The notes beneath the pieces are model-generated. The model was not told the DNA's origin, searched no databases, and was given only the letters and a program-made list of their open reading frames with translations. DNA of 64,000 nucleotides from a virus: positions 1 through 64,000 of the IMG/VR virus record IMGVR_UViG_3300042878_001023; one strand, 5' to 3'. The translations under genes and the position numbers were made by a program. The stretch's first letter is position 1; every line of letters begins with the position of its first letter. Below, in pieces: positions 1-64,000 of this stretch.

Positions 1-35
1 ATACTTTATATTTATATTAAAATTTAGTTTCTAAT

Positions 36-1034
36 ATGAAAACAGGTATTTATAAAATTTTAAACAAAGTTACAGGTAAATTTTATGTTGGTTATGCTAC
101 TGATATACAAAATAGATGGTATGGTCATAAATCAAAACTTAGAAGAAATTTACATCCAAATAAGTATTTACAATATGCTTGGAATAAATATGAAGAAAAC
201 AGTTTTGAATTTATTATTGTTGAAGAATGTTCAAGAGATAAGCTATGTGAAAGAGAATATTTTCATATAACATTATATAAATCTACTGATAGAACTATTG
301 GTTATAATATTGAACCTGGTGATCCGCAACATCCTATAAGAAAACCTTCAAAAAAAGAAATACAAAATTTTGTTAATATAAACAGTAAAATTGTTAAATG
401 TCCAACTTGCGGTAAAGAAGTAAATTATCCTAATTTTTGTAAATATCATGGTAATAACTGTGGAAAAAAAGTTAAACATACAGAAGAAACTAAACTTAAA
501 ATTTCAGAAAAAGGTAAAGGTAGAGTAGTATCTAAAGAAAGTAGAGAAAAAGCTAGATTATCCATGTTAGGTAGAAAGTATTCTTTAGAACATATTCAAA
601 AGATGAAAGCTAATAAAATCAAGTTTAAACATACTGAGTTTACTAAAGAAAAAATGAGAAATAATCCTAATAGAAATATTAAAGTTTATCAGTATAACTT
701 AGAAGGTTTGTTAGTTGGAGAGTATAAAAGCATTATTGAAGCAAGTAAAATAACAGGTGTTGCAGTATCAACAATTACTAAACATTGTAAAGAAGATATA
801 AACTTTAACAGTGGTTTACAACACAGATGGTCTTATTCTAAATACTTAAATTATGAACTTGCTCTTCCTTTTAGAGTTAAAATGCTTGATAAAATTACAG
901 AAGAAGAACTTAGAAAATTTAAAACTGTAAAGGAAGCTGCTGATTATCTAAAAGTTTCTCCTGGTTCAATTTATAAATGTTTAACTAATGAGAATCAATC
1001 AACCGCAGTGGGATATAAATGGATGTATATATAA
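36..1034 (+). CDS. GIY-YIG homing endonuclease with NUMOD repeats
   Basis: Likely a free-standing homing endonuclease that cuts DNA to spread its own gene. The N-terminus holds the GIY-YIG nuclease core: GIY at residues 4-6, YVG at 17-19, the conserved Arg at about 27 and a catalytic Glu in the CERE stretch (71-74). A Cys/His cluster follows (C122, C125, C135, H138, C142) and could bind zinc. Residues about 148-205 hold NUMOD3-like short repeats of the HTEETKxKIS type, and residues about 215-251 and 293-325 look like NUMOD1/helix-turn-helix DNA-binding repeats. This layout is typical of phage SegA/I-TevI-like enzymes. The gene is not inside an intron or another gene, at least as far as the window shows. 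Only 35 bases precede it, so its upstream context is unknown. Confidence 0.9.
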   Translation: MKTGIYKILNKVTGKFYVGYATDIQNRWYGHKSKLRRNLHPNKYLQYAWNKYEENSFEFIIVEECSRDKLCEREYFHITLYKSTDRTIGYNIEPGDPQHPIRKPSKKEIQNFVNINSKIVKCPTCGKEVNYPNFCKYHGNNCGKKVKHTEETKLKISEKGKGRVVSKESREKARLSMLGRKYSLEHIQKMKANKIKFKHTEFTKEKMRNNPNRNIKVYQYNLEGLLVGEYKSIIEASKITGVAVSTITKHCKEDINFNSGLQHRWSYSKYLNYELALPFRVKMLDKITEEELRKFKTVKEAADYLKVSPGSIYKCLTNENQSTAVGYKWMYI

Positions 1035-1039
1035 GTAGA

Positions 1040-1056
1040 AAGTACAATAAGTACTT
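1040..1056 (+). other. Small hairpin after the endonuclease gene
   Basis: A perfect 6-bp inverted repeat (AAGTAC at 1040-1045, GTACTT at 1051-1056, 5-base loop) begins six bases after the endonuclease stop codon. No T-run follows, so it is not a standard intrinsic terminator. It may stabilise the 3' end of the transcript or mean nothing. Confidence 0.3.
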
Positions 1057-1081
1057 GGAAATTCTATAAAGTAAAATAGTT

Positions 1082-1174
1082 ATGAAAACACTTAAACGCA
1101 TTTATAGGTATTTAGCTTTTATTGAAAAGCATGTTAAAAAATGTAGAGAAAATTCTCTATTTGGTAAAATGTAA
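1082..1174 (+). CDS. Possible 30-residue basic peptide
   Basis: A short reading frame, MKTLKRIYRYLAFIEKHVKK and ten more residues, fills most of the gap between the endonuclease and the next gene and ends 11 bases before it. The product would be basic and helical. There is no clear ribosome-binding site and no recognised family. The position and the lysine-rich composition fit a small phage gene, but at this length chance is a real alternative. Confidence 0.35.
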   Translation: MKTLKRIYRYLAFIEKHVKKCRENSLFGKM

Positions 1175-1185
1175 AAAAAAGACTG

Positions 1186-1590
1186 ATGGAAAAAGTAAAA
1201 TTTGGAAAAGAAGAATGTAAGAATCTGATTACAATGATTAATTCTCCTGATGAAAGTAATTCAAATTTAGCACATACAATTATTGATTCTTTAGACATTA
1301 ATGATAACCTATTCTGGATTTTTATGGTTTTTATCTTTTCTGGTAAAGATGAAACCTATTGGGAAAAAAATAAATTTTATGATGCTTTGAATCTAGAATT
1401 AGGATTTAATTTTTCTCTTTGCTTTAAGGATAAACAAAAAGTACTCAATGTTATAGAATACTTCATAGTATGTCCTGACCACACTGAGTGTATAACTTTT
1501 TATTTTGAAATGTATATAGAAGTTGTAAAAACTAAACTTGAAAAATTTGGTTTTGAATTTGAAGGAAATCTAAAAATAGTAAAAAAGTAA
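1186..1590 (+). CDS. Hypothetical protein, 134 residues
   Basis: I do not recognise this protein. It is a small, soluble, mixed alpha/beta-looking product with aromatic-rich stretches around residues 40-60 and a Cys/His patch near residues 95-105 (CPDHTEC). There is no signal peptide or membrane segment. It ends six bases before the metallopeptidase-like/VWA gene, on the same strand, so it is probably co-transcribed with that gene and the AAA+ ATPase after it. No function can be assigned from sequence alone. Confidence 0.7.
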   Translation: MEKVKFGKEECKNLITMINSPDESNSNLAHTIIDSLDINDNLFWIFMVFIFSGKDETYWEKNKFYDALNLELGFNFSLCFKDKQKVLNVIEYFIVCPDHTECITFYFEMYIEVVKTKLEKFGFEFEGNLKIVKK

Positions 1591-1596
1591 GAGTTT

Positions 1597-2904
1597 ATGA
1601 ATAAAGTAGATTTACTAAGCAAGGCCAGTAAGGACATAATGCTTAAAGAGCCCTATTATGGGTATTTTCTAATCCAGCTGAATAAGCATTGGAGAAATGA
1701 CATTCCTACAGCAGGAGTTAGTAAGAATGGAATAAACTACCAGTTAGCAATTAATGAGACTTTCTGGTGTGAATTGACTGATTTAAATAGATTAGGTTTG
1801 TTAAAACATGAGCTATTACACATTGCATTTGGACACTTAACAGCTTATCATGCTTTTGCTGATAGGAGAATGGCCAACATTGCAATGGATATGGAAATTA
1901 ACCAGTATATAGAAGATGACTGGTTACCGGGTGGAGAATATACTACAGAAGAATTTACACTGCTGAAAGATACTGTAATGACTGAGTATAAAAAAGCAAA
2001 AGATAATAATGCTACACCAGAGGAACTAAAAGAAATTGAATCTAAGATACCTTGCAGAGGTATAATGATTGATGATTATCATGAGTTAAATCTTGATAGA
2101 AAAGCAGGTACTAAGTACTACTATAAGAAGCTGAAGGAAGCACAAGAAAAGAAGGAACAAACCGGTACATCAGGTTCAGAAGCTATGGATCAATTACTTG
2201 ACCAAATGGAACAAGGAATGAGTCCAGGTGATGATCATGGTACATGGGAAGAGTTTGACGGCATAAGTGAAACAGAACAAAAACTTATGGAAGGTCAAAT
2301 TCAAAGAATTCTTACTGAAGCTAAAGACCAGACTGAAAAGAAAAGAGGTAATATTCCTGGTGAAATATCCGGACTTATTAAAATAGAACAAATTGTAAAA
2401 CCAAAATTTGATTGGAGAGGTTATGTAAGAAGATTTACTGGTACAAGTACAAAAGTATTTACCAAGAAACTTCAGAGAAAGGAAAATAGAAGATTTCCGG
2501 CTTTTCCAGGTCTAAAAATTAAAATGCGTCAGCACATCTTGTTAGCTATTGATACTTCAGGTTCAGTAAGTGATTCAGAGCTAAAAGAGTTTATGAATGA
2601 GATTCATCACATTTATAAAACAGGTGTTGATATTACTATTATCCAATGTGATACAAAAATCAACAGTATTGAGCCCTATAAAGGCAAGAATGATTTGAAT
2701 GTTGTTGGTAGAGGTGGGACTGAATTTGATCCCGTCCTAGAGTATTATGATGCAAACATCAGAAAGTTTACAAGTTTAATATACTTTACTGATGGTGAGT
2801 GTTATACAAGTATAAAGCCAAAAGGCAAAATATTGTGGGTATTATCTGAAAGATCAGATATGAATGATAGATTACCAGGCAAAATTATTAAGTTAGAGTT
2901 ATAA
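1597..2904 (+). CDS. Metallopeptidase-like protein with C-terminal VWA domain
   Basis: A two-domain protein of the VWA-like/DUF2201-type metallopeptidase family. The N-terminal half has the zinc-binding motif HELLH (H71, E72, H75) followed by a downstream MDME helix. The middle (about 150-240) is charged and low in complexity. The C-terminal half is a von Willebrand A domain with a MIDAS motif DTSGS (D319, S321, S323) and a later FTDGE loop (about residues 402-406) that fits the distal metal ligand. The AAA+ ATPase 21 bases downstream makes a MoxR-VWA pair. In cellular systems such pairs act as metal-dependent chaperones that remodel or insert cofactors into partner complexes. What the phage pair acts on is unknown. 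It could be a protease, a chaperone adaptor, or both. Confidence 0.82.
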   Translation: MNKVDLLSKASKDIMLKEPYYGYFLIQLNKHWRNDIPTAGVSKNGINYQLAINETFWCELTDLNRLGLLKHELLHIAFGHLTAYHAFADRRMANIAMDMEINQYIEDDWLPGGEYTTEEFTLLKDTVMTEYKKAKDNNATPEELKEIESKIPCRGIMIDDYHELNLDRKAGTKYYYKKLKEAQEKKEQTGTSGSEAMDQLLDQMEQGMSPGDDHGTWEEFDGISETEQKLMEGQIQRILTEAKDQTEKKRGNIPGEISGLIKIEQIVKPKFDWRGYVRRFTGTSTKVFTKKLQRKENRRFPAFPGLKIKMRQHILLAIDTSGSVSDSELKEFMNEIHHIYKTGVDITIIQCDTKINSIEPYKGKNDLNVVGRGGTEFDPVLEYYDANIRKFTSLIYFTDGECYTSIKPKGKILWVLSERSDMNDRLPGKIIKLEL

Positions 2905-2925
2905 AAAAAATTAAAAAAGAAAGTT

Positions 2926-4095
2926 ATGAGTCAAGTTCAATTAAATTTAGATGAGTTAAAAGATTTTGTAAAGTATATGGTTACTAATAACCAACATATA
3001 CAAGCTAATGGTAAAGTTCCTGTAGCAGTGAATATAGAGGGTGATGCTGGTTTGGGTAAAACTTCATCAGTAAAACAATTAGCTTCAGAGCTTAACATGG
3101 ATATGATCAGACTAAACTTAGCAGAGTTTGAGGAATTAGGTGACCTAGTAGGTTTTCCTGTAAAAGAATTTGAGATTTCAAATGCAGAAGGTAAGACTAC
3201 CTGGATTAATGAGCATCAGATTGATGCAGCAATGAAGAAAGGTTACAAAGTAATCAATAAGAGAATGGCTCATGCTGCTCCTGAATGGATTCAAGGTAGA
3301 GGTGAAGGTGGATTCTTAATCTTAGATGACTATACCAGAGCTGACCACAGATTTATGCAAGCTACTATGACTCTTATTGATGAGCAAGCTTATGCTTCTT
3401 GGAAATTACCAAAGAACTGGCATATCTTATTGACAACTAATCCAGACAATGGTGATTATAATGTAACTTCTTTAGATGTTGCTCAGAAGACAAGATTTAT
3501 CTCTACAGAAGTAAAATTTGATGCTAACATCTGGGCTAAGTGGGCAGAGAAGTCTAATATTGACAGTAGATGTATTAACTTTTTATTGATGAATCCAGAA
3601 TTAGTTTCTCAAAGAATTAATCCAAGGATGATTACTACTTTCTTTAACTCTATCAGTTCTATTCAAGATTTTTCTAAGAGCTTACCAATTATTCAAATGA
3701 TTGGTGAAGGTTCTGTAGGTCCTGACTTTGCATCTATGTTTACTATGTTTATTAATAACAAACTAGATAAGATTATTGGTCCTAAAGATATCTTTGAGAA
3801 AGATGAGCAATATGTGTTAAATACACTTAAATCTGCTATAGGAGAAGGTGATGACTTCCGAGCTGATTTATCTAGTGTAGTTGCAACAAGAGTTGTTAAC
3901 TATGGTTTAACATTTGCTGAGAAAAATACCATTACTCAACCAATGATTCAAAGAATTATAAAACTTACTACTGAATGTGATTCTTTCACTGATGACTTGA
4001 GATACTATGTCATCAAAGAGTTAATCAATGGTAACAAGGTTAAATTTGCTTCATTGATGATGAATGCTAATGTAGTAAAGATGTCTGTAAAATAA
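2926..4095 (+). CDS. MoxR-like AAA+ ATPase
   Basis: An ATPase of the MoxR/AAA_5 type. Walker A is at residues 39-46 (GDAGLGKT), Walker B at about 131-135 (LILDD), and sensor 1 is the LLTTNP segment near residue 168. A conserved Arg-rich helix follows (QKTRFIS). The C-terminal third is the helical lid. MoxR ATPases form hexamers that drive conformational change in partners, usually through a VWA-domain adaptor, and the preceding gene encodes exactly such an adaptor. The pair is likely translated from one message that ends at the terminator near 4146-4175. The client is not revealed by the sequence. Confidence 0.88.
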   Translation: MSQVQLNLDELKDFVKYMVTNNQHIQANGKVPVAVNIEGDAGLGKTSSVKQLASELNMDMIRLNLAEFEELGDLVGFPVKEFEISNAEGKTTWINEHQIDAAMKKGYKVINKRMAHAAPEWIQGRGEGGFLILDDYTRADHRFMQATMTLIDEQAYASWKLPKNWHILLTTNPDNGDYNVTSLDVAQKTRFISTEVKFDANIWAKWAEKSNIDSRCINFLLMNPELVSQRINPRMITTFFNSISSIQDFSKSLPIIQMIGEGSVGPDFASMFTMFINNKLDKIIGPKDIFEKDEQYVLNTLKSAIGEGDDFRADLSSVVATRVVNYGLTFAEKNTITQPMIQRIIKLTTECDSFTDDLRYYVIKELINGNKVKFASLMMNANVVKMSVK

Positions 4096-4117
4096 ACAGG
4101 ACTATTCAGTTCCCTGT
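4096..4117 (+). other. Hairpin just after the ATPase gene
   Basis: A 5-bp inverted repeat (ACAGG 4096-4100, CCTGT 4113-4117) starts immediately after the ATPase stop codon. It lies about 30 bases before a stronger terminator hairpin. It lacks its own T-run. It may be a 3' stabiliser. Confidence 0.25.
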
Positions 4118-4145
4118 GAACAAAAAGTAATTAATTATTAATCTT

Positions 4146-4175
4146 GATAGGGGTGGATTACATCCCTATCTTTTT
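4146..4175 (+). terminator. Intrinsic terminator after the MoxR-VWA operon
   Basis: A 7-bp perfect stem, GATAGGG (4146-4152) with CCCTATC (4164-4170), is followed at once by TTTTT. This is a classic Rho-independent terminator, 50 bases past the ATPase stop and 11 bases before the next ATG. Expression of the next gene then needs read-through or its own promoter, which I cannot identify. Confidence 0.7.
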
Positions 4176-4186
4176 ATGTTTAAAAA

Positions 4187-5530
4187 ATGAAACAAAAAAT
4201 TTATATAGAAGCTAAAAATGATGGTACACTTAATGTTACTTTAAAACACTTAATTAAATATGATGAACCATTATTTAATATTCAAGATTTAGATTTTCAA
4301 CCAAAAAAAGGTGATAAACTATGCCTTTTACCAGCAGTTAACATTCCTAGAGTAAAAGTAAAACAGTTTAATGAAGAAAATGGTACTAAAACTGTTAGAG
4401 ATGCTAAAATAGCTGATTATATATTTGGTTCTAGTAAAACACAATATGAATATGTTAATTCAACCGGAGGTAGTTGGTACTCTAAAATGCCAGTAACAGA
4501 TATAGAAAAGTTACTTCCATTTTTTTCAAGTCACTTAAATATTGACCCAACTGACATATCAGATTTCCAAGATGTACTTGAAGCACATAAATTAGTTAAT
4601 GAAAACTTGGAAATTTATTATTCTTACCCAACTACAAGAACTTTTAAAGATATCATTGAAAAATATAAAATTGATGTTTGTGATTCTTATGATGATTCAA
4701 ACACACATTATGTTTTAGATGCTGAGTTTATCAATGAAGTTGAAGAACTACAAAATTTAACAATTTATAATGTTAATGCTTTAATAAATGCAGTTAATGC
4801 TAAGAATGTAACCATTGACTATGAAATGTTTGGTCAGTTAACAAACATGTTTAAGAGTAATGACAGAGATAATCATGTCTTAGCAATGGAAATCATGGCT
4901 AACTCAAATATTACTGATAGTTTACTTTTTATTGAAATGTTGTTTAAAGACCATGCTGGTAGTATTTATGATTGTCATACAAGAAACCATGTAAATTTTA
5001 AAAGTTTATGTTCTACAATTGGAAAAGATAAATATAGATTCAATACAACTATTGATGATATTGTTAAATCTTTAAATACTTTTAATGTCCTTACTGCAGA
5101 TAAGTTAGATATATTAATGAATCATTATAGTAAAGAGATTCAAAGTAATGGTGATACACAGTTTTTTGCAGTAAAAAATATCACTGTATCAGATGACATA
5201 CACAAGATATTAAATCAAAATTATGTGTTTGTATTAAAAGATAACTATGAACCGGTTGCTCAAGAAGAGGAAGAAGTTTTAGAAGAAGAAGTTTTAGAAG
5301 AAGAACTTGTTGAAGCTGTAAACACTGAAAGTTTAAACATAGAAAGTGTAGAAGAAGAACCTTCTTTTGAATTATCAGATGTAAATGTAATTGAAGAACC
5401 CGTTATTGAAACAGAAGAAGTATTAGAAGAGGAAGTTCTTGAAGAAATTCAAGATACTATTGAGACTATTGAAAAAGAAATTGTTGAACCTAATAAAGAA
5501 GAAGATGAGTCAAGCATTGATTGGTTCTAA
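4187..5530 (+). CDS. Unknown protein with acidic tail ending in DWF
   Basis: I do not recognise the globular part (about residues 1-350), which is soluble and has no obvious enzyme motif. From about residue 358 the protein becomes a highly acidic, low-complexity tail built from EEVLEEE units, and it ends in ESSIDWF. An acidic disordered tail with a hydrophobic/aromatic tip is the layout of bacterial SSB C-termini, which recruit replication and repair proteins. The gene sits directly upstream of, and overlaps, the PD-(D/E)XK nuclease, so a DNA-metabolism role is plausible. A single-strand-binding or recombination-mediator role is a guess. The repeats in the tail are also visible at DNA level around 5270-5310. 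Confidence 0.75.
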   Translation: MKQKIYIEAKNDGTLNVTLKHLIKYDEPLFNIQDLDFQPKKGDKLCLLPAVNIPRVKVKQFNEENGTKTVRDAKIADYIFGSSKTQYEYVNSTGGSWYSKMPVTDIEKLLPFFSSHLNIDPTDISDFQDVLEAHKLVNENLEIYYSYPTTRTFKDIIEKYKIDVCDSYDDSNTHYVLDAEFINEVEELQNLTIYNVNALINAVNAKNVTIDYEMFGQLTNMFKSNDRDNHVLAMEIMANSNITDSLLFIEMLFKDHAGSIYDCHTRNHVNFKSLCSTIGKDKYRFNTTIDDIVKSLNTFNVLTADKLDILMNHYSKEIQSNGDTQFFAVKNITVSDDIHKILNQNYVFVLKDNYEPVAQEEEEVLEEEVLEEELVEAVNTESLNIESVEEEPSFELSDVNVIEEPVIETEEVLEEEVLEEIQDTIETIEKEIVEPNKEEDESSIDWF

Positions 5531-6524
5531 TGAAGAGTTAGAGCAGTTCTATAAGAAGAAGTTTTACTTCAGTTATAGTGGAATTAACAAGTTGTTATAT
5601 TCTCCGGTGATATTTTATAACCATTATGTTCTTAATCAAAGAGAGGACTCTACAGACGCGCACCTAGTTGCAGGGCGCGTTCTGCATTGTCTACTATTTG
5701 AAGAAGAGAAGTTTGATGAAAACTTTTTAGAACTACCTGGCAAAATGCCAACAGATAGTCAAAGAAAAATTATTTATGATGTGTTCAAAATACATTTGTC
5801 AATAAGTAATAATTCACTATCTTTGGAAGACTACTCCCAAGACATTCTCACATTACTTCTCACAGCTAATCTCTACCAAACTCTCAAAACAGATCAGCAA
5901 AGACTTGACAAGATTCTTACAGAAGAAAACAAGACTTATTTTGAATTCTTGAAAAACAGCATTGGTAAAACTGTTGTGGATCAAGAAACTCTGAGTGGCT
6001 GCAGAGTTCAGATTAAAATTCTAAGAAGCAATAAAGATGTCAGAGCTTTATTACAATTAGATAAAAAACCTGAAGATGATCATCTTGTTGTAGAAAGTGA
6101 GTTGCATTTAGCGTATGACAACCCTAAATTAAGCTTTGGTCTTCATGGAGTTCTTGATCATGTAGTTGTAGATTCTGAATCTAAGACTATATTCATCAAT
6201 GATCTCAAGACAACATCAAAAGCAATTCAAGATTTTCCAGAGACCGTAGAATACTATAAATATTGGATGCAAGCCGTTATTTATACTATTCTTGCAAACA
6301 ACAGATACCTTGCTGACAAAGAGGATAAGTTTGATTGGAAGTTTCAAGTAACATTTATTGTTATTGACAAGTATAATCTAGTGTATCCATTTCAAGTTAG
6401 TCAGGAAACCTTAGAGAAATGGAAGGAGTCTTTTAATGAAATAGTAAAAACTGTTAAGTGGCACTATGAAAATAGAAGATATGACCTACCATACTCATTA
6501 GTTGTAAATAATGTAAAATTGTAG
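5505..6524 (+). CDS. PD-(D/E)XK nuclease, RecB/Cas4/exonuclease VIII-like
   Basis: A nuclease of the PDDEXK_1 type, related to RecB-nuclease, Cas4 and RecE-like exonucleases. Visible active-site elements, numbered from the start chosen here, are H61 in the AGRVLH motif, D218 in GVLDHV and D233-L-K235 in INDLKTT, then a downstream YYKYWMQAVIY helix that supplies the usual Gln and Tyr. It probably resects or processes DNA ends during replication or recombination. An upstream in-frame ATG at 5439 would add 22 very lysine/leucine-rich residues lying wholly inside the previous gene. The start at 5505, MSQALIG, preceded by AAAGAAGAAG, is preferred and still overlaps that gene by 26 bases, suggesting translational coupling. 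At 340 residues it is of normal length. Confidence 0.88.
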   Translation: MSQALIGSNEELEQFYKKKFYFSYSGINKLLYSPVIFYNHYVLNQREDSTDAHLVAGRVLHCLLFEEEKFDENFLELPGKMPTDSQRKIIYDVFKIHLSISNNSLSLEDYSQDILTLLLTANLYQTLKTDQQRLDKILTEENKTYFEFLKNSIGKTVVDQETLSGCRVQIKILRSNKDVRALLQLDKKPEDDHLVVESELHLAYDNPKLSFGLHGVLDHVVVDSESKTIFINDLKTTSKAIQDFPETVEYYKYWMQAVIYTILANNRYLADKEDKFDWKFQVTFIVIDKYNLVYPFQVSQETLEKWKESFNEIVKTVKWHYENRRYDLPYSLVVNNVKL

Positions 6525-6529
6525 GAATT

Positions 6530-7171
6530 ATGGCTTTAAATTCAGTGTATAGGAAGTATTTCCAAAAATCTCAGGTGTTTGTATATCCGCTCCTGGGTAT
6601 TAAAAGAGGCGCAGCATATGTCCCTAAAGCAACTTATGTAGCTTGGGAAGAAAATTGCACGTCCTCTGAGGATATGAAACTAATATGTGTGTATGACAAT
6701 GATGGTTCAAATACTTTTGAAGTATTTGTAAAATCTGTTTTACTTAAACATGCTAGATTATTTGGGTATGTGAAAGCTGACTCAAAAACTAGTGTGTTCA
6801 CATTTGAGTTTTCTGATTTAAGTGATGACTGGGTAAATTTTCTGATGGGAAGATATAGTAAAATAAATCTGAATTTAAAAGCTAAAATTTTAAACTTTTT
6901 TGATCCACAAAGTGGTAATTACCAATATATAAAAAGTTATTTGTATCCTGAAAAATACTATAATGAGTATGCAGATTTGTTAAATACTAATGTGGAACTA
7001 CTGAAATCTGTTGTTGAATTATGTACTAAACCTGATTTAGCTAAAGAAACTCTACAATTAGAGATAGCTAATTTAGGAAGTATGGAAGAATCTGCAGTAA
7101 ATTTGTTAATTAATAATTTAAATAATAACTATGAACAACTCAATGATGATTGTCCAAGCAACTTGGAATGA
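6530..7171 (+). CDS. Hypothetical protein in replication cluster, 213 residues
   Basis: I do not recognise this protein. It is soluble, has an N-terminal aromatic/basic stretch (YRKYFQKSQVFVYPLLGI), a central beta-rich part and a helical Asn-rich C-terminus. It starts five bases after the nuclease stop (after TAGGAATT, a weak ribosome-binding site) and its end overlaps the next gene by about 40 bases, so the nuclease, this gene and the next are probably co-translated. Such a tightly coupled position, ahead of the DNA polymerase, points to a role in phage DNA metabolism, but no motif confirms it. Confidence 0.75.
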   Translation: MALNSVYRKYFQKSQVFVYPLLGIKRGAAYVPKATYVAWEENCTSSEDMKLICVYDNDGSNTFEVFVKSVLLKHARLFGYVKADSKTSVFTFEFSDLSDDWVNFLMGRYSKINLNLKAKILNFFDPQSGNYQYIKSYLYPEKYYNEYADLLNTNVELLKSVVELCTKPDLAKETLQLEIANLGSMEESAVNLLINNLNNNYEQLNDDCPSNLE

Positions 7172-7502
7172 AACACAAACTTTTAGATTAATCCCAATTG
7201 CGACAGAGTGTCCATATGTGGAATGTATCTTTGATCCAGCTACAAAAGTATTTGTAATTATATCTAAGATCACTAAACAAAGTTTACACATGTTGCCTAA
7301 AATGGATGAAAATGGTGATCCAGTTGCATGTAAAGTAAAAAGACCTAATGGTAGAAACTTTAAAGAAGAGAGAAACAAAATTGAAGTTTTTCAAGAGTAT
7401 TATGTTGAAGATAGAATTGCTATTGAAGATTTAATTAATCTTTTTGCAATCAATGCTTCTACATTTGACTACAAAGCTTTTACGGAAGCAGAGACAAAGT
7501 AA
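7131..7502 (+). CDS. Hypothetical protein, 123 residues
   Basis: A small soluble protein of unknown function, with a beta-rich N-terminal half and a helical acidic C-terminal end. It overlaps the 3' end of the previous gene by 41 bases in another frame. Three nearby in-frame ATGs (7131, 7143, 7146) are possible starts. The clearly folded part begins at MIVQATWNE, so 7143 or 7146 is as likely as 7131. It is the last gene before the tRNA-like structure and the DNA polymerase gene. No catalytic or metal-binding motif is visible. Confidence 0.72.
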   Translation: MNNSMMIVQATWNETQTFRLIPIATECPYVECIFDPATKVFVIISKITKQSLHMLPKMDENGDPVACKVKRPNGRNFKEERNKIEVFQEYYVEDRIAIEDLINLFAINASTFDYKAFTEAETK

Positions 7503-7513
7503 TTAATTAAATT

Positions 7514-7603
7514 GCTTATTTGGTGTAAGGAGGAATGAATACTCTACATGGTTTTAACATGCTAACTTGTTAGTGGATAAGGGTTAGAATCCCTTAATAA
7601 GCA
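7514..7603 (+). tRNA. tRNA-like structure, possibly a divergent or class II-shaped tRNA
   Basis: The gap between two genes folds like a tRNA. The acceptor stem is GCTTATT (7514-7520) with AATAAGC (7596-7602) and discriminator A7603. The T arm is AAGGG/CCCTT around the loop TTAGAAT (7579-7595). The D stem is GTGT/ATAC (7523-7526, 7539-7542). The anticodon stem is CATG/CATG (7547-7550, 7558-7561) around the 7-base loop GTTTTAA, giving UUU (Lys) if read conventionally. A 4-bp variable-arm hairpin (CTAA/TTAG, 7562-7573) looks class II, which does not fit Lys. The T loop has A where C56 is expected, and the linker before the anticodon stem is long. Outside the acceptor, pairing continues to 12 bp (7509-7520 with 7596-7607). 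It may be a degenerate tRNA, an unusual functional one, or a tRNA mimic. Confidence 0.5.
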
Positions 7604-7644
7604 ATTTTAACTTAACGGGGAGACAGCTTAACTGAATAAATCCT

Positions 7645-9804
7645 ATGAAAACCAACTATGTAATGGACTATGAGACCTTAAAGAACTGCTTTTTAGCTGT
7701 ATATGAGGATGTTAAGTCTGATAATAAAAAAATATTTGTGTGTCATGAATCCAGAAATGATATCTTTGATTTAATAACATTTTTAGAACACAACATTGCC
7801 TATAATGAATGGCATATAAGCTTTAACGGCTTAGCTTTTGATGCTCAAATAACTCAGCATATTATTAAAAATAAGCAGATGTTACTTGCAAGCAATGGAG
7901 ACAAGATAGCAAGATTTCTTTATTACAAAGCACAAGATGTAATTTCAAGACAGAACAGAGGAGAATTTGCAGAGTTTAAACCTAAGCAAATTAAAATCAA
8001 TCAGATTGATTTGTTTAAACTAAATCACTGGGATAATCCAGCTAAAAGAAGTTCACTAAAGTGGATTCAGTATACAATGGATTGGGCTAACATAGTAGAT
8101 ATGCCAATTCACCACACTAAAGAAATTACTGCACAAGAAGTAGACACTGTTATTAGTTACTGTATTAATGATGTTAAGTCTACTAAAGCTATTTTGATGT
8201 TATCTAAGAGTCAGATTGATCTCCGGAAAAATCTAACTATGGAGTATAACATTGATTTATTCAGTGCTTCTGAGCCTAGAATTTCTAAAGAATTGTTCCT
8301 GCATTTCTTGAGTGAAAAAACTGGATACAAAAAATGGGACCTAAAAGAACTCAGAACTTATAGAAGCCTCATAAAATTTGAAGATATTATTCTTCCTTAC
8401 ACAAAGTTTGAGACCGCAACATTTCAAAATTTACTAAAGAAGTTTAAGGAGATTGAATTAGATCCGATGTATACCAAAGGAGGGTTTAAGTATTCTGTGC
8501 AATATAAGGGTGTGAAAACAGATTTTGGTCTGGGTGGTGTTCATGGAGCTAGAACAGCTGGTGTATATGAATCAGATGATGATATGGTAATCATGTCTTC
8601 AGATGTTGTCAGTTACTATCCAAACTTAGCTATTAGAAATAAATGGGCCCCATATCACCTTCCTAAAGCAGAATTCTGTGATCTGTATGAATGGTTCTTT
8701 AATGAAAGAAAGAAAATAAGCAAGAAGGATCCAAAGAACTATGTATATAAGATTATCCTTAACTCAACTTATGGTTTGAGTAATGATGAGAATAGTTTTC
8801 TATATGATCCTGAATTTACCATGAGGATTACAGTAAATGGTCAGCTAAGTCTAATGATGCTGTATGAGATGATTTGTGAAGAGATTCCAGATGTTACTCC
8901 ACTAATGCAGAATACAGATGGTCTAGAGACAATGATTCCTAGAAAGTATTATGATAAGTATATGGAAATATGTGAGAGATGGCAGAATATAACTAATCTG
9001 CAGCTGGAGCATGATACATATAGTAAAGTAATACTTGGTGATGTAAATAACTATATTGCTGTAACTGAAAGAAAGAAAATAGACAATGAAGTTTATGAGG
9101 AACTCAAGAAAAAGGTCCCTTATGATGTCTATGAAGAAATTAATGGAGAATATTTCTTTAAAGCAACTAAGTCCAAGGGCAGATTTGAGTTTAGTAATCT
9201 AGCATTACACAAAAACAAAAGCTTCTTGATTATTCCAAAGGCTATATTTATGTATTTTGTACATGGAATAAAACCTGAAGATTACTTTCTTACAGAAAAC
9301 AACATATTTGATTACTGTGGTGGTGTAAAAATCAAAGGGAATTGGGAATTTGTAGAACACCTTGTAGAATCAGTTATGAAACCTGAATATGCTGCCTATA
9401 CAATAGAACAACAAAGAGAATACTTGCTTCAAAATGGTTGGGAACAATCTTGGTCAGAGGATAACTGGGTAAGACCTGATCAAGCAAATAAAGATCATGG
9501 ATTACCAACAGACTATGTTTTTAGAAAAACAGCACCTAGAGAAGGTGGAGTATATGTTAAGAATAACCTTCAAGATACTTTGAGGTATTACATCTCTACT
9601 AAAGGTAGTAAGATTATAAAAAGTAACCGTGGAGATAACCGTGAGATCCAGATAGAAGCTGGACGCTGGTTGCAAACAGTTTATGTAAAACATGTAGAAA
9701 AGCCATTTGAAGAATATGGTATTGATCTGAGATATTACTCAGACAAAGTTTATAAAGAGATACATTCTCTTGAGCCAGTAGTAAACCAATTAAAATTATT
9801 TTGA
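7645..9804 (+). CDS. polB: DNA polymerase, family B
   Basis: The replicative DNA polymerase. The 3'-5' proofreading domain is complete: Exo I D8-Y-E10, Exo II N61/D66 in FNGLAFD, Exo III Y172-x3-D176. Polymerase motif A is D320-VVSYYPN, motif B is K369 to G377 (KIILNSTYG) and motif C is QNTDG with D425. At 719 residues it is compact. The first Asp of the usual DTDS in motif C is Asn here, and the sequence reads NTDG. The extreme C-terminus is NQLKLF, a near-perfect beta-clamp-binding motif like the C-terminal one of E. coli Pol II. It lies 41 bases after the tRNA-like structure and one base before the next gene, so the two are probably co-translated. Confidence 0.93.
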   Translation: MKTNYVMDYETLKNCFLAVYEDVKSDNKKIFVCHESRNDIFDLITFLEHNIAYNEWHISFNGLAFDAQITQHIIKNKQMLLASNGDKIARFLYYKAQDVISRQNRGEFAEFKPKQIKINQIDLFKLNHWDNPAKRSSLKWIQYTMDWANIVDMPIHHTKEITAQEVDTVISYCINDVKSTKAILMLSKSQIDLRKNLTMEYNIDLFSASEPRISKELFLHFLSEKTGYKKWDLKELRTYRSLIKFEDIILPYTKFETATFQNLLKKFKEIELDPMYTKGGFKYSVQYKGVKTDFGLGGVHGARTAGVYESDDDMVIMSSDVVSYYPNLAIRNKWAPYHLPKAEFCDLYEWFFNERKKISKKDPKNYVYKIILNSTYGLSNDENSFLYDPEFTMRITVNGQLSLMMLYEMICEEIPDVTPLMQNTDGLETMIPRKYYDKYMEICERWQNITNLQLEHDTYSKVILGDVNNYIAVTERKKIDNEVYEELKKKVPYDVYEEINGEYFFKATKSKGRFEFSNLALHKNKSFLIIPKAIFMYFVHGIKPEDYFLTENNIFDYCGGVKIKGNWEFVEHLVESVMKPEYAAYTIEQQREYLLQNGWEQSWSEDNWVRPDQANKDHGLPTDYVFRKTAPREGGVYVKNNLQDTLRYYISTKGSKIIKSNRGDNREIQIEAGRWLQTVYVKHVEKPFEEYGIDLRYYSDKVYKEIHSLEPVVNQLKLF

Positions 9805-9805
9805 C

Positions 9806-10990
9806 ATGCCAAAAAGAATTAGCGAGTGTAGCAAAGCACATTTAATTAATGTGCCATTACCACAACACGGATCAACTTATACAGTAATCAGCCACCAATT
9901 TGTGATTGATTATGTTCACCAAGCCCTAGCACTTGCAGGGTTTAACATTTTACATGAAGAATATAGATGTACTGCAGACGGTCAGATAGCTCAAGGAATT
10001 CATAAATTAGCTTATAATAGTGATCCTGAACTATCAATGATGTTTGCTTGGACTAATAGCTACAACAAACAAATTAAATTTAAATGTATTGTTGGTGCAT
10101 ATATTGAAACTACTAGCACTGTGATGGTATCCGGTGACATGGGAGTTTGGATTAGAAAGCATATGGGTACTGCAGATACTGAGACTAAAGATACAATTGA
10201 TGAGCAAATTAAAAATGCACATCAGTATTACAATCAGTTGTTGTCCGATAAGAATGAGATGATTGACAAGACTCTGGATCTTAGGAAGAAAGCTCAACTT
10301 TTAGGTATTTTGTTTGCTGAGTATGGTATTTTAACTACTGAGCAAGCTAGTATTGTAAAGAACTTTATTGATAGACCAATGAAGAACTTTACAAATCCTA
10401 ATAGTTTGTGGACTTTTTATAATGCAATCACTATTGCTTTACAACAGTCACATCCTAGAACTTGGATGGAAGACCAAAGAGTATTACACTATTTTATAGA
10501 TAGCATCTACAAATTTCCTAAACAAGTTTTCACAGCTCCTGTAGCTGTTATTGAACCCGTAGAAGATGTAGTAGAAGAAACTGTTACCTCAGAAGCTTCT
10601 GAAAAAATTCCGGATCCTAATCAAATAAGCATCTTTGATGTTATTGCGGAAGTTGAAGAAGAAGAAGTAGCTGTTTGTCCTCCAACAGCTGAAGTTATTG
10701 AAGAACCAGAAGTAGAAAGTGAATTTGCTGTTGAAGATAATGTTGATGAAGTTGTTATCTACACAGATCCTGCAGGAAATACATTTGAAGCTCCGCTGTT
10801 AGAAGATGTAGTAACACACAAGGTATTTGTTAATCCTTCAGAAGAACCAAAAACTGAAAAATTATCACTTGATGATATTTTAATAAGATTACCAAATGAA
10901 GAAAAAGCTAAAGAAGAACCAGATTTTTCATTAGACTTTAGTTCTTCAGATGAAGAAGAAGATTCTGATTTCATACCTGATTTGTTTTAA
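9806..10990 (+). CDS. Acidic-tailed replication-associated protein with clamp motif
   Basis: The first about 245 residues form a conserved-looking alpha/beta domain. Motifs such as LWTFYNAIT and the HP-RTW segment recall DUF932-type phage/plasmid proteins, a weak match. After that comes a long acidic, Pro/Glu/Val-rich linker to a tip ending in DSDFIPDLF, which resembles the SSB C-terminal tip. Within the linker, residues 273-277 read QISIF, a good bacterial beta-clamp-binding pentapeptide. The gene starts one base after the DNA polymerase stop and ends 22 bases before a terminator. A polymerase accessory or single-strand-DNA-binding role is inferred from context and tail features, not shown. 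Confidence 0.78.
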   Translation: MPKRISECSKAHLINVPLPQHGSTYTVISHQFVIDYVHQALALAGFNILHEEYRCTADGQIAQGIHKLAYNSDPELSMMFAWTNSYNKQIKFKCIVGAYIETTSTVMVSGDMGVWIRKHMGTADTETKDTIDEQIKNAHQYYNQLLSDKNEMIDKTLDLRKKAQLLGILFAEYGILTTEQASIVKNFIDRPMKNFTNPNSLWTFYNAITIALQQSHPRTWMEDQRVLHYFIDSIYKFPKQVFTAPVAVIEPVEDVVEETVTSEASEKIPDPNQISIFDVIAEVEEEEVAVCPPTAEVIEEPEVESEFAVEDNVDEVVIYTDPAGNTFEAPLLEDVVTHKVFVNPSEEPKTEKLSLDDILIRLPNEEKAKEEPDFSLDFSSSDEEEDSDFIPDLF

Positions 10991-11012
10991 TAGTTAATTT
11001 TTATTTTTTTTA

Positions 11013-11037
11013 GAGGTAGGAAACTGCCTCTTTTTTT
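11013..11037 (+). terminator. Intrinsic terminator of the polymerase operon
   Basis: GAGGTAG (11013-11019) pairs with CTGCCTC (11024-11030), with one T-G pair, across a GAAA tetraloop and is followed by seven Ts. This is a textbook Rho-independent terminator 22 bases after the acidic-tailed gene. Confidence 0.85.
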
Positions 11038-11048
11038 ATCTTTACAAA

Positions 11049-11180
11049 ATGAAATTTTTAATTATTATACTTATGCTAACTTCATGTGCAACTACCAGTG
11101 AGTATAGCTGGAAGATGAAAAAAACACATAAGGAAAGTAAGAAAATGTTCCGCAAAGTACAAAGATCAAGAAAGTATTGA
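11049..11180 (+). CDS. 43-residue lipoprotein
   Basis: A very short gene whose product starts MKFLIIILMLTSCATTSE: a hydrophobic signal of about 12 residues and a lipobox LTSC, so cleavage before Cys13 and lipidation are expected. The mature part is about 31 residues and strongly basic (many Lys and Arg). It begins 11 bases after the polymerase-operon terminator and ends 8 bases before the next ATG. Possible roles known for phage mini-lipoproteins are outer-membrane spanin for lysis and superinfection exclusion. No partner inner-membrane spanin is evident next to it. The lipobox makes a chance reading frame unlikely. Confidence 0.7.
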   Translation: MKFLIIILMLTSCATTSEYSWKMKKTHKESKKMFRKVQRSRKY

Positions 11181-11188
11181 ATAAAATA

Positions 11189-11590
11189 ATGAGAAAGAAA
11201 ACTATTGAGATTGTTCAATTAATTCAGATACCCTTAATAAATCAAGATTTTATGTTTATTTATGGTGTTAAGGATTATAAAAGATTAAGTACTTATTTTA
11301 TTGGTCAACATGAATTAGCAAAAAGAGTCTATGCAGACTTTGATAAAACTAGTTTATATACAGATGCATATGTTGAATGCTATACAGAAGAAGATGATAG
11401 TTTCTATTTAAGCTTTGTTCTTAAAAAAGTTGAATTAGGAATTATTATACATGAGATAACACATCTTATGCAGCATATCAGAACCCGCTTTTTTCCAAAT
11501 GGAATAGAAAGAGAGTTTGAAGCTTATCTTACTGAATGGATATTTAATGAAATATATAAGATATTAAAAGATAATAAACTAATACAGTAA
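11189..11590 (+). CDS. Small HExxH zinc metallopeptidase-like protein
   Basis: A 133-residue protein with the motif HEITH (H88, E89, H92) on a predicted helix, then a second helix with several Glu residues (EREFEAYLTEW, about residues 111-121) that can supply a third zinc ligand, as in gluzincin-type minimal peptidases. There is no signal peptide, so it would act in the cytoplasm. An in-frame TTG at 11177 would add four residues and overlap the lipoprotein stop. The ATG at 11189 is preferred. Targets are unknown. Phage peptidases of this size could cleave repressors, antitoxins or phage proteins. A catalytically inactive relative cannot be excluded. Confidence 0.75.
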   Translation: MRKKTIEIVQLIQIPLINQDFMFIYGVKDYKRLSTYFIGQHELAKRVYADFDKTSLYTDAYVECYTEEDDSFYLSFVLKKVELGIIIHEITHLMQHIRTRFFPNGIEREFEAYLTEWIFNEIYKILKDNKLIQ

Positions 11591-11592
11591 TC

Positions 11593-11772
11593 ATGGAAGA
11601 ACAACAAATTAAAAACCAAATTGAAGAGTATAAGAAACTCTTAACAGGTGATCTTTTTGCTGATGGTGATATTCAGCAAAAAATTTATGACTTGAAAAAA
11701 CAACTAAACCCAAGAATTGAAGAACATCCGGAAGAAGATGATGATGAGGGTTGTTTAAACTGTGGAAGCTAA
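11593..11772 (+). CDS. 59-residue acidic protein with CxxC ending
   Basis: A short gene two bases after the HExxH gene, ending six bases before the next one. The product starts MEEQQIKNQIEEYKKLLTGD, is helical and charged, becomes very acidic (PEEDDDEG) and ends with a CLNC motif, a possible half zinc site. There is no recognised family. Tight packing between two genes on the same strand supports it as real. Confidence 0.65.
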   Translation: MEEQQIKNQIEEYKKLLTGDLFADGDIQQKIYDLKKQLNPRIEEHPEEDDDEGCLNCGS

Positions 11773-11778
11773 ATTATT

Positions 11779-12333
11779 ATGGAAATAGCAAAAAAACAAG
11801 ACCTAGACATATCACAAGAAGATTCAATTAGAATAGTCAGAATTGTTGTAAAATGTTCTGACTTATTATCTGACTATGATTTATTAGCTGATAAAATAGA
11901 GAAGAAAAATGCAAAGTATGTTAAGCATGAACTTAAAAATATAACTTTAGAATTAGGAGAGTTTGTTGATAAATTTAGTGGAGCTTTTTTAGTTCCTTTT
12001 GTTAAAACAGATGATGAGCTACAAATGGAATTACAAAAGTCATTTAGTGCTTTTTCTAAAAACATAAATGTAAAAAACCCTGAATTAACAGCTTTAATAT
12101 TACTTTACATCAAATGTAAATCTATTTTAGATGATATATTTGAAATGGAACATGCTGATAAATTCTTAGGTTTACTTATAGAAATGTGTAAGCTTTTTTG
12201 TGAGACTGTTGAGAAAAAATATGTCTTTATTAAAGACTTAAAGGATCCTAAATCTGGATATACAGTTGAAATGTTAGCAAATGCTATGACTGAGTTAGGT
12301 AAAAAAATAATGTATGGAGAAAAACCAGAATAA
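11779..12333 (+). CDS. Hypothetical helical protein, 184 residues
   Basis: I do not recognise this all-alpha, soluble protein. It has heptad-like helices through most of its length (residues 1-125) and no enzyme motif, signal peptide or membrane segment. It lies six bases after the small acidic CxxC gene and seven bases before the ThyX start at 12341, in a run of small genes that leads into nucleotide metabolism. Confidence 0.72.
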   Translation: MEIAKKQDLDISQEDSIRIVRIVVKCSDLLSDYDLLADKIEKKNAKYVKHELKNITLELGEFVDKFSGAFLVPFVKTDDELQMELQKSFSAFSKNINVKNPELTALILLYIKCKSILDDIFEMEHADKFLGLLIEMCKLFCETVEKKYVFIKDLKDPKSGYTVEMLANAMTELGKKIMYGEKPE

Positions 12334-12340
12334 CAAAAAT

Positions 12341-12997
12341 ATGAAAGTAGAATTAATTAACTATTTTGGAGATGTTCAAATGGTGGCGGATGTTGCCCGT
12401 GTAAGTTATGATAAATCAGCTATTAATTATACACAAGAACAAAACAACAAACTTATAAAATACTTGTGGAAGCATAATCACACAAGTCCTTTTAGACATT
12501 TATCATTGCAGTTTAGAATCACATGCCCTATCTATGTGGAGCGTCAGTTAGCAAAACACCAGGTAGGAATATCAATTAACAGTATTTCAGGCAGATATGT
12601 GGATTTCTCCGATACCTATACTCTGATTGATGAATGGAGAGAGCAAAGTAAAGATAGTAAACAAGGTAGTGCAGGTTCATTAGATTATGAAGGACAAGAA
12701 GCTTGTAATATTATTGAGCATAATGTGTATCAAACATGTAAGAAAGCTTATGCTGATTTAATTAAGTTGGGTGTTTCTAAAGAACAAGCAAGAACAATAC
12801 TACCTCTTAACTTGAATACAACATTTATTTGGACAGGTAGTTTTCTTGCCTTCATTCATATGTGTATATTGAGACTTAAACCAGATGCTCAGTATGAAAC
12901 AAGAAAAGTTGTTGATGCTATGTTAACTGCTGTAGGAGAGATTCCGGGAAACCCTTATGAACAATTATTAGAAATTATAGATTCAGAATTAATATAA
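12341..12997 (+). CDS. thyX: Flavin-dependent thymidylate synthase ThyX
   Basis: Makes dTMP from dUMP using FAD, NADPH and methylene-tetrahydrofolate, supplying thymidine for an AT-rich genome. The ThyX signature is at residues 72-86 (KHQVGISINSISGRY), preceded by the RQ pair at 68-69. This is the variant with K/HQ in place of RHR and one extra residue, seen in some phage and bacterial ThyX. The HTSPFRH segment (47-53) and the C-terminal RLKPDAQYETR region also match the family. An in-frame ATG at 12314 would overlap the previous gene by 20 bases and add an Asn/Lys-rich leader. The ATG at 12341, giving 218 residues, fits the family length. Five bases separate it from the membrane protein gene. 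Confidence 0.9.
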   Translation: MKVELINYFGDVQMVADVARVSYDKSAINYTQEQNNKLIKYLWKHNHTSPFRHLSLQFRITCPIYVERQLAKHQVGISINSISGRYVDFSDTYTLIDEWREQSKDSKQGSAGSLDYEGQEACNIIEHNVYQTCKKAYADLIKLGVSKEQARTILPLNLNTTFIWTGSFLAFIHMCILRLKPDAQYETRKVVDAMLTAVGEIPGNPYEQLLEIIDSELI

Positions 12998-13002
12998 GCA
13001 AA

Positions 13003-13212
13003 ATGAATTTTTTAAGATATTTGATAATTAATGGTGTTCAAAGATGGGGCTCATTTATGTGGGTGGGAACTCATGTAAGTATGACTCAAACTGATTGGCA
13101 CTGGGTATTAGAAACTATCTTATGCGTTGGCTTAGACATAATTTTGGTTATGGGTTTGTATTTAGAATGGATAGAACATAAAAAAAATAATAATAATGAA
13201 AAAACAAATTGA
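13003..13212 (+). CDS. Small membrane protein, 69 residues
   Basis: A short membrane protein with one clear transmembrane helix, about residues 34-55 (VLETILCVGLDIILVMGLYL), a preceding amphipathic Trp-rich segment, and a Lys/Asn-rich tail that should be cytoplasmic. It overlaps the pyrophosphohydrolase gene by 17 bases. Holin is one possible role given the size and charge, but it sits among nucleotide-metabolism genes rather than next to a lysin, so this is only a guess. Confidence 0.7.
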   Translation: MNFLRYLIINGVQRWGSFMWVGTHVSMTQTDWHWVLETILCVGLDIILVMGLYLEWIEHKKNNNNEKTN

Positions 13213-13591
13213 AGCAGTAAAGTTATTCCATGAAACTTTTAACCAAGAAAATGGAACAGAACCAAGATTAATAGAACATCATGAATGGTTATTAAGACAT
13301 AAGCTTATGGCTGAAGAAAATGATGAGTATTTTGATGCTTGTGATAAAAGTAACTTAGTAGAAGTAGCGGATGCACTAGGTGATAAACTTTATATCTTAT
13401 GTGGTACTATCTTAAAGCATGGTATGCAAGATATCATAGAGAAAGTATTTGATGAAATCCACAGAAGCAACATGAGTAAAGTTGGAGAAGATGGTAAAGC
13501 AATAATGAGAGAAGACGGGAAAATTTTAAAGGGTCCATCATATTTTAAACCAAACTTAAAACAATTTATTGAAAATGCTGACAACAAATAA
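13196..13591 (+). CDS. MazG/PRA-PH-like nucleotide pyrophosphohydrolase
   Basis: An all-alpha NTP pyrophosphohydrolase of the MazG/phosphoribosyl-ATP pyrophosphohydrolase superfamily. The metal-binding pattern is visible as E-ENDEYFDA (about residues 40-47) followed by EVADALGDKLY (about 56-66), that is ExxE then ExxD. The GPSYFKPNL segment near the C-terminus is typical of the phage subfamily. Such enzymes hydrolyse (d)NTPs or nucleotide alarmones to monophosphate. Making dUMP for ThyX, or removing a host signal nucleotide, are both possible. The start overlaps the membrane protein gene and the end overlaps the next small gene by 17 bases. Confidence 0.82.
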   Translation: MKKQIEAVKLFHETFNQENGTEPRLIEHHEWLLRHKLMAEENDEYFDACDKSNLVEVADALGDKLYILCGTILKHGMQDIIEKVFDEIHRSNMSKVGEDGKAIMREDGKILKGPSYFKPNLKQFIENADNK

Positions 13592-13742
13592 AAATAGAAA
13601 CAGAAAAACAGTAATTAAATTAGATCTTATGTGTCCAATTAGTTACAAAAGATTTAAGTTTAGAGAAAATAAAAGAGGTGTTATTAATCATATCAGAAGA
13701 GATAGTAAGATTCTTAACACAATCAATGATGATTTAAATTAA
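13575..13742 (+). CDS. 55-residue basic protein
   Basis: A short gene overlapping the end of the pyrophosphohydrolase gene by 17 bases. The product, starting MLTTNKNRNRKTVIKLDLMC, is strongly basic (many Lys and Arg) with a helical C-terminus, so nucleic-acid binding is possible. No known family. Overlaps of the same length join the two preceding genes, which supports real translation. Confidence 0.6.
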   Translation: MLTTNKNRNRKTVIKLDLMCPISYKRFKFRENKRGVINHIRRDSKILNTINDDLN

Positions 13743-13747
13743 GAATT

Positions 13748-13921
13748 ATGCATCCAGGAGTATTTAAAAAACTTATGATTGAAGCATACCTAGCGGGTGC
13801 TACTGTTATGGATTGTGGTTGTTATGAAAGACCCACTAAGCAAGAAGCTAGAGAATGGTTTACTAATGAATATGGTAAACAAGATTCTAATGAAGAATGT
13901 GACTGTTGTGATGAAGAATAA
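13748..13921 (+). CDS. 57-residue cysteine-rich acidic protein
   Basis: The last gene of the plus-strand block. The product starts MHPGVFKKLMIEAYLAGATV, then has a CGC motif (residues 23-25) and a C-terminal CDCC (51-54) in an acidic tail. The cysteines could bind a metal. It ends four bases before the hairpin of the convergent terminator. The MIEAYLAGA...EAREWF pattern resembles short phage proteins of unknown role. Confidence 0.65.
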   Translation: MHPGVFKKLMIEAYLAGATVMDCGCYERPTKQEAREWFTNEYGKQDSNEECDCCDEE

Positions 13922-13925
13922 ATTA

Positions 13926-13956
13926 GGGAGAGCTTTCGGGCTCTCCCTTTTTTTTT
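13926..13956 (+). terminator. Strong terminator at the convergent gene junction
   Basis: GGGAGAGC (13926-13933) pairs perfectly with GCTCTCCC (13940-13947) around a 6-base loop and is followed by nine Ts. It ends plus-strand transcription and lies between the convergent plus and minus blocks. Read from the minus strand, the same hairpin is followed by TAATTTATT, so it could work weakly in both directions. Confidence 0.9.
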
Positions 13957-13967
13957 CTATTTAATCT

Positions 13968-16900
13968 TTATCTAATTCTTGTTGAACCTTTTTGTAAGTT
14001 TTTTAATGGTGTTTCAGGATCTCCAATACCACCAGTTAAACCTAACATGTTAAATATTCTTTTGTAAGTTTTTAACTCACCTTTTTTCTGCCACCAATAA
14101 GGACCTACATCTTTTTTATATCTTACAGCTTCATCATTGAAAGTTGCTAAGTTTAATATATCACCAAAGATTTCAATATAAGTTAACAAAGTATTTCCAA
14201 ATGCTGTAGTAGTAGATGTCATAAGTTTAGCATAATCATCAGCACCAAAGTTCATACCACCAATTGAAGGTAGTGGAATAAAAGCACCAGTCTCAGCTTG
14301 AACACCTAATAACAATAACAGAGCATGATTAGATAAGAAACCATAAGTATTAAACTCATCTGTAAACAGTGCTCCTGATTTAGCTTTTATTTTTTTCCAT
14401 TTGTCTGGATCATCATCATCAAATCCAAATAGCATTGATGCAAGTAAACTGGTAGTTATCATTACCAAACCTTCAGCAGATAGTTTTTTCATAGCACCTT
14501 TTTGATCATCTGTCATAAACTGATAGTCTGCACCTTTAGATTTTATGATTTTATAAAGAGCTTGAAAAGCTTCAACATAATAACCTTTTGTTGTTCTACC
14601 CATTGCCCAATCATATCTTGCACCTCCGAAGTTTTCTTTAGAAAGATCCATTCCAAATCTGTTAACAAACATTGGAGTAAACCATTTTCTCATAAAGAAG
14701 AACATTCTATAAAGAATTAACTTATTGCCCTCTGGTTGACCAAATTCATCATAAACTCCAAATAGTGCTCTTGATGTACCTTGTAATTTATTCTTAAATT
14801 GTTTAAAATACTCTGATTTAGAAATAACAAGTTCTTGACCATCTTCAAGTTGTATTTCAGATTTAATTCTGTTTTTAGCTTTTAGTTCATCAACAGAAAT
14901 ATTATATTTTTTAGCAATACTTTCTAAGGATTCTCCTTTTGTGTAAGTATGAAAAATAGATTCATAATTCCAACCTGGATGAATACCTTCTTTAAGTTTT
15001 AATATACCTTCAGCATCTTTTTCCCAAGCATCATTATATCTTATTAAAGTTTTCTTACCATCACTAAAAGTTTGTTCAACTTTTTCTGCATGTAGAAAAG
15101 AACCAAACAACCTCATAGCAACATCCATCTCACCAAATTTTCTATGCATATACATCCACTCACCATTTATCAAATCTTTATACAAAGATCTATATACTGG
15201 CCTACCATTTTCATCATTTGCTTTAAATGTTGGGTCAAATATTTGAATTAATTGTGTAGAAATTGCTCCAGGACCTACTTCATAGATACCTTTTGTTGTC
15301 CATTCTAACATAGCTTTAGTTGCCCATGTTGCTGATAATGCTAAATCTCTAGGAGAAATGTATCTATTTCCGGATGCTTCAATAATAGTTTGAACATAAC
15401 CAGACAACTGGTTTTTTAAATCAGAAGGTATGTTTAATGCTAAAGCAGCTCTACTAGACATACTAGTTATATTACCTAACCATTTACTTAAAACTGGATG
15501 ATTTTCTTCTATACCAGTCACCTGTCTACCTTGATACTCTCTTTCAACAAGTGATCTTACTTGAGCTGCTCTATTATTAGTAGCATTTTTTCTAGTGGGA
15601 TGTTGTTGCTTCTTTCTTAAAGCATAAATACCTTTAGAAAATGCATCTAAGTTTTTAGGCTGATTAGCTGGATCATCTAATGTATCTAAAATAGATTCTA
15701 CTAAAGGTAATGATTTTAATAAAGCAGTTTGTGTTTGAATAGATAGCGTATATTTAAACAAAGAGTTAAATACATCAGCATCAACTGTATTAATATCAAG
15801 ATTATAAATACCTGTTACGGGGATGTAACTAACCTCATTTCCTTTAAGATCTGTGTTTACAAGATTATTCTCAGGATTATAATTGAACCCATTTAAGTTA
15901 TCTTGAACTGACTTACCAAACTTTTGTTTAAGCCACTCACCTACATTACTTCTAATATCTTTAAACCTTTCACCATATTCACCTTTAGCTAATAACTGAT
16001 ACTTATCATTTGATCCAATACCATATCTTGGAACATCTAAGTATAATTTACCGTAACCAGAAGCACCTTCTTGATTAAGTAAATGGTACTTTTTCATTGC
16101 TTCCAACAATTCAAACTCAGGTGAATTTGGATTAGCTTTTAATGCTTGGTATCTTTTGTCAATAAATCTATCACTAACTGCGCTGTTTTTATTTCCTGGT
16201 TGAAAGCTTCTAGGTAAGAAGTTTCCTTTGTTATCTATATAGGTACCAACATAGTCTTTTTTACTAACACCTCTTGGGATTGTTCTATATTCATTTTTGA
16301 CAACTCTTCTTGAGTGTCTAATATTAGGAACACCAATAATAGAAATTACTTCATTGGTTTGATTGTCTTTTATCTTAGTAGATATAAAGTGCTCTGGGTT
16401 TGTTGGCTTACTGTAGGAATTAGCAGCGGTTCTCTGGAATTTAGTAACAAGCTCTTTATTTTCATAAACCTTAGCTTCAACATGATTTAATTCAAACCAT
16501 TTGGCTAAATCTTCATCATATAAATCACTTGTTGGGTCAATCAACTGTTGGAACAATTCTGAATTAATAAAATTGTCTACAGTCACATCTGTAAAAACAG
16601 GTATGTTTGCATAACTACTCAACCTTGTTTCCAAAGCTTCCATATAGTAATCAGTAGGATACTTACTAGAAATATTTGATAGTTCTTCTAATACTTCTGA
16701 GAGAGTTTCAATTAAATTAACATCTACATTTTTCTTAGAAGAAATAAGTCTATCCAATTCTTCAGCTTCCTCATCTGTTAATTCCTCATCTCTAGATTTT
16801 AAAACTAATTCAGAAAGAGTTTGAGAATCTTCTCTAGTTAAGCCGGTATACTTATCAAATTTTTGTCTTAAATCAATGATGTTTTGTTGGATATCTTTGA

Positions 16901-19900
16901 TTTTTCTTAATTTATCCTCTCCTAACTGAGTAGCATCAGGCTGTCCAAAATCATCTTTATACATAAACAACATGTCAAGTATCTTTTTGTACTCATCAGA
17001 AACATTATAAGTAGTTCCTAACTGTGTGTTTATTTGATCTTGGATTGATTTTAGTTTTTCAAACAACTCTGTTCTTGTTTGGTAATATTTTTCAGAATAA
17101 ACTACTCTAATGTTTTGTTTTTGCCATTCTCTTAGTTTAGTTTCATATTCTTTAGTACCTTTTTGAATATTTTTTGTTTGAAGTTCTGTAATAAACTCAT
17201 TATAAGCAGTATCCAATGAATTAGTAATAGGGACCCACTCATAAAATTTATTAGTTTCTTGTCTATGTTTAATTAATAATTCAGCAATAGACTTGTCATA
17301 GATTCCTTTTGCAGGATCATCTACTTTTTCAGAACCATCTTCATACTGTAAAGAATATAATCTTTGGTAGCTTCTGAATGCTTCTTGAAGTTCACTATAT
17401 CTTTCAAATCTTTCATATTCTTTTTGCAAACTATTTTGTAAGTTCAAATAGTTATCAAGAGCAGATCTTCTTGCAGCATAAGCCAAAGAACCTATTTCAG
17501 AATTCTTAAACACATCATCTTTTTCATAAAAATCTAATGTGTATTCTTGCCACATATAATCTTTATTGAACTGTCTTAATGCATCAAGAGTTTTTGCTAT
17601 TTCATCTTTGTCTCCTGATTTCTTAGCTTCTTCATATTCATATTCTAATTTATCAAGCTCAAATCTCCAACTATTTCCAAACTCATTTAAGAATGTCCAG
17701 ATTTCTTTTGCTTCATAAGTCTTAGTTTCTTTGTTGAAATAAAATATTTTATCCTTACCCGCAACCATGTTTATGATTTGATCTTGGTTAAGCTTGTTAA
17801 AGTTTACTTTAGGTAATAAATTAGCAAGTTTACTTCTAAATTCTTGAGAAGCTTTCCATACTTTTGTTTCAACTTCAGTTCTTTGGTTTTGGATAAACAT
17901 TGCTAATGGTCCTACTATAACATCATTACTAGAGCTATAAGATTCTAACCATCTGTTGAACCAGCTTACATCTTTAGCATGTCCTGTAAGTGCATCCTTA
18001 ATTTTATCTTCATTCACAACATAGTTGTTATACTTGTCAATGAAGTCTTTAAGGATATTTGCTGGCACACCTTTAGTATAAAGCTTTTGTAAATCATCAT
18101 TACTCACTCTTTGTTGGATAACTTTATTGTAGAAGTCATCTATTGCAGCTTCTAACTGATCTTCAGGAAATGCATTTTTAAAAGCAATACCAAGGTTACC
18201 TTTTAGTTCTTTATTTACAAACTCATTCATGTAACCTGTAATTTCAACAAAGAATTGAATATTACCTTTTTTGTAAATATCAGCTATTTTAGAATTAATA
18301 ATGGTTGAATTATTAACAATACTTGTAATCAAAGTATAGAACTCACTGTTCTTGTCTATATCAAGTTCATCTAATGCCTGGTTGATTTCTTCAACAAGAT
18401 CTAACCAAGTTTGTGAAGTGTTTTTATACACACCTAATAAAGCTATGGTATTTCTATTATTGATTATGTCAGGTTGTTTAGTAATATTATTTAGCTCTCT
18501 AATAATATTCTCACTAGAAGTGTTTACTCTATCAATACTATTAATTAAAGCCCCAGCCATTTGTTTGGTTCTTTCAAGATCTTCCAAATCTTCATTAACC
18601 ACTTCTTGTAGATTGGTTATGTTTTGGTATCCAGCAAGGATCTTTCTTACAGAAGTTAAAAATTCTGAAGACCCTTGTTTATCTAAAGTTCTTAATAACA
18701 TATCTCTTGTTACTTTATCAGCTTTAAAATCTTTAATCTGATTTCCAATAGCAACATGGGTAGCATAAAACTCATTTACTATATTCTGTAAAGACTCAGC
18801 TTTAACACTTGCTGATAGTTTATTTGCTTCTCCAAAGATATCTCTAACATACATAACTAGATCATCCTCTGTAAGCTTTAACTCACTAAAGTCAAACATA
18901 GTGTCATCAAGTAACATCTCAGCTAATTCATCAAGTGTTGTAGATTCATTTAGGTTTTTCAAGCTTACACCAGTTCCGAATACATCACGTAATAACTGTT
19001 TTAATGAAGCTAATAACTTGGTTATAAAAGATTGAAATCCTTCTGTCTCAACTTTATTTTCAAGTTTATTCATTGATTTCAGTTGCATGGCAAATGCTAA
19101 TGCTTCTTCTTTAAATAAATCTGAGTCTACAGCTAATTCTGGATATGCTTTTTTAACATATGCTATTATACCCAAACCTTCCTCTGTTTTTACTAATTGT
19201 TCATACAGACTGTTGAATAGTTTAGGATTTGTTTTTCTTATACCTTGTAGTAATGGGTGAGAAAACTCATGTAGGAGAATACCGGGTTTAACATTATCAC
19301 CAACAATGAATACAGCTCCATTATAAAAGAATGCAGGCTCACCTCTATAAGGTACAGGATTGTTTTTAAGCATTTCTGTAGCTTGCTCTGGCGTTAAGTT
19401 ATGATAATTTACACCAAGCTTAGCAGCTAATTTAGATGCAATAGCTTCAGCAACAGCTTTTGATTGTTGCTGATTAATAGTGTTTAAATCAATTGGTATA
19501 ATGGGAATGTTGTTATTACCTTGGTCTACTTTAATAAATTTTGGTTGAGTTTCAATTTTAGTTTCTGGTAAAATAGCATTTTTAGCTATTTCATTTCTTT
19601 GATCATATCTAACTTTAAGCTCTTGAAGTTTTTCAAATAAAGGCTCATTAGGCTCCGCTCTGTTTATAGTAACAATAGTATCTCTTCTATAGGTAGAAGT
19701 TCTATCATCTTTTAATTTTATCTCAGTATTTTGAAAAAGCATTTGACCATTTGTCTCTAAGCCATACTTGTCTACAGCAAGTTTAGTGAGACTTTCATTG
19801 AGCTCATTAAACTTTGCTGTATCAATTATTCTTCTTACATCATTAGTAGCTTTTTCTTTTTCTAAATGTTTAATAGAATTTACTTTAACTTCACAAACCA

Positions 19901-19901
19901 T
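13968..19901 (-). CDS. Giant virion protein with HExxH peptidase and LysM domains
   Basis: The last of three giant genes. The 1977-residue product has an N-terminal domain with HEFSH (about residues 211-215) and a following EEALAF helix that can complete a zinc site, as in the MPTase domains of phage polyvalent proteins. Residues about 330-1200 are mostly helical and coiled-coil. A LysM module lies near 1648-1695 (KGESLESIAKKYNISVDEL). Hydrophobic segments appear near 1812-1828 and 1845-1855, and the C-terminus is conserved-looking. In crAss-like phages such proteins travel in the virion and are ejected with the RNA polymerase, and that is the likely role. Peptidoglycan binding by LysM would fit passage through the envelope. 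It starts two bases after the RNA polymerase gene. Confidence 0.85.
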   Translation of the reverse strand: MVCEVKVNSIKHLEKEKATNDVRRIIDTAKFNELNESLTKLAVDKYGLETNGQMLFQNTEIKLKDDRTSTYRRDTIVTINRAEPNEPLFEKLQELKVRYDQRNEIAKNAILPETKIETQPKFIKVDQGNNNIPIIPIDLNTINQQQSKAVAEAIASKLAAKLGVNYHNLTPEQATEMLKNNPVPYRGEPAFFYNGAVFIVGDNVKPGILLHEFSHPLLQGIRKTNPKLFNSLYEQLVKTEEGLGIIAYVKKAYPELAVDSDLFKEEALAFAMQLKSMNKLENKVETEGFQSFITKLLASLKQLLRDVFGTGVSLKNLNESTTLDELAEMLLDDTMFDFSELKLTEDDLVMYVRDIFGEANKLSASVKAESLQNIVNEFYATHVAIGNQIKDFKADKVTRDMLLRTLDKQGSSEFLTSVRKILAGYQNITNLQEVVNEDLEDLERTKQMAGALINSIDRVNTSSENIIRELNNITKQPDIINNRNTIALLGVYKNTSQTWLDLVEEINQALDELDIDKNSEFYTLITSIVNNSTIINSKIADIYKKGNIQFFVEITGYMNEFVNKELKGNLGIAFKNAFPEDQLEAAIDDFYNKVIQQRVSNDDLQKLYTKGVPANILKDFIDKYNNYVVNEDKIKDALTGHAKDVSWFNRWLESYSSSNDVIVGPLAMFIQNQRTEVETKVWKASQEFRSKLANLLPKVNFNKLNQDQIINMVAGKDKIFYFNKETKTYEAKEIWTFLNEFGNSWRFELDKLEYEYEEAKKSGDKDEIAKTLDALRQFNKDYMWQEYTLDFYEKDDVFKNSEIGSLAYAARRSALDNYLNLQNSLQKEYERFERYSELQEAFRSYQRLYSLQYEDGSEKVDDPAKGIYDKSIAELLIKHRQETNKFYEWVPITNSLDTAYNEFITELQTKNIQKGTKEYETKLREWQKQNIRVVYSEKYYQTRTELFEKLKSIQDQINTQLGTTYNVSDEYKKILDMLFMYKDDFGQPDATQLGEDKLRKIKDIQQNIIDLRQKFDKYTGLTREDSQTLSELVLKSRDEELTDEEAEELDRLISSKKNVDVNLIETLSEVLEELSNISSKYPTDYYMEALETRLSSYANIPVFTDVTVDNFINSELFQQLIDPTSDLYDEDLAKWFELNHVEAKVYENKELVTKFQRTAANSYSKPTNPEHFISTKIKDNQTNEVISIIGVPNIRHSRRVVKNEYRTIPRGVSKKDYVGTYIDNKGNFLPRSFQPGNKNSAVSDRFIDKRYQALKANPNSPEFELLEAMKKYHLLNQEGASGYGKLYLDVPRYGIGSNDKYQLLAKGEYGERFKDIRSNVGEWLKQKFGKSVQDNLNGFNYNPENNLVNTDLKGNEVSYIPVTGIYNLDINTVDADVFNSLFKYTLSIQTQTALLKSLPLVESILDTLDDPANQPKNLDAFSKGIYALRKKQQHPTRKNATNNRAAQVRSLVEREYQGRQVTGIEENHPVLSKWLGNITSMSSRAALALNIPSDLKNQLSGYVQTIIEASGNRYISPRDLALSATWATKAMLEWTTKGIYEVGPGAISTQLIQIFDPTFKANDENGRPVYRSLYKDLINGEWMYMHRKFGEMDVAMRLFGSFLHAEKVEQTFSDGKKTLIRYNDAWEKDAEGILKLKEGIHPGWNYESIFHTYTKGESLESIAKKYNISVDELKAKNRIKSEIQLEDGQELVISKSEYFKQFKNKLQGTSRALFGVYDEFGQPEGNKLILYRMFFFMRKWFTPMFVNRFGMDLSKENFGGARYDWAMGRTTKGYYVEAFQALYKIIKSKGADYQFMTDDQKGAMKKLSAEGLVMITTSLLASMLFGFDDDDPDKWKKIKAKSGALFTDEFNTYGFLSNHALLLLLGVQAETGAFIPLPSIGGMNFGADDYAKLMTSTTTAFGNTLLTYIEIFGDILNLATFNDEAVRYKKDVGPYWWQKKGELKTYKRIFNMLGLTGGIGDPETPLKNLQKGSTRIR

Positions 19902-19903
19902 TT

Positions 19904-22900
19904 TTATACACAGTTAAAAGGATCAGATTCAAAACCTAGTGATGCAAGAATTTCATCATCTGATATACCTTGTTTATTACTTATTACTTCAGTTATGTCT
20001 TTGTAAGCTGAAGAACCAGGATTTAAATAACCTAACTCTTCAAATAACCTCTTACTTAAATATACAAATAATTCTTTAGGCATTTTCTTAGCATCACCTA
20101 TTCCTGCTTTAGGAAGTGCTATTTTGTTACCTAAGTCTTTAGCATTTTTAAGCTCCTGAATTTTTCTATCAAAATAGTTTTTCACACTTTGATATTTATC
20201 AGCTGCTAAGTTACTAAAGTTATCAAAATTACTAGTCAAACTTGTAACAAAAGGTAAGGCAGTATCTTTGGATACTAATCTTAAATAGCCTTGTCCAGGA
20301 AGATCTTTATTATTATCTATTTCAAACTTGGTTGCATTATAAACAAAACCTACTGTAGAATTAGTACTGGTTAATTTTTTGTAGAAAGCAGCACTGTCAT
20401 CTTTTGAATCATCAAACAAAAAGATGTTAGGATCTGGTGTAGTAATAAGATCATTAGTTTGTTCTTCAACACTAGTAGATAGTTGAGTATCATAATCAGT
20501 AATATCTTCAGATTTAATATCCTCAAGCATTTGTTTATATGATTCAGCATGTCTATCTATAGTTTCATCTGATACATTTGCTCTGTTTTCTCCTCTTGCT
20601 AGTTGTGCTTTAATTCTTTGTTTGGCTAACTTAGCATCTAAAGGCATAAGTTTATATTGAATATTAGCATTAGGTATTGCTTTTTTAATAGCTTCAACAA
20701 AAGGTCTTCTTTTATCTTTAGTAAGATTGGTAGTATCAAACACTACTTGTTTACCTTGTTTAATAGCTTGTATAGCTCTATTAGCTGCTTCAATATAAAT
20801 CTCTTTGTCTTTAGATTTATTATTTATATCTCCTGTAAATTCAACTCTCATTGCATCAGGTTCTATGACTACTAAATTTTCTTGAGGTAAAGACTTTATA
20901 AATGTAGATTTTCCACTTCCTGAAGTTCCTATAGGTAAAATAACATTAGCTTCAACACTAATAGATGGTTGAGTAGCTTTTTGAGTAGCTGCTTCAGTAC
21001 CTACTTTACTAAAGTCAATGTCTGTAAAATAGTTCTTAAATCTGTTTTTGTCTTTATTTTTATAACTATTCTGAGCATTAAACTTGTAATAAAAATCTCT
21101 TAATACTCTTTCAGCTTTATCCGGATTAGAAAGAAGTTCAGTAAAGTCTTTAACAGCATCATCCATAATGTTTAAGAATGGTTCTGTACTTACATAAGGA
21201 ACTAAGTTAGATTTAGTTTTATTGATACCTGATTGCAAGTATGCAAACAAAGGAAGTCTAGAGAATAAGTAAGAAATGTTTTCTATATCTTGGTCACTTA
21301 AACTTAATTCATTAGCTAATCCTTTTAACAAAACAGGATCTGCTAAGTCTGTTAAATTTTTAGTGTAAATATTTGCTTTGATGTTGTCAATATCACGGTC
21401 AATCAAGTTAAGATTGAACATAGTATTTTGAGTATTGTTATCAAGCTCTAGTTTTGATAACACATCAAATTTATTTACAAGCTTAGGATTATTTAAGATT
21501 ATGTCATATAATCTTACAGCAAAAGCATTTTTTGGATCACTAAATAAATGATTAACATTGAAAGTATTATCAAGTGCTCTGTTTGCTAGAAACTCTTCAT
21601 AAGCTGTTTTTTCCAAACCTGTTTCTGCAATTGGATAAATAGATCTTAAATATTCTCTTTCCATTACAAATCTAGTATAAGCTTGTGTATTGTTTCCTTT
21701 AGCAATTGTAAATGTATTTGCTGGAACAGGATGTAATCCTAACTGTGAATAATAGTTTGGTTCATTTGCTTTTTCTTTCCATACACCTGATGTAAATTCA
21801 TCTTCTAAATTTTTAAGATTATAAAACAAAGTTTTGCTACCATCTTTATTTGTTTTTACAAAAGCTCCAAACTTATCAGAAAGCATCTGTTTACTTGGTA
21901 ATTCTTTTGCATCATATGATACATAACCTTTTTTAATGTCTGTTTTAGCTAATCTGTTTTGGAAAATATAACTTACTAAATCATTTCTAAAAGTATTCAA
22001 ATAATTATCTCTACCACTTTCACCAAATGTAGATTTTATATTTTCTCTTAAAGCATTGGAATCATCTTCAGATTTAATAAATCTACGGATTGCATCATTG
22101 TATCTTAATTTAAACAATGGTGCAGCTAAAGACAATGCAAGTTTGTTATTAAAGAATGAGCTAATAACTGAGTTGCTCATCAAAGCAGATATTATTGGTT
22201 GTAACTCAGGATTATTTTCTAAGTTTTCTAATCTTGCTTCTGATGTCTCAATATCAGATAATACTGACTTAGTATTAGTATCTGGATTAGAGTTCATCTT
22301 AACCTGTGTAATACCCTTAATCTGGTCTTCAATATCCAAGTAGTGTAAGAACATAGTTAATGATAAGTCAGAAGATTTAAAGTTATTATTCTTTTTAGAA
22401 TCTTGTATTAACTGTAACATTTCTTTTTCTGTGAAATGTTTATCTTTTCTATCCTTCATTAATTTATCAAATAACTTACGTCCTGTTTCAAATCTAACAT
22501 CTGCTTTACCTTTAGCTGGTAATACAGAAGGATTGAAATATTTATTAATGATATTAGAAGCTGATTGGAATTTAACAAATGCCTTTTCTTCTGGAGCTTT
22601 TCCTAATACAGAAGCAAATGTAGATTTAGCAAGACGCTGTTCATCTACATATTCTCTTACTAATGGTTGTGATACAAAGTAAATAGCTTCTTTAACAGGA
22701 ACACCAGCTTTAATTAAATATAACAATATAGGTGCTACCTCATAGTTACCTTGGATAAAGAAAATCCAGGCATCTTTTTCAACATCCACCCAGCCGTTCA
22801 TTGCTTGGGAGAATATATCTGCTATTTTATTAACATTGTCAACATCATATAAATTAGATAGGGAAATTCTATCCTTTCCATTAACATTTCTTACATTATG

Positions 22901-25900
22901 TCTTAAACCTATAACAGTACTTCTTGTTAATTTTGAATAACTATTTGTATATGTTTCTGGCATCAAAGCTCCAATAGAGTTTAACAATACATTCATTGTA
23001 TTTTCTATAGCACCTAGACCTAATGTTTTCTTACCAACAATATTAGATTCATGTTTATATAAGTTATAAAGAGGTTCTAATACTCTTGTTGCACTGATAA
23101 TTTTCTTACCTTTTTCAGGTTCTGTTGTTGTATCAGTCATATAATTTTTGAATGGATCGTATTCCATCACATCTGCAGCTAGTTTGTCTGCTATATCTTT
23201 CAATAAGAAAGTACCATTCGGTGTAACAAGAGAAACAAAGTTTTGTGGAAGCTCAAGTATTTCTTTAATATCATTCATTAAGTCATTCTCTACTCCTGCT
23301 TTTTGTTGTTTGAAAGCTTTTGTTATGGATTCATCTTCATTATCTTTGATGTTCTGTAGAGAAGCTTTGAGCTCCGCAGTGTTTTTATAGGTTCTTTCTT
23401 TAAGCTTACCATCCATGTCTATGTTAGTCATAAAGATTGTAAGTTTATCAATATCAAAGTCACCCCCTGACTTAGCAACTATCTCTGCTGGAGGAATGAT
23501 TATATTACCTGCTTGTGGAGGTAAGAATTCATATACTTCCATGAACTCCATAGAGTTTAGACCCTGAACCGGAATCCTAACCCCTACAAGAGTTATTGCT
23601 TTTCTGTTAGCACCATCATTTGCATCTAACCATTCATCATCTTTGATTGCTTTGTTTAATGTATAAATATCTCCAATAGTTGCCCCTTTATATTCAAGAT
23701 TCAACAAGTTAGCATAGTCCCCCTGTAATGCAATCATAACCTTCATTGCTGCAGTTTTACCATCCGCCTTCTTATGATAAGTAGGAAGTAAGTTACTACC
23801 TACCCATTTTTTCTTATCTGCATCAGTTGCATTTCTAAAATTAGGAGACTCTGTAAGGTTATTTTCATAAAAAGCAGAAGATACTTGTACAAGTGGTTCT
23901 CCTTTTACTTTTTGTTTGATAACTCTTTTGTTAATCAGAGATAATAAAAGCTTCTCAATTTTTAATGCTTCTGGGTGTAATGATAAATCATGTAATAACT
24001 CACCACTATCAAGAGCATCAATAAAGTTGAGCATTTCATCACTGTAAGATTCTTCTCTATCTAAGTTATTTCTAACAAGTGACAATAATTTACCTATACT
24101 TTCTTTGTCTCTTGCTTTGTATTCACCGTCAGGAGTTTCATCAAAACCAATTTCTTCTAATAACTCTAATTTAACTAACTCAGTATAATCAGATACATTA
24201 TCAAGATATCTTTTTACTAATGGTGATACTACATCTTTCTCATCAGGAGAATTGATTACACCATTTTCATACAAGTTATCTAAAACTAACTTTCTCATCT
24301 GAGTAGAGAAAATAGATTTACCTTTATACTCAGAGTTAACTTCTGTTTGATTCTTTAAGAACTCTGTGAAGATTACATTTTTTGTAAATGGTTCATTCAT
24401 AAGAATATTACCATTATCATCATATATTTCATCACCAGTCCCTAAATGTCCAACTTTAGAACCTGATTCAAATACAACATAGTCTACATCATTAAGCATC
24501 ATTTTTTGGTGCAAATCATATAGTGGTGTACCTTTTTTAGCTACTCCTGGTATAATTGGAGCAAGTGAGAATTTATGGAATGAAGTAACAGGTAAGCCTG
24601 TAGTTTCCATAGCTCCACAATACTGTAATTTATATGGAGGAAAATACTGTACTATATCTTCTACAGATACTTCTTCACCATTAGCTAACTTTTTATACAA
24701 CTCTTCTTGTTCTGGTAACCAGTTACCTTCAAGATTTTTAAGTATTCTATATGATTCAAAACTGATGTGGCCTTGACCATCACCAATCTTCATATCATTA
24801 TATTCTTTTAAAGCAGTTTTTGCTAATTCTTTTGCCTTAGTTTTATCACCAAATCTTTTTGTATAGTCTTTTACAAGAGCATCATAGTACTCATCATAAT
24901 ACTCAGACTTTTTTATAACTCTTTCTTTTATGATTGCTGTAGTTAGAGTACCGTCAAATGGTTTACTTGGTGCTATTTTATTAAACAACTTAGGCATTTT
25001 ATTTACAAAACTTCTTGACTTTAAATCAGAAGCAAAACCTAAACCACCAGAACCAAAACCAGCATTTCTTTTATGGAATTCTTCTTTAGCATGATTGTAT
25101 TGTGCTAAGTCTCCATAACCAAGAATAGCAGTTTCAAACTTGTGAATCCAAGAGTTGTAAGCATATGCTTTCATCAGTGTTGTATCAGATTCATCTACTG
25201 TAAGTTCAACACCTTTGTTTTCAATTCTACCTCTTAAAGCAGGATCAATAAACTTTGTTTTATCAAGTCTTTCTTTCAACTCAGTTGTTATACTGTTAAA
25301 ATACTTAGCAACATCTTTTCTTATTTCTTCTGTTAGCTTAGCATTGTCATCATATACATCTGAGAAATCAAAATCAGATTGATTATCAGCAACAGCTTTA
25401 TCTACTATAGCATAGATTTTTGCTTGAGTATCTTTAGATAATACATCTTCAAAAGCAGCAAGAGCTTGACCAGCCATTACTACTTCTCCTGTTTTTCTAT
25501 TTACAGTTCTTGTATAACCTGTAAATTGAGAATATTTTTCTAAATCAGAACTAAATTTAAAAATTCTATTTACCTCACCAGTCAAGTATCCAGATAAAAT
25601 ATCAAATGCATAATCTTCACCAGAGTTTGTAGTTGGTAAAAACTTCTCTATATCAACATATAAGTTTTTAGCATTTTTATTATCATAAGTTTTAAGACCA
25701 TTTTTTAATACAATACCTTGTGACATTTGTTTAGAAGCATGTCTCATGAACTCTTCTACACCACTCATCAACATAGTATGAATCTCTTGCAAGTATTTAC
25801 TTGTAGCATCCATTGATGCTGTAGAAATACCTTCTTGATTATTAGTTGTAGTGTCAATTAACTGTGTTCCAGCCACATTTTGAATTACCAATGTATTATC

Positions 25901-28900
25901 TTTTTTACCACCAGGGTTATTCACAGCCAACAAATCATTAAATAATGATTTTAGCAATACAGAATGTCTTGTGTAAGTATTGTTGTCATATGCTAAGTAA
26001 CGCATATGTCTAAACAAACCATTTGGATCAGCATCAGGATTTGTAAGTTCTTGCCAAGATTTTGCATGGTTTAAAGAAGTCATGATTCTTGTAAAAGTAT
26101 TATCCAAGAAATGCTCCCACACTCTATTTCCTTCAGGACTAACTGCACTAAAGTTAGAATACTTATCAGAAAATCTTACTTGTAGATTAGCAAGTTCTTT
26201 AATTCTTGAAGAAGAATCAAATTTTTGACCCGGATCTAATGTCTTAGGCAAACTTGTTTTTAAATATGCAAGAGGATTTCTTAAAAAAGTAAATTTTTCA
26301 GGATCATATGTTTTATTTATATGCTCTAAAGAATCAAAGATGTGCCCAATTGCAAACTTATTTACAAAGTTAGGATCAGATATAACACTAGCAATTGTTG
26401 GATTAGATGTATCCATCACAATACCTAATGCATTTAAGAACTCAAGAACATTTTTAGAATTTATGTTATTCTTAAAATATTTTACAAAATTGTTTAAATC
26501 TAATACTCTTTGTCCTGATTTATTTTCAACAATAAATTTAGAATCAGCAACAGTAAGAAAAGTTATTTCCCAATCTTTTAAAACTTTTGATCTATCAAAA
26601 TCTGTTCTTTGTACTCTTGCTTCTGCCAATACAGCATCAGCAGTTTTAGTAATATTTAAATTTAACTGTACATATGATAGTCTAGGTTTTTTAAGATCTT
26701 GCCAGAACTTAGTTTCAATATCAAACTCAGCCTTGTCATTGTAATCAGTATTCTGCGGGTTAGGCAAATAAGATAACAACTGTAAAAACTCAGGATTATC
26801 TTTTATGTTTTCTGAAAGTCTTTTATACATCTCAGATTTGTCAAAAGAACCTGCTAATACTTTAGCAACCTTACTCCACATTTCTCTTTCATCTAAAAGC
26901 ATGTATAAACCTGTTTGAGGGTCTACTTCATATTCAATAGATAAAACTTGTTTACCCTCATCATTTACAGTAACTTTTGTTTTATTTCTGTCTACTTTGT
27001 AGATACTGGATAAAATAGTTTTAGTCTCTTGACTAGCTGCTTCTCTTGAAGAAAAAATGTTACCACCGTCAAGTCTAACAATTCTAGAATTATTTATGTC
27101 AGTCGGATCTTCTTCTAGCTCAACAAATTTATTTGCTAAAATTTTGAATCTAGAATTCTGCATGTGAAAAGCAATAACACCTTTCTGATCTTTACCGTCA
27201 ATTGTTGTATCAATATCTCCAAAATTATCTAGCATTCTTCCTAAAAATGGAAGTTGATTTAATTCCAATGTATCAATGTCACCACCTTCAGCTGCAGTTT
27301 TTGCAAAGTCTTCTCTTAATTGATTAAATCTTTCAGATATTTTCTTTTCTAAAACCTTATACAAATGCTTTCTATTTGCATTAGTTTGTAATACTCTAAC
27401 TGGTGCAGAAGAACTATTTCTTTGTTGGTTTACAGAATTAAAAATGTCAGGAATTAAACTATCCAAATAGCTTACAATTTTTAATGATTCAGCAGAATCA
27501 AATGGTTCATACTTAGTAGCAACATCCTTTACAGAAGTAATAGCTTTAGCTCTATTCAACTGAGTAAACATCATGTTGTCAGTAGAAGGTTGCATATCTT
27601 GTAATAGCTCTGGATTCTCAGAGGCTCTGTACAATTTGTCAAACAATTCTTTTACTGAAGCAATGTCTCTTGGTCTTGTAGCTAAGTCTTGTTTGCTTAC
27701 TCTACCTATGAGGTTCTGTAGGAACTGGTACATTCTTCTGAATACTGTCCCCAAAAATCCTTTAGGTGCTTCTTTTTTACCTCTGCTTCTTGCATAATCT
27801 CTAAAGTCTTCTGCAATATCTTCTTCAATATCAAAGAATGATTTATTAGCCCACTTCGGTTGACCCTTTAATTCATTGTATAACTTAATCTTTTCATCTC
27901 TTGTTAAAAATAACTGAGAGAATCCGTGCCATGCTTCATGGTATAAATCTACAGCAGTACCACCATCACCTTCATAAAGTGTGATACCAGTTCCTGTAAA
28001 TGTTGCAAATGCATTTGAGTTTACAATCTGAGTTATTCTGTTTAAGCTAATATACTTACTCAAAGGAGAGTTAGCCCACCAAGCTTCAGCTGCTGCTTTG
28101 TCAGCTGCAGTAGTGAAGACTTTATCTAAAAAATTATCTAAAGCTTTACTTCTATCTAAATTAAAACCATTAGCATCTTCTTCTGACAAATCATTCTTAA
28201 ATGGTGTAAACCAATTGTGCTCAATAATAACTTCAACATTCTCAGCAGCTGCTGGTACTTTAGTAGTTCTTTTTTTCTGAACAGCTTTTGATTTTTCTTT
28301 AACAACTTTCTCAGCAACTTGATTCTTTTCAGCCTGAGTTTTTTTCCTAACTGGAGCTCCAGTTTCAGAGTCTAAAGCAATATCAAAAAATGACTTTGGG
28401 TTTTCTGTAAACTGACCAGGTACAGCATAACTTAAATAAGGATTAAATCCTGAAATCATTGAGCCACCCTCATTAGTAAATTGTGGCTTTGCATACTTTA
28501 ATACTACTTCATCAATGTAGTCTTTTTCAACAGGTCTAAACTTATCTCCAGAAATTTCATAATCTGTGTAAGTCTCTTTATCTTTATAACTAGTTGAAAT
28601 ATTTACATTAGCTCCAATTGAACCCTTGTCACCAAACTTAATTGCTTTAGGTAAATGCTCTGCAATCTTATCTCTTACAGCAGTAGTAAAGATGGCATCT
28701 CCTTCAAACTTTTCATCATTAATTGTTAAAGTAAGTGGTCCACCAGCAGCTTTATCTAAAAAAATGTTGTTTTTATTTTTAACACCTTTTTTACTTATTT
28801 TTTGATTATTTAAAAATACTTTGAAATAAGCTATTCTTTCATCATCAGACAAAGTTCTACCTTTATTTGTAGCTTTAGTTGTAATAACATCAGCTACTTT

Positions 28901-30190
28901 ATTAGCAAGTTCTTGATCAAAATTACCTCTCTGTATGTTTACAGGCATACTAATTTCACCAAAATTGGGACTATTATAAGTAATAAAAAATTGAGCAAAA
29001 CCTTGACTTAAATCTTTACTTGATATAATTTTTGCATCCTTAATAATTTCTCTTGTAAGTTTTACAGTTTTTTGTAAATCATTGTTGATTGATTTTCTGC
29101 TTGCTGAAGTTAATATACCAAAACTACCACCATTAATTTGAGTAATATAAGAAGTATTGTTGTCTATAATATCTTTACGCATATTATAAACACCATTCAT
29201 GTTTTCTGTTTGATTTTCTAAAACTTCTTTACTAGACATACCAAAGCTGCTTTTTGCAATTTTACTTGCTGCAACCAATGTATTTTTATACATTTTACCA
29301 AGGTTATGATAAATCAAAAACAAAGCAGGTTGATTTTTATTTAGCTTATCTTCTAACAAATAAGGTTTTCTTATAAATTGATAAACAACTGTACCTTTAT
29401 CTTCAGTAGTTAAATTACCATTTTCATCAAAGTATAAGTAGTTACCATCAATATCTGTAACAACAGCAAAAACACCTCTGTAAGATTTAGCAGTTGCAGT
29501 TTTATGATTAGATAGTTTATGCTTATTTTCAAAGCTTTCTGAAGACATCATTTTTAAAAAAACTTCTGTATCATCAATAACAGGATTGTTTTGATCAATA
29601 GTTTTCTCATTAGAAGCTTTGATAATTTTTTTAATTACTATTTCAAAAACTTTTTTATCTTCAGCTAAAACATCATCTTGAATTTGTGTATTTGGATCAT
29701 CTGGATTTTTATCTTCTGCAAATTGAAATGTTGTAACATTAGGATTTTCAACTTTAGCTTTACTCATTTTTTCTAATACAGAATCATCAGGATCAGTAAT
29801 CTCCAAATTATCTAATTGAAAGTTTTCATGTTCTAACTCACTCTTTAATTCTTTCTTAGATTTTTTTCTTACAGGTTCAGTAACATATTTCTTAACATTA
29901 TCAATGTCATTAAATTCTTCTCTCAAGTTCATTATAACTTTAGGATCAAAATCAGTTTTAGCTAATATGCTGTTTATTTCATCATCACCCTGCACAGAAT
30001 GTATAGTAAGAGGAATGATTTGAGCATATTGTAAAGCTTTTTCTTCACCAGCAGCTTTCTCAATTCTTTGGTATATATCTTTTATATATGCCTTTAAATC
30101 AAAACTTTCTGAAGGTTTAAGTCCAGAAAGTTTTTTATATGTTATTTTTCTTAAATCTGAAAGCTGAGTTTCATTGAGTGAACATATCAT
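19904..30190 (-). CDS. Giant virion RNA polymerase polyprotein
   Basis: A multidomain protein of about 3428 residues. Numbering here is from a TTG three codons upstream (30199). The preferred ATG at 30190 overlaps the previous stop by one base (TAATG), implying coupled translation. An HEAWH motif (about 752-756) marks a zinc-peptidase-like domain. The polymerase core follows: a beta-like double-psi barrel with conserved Lys residues (about 1880-1945, TGLPVTSFHKFSLAPIIPG), then a beta'-like part with RIPVQGLNSMEF and the catalytic D2247-F-D2249-I-D2251. This is the single-chain RNA polymerase type described for crAss-like phages and Cellulophaga phage phi14:2, which is ejected to transcribe early genes. 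A polynucleotide-kinase-like P-loop (GTSGSGKST, about 3090-3098; DTTNL further on) and an unassigned C-terminal domain complete it. Confidence 0.88.
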   Translation of the reverse strand: MICSLNETQLSDLRKITYKKLSGLKPSESFDLKAYIKDIYQRIEKAAGEEKALQYAQIIPLTIHSVQGDDEINSILAKTDFDPKVIMNLREEFNDIDNVKKYVTEPVRKKSKKELKSELEHENFQLDNLEITDPDDSVLEKMSKAKVENPNVTTFQFAEDKNPDDPNTQIQDDVLAEDKKVFEIVIKKIIKASNEKTIDQNNPVIDDTEVFLKMMSSESFENKHKLSNHKTATAKSYRGVFAVVTDIDGNYLYFDENGNLTTEDKGTVVYQFIRKPYLLEDKLNKNQPALFLIYHNLGKMYKNTLVAASKIAKSSFGMSSKEVLENQTENMNGVYNMRKDIIDNNTSYITQINGGSFGILTSASRKSINNDLQKTVKLTREIIKDAKIISSKDLSQGFAQFFITYNSPNFGEISMPVNIQRGNFDQELANKVADVITTKATNKGRTLSDDERIAYFKVFLNNQKISKKGVKNKNNIFLDKAAGGPLTLTINDEKFEGDAIFTTAVRDKIAEHLPKAIKFGDKGSIGANVNISTSYKDKETYTDYEISGDKFRPVEKDYIDEVVLKYAKPQFTNEGGSMISGFNPYLSYAVPGQFTENPKSFFDIALDSETGAPVRKKTQAEKNQVAEKVVKEKSKAVQKKRTTKVPAAAENVEVIIEHNWFTPFKNDLSEEDANGFNLDRSKALDNFLDKVFTTAADKAAAEAWWANSPLSKYISLNRITQIVNSNAFATFTGTGITLYEGDGGTAVDLYHEAWHGFSQLFLTRDEKIKLYNELKGQPKWANKSFFDIEEDIAEDFRDYARSRGKKEAPKGFLGTVFRRMYQFLQNLIGRVSKQDLATRPRDIASVKELFDKLYRASENPELLQDMQPSTDNMMFTQLNRAKAITSVKDVATKYEPFDSAESLKIVSYLDSLIPDIFNSVNQQRNSSSAPVRVLQTNANRKHLYKVLEKKISERFNQLREDFAKTAAEGGDIDTLELNQLPFLGRMLDNFGDIDTTIDGKDQKGVIAFHMQNSRFKILANKFVELEEDPTDINNSRIVRLDGGNIFSSREAASQETKTILSSIYKVDRNKTKVTVNDEGKQVLSIEYEVDPQTGLYMLLDEREMWSKVAKVLAGSFDKSEMYKRLSENIKDNPEFLQLLSYLPNPQNTDYNDKAEFDIETKFWQDLKKPRLSYVQLNLNITKTADAVLAEARVQRTDFDRSKVLKDWEITFLTVADSKFIVENKSGQRVLDLNNFVKYFKNNINSKNVLEFLNALGIVMDTSNPTIASVISDPNFVNKFAIGHIFDSLEHINKTYDPEKFTFLRNPLAYLKTSLPKTLDPGQKFDSSSRIKELANLQVRFSDKYSNFSAVSPEGNRVWEHFLDNTFTRIMTSLNHAKSWQELTNPDADPNGLFRHMRYLAYDNNTYTRHSVLLKSLFNDLLAVNNPGGKKDNTLVIQNVAGTQLIDTTTNNQEGISTASMDATSKYLQEIHTMLMSGVEEFMRHASKQMSQGIVLKNGLKTYDNKNAKNLYVDIEKFLPTTNSGEDYAFDILSGYLTGEVNRIFKFSSDLEKYSQFTGYTRTVNRKTGEVVMAGQALAAFEDVLSKDTQAKIYAIVDKAVADNQSDFDFSDVYDDNAKLTEEIRKDVAKYFNSITTELKERLDKTKFIDPALRGRIENKGVELTVDESDTTLMKAYAYNSWIHKFETAILGYGDLAQYNHAKEEFHKRNAGFGSGGLGFASDLKSRSFVNKMPKLFNKIAPSKPFDGTLTTAIIKERVIKKSEYYDEYYDALVKDYTKRFGDKTKAKELAKTALKEYNDMKIGDGQGHISFESYRILKNLEGNWLPEQEELYKKLANGEEVSVEDIVQYFPPYKLQYCGAMETTGLPVTSFHKFSLAPIIPGVAKKGTPLYDLHQKMMLNDVDYVVFESGSKVGHLGTGDEIYDDNGNILMNEPFTKNVIFTEFLKNQTEVNSEYKGKSIFSTQMRKLVLDNLYENGVINSPDEKDVVSPLVKRYLDNVSDYTELVKLELLEEIGFDETPDGEYKARDKESIGKLLSLVRNNLDREESYSDEMLNFIDALDSGELLHDLSLHPEALKIEKLLLSLINKRVIKQKVKGEPLVQVSSAFYENNLTESPNFRNATDADKKKWVGSNLLPTYHKKADGKTAAMKVMIALQGDYANLLNLEYKGATIGDIYTLNKAIKDDEWLDANDGANRKAITLVGVRIPVQGLNSMEFMEVYEFLPPQAGNIIIPPAEIVAKSGGDFDIDKLTIFMTNIDMDGKLKERTYKNTAELKASLQNIKDNEDESITKAFKQQKAGVENDLMNDIKEILELPQNFVSLVTPNGTFLLKDIADKLAADVMEYDPFKNYMTDTTTEPEKGKKIISATRVLEPLYNLYKHESNIVGKKTLGLGAIENTMNVLLNSIGALMPETYTNSYSKLTRSTVIGLRHNVRNVNGKDRISLSNLYDVDNVNKIADIFSQAMNGWVDVEKDAWIFFIQGNYEVAPILLYLIKAGVPVKEAIYFVSQPLVREYVDEQRLAKSTFASVLGKAPEEKAFVKFQSASNIINKYFNPSVLPAKGKADVRFETGRKLFDKLMKDRKDKHFTEKEMLQLIQDSKKNNNFKSSDLSLTMFLHYLDIEDQIKGITQVKMNSNPDTNTKSVLSDIETSEARLENLENNPELQPIISALMSNSVISSFFNNKLALSLAAPLFKLRYNDAIRRFIKSEDDSNALRENIKSTFGESGRDNYLNTFRNDLVSYIFQNRLAKTDIKKGYVSYDAKELPSKQMLSDKFGAFVKTNKDGSKTLFYNLKNLEDEFTSGVWKEKANEPNYYSQLGLHPVPANTFTIAKGNNTQAYTRFVMEREYLRSIYPIAETGLEKTAYEEFLANRALDNTFNVNHLFSDPKNAFAVRLYDIILNNPKLVNKFDVLSKLELDNNTQNTMFNLNLIDRDIDNIKANIYTKNLTDLADPVLLKGLANELSLSDQDIENISYLFSRLPLFAYLQSGINKTKSNLVPYVSTEPFLNIMDDAVKDFTELLSNPDKAERVLRDFYYKFNAQNSYKNKDKNRFKNYFTDIDFSKVGTEAATQKATQPSISVEANVILPIGTSGSGKSTFIKSLPQENLVVIEPDAMRVEFTGDINNKSKDKEIYIEAANRAIQAIKQGKQVVFDTTNLTKDKRRPFVEAIKKAIPNANIQYKLMPLDAKLAKQRIKAQLARGENRANVSDETIDRHAESYKQMLEDIKSEDITDYDTQLSTSVEEQTNDLITTPDPNIFLFDDSKDDSAAFYKKLTSTNSTVGFVYNATKFEIDNNKDLPGQGYLRLVSKDTALPFVTSLTSNFDNFSNLAADKYQSVKNYFDRKIQELKNAKDLGNKIALPKAGIGDAKKMPKELFVYLSKRLFEELGYLNPGSSAYKDITEVISNKQGISDDEILASLGFESDPFNCV

Positions 30191-33100
30191 TAGTAACAAG
30201 TTTTTGAGTTATCTTCTAAGTTTTTGAATAAATCATCTTCATTTGATTCCTTTGCTTCTTTATAATCAGAAGCTTCAGTTTCTTTATTTTCAAAGAATGT
30301 TTTAGCATCAGTTTTAGTTTGTTCTGAAGCATCAACAGTTTCTTGTGATGGTTTTTCTGTCTGAGTCATTTGAGTTTCTTTTGAAGGTTTAACAAAATTA
30401 TTTTGAAGCTCCTCTTCAGTTACTTCTCTTTTTGTATCTCCATACTTTAATATAACAGAATTTTCTTTAATATCTACTACTTGTACCGGAGAATCTTGTT
30501 CTGTAAAGTTAGTAATATCTTGTAAAAGATCACCTTTTTTCAATGAATTGATATCAACATTATTCTCTAACTCAGCTAATCTATTTTGATATGCAGACTC
30601 TATTTGAGCTAACTTGAGTTTATTCTTAGACATCTTAGACATCAACTCTTTTTTCTTATTAAATAACTCAGTAGTATCTTTGATTTTTGCAAAGGCTTCT
30701 GTTGCTTTATTTACTTCAGGAGTTAGTTCAGCAAGCTCATCAATAGAAGAATTAACTATTTTTTGGAGTTCATTAAAAGGGATTTCTTTTGTTTCTCCTG
30801 CTTCCTCCATTCCAGAAACTCCCTCTGTTGTTGATCCGGTAGGGCTTTGAATCTCAGATACACCAATGTTTGATTCATCTCCGGATTCTGCTCCGAAGAT
30901 TTTGTTAAGGTCTTGTTCATAATCTTGTTTTTTAGCAATTCTATTTGTTTCTGTTAAGTTAATTAAAACTAAGTGATCAAGTAAATCTTTTAATACATTA
31001 ATTTGTCTATTGGTAGCAGCTACTCCAAAAGGATCATTACTATACATTTTAAAAGTTTCATATTCTTTTAATGCATCTATTGTTTTTTGGATACCATTTC
31101 TAAGTGCTTCTAACTTTTTAGCACCTCTACCTAATGCTGATATACCTTGTAGTCTTACTTCAGTTAGTTCTTTAGGAAGATTCTTTTGCATAATCATAGT
31201 TACCTCTTCCTGAACTTTAGGTGAGGCATCTGATAAACTATGTATTTTTTTAAGTTCTTTTTCTATGTCTTGAGGTTTAGTACCCAAGCTGTTTTTCTGA
31301 AAAGAATTTGGTAATCTGTTTAAAGCAAATATTACATCATTAGTATTACCCTCATAAATAAATACTTTGTCATCTGTAGATAAACTGTCTCTTTCTGCAT
31401 TAAGTCTATCAATCTCTTCTTTACCTTTATTGATTTTACTCAATATTGATTGAGGAGATAAGATAGCTAAATCTTGTTTTACTTTTTTGATTTGTGAAGC
31501 AGGAGCATTTTGTCTCTCTAATTCACTAAGTCTTTGTTGAAGATTAGCTTTTGCTGCATAAGTACCAGTAATCTTTTGTCTTAGTTTTGCAATTTTACTA
31601 TTGATAGCAAGTATGATGTTATCAATGTCTTCTCTTCTCTTATCATTTTTAAAATAAACCAGTTGGTTTATATCACCAGAAGGACTTCTTGATACAGTAT
31701 ACCTTACACCATTTACAATTGCTATTGTTTCATTCTCATCTTCAAATGCTGCATCAATAACTTGATTGTTGATTACAGAAATTTGACCAACTTTTTTTAC
31801 AGGAGTAATCAAAGATAAACCAACACTAGTAATTTCAGAAGAACCATTAGTTGCAGGCTTTCCTTCAGAAGTAACTGTATATATTTCTTTACCTTTTTTA
31901 GTCTTTTGTAAGTCATCAATTTGTTTTTGAATTTCTTCAGCTTTATCAGGATCACCGAATTCCCCTTTAGCAAAAGCCAAATCAGCCATCAATCCTGTTA
32001 AATTACCTTCTTCATCAATACCTCCTATCAAAGTTTCAGACATAGATTGTTCAAAACCTAAATCAACTTCAACTCCATATGACCCATCAGCTTGTAAAAT
32101 CAATGTTCCAATTCTACCATTGAAAACTACTTGTTTACCTACATTATCATTAAGTGTTAATTTAGATGTGTCAGATGTTTTTGTTTGTGTAGATGGTTTA
32201 ACTTTTTCAACTTCTTTTGTTTCTTCACCAGGTGTTTCAACTTCTGAAGAAATTTCAGGTGCAGACATAGTAATACCCTTACCTTCCACATCAGGTAAGT
32301 ATTCAAGCTCAAGTGTATTAAATAACTTAGCCGTGTTTGATACTAATGGTACTAACTCACTATCCCTAGTTTTTTCTCCACCAACAGTTACACTAGTAAC
32401 ATATGGTGTAGCATTTTTTAAAGTAATCCTCATTGGAAATAATGCAATCCTTGGAATAACTCCCGTCATGTTATGATACAAGTTTCTATAAATAGAAAGC
32501 TGAGCTCTATATGCAATATTTTTCCAGCTGTTTGGTTTGTTGAAACCATTCCATGATGTAGATGTTTTAATATCTACAATCATAATCTCACCTTTATTAT
32601 TAATCAAAACCATATCTGTTTCACCAGATGCACCATTTTCTAATAAATTTTTATCAAACAGTTTAACATTGTTTGTTAATGGTGTAAAATTTTGAGCAGT
32701 CAGACTTTCTCTAAATCTTGTAACAACACCTCTAATCCCAAACATTTCATCAAAAGCTTTCTCACTCATTATGTCTGAAATCTTAGCTTCTTTACCTTCA
32801 ATTTCTATAGTGTCACTATATTTGAAAGACTTCCAAGTACCAGTTCCAGCATCTATAGTAAAGAATGTTCTTACAGCAGCATCAAGATTAGTACCAGCTT
32901 CAGAGTTATTTGAGAATGCCTCTTTACCAATAAGCTTTCTAAAGTTTTCTTCAGTTGTGTTTTTTTCTAAAGAAGCTCTTATTCTAGCTTTTTTATCTTC
33001 TGTGTTTAACTGTTTATATGAATCCCTAGCTGCAATAGAAAATGCTTCCCAAGCTTTGTTAAAAGCATCTGAATCACCTTTTTTAATATGATCATTATAC

Positions 33101-36100
33101 ACACTAAAAAACACATTTACTATTTTGTCAACATTGTCATCTGAATAACCTGGTTTTTTTTCATCAGATAATTCAGTAGCAATACCATCAGAAATAGTAG
33201 TAGCTCTTGTAGTTAGTTTTGAATCAGGATCTCCTGCAAACTTTCTACCTATCTTGTTTCCATCTTCATCAAATACATCTTCAAGTTCATCTTGTTTACC
33301 TTGAACATTTTTTCTAAAACTGTTAAATACTTTTTCTGCTACACTTATAGGTTGTAACTTTCCTTGTTTGTACTGTAGGAAGGTTTTAAGTTTCTGAACA
33401 TCTTCACTGATTTCATTGATATCTTGTTCTGAAAGTTTAAATTCAGTAGAACCATCATTAAAGATTTTAGTCTTTAATGTAGCTTCCATTTTATCTATAA
33501 TAACATTTAATGTTCCTGTAGGCATACTAGCCTCAATTTTTATACTTTTAAAGATTCTAGAAGTTAATACAGGAGGTTTAGTTAAAGCTTCAGCTCTTGC
33601 TGCACCTTCTGTTTTTACCTGCTCATTATATTTTTTAAGTAATTCTAGACCTTCCTTCTCAATCCAGTTTTGTCTAATCTCTTCATATCTTTTGATATTA
33701 GTGTCCATTAAACTTTTTGGATCCATCTCAAGTTCATTAGTCAAATATGTATTAAATTCAGTATCAATCTGAGACTGAAGATCTTCTGGAAAATTAGCAT
33801 AACCCATTTGTGGAGTAAACTCATCAACAGTAGATTTGTCAACACCTTTTTCTTTATACTTATTAAGTATCTGATTTTCTAAAGCTGTATATCTTTCATT
33901 TATTTGACTTACTCTTTCTTCATTTACTTTAAAGCTTTTAGTACCCTCAATATCAGTCAAAGATTCTTTTTCTTTTTTAAGTACTTCTTTTTGCTCAGCA
34001 ATTTTTTCAGCTAATAATGTAGGAGATTTTTCAGATAAAACATATATTCTGAAAACTGCATTATCTATTGTATCTGGATCAGCTTTCTTAAATTTACGGT
34101 TGTAAATTGCATCAACAGCATCATTATCTATTTCATTAGGATTTAACTCTAACTCTTCTTTAGTCAACAACTCATCAGAAAGTTTTATTATTTCAGCTGA
34201 GTCAATAGGATCTTTACCTACTAGTTCTAATAAGTTCTGAAGCTTACCAATTTTTTCTGTTGCAGCTTTTTGATCTATTTCTAACTGAGCATTTGCTTCT
34301 TCAGCATCTTGGTTTTTTGCAGTTGCTTCTTGTACTGACATACCAACCTCATCAATAAAAGATTGATCATAGTCTTGAGCCGCAACTCTTAGTTCATCAT
34401 TTTTATCTTTTGTAAGATCTGTTAACTCATCATCCAGCTTTTGTTTTTCTGTAGCAGGATCACCAGCAGGTTTCTTTTGAGATAAACGGGCAGCTTGTAT
34501 AAATATTACTGCATATTTTTCATAAAGAACACTGTCTTTATTAATTACCATTTCTTTTGTGGTATCAATAAAATACTCTGGTAAATAGTTTTCAGGATCT
34601 TCAACAAATTTTGCAAATTCTTCTAAGTCAACAAAAATACCATCAGCAGCTAATGTGTTTAAGATTTCATTTCTTTCAACATTAGTAATCTCTTGATTTA
34701 CAATATCTTTATAGTATTCTTTTCTGTTGTCATACATTCTTTTCATCCAGTCAAAGTTTCTGTTTACACTTTCACGGAAACCTGCAGGATCTGCAAGAAT
34801 ATTTATGTACTTAGCAGTATTTAATTGTTCATGTTTTAAAAAGTGTATGTCAATTAATGAATCAAACAACTTTTTATGACCACCAAGATTATCAATTTCA
34901 TTTCTTAATGTAACTTTATTTTCTTCTGAACCAGCAATTGTTTCAAGTAAATTCTCAAATGCGTTAAAATACTCATTCATTTCAGGTGTTACAGTACCTT
35001 CATTAATTGCATTCAACAATAAATTAAGATTTTCTCCAGAATTACTATCCTGAGCTTTTTGAAATCTATCTAAAGCTTTTAATAACTCTCTCTTTTGTCT
35101 TACTTGAGCTACAGCTTCTGGTAAAGTTGATGTTTCTCCCGACTCAATATCTTGTTTTAAATAATTTATTTGTTCATTTAGTTTAACAGCATCAGTGATA
35201 ACATCAAAATTTGAAAATGGATTACTGGAAATTGATTTTAACTTATCCAGTTGTTTATACATATTACCTAATCTATCAATATGATCATCAAATGTAGACT
35301 GTAAAAAGACTAAGCTATTAATAGATTCTTCATAAGCTTTGTTATAAATTATAGCAGCAGTATATTCTGGAGATCCTTCTTTATACTGTTGTGGATCAAC
35401 ATAGTCTTTAAACTTATCTTTAGCCATTTTATATCTTGCTGCAGTTACTTTTGCTGAACCTATAACTTTATCAATATTTTGTAATGCTTTCTCACCTTGT
35501 CCTGGTTCTAATGACCAAGCTTGTTCTAACTCTTCAGGTGTAGTATTTTTATATTCTTTTAAGTTATCAAGAAAAGTATCATATGTACCTGTTCTTAAAG
35601 CAGTTTGAACAGAACTTTGGAATGCAGCAAACTCAGCATCTTTTAAAACTTTTGTTTCAACATTATCTGGATTGTCAACCATTTTAGCAGTCAACATCTG
35701 ATTTGAGTAGTTGTTTATTCTTGGGTCAAAAAAGTACTTTGCATTCTTATGCATGTTATTCAAAGAGTTAACTATTGCATCTGCTTGAGCTTCTCTTTGT
35801 TTTACATACTCTTCATTTACTGCTTTATCCTTAAAGATTCTGCTGAAGTTTTTAGTACCAAACTTAAACATCTTGCTTGGACCTTCCAACAAACTACCCA
35901 TCAAAAACCCAGATGCAAATGTTTCTCCACCTTGTGCATTTAATTGTTTGTCTAAACCATCAAACATTGCAGCTAACCCGTATCTGTAACCTCTTACAGA
36001 AGGATTATAAAAACTATCTACATAATATTTCTCAACAGCAGATGCTAATGCCTCCTGACTAATTTCTTGAATACCTTCCATTAAATTACCTTTAAAGTAA

Positions 36101-37482
36101 TTCAAGCCAAGTTTACCCCATTGCTTAGGGCTCTTTAATGCTTTAATAGAATTCTTTAAAGAAATTGCTTCTTTAGTATATGCTGCTTTTGCAATGTCAT
36201 CTGCAGGATTGAACATGATTTGAAACTCATTACCAACCTCACCTACAACTTTTCCAAAATTAAGTCTAGGTGCACCCTTTAAAAACTTTGCTCTTGTTAT
36301 AGAAGGAAATGCAACTTTGTTTGAATAGAATACTAAACCAGTATTGTAAAGTGTATTTTTGAAACCAGCTTTTTTAGAATCCAACATCATTTCTTGTTGT
36401 AATTCTATAGAAGGAGCTTTACCATGTTTTGCATAGTAATCATTGTATAACCTGTTATATACATTTTGCTCAGAAAAACCACCCTCTAATCTACCTTCAG
36501 ATAAGGCCATGTTTATACCCATGACATCATGCCAGAAAGCACCAGCAGTTCTTGCAGTTCTTGCAAGCTTGCTAACATCATCTGTTTCTTTTAATAACTT
36601 TACAGCATCTAAAGTATTTTCAAATGGGTTTATAAATTCAGCTGTTTTTTTACCTATTGTTCCTGCAGTATTCCAAAAGTTCTTAGCATTGTTTATATTT
36701 TTTAATGCCTGAAGAGATTTAGTAATTTTACCAATGTTCTTAGCAGATTGAAATAATGCTGAAGGAAGTTTAGTTAAAGCTTTCATACCTCCTAACGCAC
36801 CACCAAGAAGATTTAATTCTCCTCCAGTTGCTGCTCCAATAGCACCACTAACCATAGCTCCTTCTACAGCACCTTCAAGTAATATACCCGCGGAGTAAGA
36901 AACAGAGTTTAATAAGTTAGTAGCAAATCCACCTATACCACCTCTACTTGAGTATCCAATGGAATTGTAGTATTCATAATCTTTTGCTTCTTGTCTATCT
37001 GCTCCTACATCTCCAGAACCTAGGAGCTTACCGTAGGAATGTATAGGTGCTAAAAATCCTAATCCTAACATTGGTGCGGCAGAATGTTTCAACCATCTAC
37101 CCATGTCATCAAATGTGCTTGTATTTTGATTGTAAATAGCTTCATTATTTACTTGTGGATCAAAACCAATTCTGTTATAAGTATCTTGACCATAACCTTT
37201 ATATCTAGCTTTAAATGATGCACTAGAAGGACTGTTATCAAATGTAAATGTCTTACCATACTCATTGTCATCACGCAATGTAGTCTGAAGCATTTTTTGT
37301 TTTTGTATTACTCCTTGTACATGATCATTTAAATCTTCAACCGGATTAACAGACTTAGTAGCAATAGCAGGTTTATTTGGTGTTATACCAGCTGTAGCAT
37401 CATTAATATTTATTACCTTATTTGTAATAGATGCATTCTTTAAATCTAAACCTGAGCCAGAATTAATTATAGTCTTAGCCAT
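30190..37482 (-). CDS. Giant virion protein with PD-(D/E)XK nuclease-like domain
   Basis: The first of the three giants, 2430 residues. The N-terminus is disordered. Residues about 180-237 form a Gly/Ala-rich hydrophobic stretch that could enter a membrane. The middle (about 560-1500) is long coiled-coil and charged. At about 1600-1690 there is a PD-(D/E)XK nuclease fold: a preceding Glu helix, GETDMVLI, then VDIKT (D1637, K1639) and the YRAQLSIYR helix. Near 1780 and 2370 are small SH3/KOW-like beta segments. It lies directly upstream of the RNA polymerase gene with a one-base overlap. Being virion cargo is inferred from its place in the crAss-type gene order. The nuclease could trim or attack host DNA, or be inactive. 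Confidence 0.82.
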   Translation of the reverse strand: MAKTIINSGSGLDLKNASITNKVININDATAGITPNKPAIATKSVNPVEDLNDHVQGVIQKQKMLQTTLRDDNEYGKTFTFDNSPSSASFKARYKGYGQDTYNRIGFDPQVNNEAIYNQNTSTFDDMGRWLKHSAAPMLGLGFLAPIHSYGKLLGSGDVGADRQEAKDYEYYNSIGYSSRGGIGGFATNLLNSVSYSAGILLEGAVEGAMVSGAIGAATGGELNLLGGALGGMKALTKLPSALFQSAKNIGKITKSLQALKNINNAKNFWNTAGTIGKKTAEFINPFENTLDAVKLLKETDDVSKLARTARTAGAFWHDVMGINMALSEGRLEGGFSEQNVYNRLYNDYYAKHGKAPSIELQQEMMLDSKKAGFKNTLYNTGLVFYSNKVAFPSITRAKFLKGAPRLNFGKVVGEVGNEFQIMFNPADDIAKAAYTKEAISLKNSIKALKSPKQWGKLGLNYFKGNLMEGIQEISQEALASAVEKYYVDSFYNPSVRGYRYGLAAMFDGLDKQLNAQGGETFASGFLMGSLLEGPSKMFKFGTKNFSRIFKDKAVNEEYVKQREAQADAIVNSLNNMHKNAKYFFDPRINNYSNQMLTAKMVDNPDNVETKVLKDAEFAAFQSSVQTALRTGTYDTFLDNLKEYKNTTPEELEQAWSLEPGQGEKALQNIDKVIGSAKVTAARYKMAKDKFKDYVDPQQYKEGSPEYTAAIIYNKAYEESINSLVFLQSTFDDHIDRLGNMYKQLDKLKSISSNPFSNFDVITDAVKLNEQINYLKQDIESGETSTLPEAVAQVRQKRELLKALDRFQKAQDSNSGENLNLLLNAINEGTVTPEMNEYFNAFENLLETIAGSEENKVTLRNEIDNLGGHKKLFDSLIDIHFLKHEQLNTAKYINILADPAGFRESVNRNFDWMKRMYDNRKEYYKDIVNQEITNVERNEILNTLAADGIFVDLEEFAKFVEDPENYLPEYFIDTTKEMVINKDSVLYEKYAVIFIQAARLSQKKPAGDPATEKQKLDDELTDLTKDKNDELRVAAQDYDQSFIDEVGMSVQEATAKNQDAEEANAQLEIDQKAATEKIGKLQNLLELVGKDPIDSAEIIKLSDELLTKEELELNPNEIDNDAVDAIYNRKFKKADPDTIDNAVFRIYVLSEKSPTLLAEKIAEQKEVLKKEKESLTDIEGTKSFKVNEERVSQINERYTALENQILNKYKEKGVDKSTVDEFTPQMGYANFPEDLQSQIDTEFNTYLTNELEMDPKSLMDTNIKRYEEIRQNWIEKEGLELLKKYNEQVKTEGAARAEALTKPPVLTSRIFKSIKIEASMPTGTLNVIIDKMEATLKTKIFNDGSTEFKLSEQDINEISEDVQKLKTFLQYKQGKLQPISVAEKVFNSFRKNVQGKQDELEDVFDEDGNKIGRKFAGDPDSKLTTRATTISDGIATELSDEKKPGYSDDNVDKIVNVFFSVYNDHIKKGDSDAFNKAWEAFSIAARDSYKQLNTEDKKARIRASLEKNTTEENFRKLIGKEAFSNNSEAGTNLDAAVRTFFTIDAGTGTWKSFKYSDTIEIEGKEAKISDIMSEKAFDEMFGIRGVVTRFRESLTAQNFTPLTNNVKLFDKNLLENGASGETDMVLINNKGEIMIVDIKTSTSWNGFNKPNSWKNIAYRAQLSIYRNLYHNMTGVIPRIALFPMRITLKNATPYVTSVTVGGEKTRDSELVPLVSNTAKLFNTLELEYLPDVEGKGITMSAPEISSEVETPGEETKEVEKVKPSTQTKTSDTSKLTLNDNVGKQVVFNGRIGTLILQADGSYGVEVDLGFEQSMSETLIGGIDEEGNLTGLMADLAFAKGEFGDPDKAEEIQKQIDDLQKTKKGKEIYTVTSEGKPATNGSSEITSVGLSLITPVKKVGQISVINNQVIDAAFEDENETIAIVNGVRYTVSRSPSGDINQLVYFKNDKRREDIDNIILAINSKIAKLRQKITGTYAAKANLQQRLSELERQNAPASQIKKVKQDLAILSPQSILSKINKGKEEIDRLNAERDSLSTDDKVFIYEGNTNDVIFALNRLPNSFQKNSLGTKPQDIEKELKKIHSLSDASPKVQEEVTMIMQKNLPKELTEVRLQGISALGRGAKKLEALRNGIQKTIDALKEYETFKMYSNDPFGVAATNRQINVLKDLLDHLVLINLTETNRIAKKQDYEQDLNKIFGAESGDESNIGVSEIQSPTGSTTEGVSGMEEAGETKEIPFNELQKIVNSSIDELAELTPEVNKATEAFAKIKDTTELFNKKKELMSKMSKNKLKLAQIESAYQNRLAELENNVDINSLKKGDLLQDITNFTEQDSPVQVVDIKENSVILKYGDTKREVTEEELQNNFVKPSKETQMTQTEKPSQETVDASEQTKTDAKTFFENKETEASDYKEAKESNEDDLFKNLEDNSKTCY

Positions 37483-37485
37483 TTT

Positions 37486-40400
37486 TTATATAATTTTTAG
37501 TCCTGCGTTTTTGAAACTTTTACCAAATGCTTTTTCCATATTCATTTTCTTTTGAGTATCCTCAAGATTATGAAAATTTGTATAAACTTCTTTAAGTTTT
37601 ACATTAGTGTTATGCATGTCTATCATTATTTCAGACATTTTAGTATCAATGTTATTTCCATAAGGAACTGTTTCATTTAATGAATATTCAATGAATTTAC
37701 CATTATCATCAATAGAATTTATTTTACCAGTAATACTATAATTACCAGTTACATTATCTCTTCTGACTACATAGTTATGACCATAACTAGGATCTACATA
37801 ACTCAAACCTTTTCCGGTGTTCATTATAGCTTCAGTAGGTGTTGTTTTGTTAGATTGATATAAATTATTTTTCCAGTTTGATTGAGGAGCCATGAAAGTA
37901 ATACCATTAGCCTTAATCTCATTTATGATTGCAGCATCTTCTTTTTTATCAAAGTATTTGTCTATAACAGATTGTGGTATATTACCTACTGTCATAGCAC
38001 CTAAACCACTATCTTCCATACCTACTTGATGCTGAATAAGTTTGAATATATCAGGCTTATCTTTTTGAGCCTTATTATTTGACAGTGCTGCTAAATCAAA
38101 CATCATATTCTTTAATTTCTTCAAATTAGATTGATTCTCAGCTAAATAATCAGAATCATATTTAGAATCTAAAACATTACCTTTTGTAGATATTCTAAAA
38201 TTTGTTGGATCATTTAAGAAGTTAATACCTTTGATATCTTGAACAAACTGTTTAAAGCTTGTTAAGTTCTCATCTCTTCTTCCAAGGTTAACAGGAACAG
38301 ATGAAGGTCTAGCTGCTAAAGTAGCTCTACCAGTATTAATATCAATATCTGTTTTTCTATATGATAACAAACCTAATTTATGATTAGGGTTAGTTGTAAT
38401 TTTATCATATGCTTCTGATAATATTTGAGCAAAAGGAACTTTATTAACTGTTTTAGTTGGTCCTGGAGCAAATCTAGCGTTTGCTTCATTCATTTCAGTA
38501 TTTTTCCAAGTTGTTTTTACTACAGAAGTTTTATTACCTTCTCCAGTTTTATCTAAGAACTCTTCTATATAATCATCAAAATCTTCATCATTATACAATT
38601 TACCAGAAACATATTTTTTTACATAAGCATCAATAATTGAATACTTTGCTTTATCTGATAAATTAGTTTCACCCAATGAAGCATATAACTGTTTTTGTAT
38701 TCTACTATCATTATCTTTTTTAATCTGCATGTGAGCAGAATATTTAAGCTGAACTTGATCTAACTTAAACAATGCTAATGGGTTTGAGTTGTATGATTCA
38801 GATGTTGTCAAAGCATCATTTTTTTCAGCCCAAGTATCCATTCTTTTCTTTAAATCAAACATTTTTGAACCCAATGTTAATTCTTGAACTAATTTTTTTC
38901 TTCCTTCTGGAGTATCTGCTTGGTTATTATATTTTTCCCAAATCTTATCAACCCATTTATTATTTTGACCAAGTAAATAAGCTAAGTCAGCTTTCTTAAT
39001 TTCTTTTGAATCAATTCCTTTTCTGATATTATCAATCCAGTGGTTAAAGTATTCTCCAGCATTTTTATCAGCATCTTCTAAAAATAAATTTCTGTTATCT
39101 TTTAGAATACCAATATTTTTAATAGCTGTATCACCGGCTTCAATTTCTTCAAGAGATTGACCAGGTGTTCCTATTGGAACAACTTCTCCCTTTTCATTTA
39201 GCTCAGCAAAACCATTTTCAAGTTTATATTTAAGAATTACATTGTCAGCATCCGCATTTTTTAACATTATATCTCTTTGAAATTTGATGTTATCTCTAGC
39301 AATTGCAGCTGAATTATTAGCAGCATCTCTACTCATGTTATGAGAATGTCTTACTTGTTCTAAACCTAATGGATTAACCTTATAGTCTAGAATCATATCT
39401 TTCTTAGCAAAAATATCTGAGTTAAGTAATATATCTTTCTCAGCTAAATATGCAGCTAAGTTAGAGTCTACCATTTCTCTTGCCAATTCAATATTTTCTA
39501 AATCTAAGCCATCTACTGTAGGAGTAGGTGTGTCTGTATATGGAGATGAGTTACCCCTGTTAATTTGCTCATTTAACTTAGAGTTGTGTTCATAAACAAT
39601 TTTATCAACCTGCAATGCTTGATTGATTCTTTCCATGTAAGCTGGTTGTTTCACATTTACCTTTCCTGAATCAATATCATTTTGAACTATGTTAGCTTTA
39701 GATTTATTTGCATCTAATACTTCTTCAGAAGTCTTAGTTTTTTCATTTGTGTAATCTTTTAAAATTACATACTGTTCTTTTAAATATTCTTGCTCTGCTA
39801 ATAATTCATTACCCTTATATTTTTCAGCTTTACCTTTAATCTCATCTTTTCTTTTAACATAAGCCTCTGTTGCATACTTAGCTTGTAATGATGGATCACT
39901 AGCATAAGCTGATAAAAACATTTTTTGTATAGTTGGTAATATTAAATCTCCATTTTTTTGTCTCACCAAATACATACCAGACTTATCTGGTTGAGTTATA
40001 TCAACAGATAAATCCATTTCTTTTGCCAAGTCTTTATACTTTTGAAAAGCATCAACATTTGGAGTATAAGTAATATTATTAAAACTAAGAACATCTTCTT
40101 TAGCAGCATTCTTAAATTCTTCTAATCTATAGTCCATATCTTTAATACCAGTATTCCAATAACCAGAACTAACTTTAGGATCTCTAGCATTTTTTAATGC
40201 AACAGCTCTTGATTTTTCATTGTCATAGTTTTTGGTAAGAGCCATGTCTTTCATCAAGTGAGCATCTTCATAAAGAGGCTTAAATACTTGTGTTGCTTGG
40301 TCAACATTTTGTTGTAGAGATAAATCTAAAGCACTAACTCTTTTTAATTCATAGTCAACTTTTTTTAAATAGTCATCTTTGATTTTAGTACTATCATCTC

Positions 40401-40569
40401 TAGTAACTCTTTGATGATACAACTCACCATATAAATTATTTAACGCTTTATAATTTGAGTCATACTGGTTTTGTTTTGTTTGCAAAACATGAGCATAGAA
40501 ATTCAAATCAGGTTGAAAGGTTTGATAATCTGGAATGTAGTCAGTTACACCTTGTATATATGTTGCCAT
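37486..40569 (-). CDS. Helical virion/cargo protein, 1027 residues
   Basis: Begins MATYIQGVTDYIPDYQTFQP and is predominantly helical with long charged stretches and few cysteines. I see no enzyme motif. It is encoded three bases before the first giant gene and 59 bases after the 924-residue cargo-type protein. In crAss-like phages the gene at this place encodes a capsid-internal or tail-ejected structural protein, which is the best guess here. The N-terminal aromatic-rich segment (about residues 1-60) with conserved Tyr/Asp looks like a docking region. Confidence 0.75.
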   Translation of the reverse strand: MATYIQGVTDYIPDYQTFQPDLNFYAHVLQTKQNQYDSNYKALNNLYGELYHQRVTRDDSTKIKDDYLKKVDYELKRVSALDLSLQQNVDQATQVFKPLYEDAHLMKDMALTKNYDNEKSRAVALKNARDPKVSSGYWNTGIKDMDYRLEEFKNAAKEDVLSFNNITYTPNVDAFQKYKDLAKEMDLSVDITQPDKSGMYLVRQKNGDLILPTIQKMFLSAYASDPSLQAKYATEAYVKRKDEIKGKAEKYKGNELLAEQEYLKEQYVILKDYTNEKTKTSEEVLDANKSKANIVQNDIDSGKVNVKQPAYMERINQALQVDKIVYEHNSKLNEQINRGNSSPYTDTPTPTVDGLDLENIELAREMVDSNLAAYLAEKDILLNSDIFAKKDMILDYKVNPLGLEQVRHSHNMSRDAANNSAAIARDNIKFQRDIMLKNADADNVILKYKLENGFAELNEKGEVVPIGTPGQSLEEIEAGDTAIKNIGILKDNRNLFLEDADKNAGEYFNHWIDNIRKGIDSKEIKKADLAYLLGQNNKWVDKIWEKYNNQADTPEGRKKLVQELTLGSKMFDLKKRMDTWAEKNDALTTSESYNSNPLALFKLDQVQLKYSAHMQIKKDNDSRIQKQLYASLGETNLSDKAKYSIIDAYVKKYVSGKLYNDEDFDDYIEEFLDKTGEGNKTSVVKTTWKNTEMNEANARFAPGPTKTVNKVPFAQILSEAYDKITTNPNHKLGLLSYRKTDIDINTGRATLAARPSSVPVNLGRRDENLTSFKQFVQDIKGINFLNDPTNFRISTKGNVLDSKYDSDYLAENQSNLKKLKNMMFDLAALSNNKAQKDKPDIFKLIQHQVGMEDSGLGAMTVGNIPQSVIDKYFDKKEDAAIINEIKANGITFMAPQSNWKNNLYQSNKTTPTEAIMNTGKGLSYVDPSYGHNYVVRRDNVTGNYSITGKINSIDDNGKFIEYSLNETVPYGNNIDTKMSEIMIDMHNTNVKLKEVYTNFHNLEDTQKKMNMEKAFGKSFKNAGLKII

Positions 40570-40604
40570 AGTTTTTTTTTCTATTGTAAATCTATAAATT
40601 TTTT

Positions 40605-40621
40605 ATGTTTATCATAAACAT
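40605..40621 (-). other. AT-rich hairpin between virion genes
   Basis: A 7-bp perfect inverted repeat (ATGTTTA, 3-base loop, TAAACAT) fills part of the 59-base gap between the 924- and 1027-residue genes. On the transcribed minus strand it is followed by As rather than Ts, so it is not a standard terminator. It may be a processing or stability element. Nothing else is recognisable in the gap. Confidence 0.35.
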
Positions 40622-40628
40622 GTTAAGT

Positions 40629-43403
40629 TTATAATATAAATGGATAAGTAATATCACCATAAACAAAACCTCCACTTTGCTTTTTACCAAATTGTGCATT
40701 CAATACTTCAAGCTTATTATCTCCAGAACCAGAAGGGCTGTTTTTCAATTTTTCAGACACACATTTTTGAATTGTTGCTTCATCTTTATAACGATTAGAA
40801 CATTCTTTGTAATAATCATCTTCAGTATTTCCTGCAGTTTCAGGTTTGATTTGTCTAGCTTTACTTGGATCAAATTCTACTTTACCACCAACACTAGGAT
40901 CAACTTGCTGTTGTGGATACATTTGATTTAAAGCATCTGTTTTGTACTTATTAGTAATACCAGCATTAGTTTGATTAAGAAGATTATTTTTTAATGCCAT
41001 TTTACTATTATCAAACTGTTGATTAGCAATTGTATTTTGATCATACATTTTACTTTGATTAGCTTGATTAAGAGCAGCCTCTTGATTGTTAATTGCAGTA
41101 CTACTTTGCTCAAACTGATTAGCAATTCCAACATTTGCACTATTATATTTAGCTAATACATCAGCTGCATTTTTAGCACCTTGTCCTTGAATAGATGATG
41201 ATCTAGCAGACAAAGCTTGAGGTCCTGCAAACTGAGCCATTCCAGCAGTTTGAATATTTGCTTGTTCAGCATTAGCAGCAAGTTCTCTAGTAGGATCCAT
41301 AAAAGTAGGTTTTGGTGTTTGTAAATCTACTCTTGGAGCCCCCATTGGAGAATATTTCTTAGCAGAAAATAAATCAATAGCGGCATTACCAATATTTAAT
41401 TTATCTTGTAACCACATTTCAGGTTCTTTCTGTTCTACTTCTTGTTTTATTTCTTCTTGTTCTACTTCTTCTTTTTCTTCTTGTCCTGGTTCTGGATCAC
41501 CTTCTACTACTTCTTCTTTTTTCACTTCTTCTGTTCCAGGAGCTTCTTCAAACTTTCCTTTATCCATATTAGGACTTACACCATGACCTAATGTACTATT
41601 ACCAGCATAACCATCAATAGGTGATAGTGTAGCATATTCATCACCATATAATTTAGCCATCTCAGATTCATCTCCAGCACCTGTATTACTTTCTCTACTT
41701 GCAGCATCTCTACCTAAAAAAGTATCCATTCCGTATGTTGTATCATCATCAAAACTATTATATTCACCTTTTACTTTTTTAGCTTGCATTCTAGCAACAC
41801 CATGTGTTGCAGCTTGTTCTAAAACAGTTTCTTCTTCTGTTGGTAAAGTAATCCCTAAACCTTTAGCAATATCATTTTTATTTGTCCACTTTTTTTGTGT
41901 ATACTCATCTTTTATTTTATCATATTCAGCTTGATCTTTTACAAGATTTCTTTTTTTCAAGTCCTCAAATTTTCCAAAACCTTTAGCACCATTATCAAGA
42001 TAAGCCATATCAATTCCCGATTCTTTAATCTTATCATTTCTTTCTTTTTGTTTGATAAGACTACTTGCAATCTGGTCATCAGTAAAATTTTTCTTATTAT
42101 ATACACCATACTTACCAGCACCTTTTGAACCATAAGCAGCAGAATTCTTTAAAGCTTCTTTTGTTTCTTTAATAAGTTCAGCTCTAATTTTTGAATCTTT
42201 ATTATTAAACTCAGATTTTAAAAAGTCTGTACCTACTTTATTAATAGATTGAAGATCAGCTACAGTTTTTTGTTTTTGTGGATCTGGAGCTTTATAATTC
42301 ATTTTCTTACCACCTTTCATAATAGATGGTTCTTTATCTGGATTTTTTCTTTTCCATGCATAACGTGCTTTATCAGCTTGATTATCATCCATTCCGGTAA
42401 TATCTAATACATCACCAGCTGGACTAGCACCACCTGTAGGACCTGTTGTACTAGGACCTTTATCACCTTGGTATGTTCTTAAAGCACCTCCTCTAGCATA
42501 CATAGGAGATTTAGGTCTTCCCATATAGTTTCTAGGATTAGCTCCCATAGCCATACCATATTCAGCTTCTGGTATATCATCTGAGTAAGGGAAATCAAAA
42601 CCACCAATAAACATACCACCATACTGTTGTTCGGGCATAGCTACTGGTTGACCTTGATTCATTTCTTGAGCTTCATTATCTTGAAATTCAGTATTTGATT
42701 CATCTGTTTCTTCAACATTTTGTTGTTCTGATTGCTCAAGTTTCTGACCAACTTTATTACCAAAGTCTTTTATTTCAGGACTGATAAAAGTTTGTTCATC
42801 TTGTTTATTTTCAGCCATATATGGTTTAGCCACAGCAGGAATACCTTGTGGGAATCCTTTCTGAGATTCTTGTACTAATGCTAAGGCTGCTAATTTTTTA
42901 TTAAAATTACCAATCATTAACTCAGCAGTTCTAACATCAATGTTATCAGAATCCGGATCTTGAAGTATTTTTCTATACTTATCTACATCATATTGCTTTG
43001 CTAACTGAGCGGGAGTATAACTTTTTTTACCTTTAGAGCCTTTACCAAAATGAGACAATAATACAGGATCTTTTACATTCATTCCTCTAAAGTCACTGTA
43101 TATAAAAGTATCATCTGGTAGATTTAATGGTACACCACCACCAGAGTGTCTTGGCCCTTTAATGATTTTGTGTTCTGGTATTCCATCTCCATTGATATCA
43201 CCATATACAGTCTCACCTCCTTCAGCTTCAAGATTAGCTTCTTCTCTAGGAACAGCAGTAAGATATTTACTGATGCGGGTATTAGGTTTACCTATATAAG
43301 CATTATAGTCTGCACCACCCATTGCTGGTACATCATTTGCTAATGAACCTTGTACTTGGTAACCTGTTCTAGCTTGCGGTACTTTTTTAATTCTAACTCT
43401 CAT
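40629..43403 (-). CDS. Low-complexity virion cargo-type protein, 924 residues
   Basis: Starts MRVRIKKVPQARTGYQVQGS and contains a compact conserved-looking part (about residues 50-130) with LEAEGGETVYGD, a HSGGGVPL loop and a FIYSD motif, as in related hypothetical proteins of Bacteroidota phages. The rest is Gln/Glu/Gly-rich and disordered, with YGG motifs near residues 262-290, an acidic KEEVEQEE segment near 640, and a Gln/Asn/Ala-rich helical region (about 700-830). It lies ten bases after the 974-residue gene. A capsid-interior or cargo role is inferred from gene order and composition. The PQARTG motif recurs in neighbours as PKAQTG and AQKG. Confidence 0.75.
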   Translation of the reverse strand: MRVRIKKVPQARTGYQVQGSLANDVPAMGGADYNAYIGKPNTRISKYLTAVPREEANLEAEGGETVYGDINGDGIPEHKIIKGPRHSGGGVPLNLPDDTFIYSDFRGMNVKDPVLLSHFGKGSKGKKSYTPAQLAKQYDVDKYRKILQDPDSDNIDVRTAELMIGNFNKKLAALALVQESQKGFPQGIPAVAKPYMAENKQDEQTFISPEIKDFGNKVGQKLEQSEQQNVEETDESNTEFQDNEAQEMNQGQPVAMPEQQYGGMFIGGFDFPYSDDIPEAEYGMAMGANPRNYMGRPKSPMYARGGALRTYQGDKGPSTTGPTGGASPAGDVLDITGMDDNQADKARYAWKRKNPDKEPSIMKGGKKMNYKAPDPQKQKTVADLQSINKVGTDFLKSEFNNKDSKIRAELIKETKEALKNSAAYGSKGAGKYGVYNKKNFTDDQIASSLIKQKERNDKIKESGIDMAYLDNGAKGFGKFEDLKKRNLVKDQAEYDKIKDEYTQKKWTNKNDIAKGLGITLPTEEETVLEQAATHGVARMQAKKVKGEYNSFDDDTTYGMDTFLGRDAASRESNTGAGDESEMAKLYGDEYATLSPIDGYAGNSTLGHGVSPNMDKGKFEEAPGTEEVKKEEVVEGDPEPGQEEKEEVEQEEIKQEVEQKEPEMWLQDKLNIGNAAIDLFSAKKYSPMGAPRVDLQTPKPTFMDPTRELAANAEQANIQTAGMAQFAGPQALSARSSSIQGQGAKNAADVLAKYNSANVGIANQFEQSSTAINNQEAALNQANQSKMYDQNTIANQQFDNSKMALKNNLLNQTNAGITNKYKTDALNQMYPQQQVDPSVGGKVEFDPSKARQIKPETAGNTEDDYYKECSNRYKDEATIQKCVSEKLKNSPSGSGDNKLEVLNAQFGKKQSGGFVYGDITYPFIL

Positions 43404-43412
43404 GTTGTAAGA

Positions 43413-46337
43413 TTATAAATATTCTACTTCACCTCCATTTGCAAGGAATTCTTCTAATTCTTCTTCAGTCATATCAACTTCATCTCCCTCAGTAAATCCT
43501 CCTTCTTGCATATAACCACCTGTTTGCATACCTTCATATTCATTTGGACCAGGTTGAATTGCTTCTAATGTTCTAGGATCAATTCTACCATCTTCAAATG
43601 GTGTAGGTCTTCTTTCATCCATTGGATAATATGATGGATCATTTCTTCTTGGACCACCACTTCCTACAGCATATGGAGTATTATATCTTTCTAAACCATA
43701 AGCTTTATTCATTAAGTCTTGTAATTCTCTGTGTCTATTAGTTTTTGTATATGCACTTTTTTGAGGTACTATTTTTAACCACTCAGAATCATTCATGGCA
43801 CCAATTGCTTCACGGTATTTAGTTTTATCTTCTTCACTATAATCAGCTTCTTCCATTGCATTAAGGAAGGGATCAACATTATCAGTATTTTCTCTTTGCA
43901 TCATTAATTCAAGACCTCTTTTAAACTCAGGAGTATCTGTAAATTCTTTTAGTATTTCTTTTTTAGTATTACCACCTTTTTGCATATAACCACCTTCTTG
44001 ACCATAAGCAAATCTTCCGCTAGTGTCACTACCCATTTGATCATATCTAAACTGACCAACTTGTTGACCATAATCTACATAATCACCTCTGTCTTTTGAG
44101 TTAGAAGCAGCATACATGTTATCAGAAGTAAAATTGTTGTCATACATTTCTTTCTGTTGCTTAGCAGAATCAAGATTGTTTAAGAATCCTGTTACAGCAG
44201 TTGCCCCTACATTAAATTTATTAACAGCATCTTCACCATCAAAGTTACTAGGAGCTCTTTGTTTATCAACTGCAATTATATCATCATTTTTTGGATCACC
44301 AAAATCTTCAGAAGTAATTGTTTGACCCTTAGTTTGATTAGGATCCATCTGTACTGTTTTAACTTTACCAGCATCAGGATTAACAGGAGCTGAAGGTGCA
44401 CCTGGAAATGATTGTGTAGCTCCCATAAAACTATTTGGATTTGAAGCAGGCTTTAACATACCTGATAAATCACCAGTGTTAGTAGTTGGATCAGAAGGTT
44501 TTTTAACCGGAGGTCCTGTTTGTGCTTTTGGTAAACCACCATATCTAAATGCATTTTTTTGATTTTTAAAATCAGACTGCTCTTTATTTTCTATATATTC
44601 TTGTAAATTTTCAAATTCTTGAGCTTTAGATTTACCAGGTTTAAATTGAAAAGTTTGAGGTAACATAGGTTCCTCTAATTCATCAGCTCCGTATTCTTCT
44701 TCTGTATCTAGTATATTTTGCATCTTATTACCATGAAATTTTAGAAAATCTTTCATGCTACCTGAATTTTTTATTAACTCTGAATCTGCTTGATCTCTTT
44801 CATTCATTACAGATGCATTCTCAAAATCTATTGGTGTAATCAGATCCTTATACTTAAATTTATCCACTACTGTTGGTAATTCAGCTTTATCTAAATCACT
44901 ATATGCAGGACCATAAACTTTATCAAAAATATTTACTGGATCCCAACGGTATTCTCCATTTCCAAGATCTCTTTTTTTAGTAATGATGTCTTTGTATGGT
45001 ACACCTTCATAATCTATATCAGACACAAAAGATTTATCTTTATCCCAAGCATCATCACTTCTTTTTTGATCTCTTGCTAAATCTTCTGGATTTTCATACT
45101 TATATTCAGCATGAACACCTTTGTTAAATGCAGCATCTTCTTTCATTGAGTCAGCACCTCTTCTAGCTTCTCTACCTAATTGTCTTTCTCCTCTTCTAAT
45201 TTCTCTTTTTGCTTTACCAGGTAAAGTATCCCAAACATCTTTTTCAACACCATGCTTTAGAGATTTATCTTCTGCCATTTGTTTTTCATAAGCAGCTTTA
45301 ATTTCTTGACCAGATGTTAATGGTTTACTAGAACCAGAACCTTTAGAATAATATTCAGTCCACTGTTTAGGTCTTCCTAATAATCCTCTTTTGTGAACTG
45401 TTTTAGCATATGGATTTAATCCTTCAAAAGAATCTTTGTATTCTTCTTTTGTTTTTGCATTATATGCTTTACTAGATATAATACCTCTTTTTGCTTCTGG
45501 TAACATATCAGCTTCATAGAATGGTATATCTGTTCCACCATACATGAACATTTCTGGTTGTTTATCACCACCAACTAGACCACCTGACTGTGCTTCTTGA
45601 AATGTACCCGTAGGCGGTTTATTTCTTTGCTCTGCAATTTTCTGAGCACCTTGGATTAATTCAGGATTATTAGAACCCATCATTTTTTTATAAAGCTCAT
45701 CAACAGCTGCTTTATCAGCAATCTCTTTTATTTTAGAAACAAATTCAGATTTTTTAGAAACATCTCCATTGATTGTATCAAACCTTTCTCCTTTACCAGG
45801 TTCTTTTTCAGCTCCTCCTTCTTGCTTTTTAAGTAAGCTTAATACATTTTTAGTAAAGTTTTTCTTAGATGTTTTACCACCATACTGGTATTCCATATTA
45901 GGATTGTAATCTTCTTCTTCATCCGCATATGAATTATAGTAATCTAATCCTTGATCAGATTCTTCTTCAACAGGTACTTCTTCTTGAGACATTTCTTGCT
46001 GTGGTTCAGTACCTTCTTCTGTAACCCCATTTTCTTTTTGTTCAGCAGCAGCTTCTTCCTCTTCAATTTCAGAATTAATTTCTTCCAATAAATAAGAAGC
46101 TATATCTTTTCTTATACCCTTACTTACAAGAACTTTATATATATCCTGATCATCAATATCTTCAGATTTTAAACCTTTTATGTAAAGCTTAACATTCTCA
46201 AGTTGTTCTTGGACATCATCTTGACTACCAGATACCTCCATACCTCCTTGAGCTTTTTCTAAAAACTGCTTTGTTTTATTTATGTATTTACCTTCTCCAT
46301 CATGAGATTTGTAAATTCTAACTTTTCTTTTTTCCAT
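43413..46337 (-). CDS. Low-complexity virion cargo-type protein, 974 residues
   Basis: A mostly disordered, charged protein starting MEKRKVRIYKSHDGEGKYI. Repeated short modules are visible: EKAQGG, QEAQSGG, LPEAKRGIIS and YGGLPKAQTG, separated by 100-350 residues, plus several GGYMQ(K/E)GG units near 785 and 945. The last 30 residues read DMTEEELEEFLANGGEVEYL, related to segments in the next gene product. No enzyme signature is seen, though the basic stretch KREIRRGERQLGREARR (about residue 370) may bind nucleic acid. It sits between the other two proteins of the same style, so the three probably arose by duplication of a docking module. Confidence 0.75.
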   Translation of the reverse strand: MEKRKVRIYKSHDGEGKYINKTKQFLEKAQGGMEVSGSQDDVQEQLENVKLYIKGLKSEDIDDQDIYKVLVSKGIRKDIASYLLEEINSEIEEEEAAAEQKENGVTEEGTEPQQEMSQEEVPVEEESDQGLDYYNSYADEEEDYNPNMEYQYGGKTSKKNFTKNVLSLLKKQEGGAEKEPGKGERFDTINGDVSKKSEFVSKIKEIADKAAVDELYKKMMGSNNPELIQGAQKIAEQRNKPPTGTFQEAQSGGLVGGDKQPEMFMYGGTDIPFYEADMLPEAKRGIISSKAYNAKTKEEYKDSFEGLNPYAKTVHKRGLLGRPKQWTEYYSKGSGSSKPLTSGQEIKAAYEKQMAEDKSLKHGVEKDVWDTLPGKAKREIRRGERQLGREARRGADSMKEDAAFNKGVHAEYKYENPEDLARDQKRSDDAWDKDKSFVSDIDYEGVPYKDIITKKRDLGNGEYRWDPVNIFDKVYGPAYSDLDKAELPTVVDKFKYKDLITPIDFENASVMNERDQADSELIKNSGSMKDFLKFHGNKMQNILDTEEEYGADELEEPMLPQTFQFKPGKSKAQEFENLQEYIENKEQSDFKNQKNAFRYGGLPKAQTGPPVKKPSDPTTNTGDLSGMLKPASNPNSFMGATQSFPGAPSAPVNPDAGKVKTVQMDPNQTKGQTITSEDFGDPKNDDIIAVDKQRAPSNFDGEDAVNKFNVGATAVTGFLNNLDSAKQQKEMYDNNFTSDNMYAASNSKDRGDYVDYGQQVGQFRYDQMGSDTSGRFAYGQEGGYMQKGGNTKKEILKEFTDTPEFKRGLELMMQRENTDNVDPFLNAMEEADYSEEDKTKYREAIGAMNDSEWLKIVPQKSAYTKTNRHRELQDLMNKAYGLERYNTPYAVGSGGPRRNDPSYYPMDERRPTPFEDGRIDPRTLEAIQPGPNEYEGMQTGGYMQEGGFTEGDEVDMTEEELEEFLANGGEVEYL

Positions 46338-46385
46338 AACTTGGGTATATAAATAATATACTAAATTTTAATTTACAAAATAAAC

Positions 46386-46406
46386 TTATTATGTTTATTG
46401 TTCTTC
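46386..46406 (-). other. AT-rich hairpin overlapping a stop codon
   Basis: AATAAAC and GTTTATT pair over a 7-base loop on the minus strand around the stop codon of the 596-residue gene (46395-46397), followed by a short TTGT. It could be a weak terminator or a 3' end stabiliser. The 57-base gap to the next gene otherwise holds only AT-rich sequence. Confidence 0.3.
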
Positions 46407-48185
46407 TACAATGTATCCTTGATTTATATAATCTTGAATCTCATCATCTGATAATTCTAATTCAACTTCTCCACCTGATTCAAAAAATCTACTTTTAGGT
46501 TTCATTATGTAATCATGACCCCCAAGTTCATTTTTTACTTTTCCAATTTTTCTTAAATTTAAATCTGTACCAATAAGTTCTCTTTCTTGTAAAACAAGTT
46601 CGGGTAAGCTTTTATAAGAAGATCTCAAGTCTTCAGGTATTTTATTTAAAACTTCATCAGAATAATCTGTATAATGCTCATTTTTTATAAAATTTTTACC
46701 AGCTTTTTTTGCATTTTTTCCACTAAGAACAATTCTATCTTTTGGTCCATTATAATCTGCACCTCTACCTGCAGAAAATGAAACAGGTCTATCACCAAAA
46801 TTTATAGTTTTGTTTTTTAAATTAAATAGTTTTGGATCTTCAGCATTTATTTTTCTTATTAATACTGTATCGTCAGGCATATCAACACCTGTTTTTTTTA
46901 TCAAATTATTTAGTTTAGATCTTAATACCTCGTCTACATTACCCCATCTACCTGTATATGGAGATGAGTCAAATGCATAATCTCTAATCATAGCATGTTG
47001 CCATTCTGTAAGTGGTTTTTTATTTTTTATAGCATTATATATATCTTGTGCTTGATCTGATGTTACACCTTGTGCTCGGCTTTTCCAAGCATAAGGTAGT
47101 ATAGTTTCACCATGAGCAACTTTATCAGCAACATCATCAACATATTTATAAGCATCTTTTACTTTATTACCTGTACCAAAACCTGAAAAGTTAAGTGCAT
47201 TTAAGGTGTTTTCATATAATGCATTTGCTACATTATCCGCTGTTGGCTTTTTATAAGCTTTCTTAGTTGCCTTTCTTACATCACTGTTTGGGTCAATATA
47301 GTCATTAACACCCATGACACCTCCTGCTGCGGTAAGAAAGTTTCCAAGATTAGCTCCTGGAGCCCATGATGGAGCAGCCGCCATCATTGTTTTGAAACCT
47401 TGTTTTACTAATGGAGCAGCAGCTTTTACTCCCTTTACAGTACCTGGTAGTAAAGCAGCTTCTGTAAAAAATTCATCTGCATAATTACCAGCACCTTGTG
47501 GTTTAGAATATAGATTTTTTGTTTGGTCTGTTGCCCAAGAGTCTTTCTTAGGATCAAAAGTCTTATTAAAAACTTTACCGTCTTTACCTATAACTTTTGT
47601 ATATACAGTACCATCTTCTTTCTGAACCTTAATAGTTTTGTTACCTTTTTTATCAGTGTGTTCTTTAGTAGATATTATTCCTTTCTGAGCTTGATTAAGT
47701 TCTGGTACAGATATATCTTCTACTATGTAACCACCTTTTCTGTATTCTTCTATTTCATCATCTGTAAGTTCTGCTTCTACATATTCACCACCATCTTGAT
47801 AATAATCTACAGTTGGATCATATACTCTATTCTTGTAATTCTCAAACAATGGATATTTAAGGAATAACTTATTAGTACCAGATAAGCTTTTAGTTTTTTT
47901 CTTAGCTCCTCCTTTTCTCATTTGTGGATATTCATCAACATAATCTGCTCCAGGAAAAGTGTAGTCTGCTCCGGGAAGCATTATCTTTCTTTGACCATTA
48001 TTGGCTACACCTAATACAGGATAACCTACTCCTTTCATAGTAATATCATTACTAGGAATTCTAGTTGGTAATCCAGGATATTTCCACTGACCCATTGGAT
48101 CATTGATCATATCTTTAGGTTTCTTAGGTGCTTTAGCTTTGTCCAACTCAGCTGAAGCTTTAGATAGAGCTTTTTTATTATACAT
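46395..48185 (-). CDS. Virion cargo-type protein with ADP-ribosyltransferase-like domain
   Basis: A 596-residue protein. The N-terminal 200 residues are of the cargo type, with YVEAELTDDEIEEYRKGGYI (about 135-154) and NQAQKGIIS. A Gly/Ala-rich hydrophobic part follows (about 240-300). Residues about 375-560 look like an ADP-ribosyltransferase of the R-S-E class: R444 in VLIRK, the S469-F-S471 strand, and E534-R-E536 in LQERELIGTDLNLRKI, with normal spacing. Such enzymes move ADP-ribose from NAD+ to a host protein, as T4 Alt does on infection. The C-terminus repeats the acidic motif, ELSDDEIQDYINQGYIVEEQ. Gene order implies that it is packaged and ejected. The activity is inferred from motifs only. 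Confidence 0.75.
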   Translation of the reverse strand: MYNKKALSKASAELDKAKAPKKPKDMINDPMGQWKYPGLPTRIPSNDITMKGVGYPVLGVANNGQRKIMLPGADYTFPGADYVDEYPQMRKGGAKKKTKSLSGTNKLFLKYPLFENYKNRVYDPTVDYYQDGGEYVEAELTDDEIEEYRKGGYIVEDISVPELNQAQKGIISTKEHTDKKGNKTIKVQKEDGTVYTKVIGKDGKVFNKTFDPKKDSWATDQTKNLYSKPQGAGNYADEFFTEAALLPGTVKGVKAAAPLVKQGFKTMMAAAPSWAPGANLGNFLTAAGGVMGVNDYIDPNSDVRKATKKAYKKPTADNVANALYENTLNALNFSGFGTGNKVKDAYKYVDDVADKVAHGETILPYAWKSRAQGVTSDQAQDIYNAIKNKKPLTEWQHAMIRDYAFDSSPYTGRWGNVDEVLRSKLNNLIKKTGVDMPDDTVLIRKINAEDPKLFNLKNKTINFGDRPVSFSAGRGADYNGPKDRIVLSGKNAKKAGKNFIKNEHYTDYSDEVLNKIPEDLRSSYKSLPELVLQERELIGTDLNLRKIGKVKNELGGHDYIMKPKSRFFESGGEVELELSDDEIQDYINQGYIVEEQ

Positions 48186-51100
48186 TATCTTAGAGAAGTT
48201 TCATTTTTACTATTACTGATTTTCAAAATAATATTAGTATTACCAGATTTATTTTTCTTTAAGTTAACAAAACTCATGTAATGTCTAAACTTTTTTCTTT
48301 GTAATTCTGGTTTGGAATAATCTAAATTATTAAAATTAAGTGTTCTTCTAAAACCATCTGGTTCAGTAATCCATGTAGTTTCACCAGCATAGTTACCAAT
48401 CAATACTGTTGTATCAGGTATAACTTGTCCTATTGGAGGATATGATCCACCTAATGGGAACTCACCTCTGTTGTTAGTAATATCCCAAAACTGATTAAAT
48501 CTATATTTATTCTCTTCTTTTGAAAATAGTATATCAAAAGAATTATTATTTAGATTTAATTTTGGATACTGTCTAGCTAATATTAAATCATTTTTAGGAT
48601 ACAAATTTAAGTTTAAATATCCGGATACTTGTTCTGAGTTATACACAACAGCTGTATCAAAGTTAAAATCTAGCACATGATGTGAATCCACACAGTTATC
48701 AGATTTTCTATAAGCCTCCATTATATACTCAATAGATCTTGTAGTAGTAATAGTTTGACCTGACACAATTGGAATATCTATTTCACATGCGTAGTCTACA
48801 CCATAGTACTTACAATAAGAATCACATAACCAGTTATGTCTCCAACCACCTGCACCTTTTGTAGATATAAATACATCTTTAGTAGGTAATAATAAATCTG
48901 GATGCCAGTCATGAAAACTAATCCAGAATTGACTTTTAGGGTCATAACTAATTGTCCAGGAAGCATCTCTAAATATAGTAGTGTCACCTAATCTATATTG
49001 AACTGCCTGATTGTTATCTACTATAAAGTAATCTCCTGTACCATCAGATTTTAAGGGCACATAAGTTGTTCTTCTTTTGAATGAATCTATTAACTGATAA
49101 TCCTTCTTACAGAAGTATAATATAGTGTTAGTATTATCAAATACAGATTGACATCCAATACCAGCTACTGGGTTATCTTGATAAGGATATAAAGGAAAGT
49201 CTACTGTTAGTTTGTACGGTAGGAAAAGTGTGAACCACCATTTCATCCCCTGTTGAGATAATTCTTGAAGTCCTTGACCATATGAGAATATTTTACCAGC
49301 TGCTTGAGATATATAGAATATACCTACTGGTGTTGATATCACAGACAATCTATTTTGAGAAGCACCATATTCATATGCTTTATCAGAATTTGCTACAGCT
49401 TGACCAGGTTGACTAAATAATCCTCCGTCCCCAATAGTAACTTTTGTTCCTAAATCAGTATTAAGTGTATCCACACCTTGGAACATCACAGGGCTATCAT
49501 TCTTAAAAGTGATCATAATACCTGATTTGTTTATAGGTTTTACTCCACTAATTTGAGATTTAAATGTTCTATAGTTATTTATTAAATATACAAACCAGCT
49601 ATCTTTAATTGCTTCATCTTGTTGTGGTAATGAATAAATGATTCTATTAGGGTAGTATGTATAACATAACTCAGACACATTTGGATTATAATATCTACTC
49701 TGCATAGATCCTAATGAGAAATACTGGTTGTATAATTTAGAAACACTTAATGAATAGTCATATTGGTAAAAAGAATTCTTACCCATGATCTCTGGATTCA
49801 TATCAAACATCTCTTGGTAATTAGTATATCTGTAAGGATCATAAAACTTATTACCAATGTTATCTGCTTGCTTTCTAAAGTCTAGTAATACTTCTGACTC
49901 AACAAAGAAGTCTCTTATTGAAGAAGCTGCTAAGTAAAAGTAAGAATCTTTACATATAAAAAACCCAGGATAATTAGATGCGGTATCAGTTACATAATCA
50001 TATTTTTTAGTAGTACCTTCAAAGTAATCTAAATTATAAAAGTTAGAAGGTAAAGGACCTGTACCAGGAGTTTGAGCATTATCAGCAAAGTTAGCAAAAT
50101 CTGTAAACAAACTTGCCAGATTACTTGAATCATATAATTGACTGTTTAATCTAAACCTTGGATGAGGAATCATACTTTTTAAATAGTAATTATATTCAAA
50201 ACCATCAGGCTGACTATATAACCAATCAAAAAAGAATAACATGTTATTTTTTTCTGTGTATCTATTTACATAAGTATCTCCTCCAAAAAATATTGGTGTT
50301 CTAGGAATTACAAATCTTTTTTTACTAACAGAATTACAAGTTACAGCTGTTATTTCTTGAACATTAGATACACTAAGTTTTTGTTCACAATTAGAAATTG
50401 TAATTTGTTTAATAGAATCTAACTGTCCATATTGATTTCTAACTCTACCTTTAAGAGCTCCGTAGTGACTTGCAATTGGTAAACTAAAAGGATCATCTGT
50501 ATCATTCATACCAAAATTTGGAACAGAAGGATTTCTAATTTGTTTTAATGTACCTAATGTAACTAATGATTCATCAATGTTTAAAAGCTTAGGACCTACA
50601 TTTTGATTAGCACCATTTTTAACTCTTAATGTAACTGTAGCTGGTCTTTTTAAATTATTGATACTATAAGATCTGTAAGTATTAGTATTATCAAGATACT
50701 TACTCATTTGTTGAATATTATCTCTTAAATAAAAAGCATCATCAATAGTAAATCTTTTAGTATCTGTATTTCCTACAGGTTGCATTTGAGAATAAAAACC
50801 ATAAGCTTTCATTTGAAGAGCAAATGGTTTATAAGATGTTACAGCATATAATATTTTAAGAGCAATGTCTACACCTTGAGAAAAGTATGTTGCAATATTT
50901 TGACCCGCTGCTAGTATTCTAAGAGGTCCTGGTAAATAATTTGTTTTAGCAATTTCTGTATGTAATTCAGGGGCTGTATACACGGCTCCTTTTTGTGTTA
51001 AATTAGTAGTAGCTGATGTTTGATATGCAGTACCTAATACATCAACTAATCCTGCTGTAGCCAAATCAGCTAAGGCACCTGTTGTTGCATTATAAGTGGT

Positions 51101-53623
51101 GACTGCTGTTTGTAAAGCAGCAACATTACTAATTACTGCATTTTTACTTAAATCAGTATACTCATCTTCTTTTGTTGATATATCTCCTCCAGTTAAAGGT
51201 TTACCCACAATAGGTTGATGATTAACATTAACATTATAAATAGCAGCACTACCTGCACCATTTATACTTTCTTGACCTGATGAACCACCACTAATATCAC
51301 CACCTCCAATTTCTTTACCTGTTATATCCGGCCCTACTAAACTTTGAAATGCAGGACCTGCTTGCACTGTTGTTCTTTTACCGACACCTGCTATTATAGC
51401 TTCTGCAAGACCAAATATTATCATTACAAAAACTGTGGCATCTGAAAGTAATTTAAACTTAGGATGATCTGATGGAGTAACAAATTGTTGATTTGATAAA
51501 CCTTGTAAATGACCATATATTTTAAACTCAGGAGTAGATAAGAACGGAGTTCTAAACATTGTATCCGGTGAGTGAAAACTAATAATATCACTAGGTACAG
51601 TAGCTACAAGCCCGGCTTTAATAAATGGATCTGACTGACCTGCAACATTACCACCTAATGCTGAACTTATAGGAGTAATTGTATTAAACGGGTAATTAGC
51701 ATAAAGACCTGTGTAATTATTATTACCGGAAATTTTATAAGTTCTATAGTTATTAACCATCCCTTTAGCAACAATAGTCTTGTTACCCTCTCTAGATCCT
51801 CTAAGTATTTCATAGCCTGCAATTCCTGGTATATCATTACCATCATTATCTTTTGGTAGCTGTATGTTTGTAAAAAATACACCCATTAATCTTATGAAAT
51901 AATCATTACCTACATTAGTTTGTGGTGTAGGATTACTTCTAAATCTAATTACATCAGCTGTGTTGCTACCATTAATAAAATCTTCAGGAAATTTATGATG
52001 TCTAATATTTTTACCACACAAATCAAAAGAATTATCCGTAGCTCCTGTCCAACATAAACTACTTGGATTCCATATTTCTGGTCTATTATCAGGATAACTT
52101 TCTGTTGATTGCCAGTATCCCATGTCTCCTGTTGCTATAACAGTTCCCCCATCATCAGTAGTAGTACCAATATAAGAATTGTTATTATCAGCTGTAGCAG
52201 TGTTATATATTTCAAATACTCTTTCATCTGTAGTTAAAGTATTTGTATCTCCGTTTAATGTAGATGTTTCTTTAAATATTACTCCTGTTGTAGGAAGAGT
52301 AAAGTCTCTAGGTGCTCTTCCCGGAATATGGTATGAAGATGTTTTGTCTCCAGTGTTGTAAACCCATCTAATAAAAAATGAATATACTTCATCTCTCATA
52401 TAGTTAGTTTTGTTACCACCTTTCATATAATAGTTAGCAGGATATTCTACAGAAGCCCACTTAGTTGTAATCATATTAGCCAAAGGCTGGTAATTAAAAT
52501 CAAATTTAGATTTAGGACCCACTCTTAGTAAGTAAGTATTTAACTCTGCAATCTGATCACTACTTTCAAATACCGGAGTTCTTAATGGTAATTGTTCTAA
52601 TGGGATTGTAATATTAGAAGGATCAATTTGATCAAAAGATAATGCTGAAGTATTTGTTGAATAAACACCCATTCTTTTAGCAACAGTTTGTTGATTAGTA
52701 CAACTTACTATTACTAACTCAAACTCATCAAAGTTTAATCTATCAGCTTCAATTTCTAAATCTAAAGATCCTTCAAGATCATCAGGAGAATATACAAACT
52801 GATAATTACTTTGTGAAAAATAATCTGTAACCTTCTGACCATTTATTAAATAAGCAATTACTACAAAGTAACTACCATTAGCTAGTGTACCACCTGTTTG
52901 TCCTAACTTTAATCTAAGACATGGTGTAGTCATCAGTCTAGCTAATCTTATTCTTTCACAATCAAGAGTATTAACATTTTCACATATGTTACAGTCATTA
53001 ATGATCTTACATGTTTCATTCCATTGCACACCTGGCCAAAGTGATTTTGTACTAGTTCCTAGTAGAGAATAGTAATTAGCCATAACTCCTGTTGCCCCAC
53101 CAAATATATGATTATCTAATGATGGCCAAGTTTTAGAATTTCCAATATTTAAAAACCTATCAGGGTTTAATCCATCAGCCCAATATATTTGCCAAGTACA
53201 GTCTTCTCTTTCTCTAGAAGTACCTGATATTAAGTATCTCTTGTCAAACTTTAAACAAGGATCAATTACAATTGGTCTGTAAACACAGTTCTCTTCTTCA
53301 AATAATCCTATTTCAGAATTAATTGGTTGACATAGTGAATTATGACCTGCTGTAAGAATGACCCATTTATCGGAGTATAGATAGATTGCTCCAATTACAT
53401 ATTTTTCTTTAACCTGTGGTGGAAAAAATTTACCGGATTCAAAACAAATATAATTGGCAGACTCATTAGATAATGAACCTACTCTACCTGTCTTAGAATT
53501 GTTGACCATGTTTATAGCATGCGTCCACATTCCTTCAGTTACATAAGAAGGATCAGAATCTTTGTTCAGACCCTTTATGAAACTGTCAGTAATATTCTGA
53601 GAAGTATCTTGCATGTTTGACAT
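48185..53623 (-). CDS. Large tail hub or 'muzzle'-type protein
   Basis: An 1812-residue, beta-rich protein with no signal peptide. The N-terminus (ITDSFIKGLNKDSDPSYVTEGMW, with the motifs around it) and the repeated strands with Trp/Tyr/Gly recall the propeller-like P22 gp10-type tail proteins and the crAss 'muzzle' that closes the tail end. Motifs such as YWADGLNPDRFLN (about residue 155) and DGGLFSQPGQA (about 1395) are consistent with such folds. A Gly/Ser/Thr-rich insertion lies near 750-900. It follows two ring/adaptor proteins with no more than one base between, so the three make one translational unit. It overlaps the 596-residue gene by one base. Confidence 0.72.
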   Translation of the reverse strand: MSNMQDTSQNITDSFIKGLNKDSDPSYVTEGMWTHAINMVNNSKTGRVGSLSNESANYICFESGKFFPPQVKEKYVIGAIYLYSDKWVILTAGHNSLCQPINSEIGLFEEENCVYRPIVIDPCLKFDKRYLISGTSREREDCTWQIYWADGLNPDRFLNIGNSKTWPSLDNHIFGGATGVMANYYSLLGTSTKSLWPGVQWNETCKIINDCNICENVNTLDCERIRLARLMTTPCLRLKLGQTGGTLANGSYFVVIAYLINGQKVTDYFSQSNYQFVYSPDDLEGSLDLEIEADRLNFDEFELVIVSCTNQQTVAKRMGVYSTNTSALSFDQIDPSNITIPLEQLPLRTPVFESSDQIAELNTYLLRVGPKSKFDFNYQPLANMITTKWASVEYPANYYMKGGNKTNYMRDEVYSFFIRWVYNTGDKTSSYHIPGRAPRDFTLPTTGVIFKETSTLNGDTNTLTTDERVFEIYNTATADNNNSYIGTTTDDGGTVIATGDMGYWQSTESYPDNRPEIWNPSSLCWTGATDNSFDLCGKNIRHHKFPEDFINGSNTADVIRFRSNPTPQTNVGNDYFIRLMGVFFTNIQLPKDNDGNDIPGIAGYEILRGSREGNKTIVAKGMVNNYRTYKISGNNNYTGLYANYPFNTITPISSALGGNVAGQSDPFIKAGLVATVPSDIISFHSPDTMFRTPFLSTPEFKIYGHLQGLSNQQFVTPSDHPKFKLLSDATVFVMIIFGLAEAIIAGVGKRTTVQAGPAFQSLVGPDITGKEIGGGDISGGSSGQESINGAGSAAIYNVNVNHQPIVGKPLTGGDISTKEDEYTDLSKNAVISNVAALQTAVTTYNATTGALADLATAGLVDVLGTAYQTSATTNLTQKGAVYTAPELHTEIAKTNYLPGPLRILAAGQNIATYFSQGVDIALKILYAVTSYKPFALQMKAYGFYSQMQPVGNTDTKRFTIDDAFYLRDNIQQMSKYLDNTNTYRSYSINNLKRPATVTLRVKNGANQNVGPKLLNIDESLVTLGTLKQIRNPSVPNFGMNDTDDPFSLPIASHYGALKGRVRNQYGQLDSIKQITISNCEQKLSVSNVQEITAVTCNSVSKKRFVIPRTPIFFGGDTYVNRYTEKNNMLFFFDWLYSQPDGFEYNYYLKSMIPHPRFRLNSQLYDSSNLASLFTDFANFADNAQTPGTGPLPSNFYNLDYFEGTTKKYDYVTDTASNYPGFFICKDSYFYLAASSIRDFFVESEVLLDFRKQADNIGNKFYDPYRYTNYQEMFDMNPEIMGKNSFYQYDYSLSVSKLYNQYFSLGSMQSRYYNPNVSELCYTYYPNRIIYSLPQQDEAIKDSWFVYLINNYRTFKSQISGVKPINKSGIMITFKNDSPVMFQGVDTLNTDLGTKVTIGDGGLFSQPGQAVANSDKAYEYGASQNRLSVISTPVGIFYISQAAGKIFSYGQGLQELSQQGMKWWFTLFLPYKLTVDFPLYPYQDNPVAGIGCQSVFDNTNTILYFCKKDYQLIDSFKRRTTYVPLKSDGTGDYFIVDNNQAVQYRLGDTTIFRDASWTISYDPKSQFWISFHDWHPDLLLPTKDVFISTKGAGGWRHNWLCDSYCKYYGVDYACEIDIPIVSGQTITTTRSIEYIMEAYRKSDNCVDSHHVLDFNFDTAVVYNSEQVSGYLNLNLYPKNDLILARQYPKLNLNNNSFDILFSKEENKYRFNQFWDITNNRGEFPLGGSYPPIGQVIPDTTVLIGNYAGETTWITEPDGFRRTLNFNNLDYSKPELQRKKFRHYMSFVNLKKNKSGNTNIILKISNSKNETSLR

Positions 53624-53624
53624 A

Positions 53625-54677
53625 TTATATCACTTTAGTATTATAGTTTAATCTTGCATAGTTTCCTCTTGTAGGAGCTTTGAACATATCATAGTATTTA
53701 GAATACTGTGCTCTTCTATTAGTCCACCATAGTTGCTCCATCTCTTTGAAGTTTGGAGTATTTATAAAACTTAATGCATTTACTCTAGCATCTTTTAATT
53801 CAGGTAAAATGATCTGTAATCTTTGACCAATATTTTCACCATTAAGTGCCAAGTTTTCAAATATTCTTTTCTTAAATGCATACTCATAGTAATCATTAAG
53901 TCTTGGGTGATCAGGAACCATAATGTTTCCATCATCATCAATAAGTTCACCTTGATAGTTTACATATACATGACCATCTTGGAAAGTAGTAAATAAGAAA
54001 CCATTTTTAAGCCATCCTTCATCCGGTCCATTGTAATACAAGTTAGGACATTCACATTCTATGTTTTGACTTGGCTTCATTCTTAATTGCACAAGCGTAG
54101 TGTACTTTCTTGTAAGTCCCGCATGAACAACTTGTATTAATTCATATGACTCACCTTTACAATTCATAAATACTCTTGGAGCTACACAAGTATTTCCATA
54201 AGGATTTTCAGGATCATATTCCGGAGTTGTGGTTGTAATAGGTGTATTAAGTTCACAACCTGCTGTATGATTACATGGATTAGAATTACATGTTCTACAG
54301 TTAACAGTTTGAACTGCACATGAATCTACACCACCAGGAAACTCTTGATACTTTACAGTTCCTAAAGGAACCTCTTGTATATTAGTTCCACCTACTCTAC
54401 CATCATAGCCTACATGCTCTGTTCTTTCACGACAAGACATACCAAAATTCCATACATAGAAATCATCTGGTAATTTTACTCTACCATGACAAACATCCAA
54501 TACAACTTCTTTAGTTTGATTAAGTCTCAAACCTAAGTCATAATTAATTTTTCTAGCTAGTTTGATTAACTGCTGAGGATCTATCATGTTCTCCAATGCA
54601 AAAGTTGGTAGATCAATTAAAACATCTTCCATCAACTGGTCAAATGTTCTGTATTTTATTGTATAGTTAAAGTCCAT
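53625..54677 (-). CDS. Tail ring/adaptor protein, 350 residues
   Basis: Likely a tail adaptor or ring protein at the portal-tail junction. The N-terminal helices (DQLMEDVLIDLPTFALEN) and the segment near residues 235-260, with GHVYVNYQGELIDDDGN followed by PDHPRL, match the pattern of T7 gp11/P22 gp4-like tail-tube adaptors (YVNYxG, DxDG, PDH). A cysteine-rich insertion (VNCRTCNSNPCNHTAGC, about 125-141) is unusual for the family and could bind metal or be disulphide-bonded in the virion. It shares one base with the neighbouring gene (stop/start overlap). Confidence 0.72.
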   Translation of the reverse strand: MDFNYTIKYRTFDQLMEDVLIDLPTFALENMIDPQQLIKLARKINYDLGLRLNQTKEVVLDVCHGRVKLPDDFYVWNFGMSCRERTEHVGYDGRVGGTNIQEVPLGTVKYQEFPGGVDSCAVQTVNCRTCNSNPCNHTAGCELNTPITTTTPEYDPENPYGNTCVAPRVFMNCKGESYELIQVVHAGLTRKYTTLVQLRMKPSQNIECECPNLYYNGPDEGWLKNGFLFTTFQDGHVYVNYQGELIDDDGNIMVPDHPRLNDYYEYAFKKRIFENLALNGENIGQRLQIILPELKDARVNALSFINTPNFKEMEQLWWTNRRAQYSKYYDMFKAPTRGNYARLNYNTKVI

Positions 54678-55348
54678 TATCTTAAAGTATTTTGACCATC
54701 ATCTGGTCCATCAGTAGGAATTTGTAATGACATTGCTAACTCTTTCACAACCATTTGTTCAATTTCAGAAAATAAATATTCTGGAAATGGTAATGAAAGA
54801 TCTTGTTTAAGCTTACACTGATCTTCAGGGTCACATAAAAAATCTCCTTTATCTCCTTGGAACATAGCCTCTACTCTTACAGCCTCCCAAATCAAATTAG
54901 GAAAATATAAATAGCCATTTAAAAACCAAAAATATTTTCTTTTATTATACTTAAATGTAGTAGATTTAGTTATAGAAACCCAAGTACCAGGATTAGTTCT
55001 AAAGATAATTTCTGAACCATCTATTGAAGATATAGTACGTATGATTGGTCCAAACATACCGGAAAGCATATCTGGAATTTTTTCTTTACTTCTTTTAAAG
55101 TAACAACCTGAATATACACCAGTACATCCAGCTTCTATTTTATCAACATCTATTAATTCTACATAAGGTAATACAGAAAATATATTACTCAGCTGCATCA
55201 ATCTATATTGATTATCTTCTCTTTTAAGAAGAGTCTGTCCATACTTTATAATAGAGTAATAGATTACTCTATCAGTCAAGAAGGCATCTTCTTTAACGGC
55301 CTTTAGTGTATTCCTAACCCTTGATATTGCTTCTCCTACTGTAGTCAT
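54677..55348 (-). CDS. Tail ring/adaptor protein, 223 residues
   Basis: A mixed alpha/beta protein starting MTTVGEAISRVRNTLKAVKE, whose N-terminal helices and later beta segment resemble the ring/stabilisation (P22 gp4-like) proteins of crAss-like phage tails. It contains a PDMLSG loop, a FRTNPGTW strand and an acidic C-terminal helical part. It overlaps the previous gene by four bases (ATGA type) and the 350-residue adaptor by one base, indicating tight coupling. The assignment rests on gene order plus general pattern. Confidence 0.65.
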   Translation of the reverse strand: MTTVGEAISRVRNTLKAVKEDAFLTDRVIYYSIIKYGQTLLKREDNQYRLMQLSNIFSVLPYVELIDVDKIEAGCTGVYSGCYFKRSKEKIPDMLSGMFGPIIRTISSIDGSEIIFRTNPGTWVSITKSTTFKYNKRKYFWFLNGYLYFPNLIWEAVRVEAMFQGDKGDFLCDPEDQCKLKQDLSLPFPEYLFSEIEQMVVKELAMSLQIPTDGPDDGQNTLR

Positions 55349-55926
55349 AAGTCAAATTCATTATAAGTCTCTAATTTTTTTAGAGTTTCTTTATTATTTA
55401 TTCTTTCATACTGCAATTTCTGATATACTTCTTTAATTGCTTTTGTATTTTCTACTACCAAATACATATTCCAATTTTCAGGATATGTTTTAGAAACTGC
55501 TCTTTTAAAATCTCTACATGCTGTAAAACTCCAAAACTCTCTATTTTTTATTTTATGCTTTGGTGCATAGTTTGTAAAAAATATCTTTGCTAACTTTCCA
55601 TCTGTAGCAAAATTATTATTAGATACTTCTACACCATATTGATTTGATTTAGCAAAGTCAATGTTCTTCTTCTTACTATGTTGACATGTTCCTATAAAAA
55701 GCCATCCTATCTGTTCTGGTATTTGCACTCCATCTCTATTGTCAATTACCATTGTATATAATGCTTTATTAAATGCTTTAGCAATGTTTTTTAAAGCTTT
55801 ATTATCATAAGTACTATACTTAGGATATTTCTTTTTAAAGCTATCAAAAAACTCTTTATCCAAAAGTGTAAGTATTTCAGGTCTATATCTTGGTGCTGAT
55901 AAGTCAGGTTTCTTAAACTCTCTCAT
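55345..55926 (-). CDS. Conserved-type protein ahead of the tail ring genes
   Basis: A soluble basic protein of 193 residues, MREFKKPDLSAPRYRPEILT at the start, with a central beta part containing the GWLFIGTCQHSKKK segment (about 74-87) and a CRDFKRAV motif (about 142-149). I do not recognise a family. It is the first gene after a terminator and a candidate promoter, and it is coupled to the ring gene by a 4-base overlap, so it belongs to the tail module. It could be a tail assembly or adaptor protein. Confidence 0.68.
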   Translation of the reverse strand: MREFKKPDLSAPRYRPEILTLLDKEFFDSFKKKYPKYSTYDNKALKNIAKAFNKALYTMVIDNRDGVQIPEQIGWLFIGTCQHSKKKNIDFAKSNQYGVEVSNNNFATDGKLAKIFFTNYAPKHKIKNREFWSFTACRDFKRAVSKTYPENWNMYLVVENTKAIKEVYQKLQYERINNKETLKKLETYNEFDL

Positions 55927-55955
55927 AATAATATAGTAAAAATTAGTTAGTTTAA

Positions 55956-55986
55956 CAAATATAGCTATAAAACAAAACCCCTACAA
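55956..55986 (-). promoter_or_regulatory. Candidate Bacteroidota-type promoter
   Basis: On the minus strand, TATATTTG (55956-55963 as CAAATATA on the plus strand) fits the Bacteroidota -7 element TAnnTTTG. A TTG lies 20 bases further upstream (55984-55986), near the normal 19-base spacing of the -33 element. The predicted start is about 20-25 bases before the ATG at 55926. It sits directly behind a terminator, where a new transcript would be expected. The upstream element overlaps the terminator hairpin, which is odd. Confidence 0.42.
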
Positions 55987-55996
55987 GTGCAGGGGT
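55972..55996 (-). terminator. Terminator splitting the late gene cluster
   Basis: On the minus strand ACCCCT (55991-55996) pairs with AGGGGT (55977-55982) over an 8-base loop and is followed by TTTGTTTT. It lies about 40 bases after the 188-residue gene and ends the fibre transcript before the tail module. Confidence 0.72.
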
Positions 55997-56033
55997 ATGT
56001 CTAGTTGAAGATAAACCAACAAACTGCAACTAA

Positions 56034-56600
56034 TTAGACTGGTGGGGTAAATACAGGAAAAGACATCTTCATACTCATGTAATGAAACTCTTTTAGTTTT
56101 TGTAAAAATACTCCAAGTTTTGTTCTATATTCTTTATACAATTCTTTTGTTAATACTTGAGCATTTGTATAATCTACAACTAATGTATAGCTTTGAATTT
56201 GACCTGATGGATAGTATATATCTCTTGTTCTGTTATAAGTTATTATACCAGATTGTTTATCAGGATTTCCAGGAAGATATAATGAATTCCAAAATCTTTT
56301 TTCAACATTACCAAATACTTCATCAAAGTATATAATAAGACCGTTTGGTCCTTGTACATGATCAATAAGTTTTCCAAAATCTACTAGACTAATACAATCA
56401 GTACAAAAATTTCTATTTGGATCAAAGTATTTATTGACTAAAGTTGTTAATAAATATTCATGTAAAGCTTTTCTATAAGCAGCCAGTGTTGCTCTAAAAG
56501 TTGTATATGACTCATCTACATTAAGGTGATTTACATCAGGTGTATAACCTTCACATGTATTACCTATCATTTTATAATATTTATAATCAAATGGATCCAT
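56034..56600 (-). CDS. Hypothetical virion protein, 188 residues
   Basis: I do not recognise this protein. It starts MDPFDYKYYKMIGNTCEGYT, has helices around 30-60 (Ala/Tyr-rich) and a beta part with a GIITYNRTRDIYYPSG segment, and ends in Met/Phe/Pro-rich residues. It is encoded six bases after the 548-residue fibre-type gene and before a terminator. A structural role such as fibre attachment or chaperone is inferred from position only. Confidence 0.68.
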   Translation of the reverse strand: MDPFDYKYYKMIGNTCEGYTPDVNHLNVDESYTTFRATLAAYRKALHEYLLTTLVNKYFDPNRNFCTDCISLVDFGKLIDHVQGPNGLIIYFDEVFGNVEKRFWNSLYLPGNPDKQSGIITYNRTRDIYYPSGQIQSYTLVVDYTNAQVLTKELYKEYRTKLGVFLQKLKEFHYMSMKMSFPVFTPPV

Positions 56601-56605
56601 AACAA

Positions 56606-58252
56606 TTAAATTAATTCATATTTATATCTATGTAAAGCAAGAGTATCTGCAGCTAATAAAAATGTTTCTTGTGCTATAACTAGTTCACCAAAAGCTTTTG
56701 ACTGAGCATCTCTTCTTGCTCTTTTAAAGGTTTGAATGGTATTCTCTATTGCCATTCCTAAAGCAGAACTAAATTGACTTATAGTAGGATCCCAAGCATA
56801 GAGGTTACTATCTTCATCACATCTTAAATATTCACCAGGCATACCAACAGTTGGTATTTGAGAAATTAAAGTAACAGGAGCTAATGTTACCATATGATCT
56901 TTTACAGTTGGTAATCTATCAACTATTCTATCACCATTTAAAGAAAGAAACTTTATGTTACTCCAACTCCAATAAGTATATTGTGGACAACCAAAATCAA
57001 GATTAACTGTAGTTAATCTTCCTTTACGAACTATTGTTTGATCAGCAATACCATTAGGATCCCATGTAGTGTAGTCTAAAGGTATAAAATTTGAACATTG
57101 TACTTCAGGACTAACTTTGGCCTGTTTTCCTGTAACTATACAATTTACATTTTTAATAAAATCATCTCTCAAATCTCTATAAGCATCATTAAAACTCACA
57201 GTTGGACTAATACATCCAAAACTTTTTAACTCAGAACAAGTAATTGTTGTATCATCTCTATCAAGAAAATTTATACCAGGGTAAGGATAATCCGTGAATT
57301 GTAAATTACCTCCTAAATATTCTGTATACACACCTTCTGGATCTTGTGTTTGAACATAACAGTCACAAGAGAAATCATAGTAAACAGATTTTTTACAGCC
57401 TTTTGAATCTGTTACATCTAACCTAACAACAGTTGACTTTATCACTTCTCTTTGATCACATATTGTTGGAGCATAAGTAATTACATCTTGTACTGTTAAA
57501 GTAGATAACCATTTTCTTACACATAAACTTGTAGAAGATTGAGCTGATAAGGTAAAAGAAAAAGTATTGTTATCACAGTCAATAAGGCTATATGAAACAT
57601 CTGGTGTTCCAACAGTTCTGTTATTTTTTATAGTTAAGAATTTATCAACTGCATCAGTTGGTCCTAAAGGTATAAGCCACTCATATACACAAATAGGTTC
57701 AGGAATTGTTTCATCAGGTTCTAATGTAAGTGTTATTAGTTCATTATCACAATTTATATACTGATAAGTTTTATCTGTTGTACCATAATTTGTTAAAACT
57801 AAATAATCACAAGGATATGGATAATTTGCTAAAATAGAATTAGCTCCAATAGTTTCTAAATCTAAAGTACTAAGATCAGTGTCACCTAATATATCATGTC
57901 CTACAAAAGGACCTTGAGCTATTGACCAATTATATGTATAAGGTCCTGTTCCATTTGTTACTGCTGCTGTAAGAGAGGGATAGCTACCCTCAATCCCACT
58001 TATTGATACTGACATAGCACAATTCTCACAAGCTGCAGTAAAAAGCTTCTGAAGGGCTACTTCTACATTATCATTTTGTAATATAAGTTTATACTCCTGA
58101 CACAATAACAAATCTTGACCAGAGTATGCAATACATGCAGAATCTATAATTTCAGAACATTTAGTATTCTGAATACACTCTTGTGTAATACATGGTTGTG
58201 GTGCTGTAAATAAATTTCCTTTACAACTTTTACATTTTTGAATGTTACTCAT
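56606..58252 (-). CDS. Fibre/adhesin-type protein with SprB-like and nested modules
   Basis: A 548-residue Cys-rich protein, probably a receptor-binding or decoration component. It has an N-terminal CxxC zinc-knuckle-like start (KCKSCKG), then a domain shared with neighbouring genes (CSEIIDSACIAYSGQ, residues 32-78). A SprB/PKD-like Ig domain begins with GTGPYTYNWS (101-110) and seems to resume at LDVTDSKGC (278-286). Two copies of a roughly 50-residue module (about 150-200 and 203-250; TYQYINCDN and SYSLIDCDN) are inserted between. The C-terminal 120 residues are helical and may mediate oligomerisation. No transmembrane or lytic motif is present. Confidence 0.72.
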   Translation of the reverse strand: MSNIQKCKSCKGNLFTAPQPCITQECIQNTKCSEIIDSACIAYSGQDLLLCQEYKLILQNDNVEVALQKLFTAACENCAMSVSISGIEGSYPSLTAAVTNGTGPYTYNWSIAQGPFVGHDILGDTDLSTLDLETIGANSILANYPYPCDYLVLTNYGTTDKTYQYINCDNELITLTLEPDETIPEPICVYEWLIPLGPTDAVDKFLTIKNNRTVGTPDVSYSLIDCDNNTFSFTLSAQSSTSLCVRKWLSTLTVQDVITYAPTICDQREVIKSTVVRLDVTDSKGCKKSVYYDFSCDCYVQTQDPEGVYTEYLGGNLQFTDYPYPGINFLDRDDTTITCSELKSFGCISPTVSFNDAYRDLRDDFIKNVNCIVTGKQAKVSPEVQCSNFIPLDYTTWDPNGIADQTIVRKGRLTTVNLDFGCPQYTYWSWSNIKFLSLNGDRIVDRLPTVKDHMVTLAPVTLISQIPTVGMPGEYLRCDEDSNLYAWDPTISQFSSALGMAIENTIQTFKRARRDAQSKAFGELVIAQETFLLAADTLALHRYKYELI

Positions 58253-58282
58253 AATATATTATCTTAATTGTAAACTAACTGG

Positions 58283-59134
58283 CTATACTACAGTTCTATT
58301 AATAGTACATGTTTGACCGGCTAGATAAATTATAAAAGTAGCTGTTCCAGTTTCATATGGTGTACCTGTTATTGTAAATGTTAAACTTCCATTTCCATTT
58401 GCAAAAGTACCAGCTTGTAAAGTAGCAATTAAATTATTTACTCCAGTAGACAATACTGTTTGTTCACCGTATGGTCCACCATTTCCTCCACTATAAGAAA
58501 TCACACTTGACACACCACTTGCTGCTACTCCGTTTGTAAGCGTTCCGTTATTTGTTATTGATGAACAGTCTAATGTATAAGTTTCAGAATTAGCAATTGT
58601 ATAATAAGCATCTGCTGTACATCCTTTTGCATCTGTAACTTTAAGTTTAATTAATGTTTTATAAATTTTATTTCCAGATGTACCTTGAAAAAAATTATCA
58701 ATACCCTCTTCAACACTAACATTAAGACCTAAAAGTAAAGATGCGTCAGCAACAACAGGAGGAAGTAAATGACCAGCATACTGTGAATTTTGATTTGCAG
58801 ACCATTGATAAGTATAAGGTGCTGTACCACCTGTAACTACAGATTCTAATAATAAGTCATCTGTAGAAGATAAATTAATAGTTACTGCTAAATTACATTT
58901 ACATAAAAATTCTACTATATTAGATAGTATTTGTGATAATGGATTGTTTGCAAATATAATACTCTTAGTACCACACTTAATATCAGCTGTAGTATATTCA
59001 AAGCAAAGAGCATTAAACATTTCTGCATCATTACACTTATTTGGTGTAGGGCAAATTACTTCAAAAGGTCTAACTGTTTCACAGTTACACGTTTCAAAGT
59101 TACATACATTACATTTATTACAATTACTTTCCAT
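58283..59134 (-). CDS. Fibre/adhesin-type protein with SprB-like Ig domain, 283 residues
   Basis: Starts MESNCNKCNVCNFETCNCET, a cysteine-dense segment that may coordinate zinc. It then has the shared domain (CNDAEMFNALCFEYTTADI, about 33-80). A SprB-like Ig repeat follows with GTAPYTYQWS (about 119-128) and LKVTDAKGCTADAYYTI (about 174-190), and an Ala/Gly/Thr-rich beta C-terminus with GNGSLTFTITGTPYETGTA. Virion adhesion is a reasonable inference. The gene lies 30 bases before the 548-residue gene and eight bases after the 207-residue one. Confidence 0.7.
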   Translation of the reverse strand: MESNCNKCNVCNFETCNCETVRPFEVICPTPNKCNDAEMFNALCFEYTTADIKCGTKSIIFANNPLSQILSNIVEFLCKCNLAVTINLSSTDDLLLESVVTGGTAPYTYQWSANQNSQYAGHLLPPVVADASLLLGLNVSVEEGIDNFFQGTSGNKIYKTLIKLKVTDAKGCTADAYYTIANSETYTLDCSSITNNGTLTNGVAASGVSSVISYSGGNGGPYGEQTVLSTGVNNLIATLQAGTFANGNGSLTFTITGTPYETGTATFIIYLAGQTCTINRTVV

Positions 59135-59142
59135 TTTTTATT

Positions 59143-59766
59143 TTAATTATGTTCTGGTTCATATTGACAATCTTCTTCATCAATAACAACAGTATAAAAG
59201 AAATCATGACTACAACCAAAAGCATCTATTACTTCAATTCTTATAGTACCAGAATATTTATTTGTATTATTATCACCAATATAAAATTTATTAGGTAAAC
59301 AATATACAACAACATAGAAACCCATACCTCCTTGTCCTACAGGATTAAAACAATCAGAACTTGTACCTTCTTCATAACTTGAACAATTAGAAATTGTAAT
59401 ACCAGTAAATGGTCCTTGTACTACCGAAGGTTTTATTGTATACGTTGGTGTACCCCCTGTAATAGCAAAACCCAATGATGAACCTACATATACACCACCT
59501 GTTAGAAAATTAAACTCAATATCTATTTCACAATTTTTATTACAGATTGTATCTACAAGTGTTGTTAATACAGTAGGTAATGATTCTCCTGATTCCACAA
59601 GCACCTCACCATTACAAACTATTGGATCTCCTGTATAGTTAACACAATCAAGATCAAATATCTGTTCACAGTCTGGTGCAGGTGGACAGTTTCCACCATA
59701 CTCACAAGGAGTAGGTGGAATAACCACCTTCTTTTTGCATTTACAATTTTTACAATTTTTTTTCAT
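59143..59766 (-). CDS. Fibre/adhesin-type protein with SprB-like Ig domain, 207 residues
   Basis: Starts MKKNCKNCKCKKKVVIPPTP, again a Cys/Lys-rich head, followed by the shared domain (CEQIFDLDCVNYTGD, about 33-75) and a single SprB-like Ig repeat (TGGTPTYTIKPS near 123; IEVIDAFGCSHDFFYTVVID near 185). It is the shortest and simplest member of the family and could be the ancestral unit. It is encoded 20 bases after the 690-residue fibre gene. Confidence 0.7.
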   Translation of the reverse strand: MKKNCKNCKCKKKVVIPPTPCEYGGNCPPAPDCEQIFDLDCVNYTGDPIVCNGEVLVESGESLPTVLTTLVDTICNKNCEIDIEFNFLTGGVYVGSSLGFAITGGTPTYTIKPSVVQGPFTGITISNCSSYEEGTSSDCFNPVGQGGMGFYVVVYCLPNKFYIGDNNTNKYSGTIRIEVIDAFGCSHDFFYTVVIDEEDCQYEPEHN

Positions 59767-59786
59767 TTAACACATTGTATTTATTA

Positions 59787-61859
59787 TCATGAACAAACTG
59801 ATAATGTTGAATCAGAAGTATTACATGGAGCTAAAAATGACATCAAACCGTCCAATCTGAATCTAAAACCACCAACTTGTCCTGCATTTGCTGCATCACA
59901 ACTAAATGGCCAAGTTTTAGATGATCCGACTAAATTAGGTTGATATGCTAAACCTGCTGTTGGAGCATTTGATGTATCCGTATTACTTGTACTAACAAGT
60001 TGACTATCATATAAAGGAACAACTTCACCTGTTTTAATTCTACTAACAAACATTCTGTTTTTAGATGAAAAATCTAGATAATTAAGTGAAAAATTTTCTG
60101 TAGCTATAAGTGTGTTAAAACCTAATATACATCCAGGAGTACCACCTGACATAGAGCCTGTAAACGGTAAACCTACACCAGTTAAAAATACACCATTACC
60201 ACTAAATTCAATTCCGCGATAAATTAAATGATTATTACCATGTGTAAAACTATTATCAATTGTACCAGAAGCTAAAACTTCAGGAGGTAATACATTACCA
60301 CCTCTTGCAAAACGTATTTGCATTGCATGAACTTTTGACTCACCATTATTTATTAAAGTTGTAGTACTTCCTCCTTCATATATAGCACAAGCATTTGGAT
60401 CTGAAGTGTAAGCTTGATCTAGCACATTACAAAACATATTATTACGAAATGCATCTGGTTTATCAATTCCTATTGCAGTTCCTGCTTGACCATTGTCAGC
60501 ATTACCCATAGGTATCTGAATAACACCTCTAAAATATATTACGTTACCAACTCTTCTTGCTTGTGGTCTTGCTACACTAGAAGCGTTGTCATACTGAGAA
60601 AATCCCAAAAGATAATGCCAACCTGTATCTTTAATAGCCGTTTTTATTTGCCACTGATTAGTACTTGGTAATTTAACAACAGTCATATCAATTGCAGAAG
60701 TATCTTCTACAATTATTTCTGCTCCATTTACAGTATATGTTGTATCACCTGGATTAGGACCCACTGCAGATGTAACAGTAATATTATCACCTGCTGCTAC
60801 AATTGCTTCTTTACCAGCAATAGTATATGTTGTAACATTAGAAACTGTAGTAGGTGTTACTGTAATATTATCTCCAGCAGCTACAATAGGTAAATTAGCA
60901 GATACAGTTACAGTATCTTTATTACCACATCCTGTAGTAGCTGTGGTAGTTGCAACATTTACACTTGTATTACCTGCAACAACTTCATATGTTTTATGAG
61001 CTTTTCTTATATCAGAAACAGTAATCCATAAGTTAATAAAACTATCACTTAAATTTTGAGGTGTACCAATCCAAGAACTATATTCTGATTGCATTGCTGT
61101 ACCGCAATTGAATAGTGATGGTGAAGTTGCTAAAGTAGGGACATAAAGACCAGCTGAAGTATTAGTTTGAAATTTATAAGCTGTAAATACATTCCCTGGT
61201 TGTCCTAAAGAACTTAATAAAGCACAATAACCATGAGTATCATCATTTACTAAAGCTGTAAGTATAACCTCTAAATTATGTGAAGTACCCGCTAATACAC
61301 CATCTGGATTATCTTTTAATGTACAGTCTACTATAAAAGATGGTAATACATATGGTACTGGAGGTGGTAAGTTTTCTAATATAGTTACTCTGTTATCAAT
61401 ATTGGTAAGTGAAGTATTTATAGTACCTATCTGATCAACAAGACTACAAACTTTTTCACCAATCATCTGTACATAATCAAGCAACAACATTGTTGTTTGT
61501 GTTGCTGATGTCTTAAAGCAATCTGCTATAGGAACAATACAGTTAGTAGGACACGGGTCAGTTAGTGCAGCAGGCCCCGGTGTTCCAGTTCCAGCATTAC
61601 ATATTTTGTTAATTAATAACTGTATTAATTCACTAAATGTATCTGGAGGATTATTACCAACCTGTAAACATGTAAGATCTAAATTACTTAGATCTAACTG
61701 ATTCATGATTGTACATAATTCAGTAGCTAAATTATATATTACTGTGGATATACTATCTCCTGTACATAAACTGATACAGTCTATATTTGGTCCTTGCCAG
61801 ATAACACAGTTACTAGATACTGGAGAACATGGAGAATTATCTAAATTTAATGGTTTCAT
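59787..61859 (-). CDS. Tail fibre-type protein, 690 residues
   Basis: A likely trimeric tail fibre. A short N-terminal part has the shared cysteine pattern (CVIWQGPNIDCISLCTGD, about 18-36). A coiled coil lies around 130-165 (IGTINTSLTNIDNRVTILEN). Two tandem copies of IVAAGDNITVT (about 330 and 360) form a beta repeat, followed by a beta-rich, Gly/Asn-rich C-terminal domain with a QARRVGNVIYFRGVIQIPMG segment, typical of fibre tips, and a final FRLDGLMSF strand. Receptor binding is inferred. The sugar or protein target is unknown. Most divergence would be expected at its C-terminus. Confidence 0.75.
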   Translation of the reverse strand: MKPLNLDNSPCSPVSSNCVIWQGPNIDCISLCTGDSISTVIYNLATELCTIMNQLDLSNLDLTCLQVGNNPPDTFSELIQLLINKICNAGTGTPGPAALTDPCPTNCIVPIADCFKTSATQTTMLLLDYVQMIGEKVCSLVDQIGTINTSLTNIDNRVTILENLPPPVPYVLPSFIVDCTLKDNPDGVLAGTSHNLEVILTALVNDDTHGYCALLSSLGQPGNVFTAYKFQTNTSAGLYVPTLATSPSLFNCGTAMQSEYSSWIGTPQNLSDSFINLWITVSDIRKAHKTYEVVAGNTSVNVATTTATTGCGNKDTVTVSANLPIVAAGDNITVTPTTVSNVTTYTIAGKEAIVAAGDNITVTSAVGPNPGDTTYTVNGAEIIVEDTSAIDMTVVKLPSTNQWQIKTAIKDTGWHYLLGFSQYDNASSVARPQARRVGNVIYFRGVIQIPMGNADNGQAGTAIGIDKPDAFRNNMFCNVLDQAYTSDPNACAIYEGGSTTTLINNGESKVHAMQIRFARGGNVLPPEVLASGTIDNSFTHGNNHLIYRGIEFSGNGVFLTGVGLPFTGSMSGGTPGCILGFNTLIATENFSLNYLDFSSKNRMFVSRIKTGEVVPLYDSQLVSTSNTDTSNAPTAGLAYQPNLVGSSKTWPFSCDAANAGQVGGFRFRLDGLMSFLAPCNTSDSTLSVCS

Positions 61860-61897
61860 AATTAATACTAGTTAATATAATATACAAAATAATATTG

Positions 61898-63475
61898 TTA
61901 ATTACAATATGGATTACTACAACAGTCTGTTGAAATACTACATACTATAGACTTGTCTCTTAGTGATGCTAAGTCAATAAGTTCTTTTCTTATTAAAGAT
62001 TGTTCATCTTCTTCCGGACAGCAATTTGAAATACCATATCTTTCAGTAAGAACTCTATGATATAATATTTCTGCAGCTCTACAAGAAATAGATTCAAATT
62101 TATCTGGAGTACAGGCAGGAACCGTATAACCTGGTTCTACTAATCTACCTGTTCTTTGTACTGGACAAACCCAAGGATTAGAATTAAACAAAGTTATACC
62201 AGAAGATAATATAAGACTATTATCAATACATGCTCCATATTCTATAACAATGTCTGTTACAGGATCAATTGGAATAACCCAGCCAGCACTACAGAATTTA
62301 TCACTTGTTTCATTTGGTTCAAGTGTAAACTGAGGTTCCAAAATTTCACCACCATCATCATAAATATAATACTGATATGTTTTTGCTACTGCAGAATCAT
62401 TTGTTACTCTGATACATCCAACCTCTGCTTCTGGTTTACAATCAATACAAGTTTCAAATTCAGCAGCTATTTGTATCTCTACACTTAGTTGTCCTGTAAG
62501 TAAAGTGTGTTCTTCAACATTCCAACATATTGGATTATTTACAAGATTGATTACTTTACCCACATAAGTTGTCATGTTAGTATATGTGATAATTGGCGCA
62601 GCAAAACCTTCACAGTCTGTAAGAATCCAATATTCTCTCAAACATATCTCACAATTTTTAAAGTTTTCTTCAATAGTTATAACTGATGTTGTAGGAGGCT
62701 TAATATTTATTTGCTCAATGCTCCAGCATCCACCACATGTTGAATCTGTAATTGTTCTACCTACGTAAGCAGATAAATCTTGTTCAGTAAATTTTACTTC
62801 ACCTGTCTCACAGTTAGTAACTCTATAAGCAATTACAGGAAGGCAATCAATACATGCAGCATATGATTTACTTACAACAACAGAAACTGCACAATCACAA
62901 TCTTCTACTGACTCAGCTTTACTTATAGTCCAGCAACCATCTTCACCAACAAGACTTACAATTTTATTTTGAGCCCATAATGTTTCTAAAGCAGAAGACG
63001 TAGATTGAATAACAATTAAAGGATCCGCACAATTTGTTAACAAGTAACAAGTTGGTTGACTAACACATGGTTGTCCTTCAACACATTCTCCATTAAAAAC
63101 TATAGCAGGTGTACCACTAGTTGTAGAAACTTGTGGTATAATTTTAGTACATATGTTTGTGGGACCCGCAGCTGAAGATAATACATCATCTGTATTAACA
63201 TAAGTAATAGCACCTGATGTTACATAATAACAATATTCAGCCACTGCTGTTGGTTCACCTGTAACAACTACTTCTGAAGGACTAGGACAATTGCTTTGAT
63301 CAGGATTTAATACTACATAATAAGTTCCACCATATACACCACTTATTGTAACATCAAAATTAAAAAATTTATTAGTGTCAACAACATCAATAGTAGACCA
63401 ATACAAAATTTCTTGTAATTCTGCAGGATTATCTTTTACTGGATATAATATGTAACATTTAGGTCTTACTGCCAT
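61898..63475 (-). CDS. Cysteine-rich repeat protein of the virion surface, 525 residues
   Basis: The product has three tandem, roughly 66-residue repeats (about 143-212, 215-279, 281-347). Each begins with a CYLLTNC/AYRVTNC/YWILTDC strand, contains GCW or ICW, and ends with a CxxC (CIDC, CEIC, CIDC). A fourth module (about 353-410) with TYQYYIYDD resembles one in the 548-residue gene. The C-terminal 80 residues are Cys-rich and helical (ERYGISNCCPEEDE). It is probably a fibre or head-decoration protein. No catalytic motif was found. It ends 38 bases before the 690-residue gene. Confidence 0.72.
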   Translation of the reverse strand: MAVRPKCYILYPVKDNPAELQEILYWSTIDVVDTNKFFNFDVTISGVYGGTYYVVLNPDQSNCPSPSEVVVTGEPTAVAEYCYYVTSGAITYVNTDDVLSSAAGPTNICTKIIPQVSTTSGTPAIVFNGECVEGQPCVSQPTCYLLTNCADPLIVIQSTSSALETLWAQNKIVSLVGEDGCWTISKAESVEDCDCAVSVVVSKSYAACIDCLPVIAYRVTNCETGEVKFTEQDLSAYVGRTITDSTCGGCWSIEQINIKPPTTSVITIEENFKNCEICLREYWILTDCEGFAAPIITYTNMTTYVGKVINLVNNPICWNVEEHTLLTGQLSVEIQIAAEFETCIDCKPEAEVGCIRVTNDSAVAKTYQYYIYDDGGEILEPQFTLEPNETSDKFCSAGWVIPIDPVTDIVIEYGACIDNSLILSSGITLFNSNPWVCPVQRTGRLVEPGYTVPACTPDKFESISCRAAEILYHRVLTERYGISNCCPEEDEQSLIRKELIDLASLRDKSIVCSISTDCCSNPYCN

Positions 63476-63481
63476 GATAGT

Positions 63482-63694
63482 TTATTTTTTAATTGTGTTC
63501 ACATATCTGTTTGCACCCCATACATTTTTTTGTACAGTTAGTGTTGGTGAACCTGTTGTAGTAGTTGTTGTAGGTTTAGAAGTTAAACCTTTTTCATAAA
63601 ATGATATGCAGTTTGTACAACAAGCTTTACCATCTCTAGCAGTTTTTCTTTGGCATCCGCAAGATAGTCTTGCACCACAATTTGAACATGTCAT
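63482..63694 (-). CDS. 70-residue zinc-ribbon-like protein
   Basis: The N-terminal 30 residues carry eight cysteines (CSNCGARLSCGCQRK, then CCTNC), as in a double zinc ribbon. A Thr-rich linker (TTTTTTGSPT) follows, then a short basic tail. Its head resembles the CxxC starts of the fibre genes downstream, so it may be the docking module alone. It lies six bases before the 525-residue gene. Confidence 0.7.
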   Translation of the reverse strand: MTCSNCGARLSCGCQRKTARDGKACCTNCISFYEKGLTSKPTTTTTTGSPTLTVQKNVWGANRYVNTIKK

Positions 63695-63717
63695 AATAGT
63701 TAGTTTTTAAATTAGTA

Positions 63718-64000
63718 TTAACAGTTTTTACATTCAAATTTATTCAAAAGTTTTAAAGCATAGTTATATAATGTCATACCTTTTTGAGATTCATGACAAA
63801 ATTCTACTTTAGACTTTGCTGCATCAAGATACATTTTAATCAATCTTAATCTTTCTAGCCTTTCTTTAACCTTAGCTGGTGGATCACATGCAGCAACTTC
63901 TAAGCTACATAAGATTTTTTCATATTTGTTTAATGCTTTTGAAATTCTTAAATGATTGTACTGTACAAATACTTGATCATTAGGAGAAACACTGTAGGTA
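63718..64000 (-). CDS. Partial gene at the window end, helical protein
   Basis: The C-terminal 94 residues of a protein whose start lies beyond the window. The visible part is helical and charged (KALNKYEKILCSLEV, KVKERLERLRLIKMY, YNYALKLLNKFECKNC) and carries several cysteines, with the last residues reading CKNC. It is 23 bases upstream of the zinc-ribbon gene and on the same strand, so it probably belongs to the same virion cluster. Function unknown. Confidence 0.72.
   Translation of the reverse strand, partial: TYSVSPNDQVFVQYNHLRISKALNKYEKILCSLEVAACDPPAKVKERLERLRLIKMYLDAAKSKVEFCHESQKGMTLYNYALKLLNKFECKNC

What the first reader, a model, noticed from the sequence alone, without database searches (positions are those of the whole stretch)
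46395..48185. ADP-ribosyltransferase-like domain in an apparent virion cargo protein
Residues about 375-560 show an R-S-E pattern (R444 in VLIRK, S469-F-S471, E534-R-E536 followed by LIGTDLNLRKI) with spacing usual for mono-ADP-ribosyltransferases. It sits between two disordered docking regions in a gene next to other cargo-type genes and the ejected polymerase. This would be a crAss-like counterpart of T4 Alt, modifying host RNA polymerase or defence proteins at the moment of infection. I know of ART domains in phage polyvalent proteins but not of one established as crAss cargo.
Basis: partly seen in the sequence, partly recalled or inferred. Interest (0 to 1): 0.8.

Follow-up and report, generated by a model that had tools for sequence, protein, structure and literature searches.

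The report
Swappable enzyme gene beside phage muzzle
A crAss-like phage carries, right beside its tail-tip gene, a protein with conserved ends and an exchangeable middle; in this phage the middle may be an ADP-ribose-transferring enzyme that could be injected into the bacterium, but the enzyme identity is supported only at moderate strength.

Summary
Bare R-S-E spacing is common by chance (41 of 1138 control pieces); a stricter pattern, written after seeing the target, is not (0 of 1138). Against a 91-member phage R-S-E ADP-ribosyltransferase (ART) profile none of 500 native and none of 150 shuffled controls scores as high; by hhalign the payload lies between proven ARTs ModA and ModB, by HMMER below both (E 1.7). 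The confident core is 42 residues around R444. In A13 E534/E536 fall on the ExE columns, the serine two off. AlphaFold without ART rows failed (pLDDT 36.7); the ART-like model is biased. So: probable, unproven ART.

Larger finding: the gene fills a variable slot directly after the muzzle gene (56 of 59 relatives). A conserved N-terminal dock and short tags flank middles exchanged at DNA level; 42 proteins give 24 C-terminal clusters; relatives carry lysozyme, amidase or HExxH motifs. The dock resembles part of a phi4:1 protein annotated as MS/MS-detected in virions. It works like MuF polymorphic cargo. Delivery and target are untested.

The parts
46395..48185 (-). whole gene, 596 aa: dock, tag, pre-payload region, ART-like payload, C-terminal tag
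47781..48185 (-). N-terminal dock, aa 1-135 (contains IPSNDITMKGVGYPVLGV and FPGADYVDEYPQM)
   Evidence: 63 distinct proteins of the fetched loci, the window's own included; related segment in phi4:1 gp040 and Lbo-JY46 XAI97386
47712..47792 (-). internal tag, about aa 132-158 (ELTDDEIEEYRKGGYIVED)
   Evidence: tag model E 1.1e-9; DNA 76% and 79% identical to C-terminal tags of L017 and L014
47118..47690 (-). pre-payload region, aa 166-356
   Evidence: L003 is 86% identical over aa 1-364 and then differs; dS 0.868 versus L001
46494..47114 (-). exchangeable payload, aa 358-564, ART-like
46854..46856 (-). R444, candidate NAD-binding Arg
   Evidence: aligned with the ART Arg
46773..46781 (-). S469-F470-S471, candidate STS motif
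   Evidence: in A13 S469 falls on the third STS column, two residues off the expected register
46578..46586 (-). E534-R-E536, candidate ExE catalytic motif
   Evidence: on the two invariant Glu columns of A13 and A8; out of register in A7 and A12
46401..46475 (-). C-terminal tag, aa 571-595 (LELSDDEIQDYINQGYIVEE)
   Evidence: C-terminal tag in 30 of 63 dock proteins; the tag model was built from 26 of the 63; 16 of 63 are cut by a contig end
48185..53623 (-). muzzle homologue (1812 aa), upstream neighbour
   Evidence: a homologue lies directly upstream in 56 of 59 relatives tested
43413..46337 (-). downstream gene (974 aa) with a weak C-terminal tag
   Evidence: tag model E 0.001
19904..30199 (-). 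3431-aa protein with DFDID at aa 2247, putative virion RNA polymerase
   Evidence: DxDxD as RNAP mark in crAss-like phages: PMC7886860 passage

Best explanation
The gene encodes a modular virion cargo protein of a crAss-like phage. An N-terminal dock and short acidic tags (one internal, one C-terminal) hold the protein in the tail or capsid cargo space next to the muzzle; between them sits an exchangeable payload. In this phage the payload is most likely an R-S-E-type (Alt/VIP2/Mod-like) mono-ADP-ribosyltransferase, ejected ahead of or with the DNA, that modifies a host macromolecule at the start of infection. Shown: the conserved ends, the DNA-level exchange of middles, the slot after the muzzle, the profile similarity to ARTs around R444. 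Inferred: what the dock and tags do, presence in the virion, ejection, catalysis. Unknown: the target.
For: Slot: muzzle homologue directly upstream in 56 of 59 testable relatives. Exchange: DNA 89% identical over 7.5 kb into aa 343, no blastn match from 344 to 576, identity resumes at aa 577 (L017); 24 C-terminal clusters among 42 proteins. ART payload dS 0.128 against 0.387 (dock) and 0.868 (pre-payload) in the same pair of phages, as expected if it moved recently. Domains in the 63 dock proteins at E up to 0.01, some below Pfam's cut-off: Phage_lysozyme 17, Amidase_2 3, Glucosaminidase 1; HExxH in 20 of 63. Virion: dock related to phi4:1 gp040, annotated as detected by MS/MS (hhalign P 1.1e-5); phi4:1 gp041, in the same slot, is also annotated as MS/MS-detected. 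ART: P 3.7e-4, first of 651 queries, repeated with L001 alone at 4.7e-4 (92% identical, so hardly independent); Alt profile 0 of 220 native and 0 of 60 shuffles as high; R and ExE on motif columns; dN/dS 0.34, none of 17 changes at a named residue.
Against: HMMER with the 91-ART profile gives 4.6 bits, E 1.7, fourth of 875 domain rows from 1122 sequences, below ModA (16.8) and ModB (12.0); L001 is about 17th at 2.7 bits. The earlier 54-row profile gave -1.4 bits, rank 70. With ModA alone as template 3 of 220 controls and 1 of 60 shuffles scored as high, and L001 gives P 0.48. The confident hhalign match spans 42 columns around R444; it does not reach S or ExE. No Pfam, NCBIfam or PDB sequence match to an ART. 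AlphaFold with its own two-row alignment failed (pLDDT 36.7, no ART match). The ExE strand lacks the 'LPR' seen in most of the 26 ARTs, the Ser is two residues off, and ExE is misplaced in two alignments. Only one other genome was found with this payload. crAss001 gp45 shows no dock (P 0.34), nor does phi4:1 gp041 (P 0.074).
Confidence: 0.5

Rival explanations
1. Modular cargo as above, but the payload is not an ART: another effector or an envelope-active domain, since many relatives carry cell-wall enzymes. The R-S-E pattern is convergent or accidental.
For: Relatives carry lysozyme, amidase and HExxH motifs; the bare motif spacing is common; HMMER is not significant; the profile match spans only 42 columns; AlphaFold without ART rows fails.
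Against: The payload outscores all 650 controls against the ART profile, and R and ExE fall on motif columns in two MAFFT alignments.
Confidence: 0.3
2. An ART fold that has lost catalysis and serves as a structural or binding module in the virion.
For: No 'LPR' after ExE, SFS in place of STS, Lys445 in place of the usual Gly.
Against: R444, S469, S471, E534 and E536 are unchanged in the one relative, with dN/dS 0.34.
Confidence: 0.1
3. An ART made in the infected cell late in infection and not delivered; the dock and tags serve assembly only.
For: Lies among structural genes; no virion proteomics for this phage at hand.
Against: Dock shared with a phi4:1 protein annotated as virion-detected; slot follows the muzzle; relatives carry cell-wall enzymes of a kind used at ejection.
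Confidence: 0.1

Closest known systems
MuF polymorphic toxins of temperate phages (Jamet 2017, PMC5576092; passages seen)
   Same: A conserved virion-associated N-terminus with variable C-terminal effector domains, ARTs and metallopeptidases among them, proposed to be injected with the DNA.
   Different: No MuF domain; gene follows the muzzle; payloads lie between repeated tags; several relatives carry cell-wall hydrolases. A pattern scan of 84,980 bacterial and archaeal species genomes with the dock confirmed no relative (0 of 30 stretches), which fits a non-integrating phage.
T4 Alt (packaged, injected ART; annotation; PMC5512222 passages)
   Same: R-S-E type motif; hhalign aligns R444 with the Arg of LYRSQ in Alt; proposed delivery with the DNA.
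   Different: Different chassis; weak similarity (P 0.0068 against nine Alts); target unknown; this phage seems to bring its own RNA polymerase.
Crassvirus cargo proteins gp45 and gp46 of crAss001 (Bayfield 2023, PMC10172136; passages seen)
   Same: Genes directly after the muzzle; stored in the virion and expected to be ejected.
   Different: No dock detected in gp45; for gp45 and gp46 no enzymatic payload is described in the passages I saw.
Polyvalent proteins (Iyer 2017, PMC5512222; passages seen)
   Same: Injected multidomain proteins mixing peptidases, cell-wall enzymes and ARTs.
   Different: Per that paper their ARTs are of the H-Y-D type, not R-S-E.

Membership tests
R-S-E ADP-ribosyltransferase (Alt/VIP2/Mod clade) | Arg on first core strand, in register | tested here: met
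   R444 on the Arg column in hhalign and MAFFT alignments
R-S-E ADP-ribosyltransferase (Alt/VIP2/Mod clade) | Ser-Thr-Ser strand motif | tested here: inconclusive
   SFS present, two residues off register in A13
R-S-E ADP-ribosyltransferase (Alt/VIP2/Mod clade) | ExE catalytic motif | tested here: inconclusive
   E534 and E536 on the two invariant columns of A13 and of A8; misplaced in A7 and A12
R-S-E ADP-ribosyltransferase (Alt/VIP2/Mod clade) | Significant profile match | tested here: inconclusive
   hhalign P 3.7e-4, probability 36.6%, above all 650 controls, 42 columns; HMMER E 1.7
R-S-E ADP-ribosyltransferase (Alt/VIP2/Mod clade) | ART fold | tested here: inconclusive
   Model with 26 ART rows, pLDDT 52.6: ARTs top the PDB list (E 7e-3) and viral list (E 1.3e-4), VIP2 Z 6.9, 129 residues, 3.5 A. 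Model without them pLDDT 36.7, no ART
R-S-E ADP-ribosyltransferase (Alt/VIP2/Mod clade) | NAD-dependent transferase activity | not testable with these tools
   needs biochemistry
T4 Alt-like injected ART | protein present in virion and injected | not testable with these tools
   only indirect evidence through the phi4:1 gp040 annotation
Crassvirus cargo proteins | gene between muzzle and virion RNA polymerase genes | tested here: met
Crassvirus cargo proteins | sequence homology to crAss001 gp45 or gp46 | tested here: inconclusive
   gp45 P 0.0092 over aa 277-350 only; gp46 P 0.38; dock versus gp45 P 0.34
MuF polymorphic toxins | conserved N-terminus with exchangeable C-terminal domains | tested here: met
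   (general scheme)
MuF polymorphic toxins | MuF domain | tested here: not met
   no MuF family in the Pfam scan of the window protein at E up to 1

The most novel reading that the evidence does not exclude
crAss-like phages of this group keep a dedicated post-muzzle slot in which effector cassettes, flanked by short repeated docking tags, are exchanged by recombination between phages, so each phage injects its own set of enzymes; here a host-modifying ART. The tags may be the kind of short helix seen bound to the muzzle in the crAss001 virion (14 residues, six copies). Bayfield et al. could not assign that helix and think it probably belongs to gp45 (PMC10172136), so this last link is my speculation.
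Probability: 0.4. Interest if true: 0.82.

Novelty: new variant of a known kind. Interest (0 to 1): 0.62.

Why it matters
If true, these phages have an exchangeable set of injected enzymes, and its position (the gene after the muzzle, with recognisable dock and tags) makes it findable in other genomes of this group. It would give a list of candidate early host-takeover and counter-defence proteins, a natural tag set for loading proteins into such virions, and a candidate R-S-E ART in that slot. My searches for crAss-like or Crassvirales with ADP-ribosyl terms (5 and 8 papers) showed no title or abstract start about such a cargo; only the open-licence PMC library was searched, and those papers' texts were not read for it.

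Tried and rejected
Rejected: PterinBD-DUF4346 hit (E 0.0067 for the whole protein, below its cut-off). PF03496 hits in 2 of 50 records are short and below the cut-off, one with stops inside. Weak similarity to gp45 (P 0.0092) was not pursued. Macrodomain as a reversal partner: 0 of 4 records. ART-PolyVal PF18760: no match in this genome.

Led nowhere: payload relatives in named phages (best E 2), in bacterial and archaeal genomes (0 of 28 stretches), with other alignments (one relative each, the known one). Dock in bacterial and archaeal genomes: 0 of 30 stretches. First AlphaFold job failed, probably for lack of alignment depth. Parts of wholes: 220 and 500 of 1138 control pieces, which include near-duplicates from related phages; 50 loci out of the 63 first asked for; 45 of 66 ART loci plus 9 Alts in the first profile; 91 domains from the loci, exact duplicates and pieces under 110 aa dropped, in the second; 26 ART rows chosen by me for each of A12 and A13. 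I sent A13 to AlphaFold because its motifs were in register, unlike A12, which adds bias. Of 63 dock proteins 42 were clustered; 21 were dropped as cut by a contig end (16), short, or with the dock not at the start; clusters are by blastp, so distant homologues may be split and 24 may be too many.

Full report
What was checked. The ORF at 46395-48185 on the minus strand is 596 aa and ends in TAA. The window lies in a 121,857-base virus record. The upstream neighbour on the same strand, 48185-53623, is a muzzle homologue: it matches phi4:1 gp042 at 25.1 percent identity over 73 percent of the query, and csAssE-Sib's protein annotated 'Muzzle protein' at 24.7 percent over 73 percent. A 3431-aa protein 16 kb downstream bears DFDID, which fits the DxDxD mark of crAss-like RNA polymerases (PMC7886860, one passage).

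The protein is a chassis with an exchangeable payload. 63 distinct proteins with the dock were found in the fetched loci, the window's own included. Of the 62 others, 59 had enough upstream sequence; in 56 a muzzle homologue ends within 400 bases of the dock, and in the other three the dock lies inside a longer ORF that itself starts where the muzzle homologue ends. A short tag (window copies ELTDDEIEEYRKGGYIVED and LELSDDEIQDYINQGYIVEE) occurs inside the window protein and at its end. The tag is found at the C-terminus of 30 of 63 dock proteins; the model was built from 26 of the 63; 16 of 63 are cut by a contig end. At DNA level relative L017 is 89 percent identical over 7.5 kb up to aa 343, then has no blastn match until aa 577, where the tag begins and identity resumes. 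L013, L014, L015, L018, L019 and L021 break at about aa 134-135, 161-172 or 208-246; five of them resume at aa 577-582, with a short match at aa 295-350 in L021, and L014, which keeps the ART payload, resumes at aa 332.

Payload variety. Of 63 dock proteins, 42 have an uncut end, more than 400 aa and the dock at the start (one, L081, begins at a contig edge); their C-terminal parts fall into 24 blastp clusters, an upper count since distant homologues may be split. Recognised among all 63 at E up to 0.01, some below Pfam's cut-off: Phage_lysozyme 17, Amidase_2 3, Glucosaminidase 1. PHROG endolysin, amidase and tail-lysozyme families agree. HExxH occurs in 20 of 63. The ART-like payload was found in one other genome only, that of L001. 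Between these two phages the synonymous distance is 0.128 for the payload, 0.387 for the dock and 0.868 for the region between, as expected if the cassette moved between phages after the backbones parted.

Is the payload an ART? No family library or PDB sequence search names it; but ModA, an ART by its annotation, also finds no Pfam family, so this says little. I built two profiles from phage ARTs without the window's sequence: 9 Alts plus 45 IMG/VR domains, then 91 domains after a second scan. By hhalign R444 falls on the ART arginine each time: P 0.0068 with Alts, 0.005 with 54 rows, 3.7e-4 with 91 rows. In the last, ModA gives 1.2e-5 and ModB 0.0049. L001 alone gives 4.7e-4, but is 92 percent identical. 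Of 500 native and 150 shuffled controls none reached the score of 28.0; the best had 23.0. With the Alt profile 0 of 220 native and 0 of 60 shuffles reached it.

Results against the ART reading. HMMER with the 91-row profile gives 4.6 bits and E 1.7, fourth of 875 domain rows from 1122 sequences, behind ModA (16.8), ModB (12.0) and an 84-aa ORF; L001 is about 17th with 2.7 bits. With the 54-row profile it is 70th. With ModA alone 3 of 220 controls and 1 of 60 shuffles were as high, and L001 gives P 0.48. The confident part of the profile match is 42 columns around R444 (aa 423-465); S and ExE are placed only by forced or MAFFT alignment. In A13 (26 phage ARTs) and A8 (ModA, ModB) R444 and E534/E536 fall on the motif columns, and in A13 S469 sits two residues off; in A7 and A12 the ExE is misplaced. 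One IMG/VR ART in A13 reads ERELILPRG where the payload reads ERELIG.

Structure. With its own two-row alignment AlphaFold gave pLDDT 36.7 and no ART match. With A13 it gave pLDDT 52.6 and pTM 0.40, and the fold lists were headed by ARTs: C3 exoenzyme E 7e-3 in the PDB, a phage ADP-ribosylase E 1.3e-4 in the viral library; VIA-align put VIP2 first at Z 6.9 over 129 residues, 3.5 A, a Z the tool itself calls middling. The alignment held 26 ART rows and was picked for its register, so this is threading and not an independent test.

Is it cargo? The dock is related to a segment of phi4:1 gp040 (hhalign P 1.1e-5) and of Lbo-JY46 XAI97386 (P 1.6e-9). The phi4:1 record annotates gp040, gp041, gp042 and other genes of the block as detected by MS/MS. 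gp041, in the post-muzzle slot of phi4:1, has two HExxH motifs and, by my reading, a tail-lysozyme-like N-terminus; it shows no dock (P 0.074). In crAss001 the genes after the muzzle (gp45, gp46) are cargo (PMC10172136 passages), though gp45 shows no dock (P 0.34). Delivery is therefore inferred.

Mechanism proposed. Shown: conserved ends, swapped middles, slot. Inferred: the ends hold the protein in the tail or capsid cargo space, it leaves with the DNA, and the payload acts on the cell. Some relatives would open the cell wall; this one would ADP-ribosylate a host molecule.

Comparison. It works like MuF polymorphic toxins (PMC5576092 passages) and T4 Alt (PMC5512222 passages). Membership: no MuF domain; not shown to be a gp45 homologue; a probable but unproven member of the R-S-E ART clade. 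PMC9503650 reports ARTs in 30 percent of myoviruses but only 3 percent of siphoviruses and podoviruses (passage). Searches for crAss-like or Crassvirales with ADP-ribosyl terms showed no title or abstract start on such a cargo; the papers themselves were not read for it.

Noticed in passing
window 7513-7604 (+): tRNA with CTA anticodon (called tRNA-Pyl by ARAGORN), a possible TAG suppressor; of 28 window ORFs that I picked, 23 end in TAA, 4 in TGA, 1 in TAG.
   Followed up: partly
window 13968-19901 (-): 1977-aa protein with a LysM domain at aa 1654-1693 and an HEFSH motif at aa 211, downstream of the polymerase-like gene.
   Followed up: no
L005:6001-12723: A 2241-aa protein in the same slot with two HExxH motifs and two tags (ORF positions 436 and 1505), so perhaps several payloads in series.
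   Followed up: partly
L085 (PP438436.1, Leptolyngbya phage Lbo-JY46): A phage recorded from the cyanobacterium Leptolyngbya has a muzzle homologue (25.6% identity over 86%) and a post-muzzle gene with the same dock: a crAss-like tail module with a host recorded outside Bacteroidota.
   Followed up: partly
window 36-1034, 1597-2904, 12314-12997: GIY-YIG/NUMOD homing endonuclease-like gene, VWA plus metallopeptidase (DUF2201) gene, and Thy1.
   Followed up: no
window 43413-46337 (-): The next gene downstream also ends in a weak copy of the tag (E 0.001); Lbo-JY46 XAI97385 matches its C-terminus (28.7% over 94 columns).
   Followed up: partly
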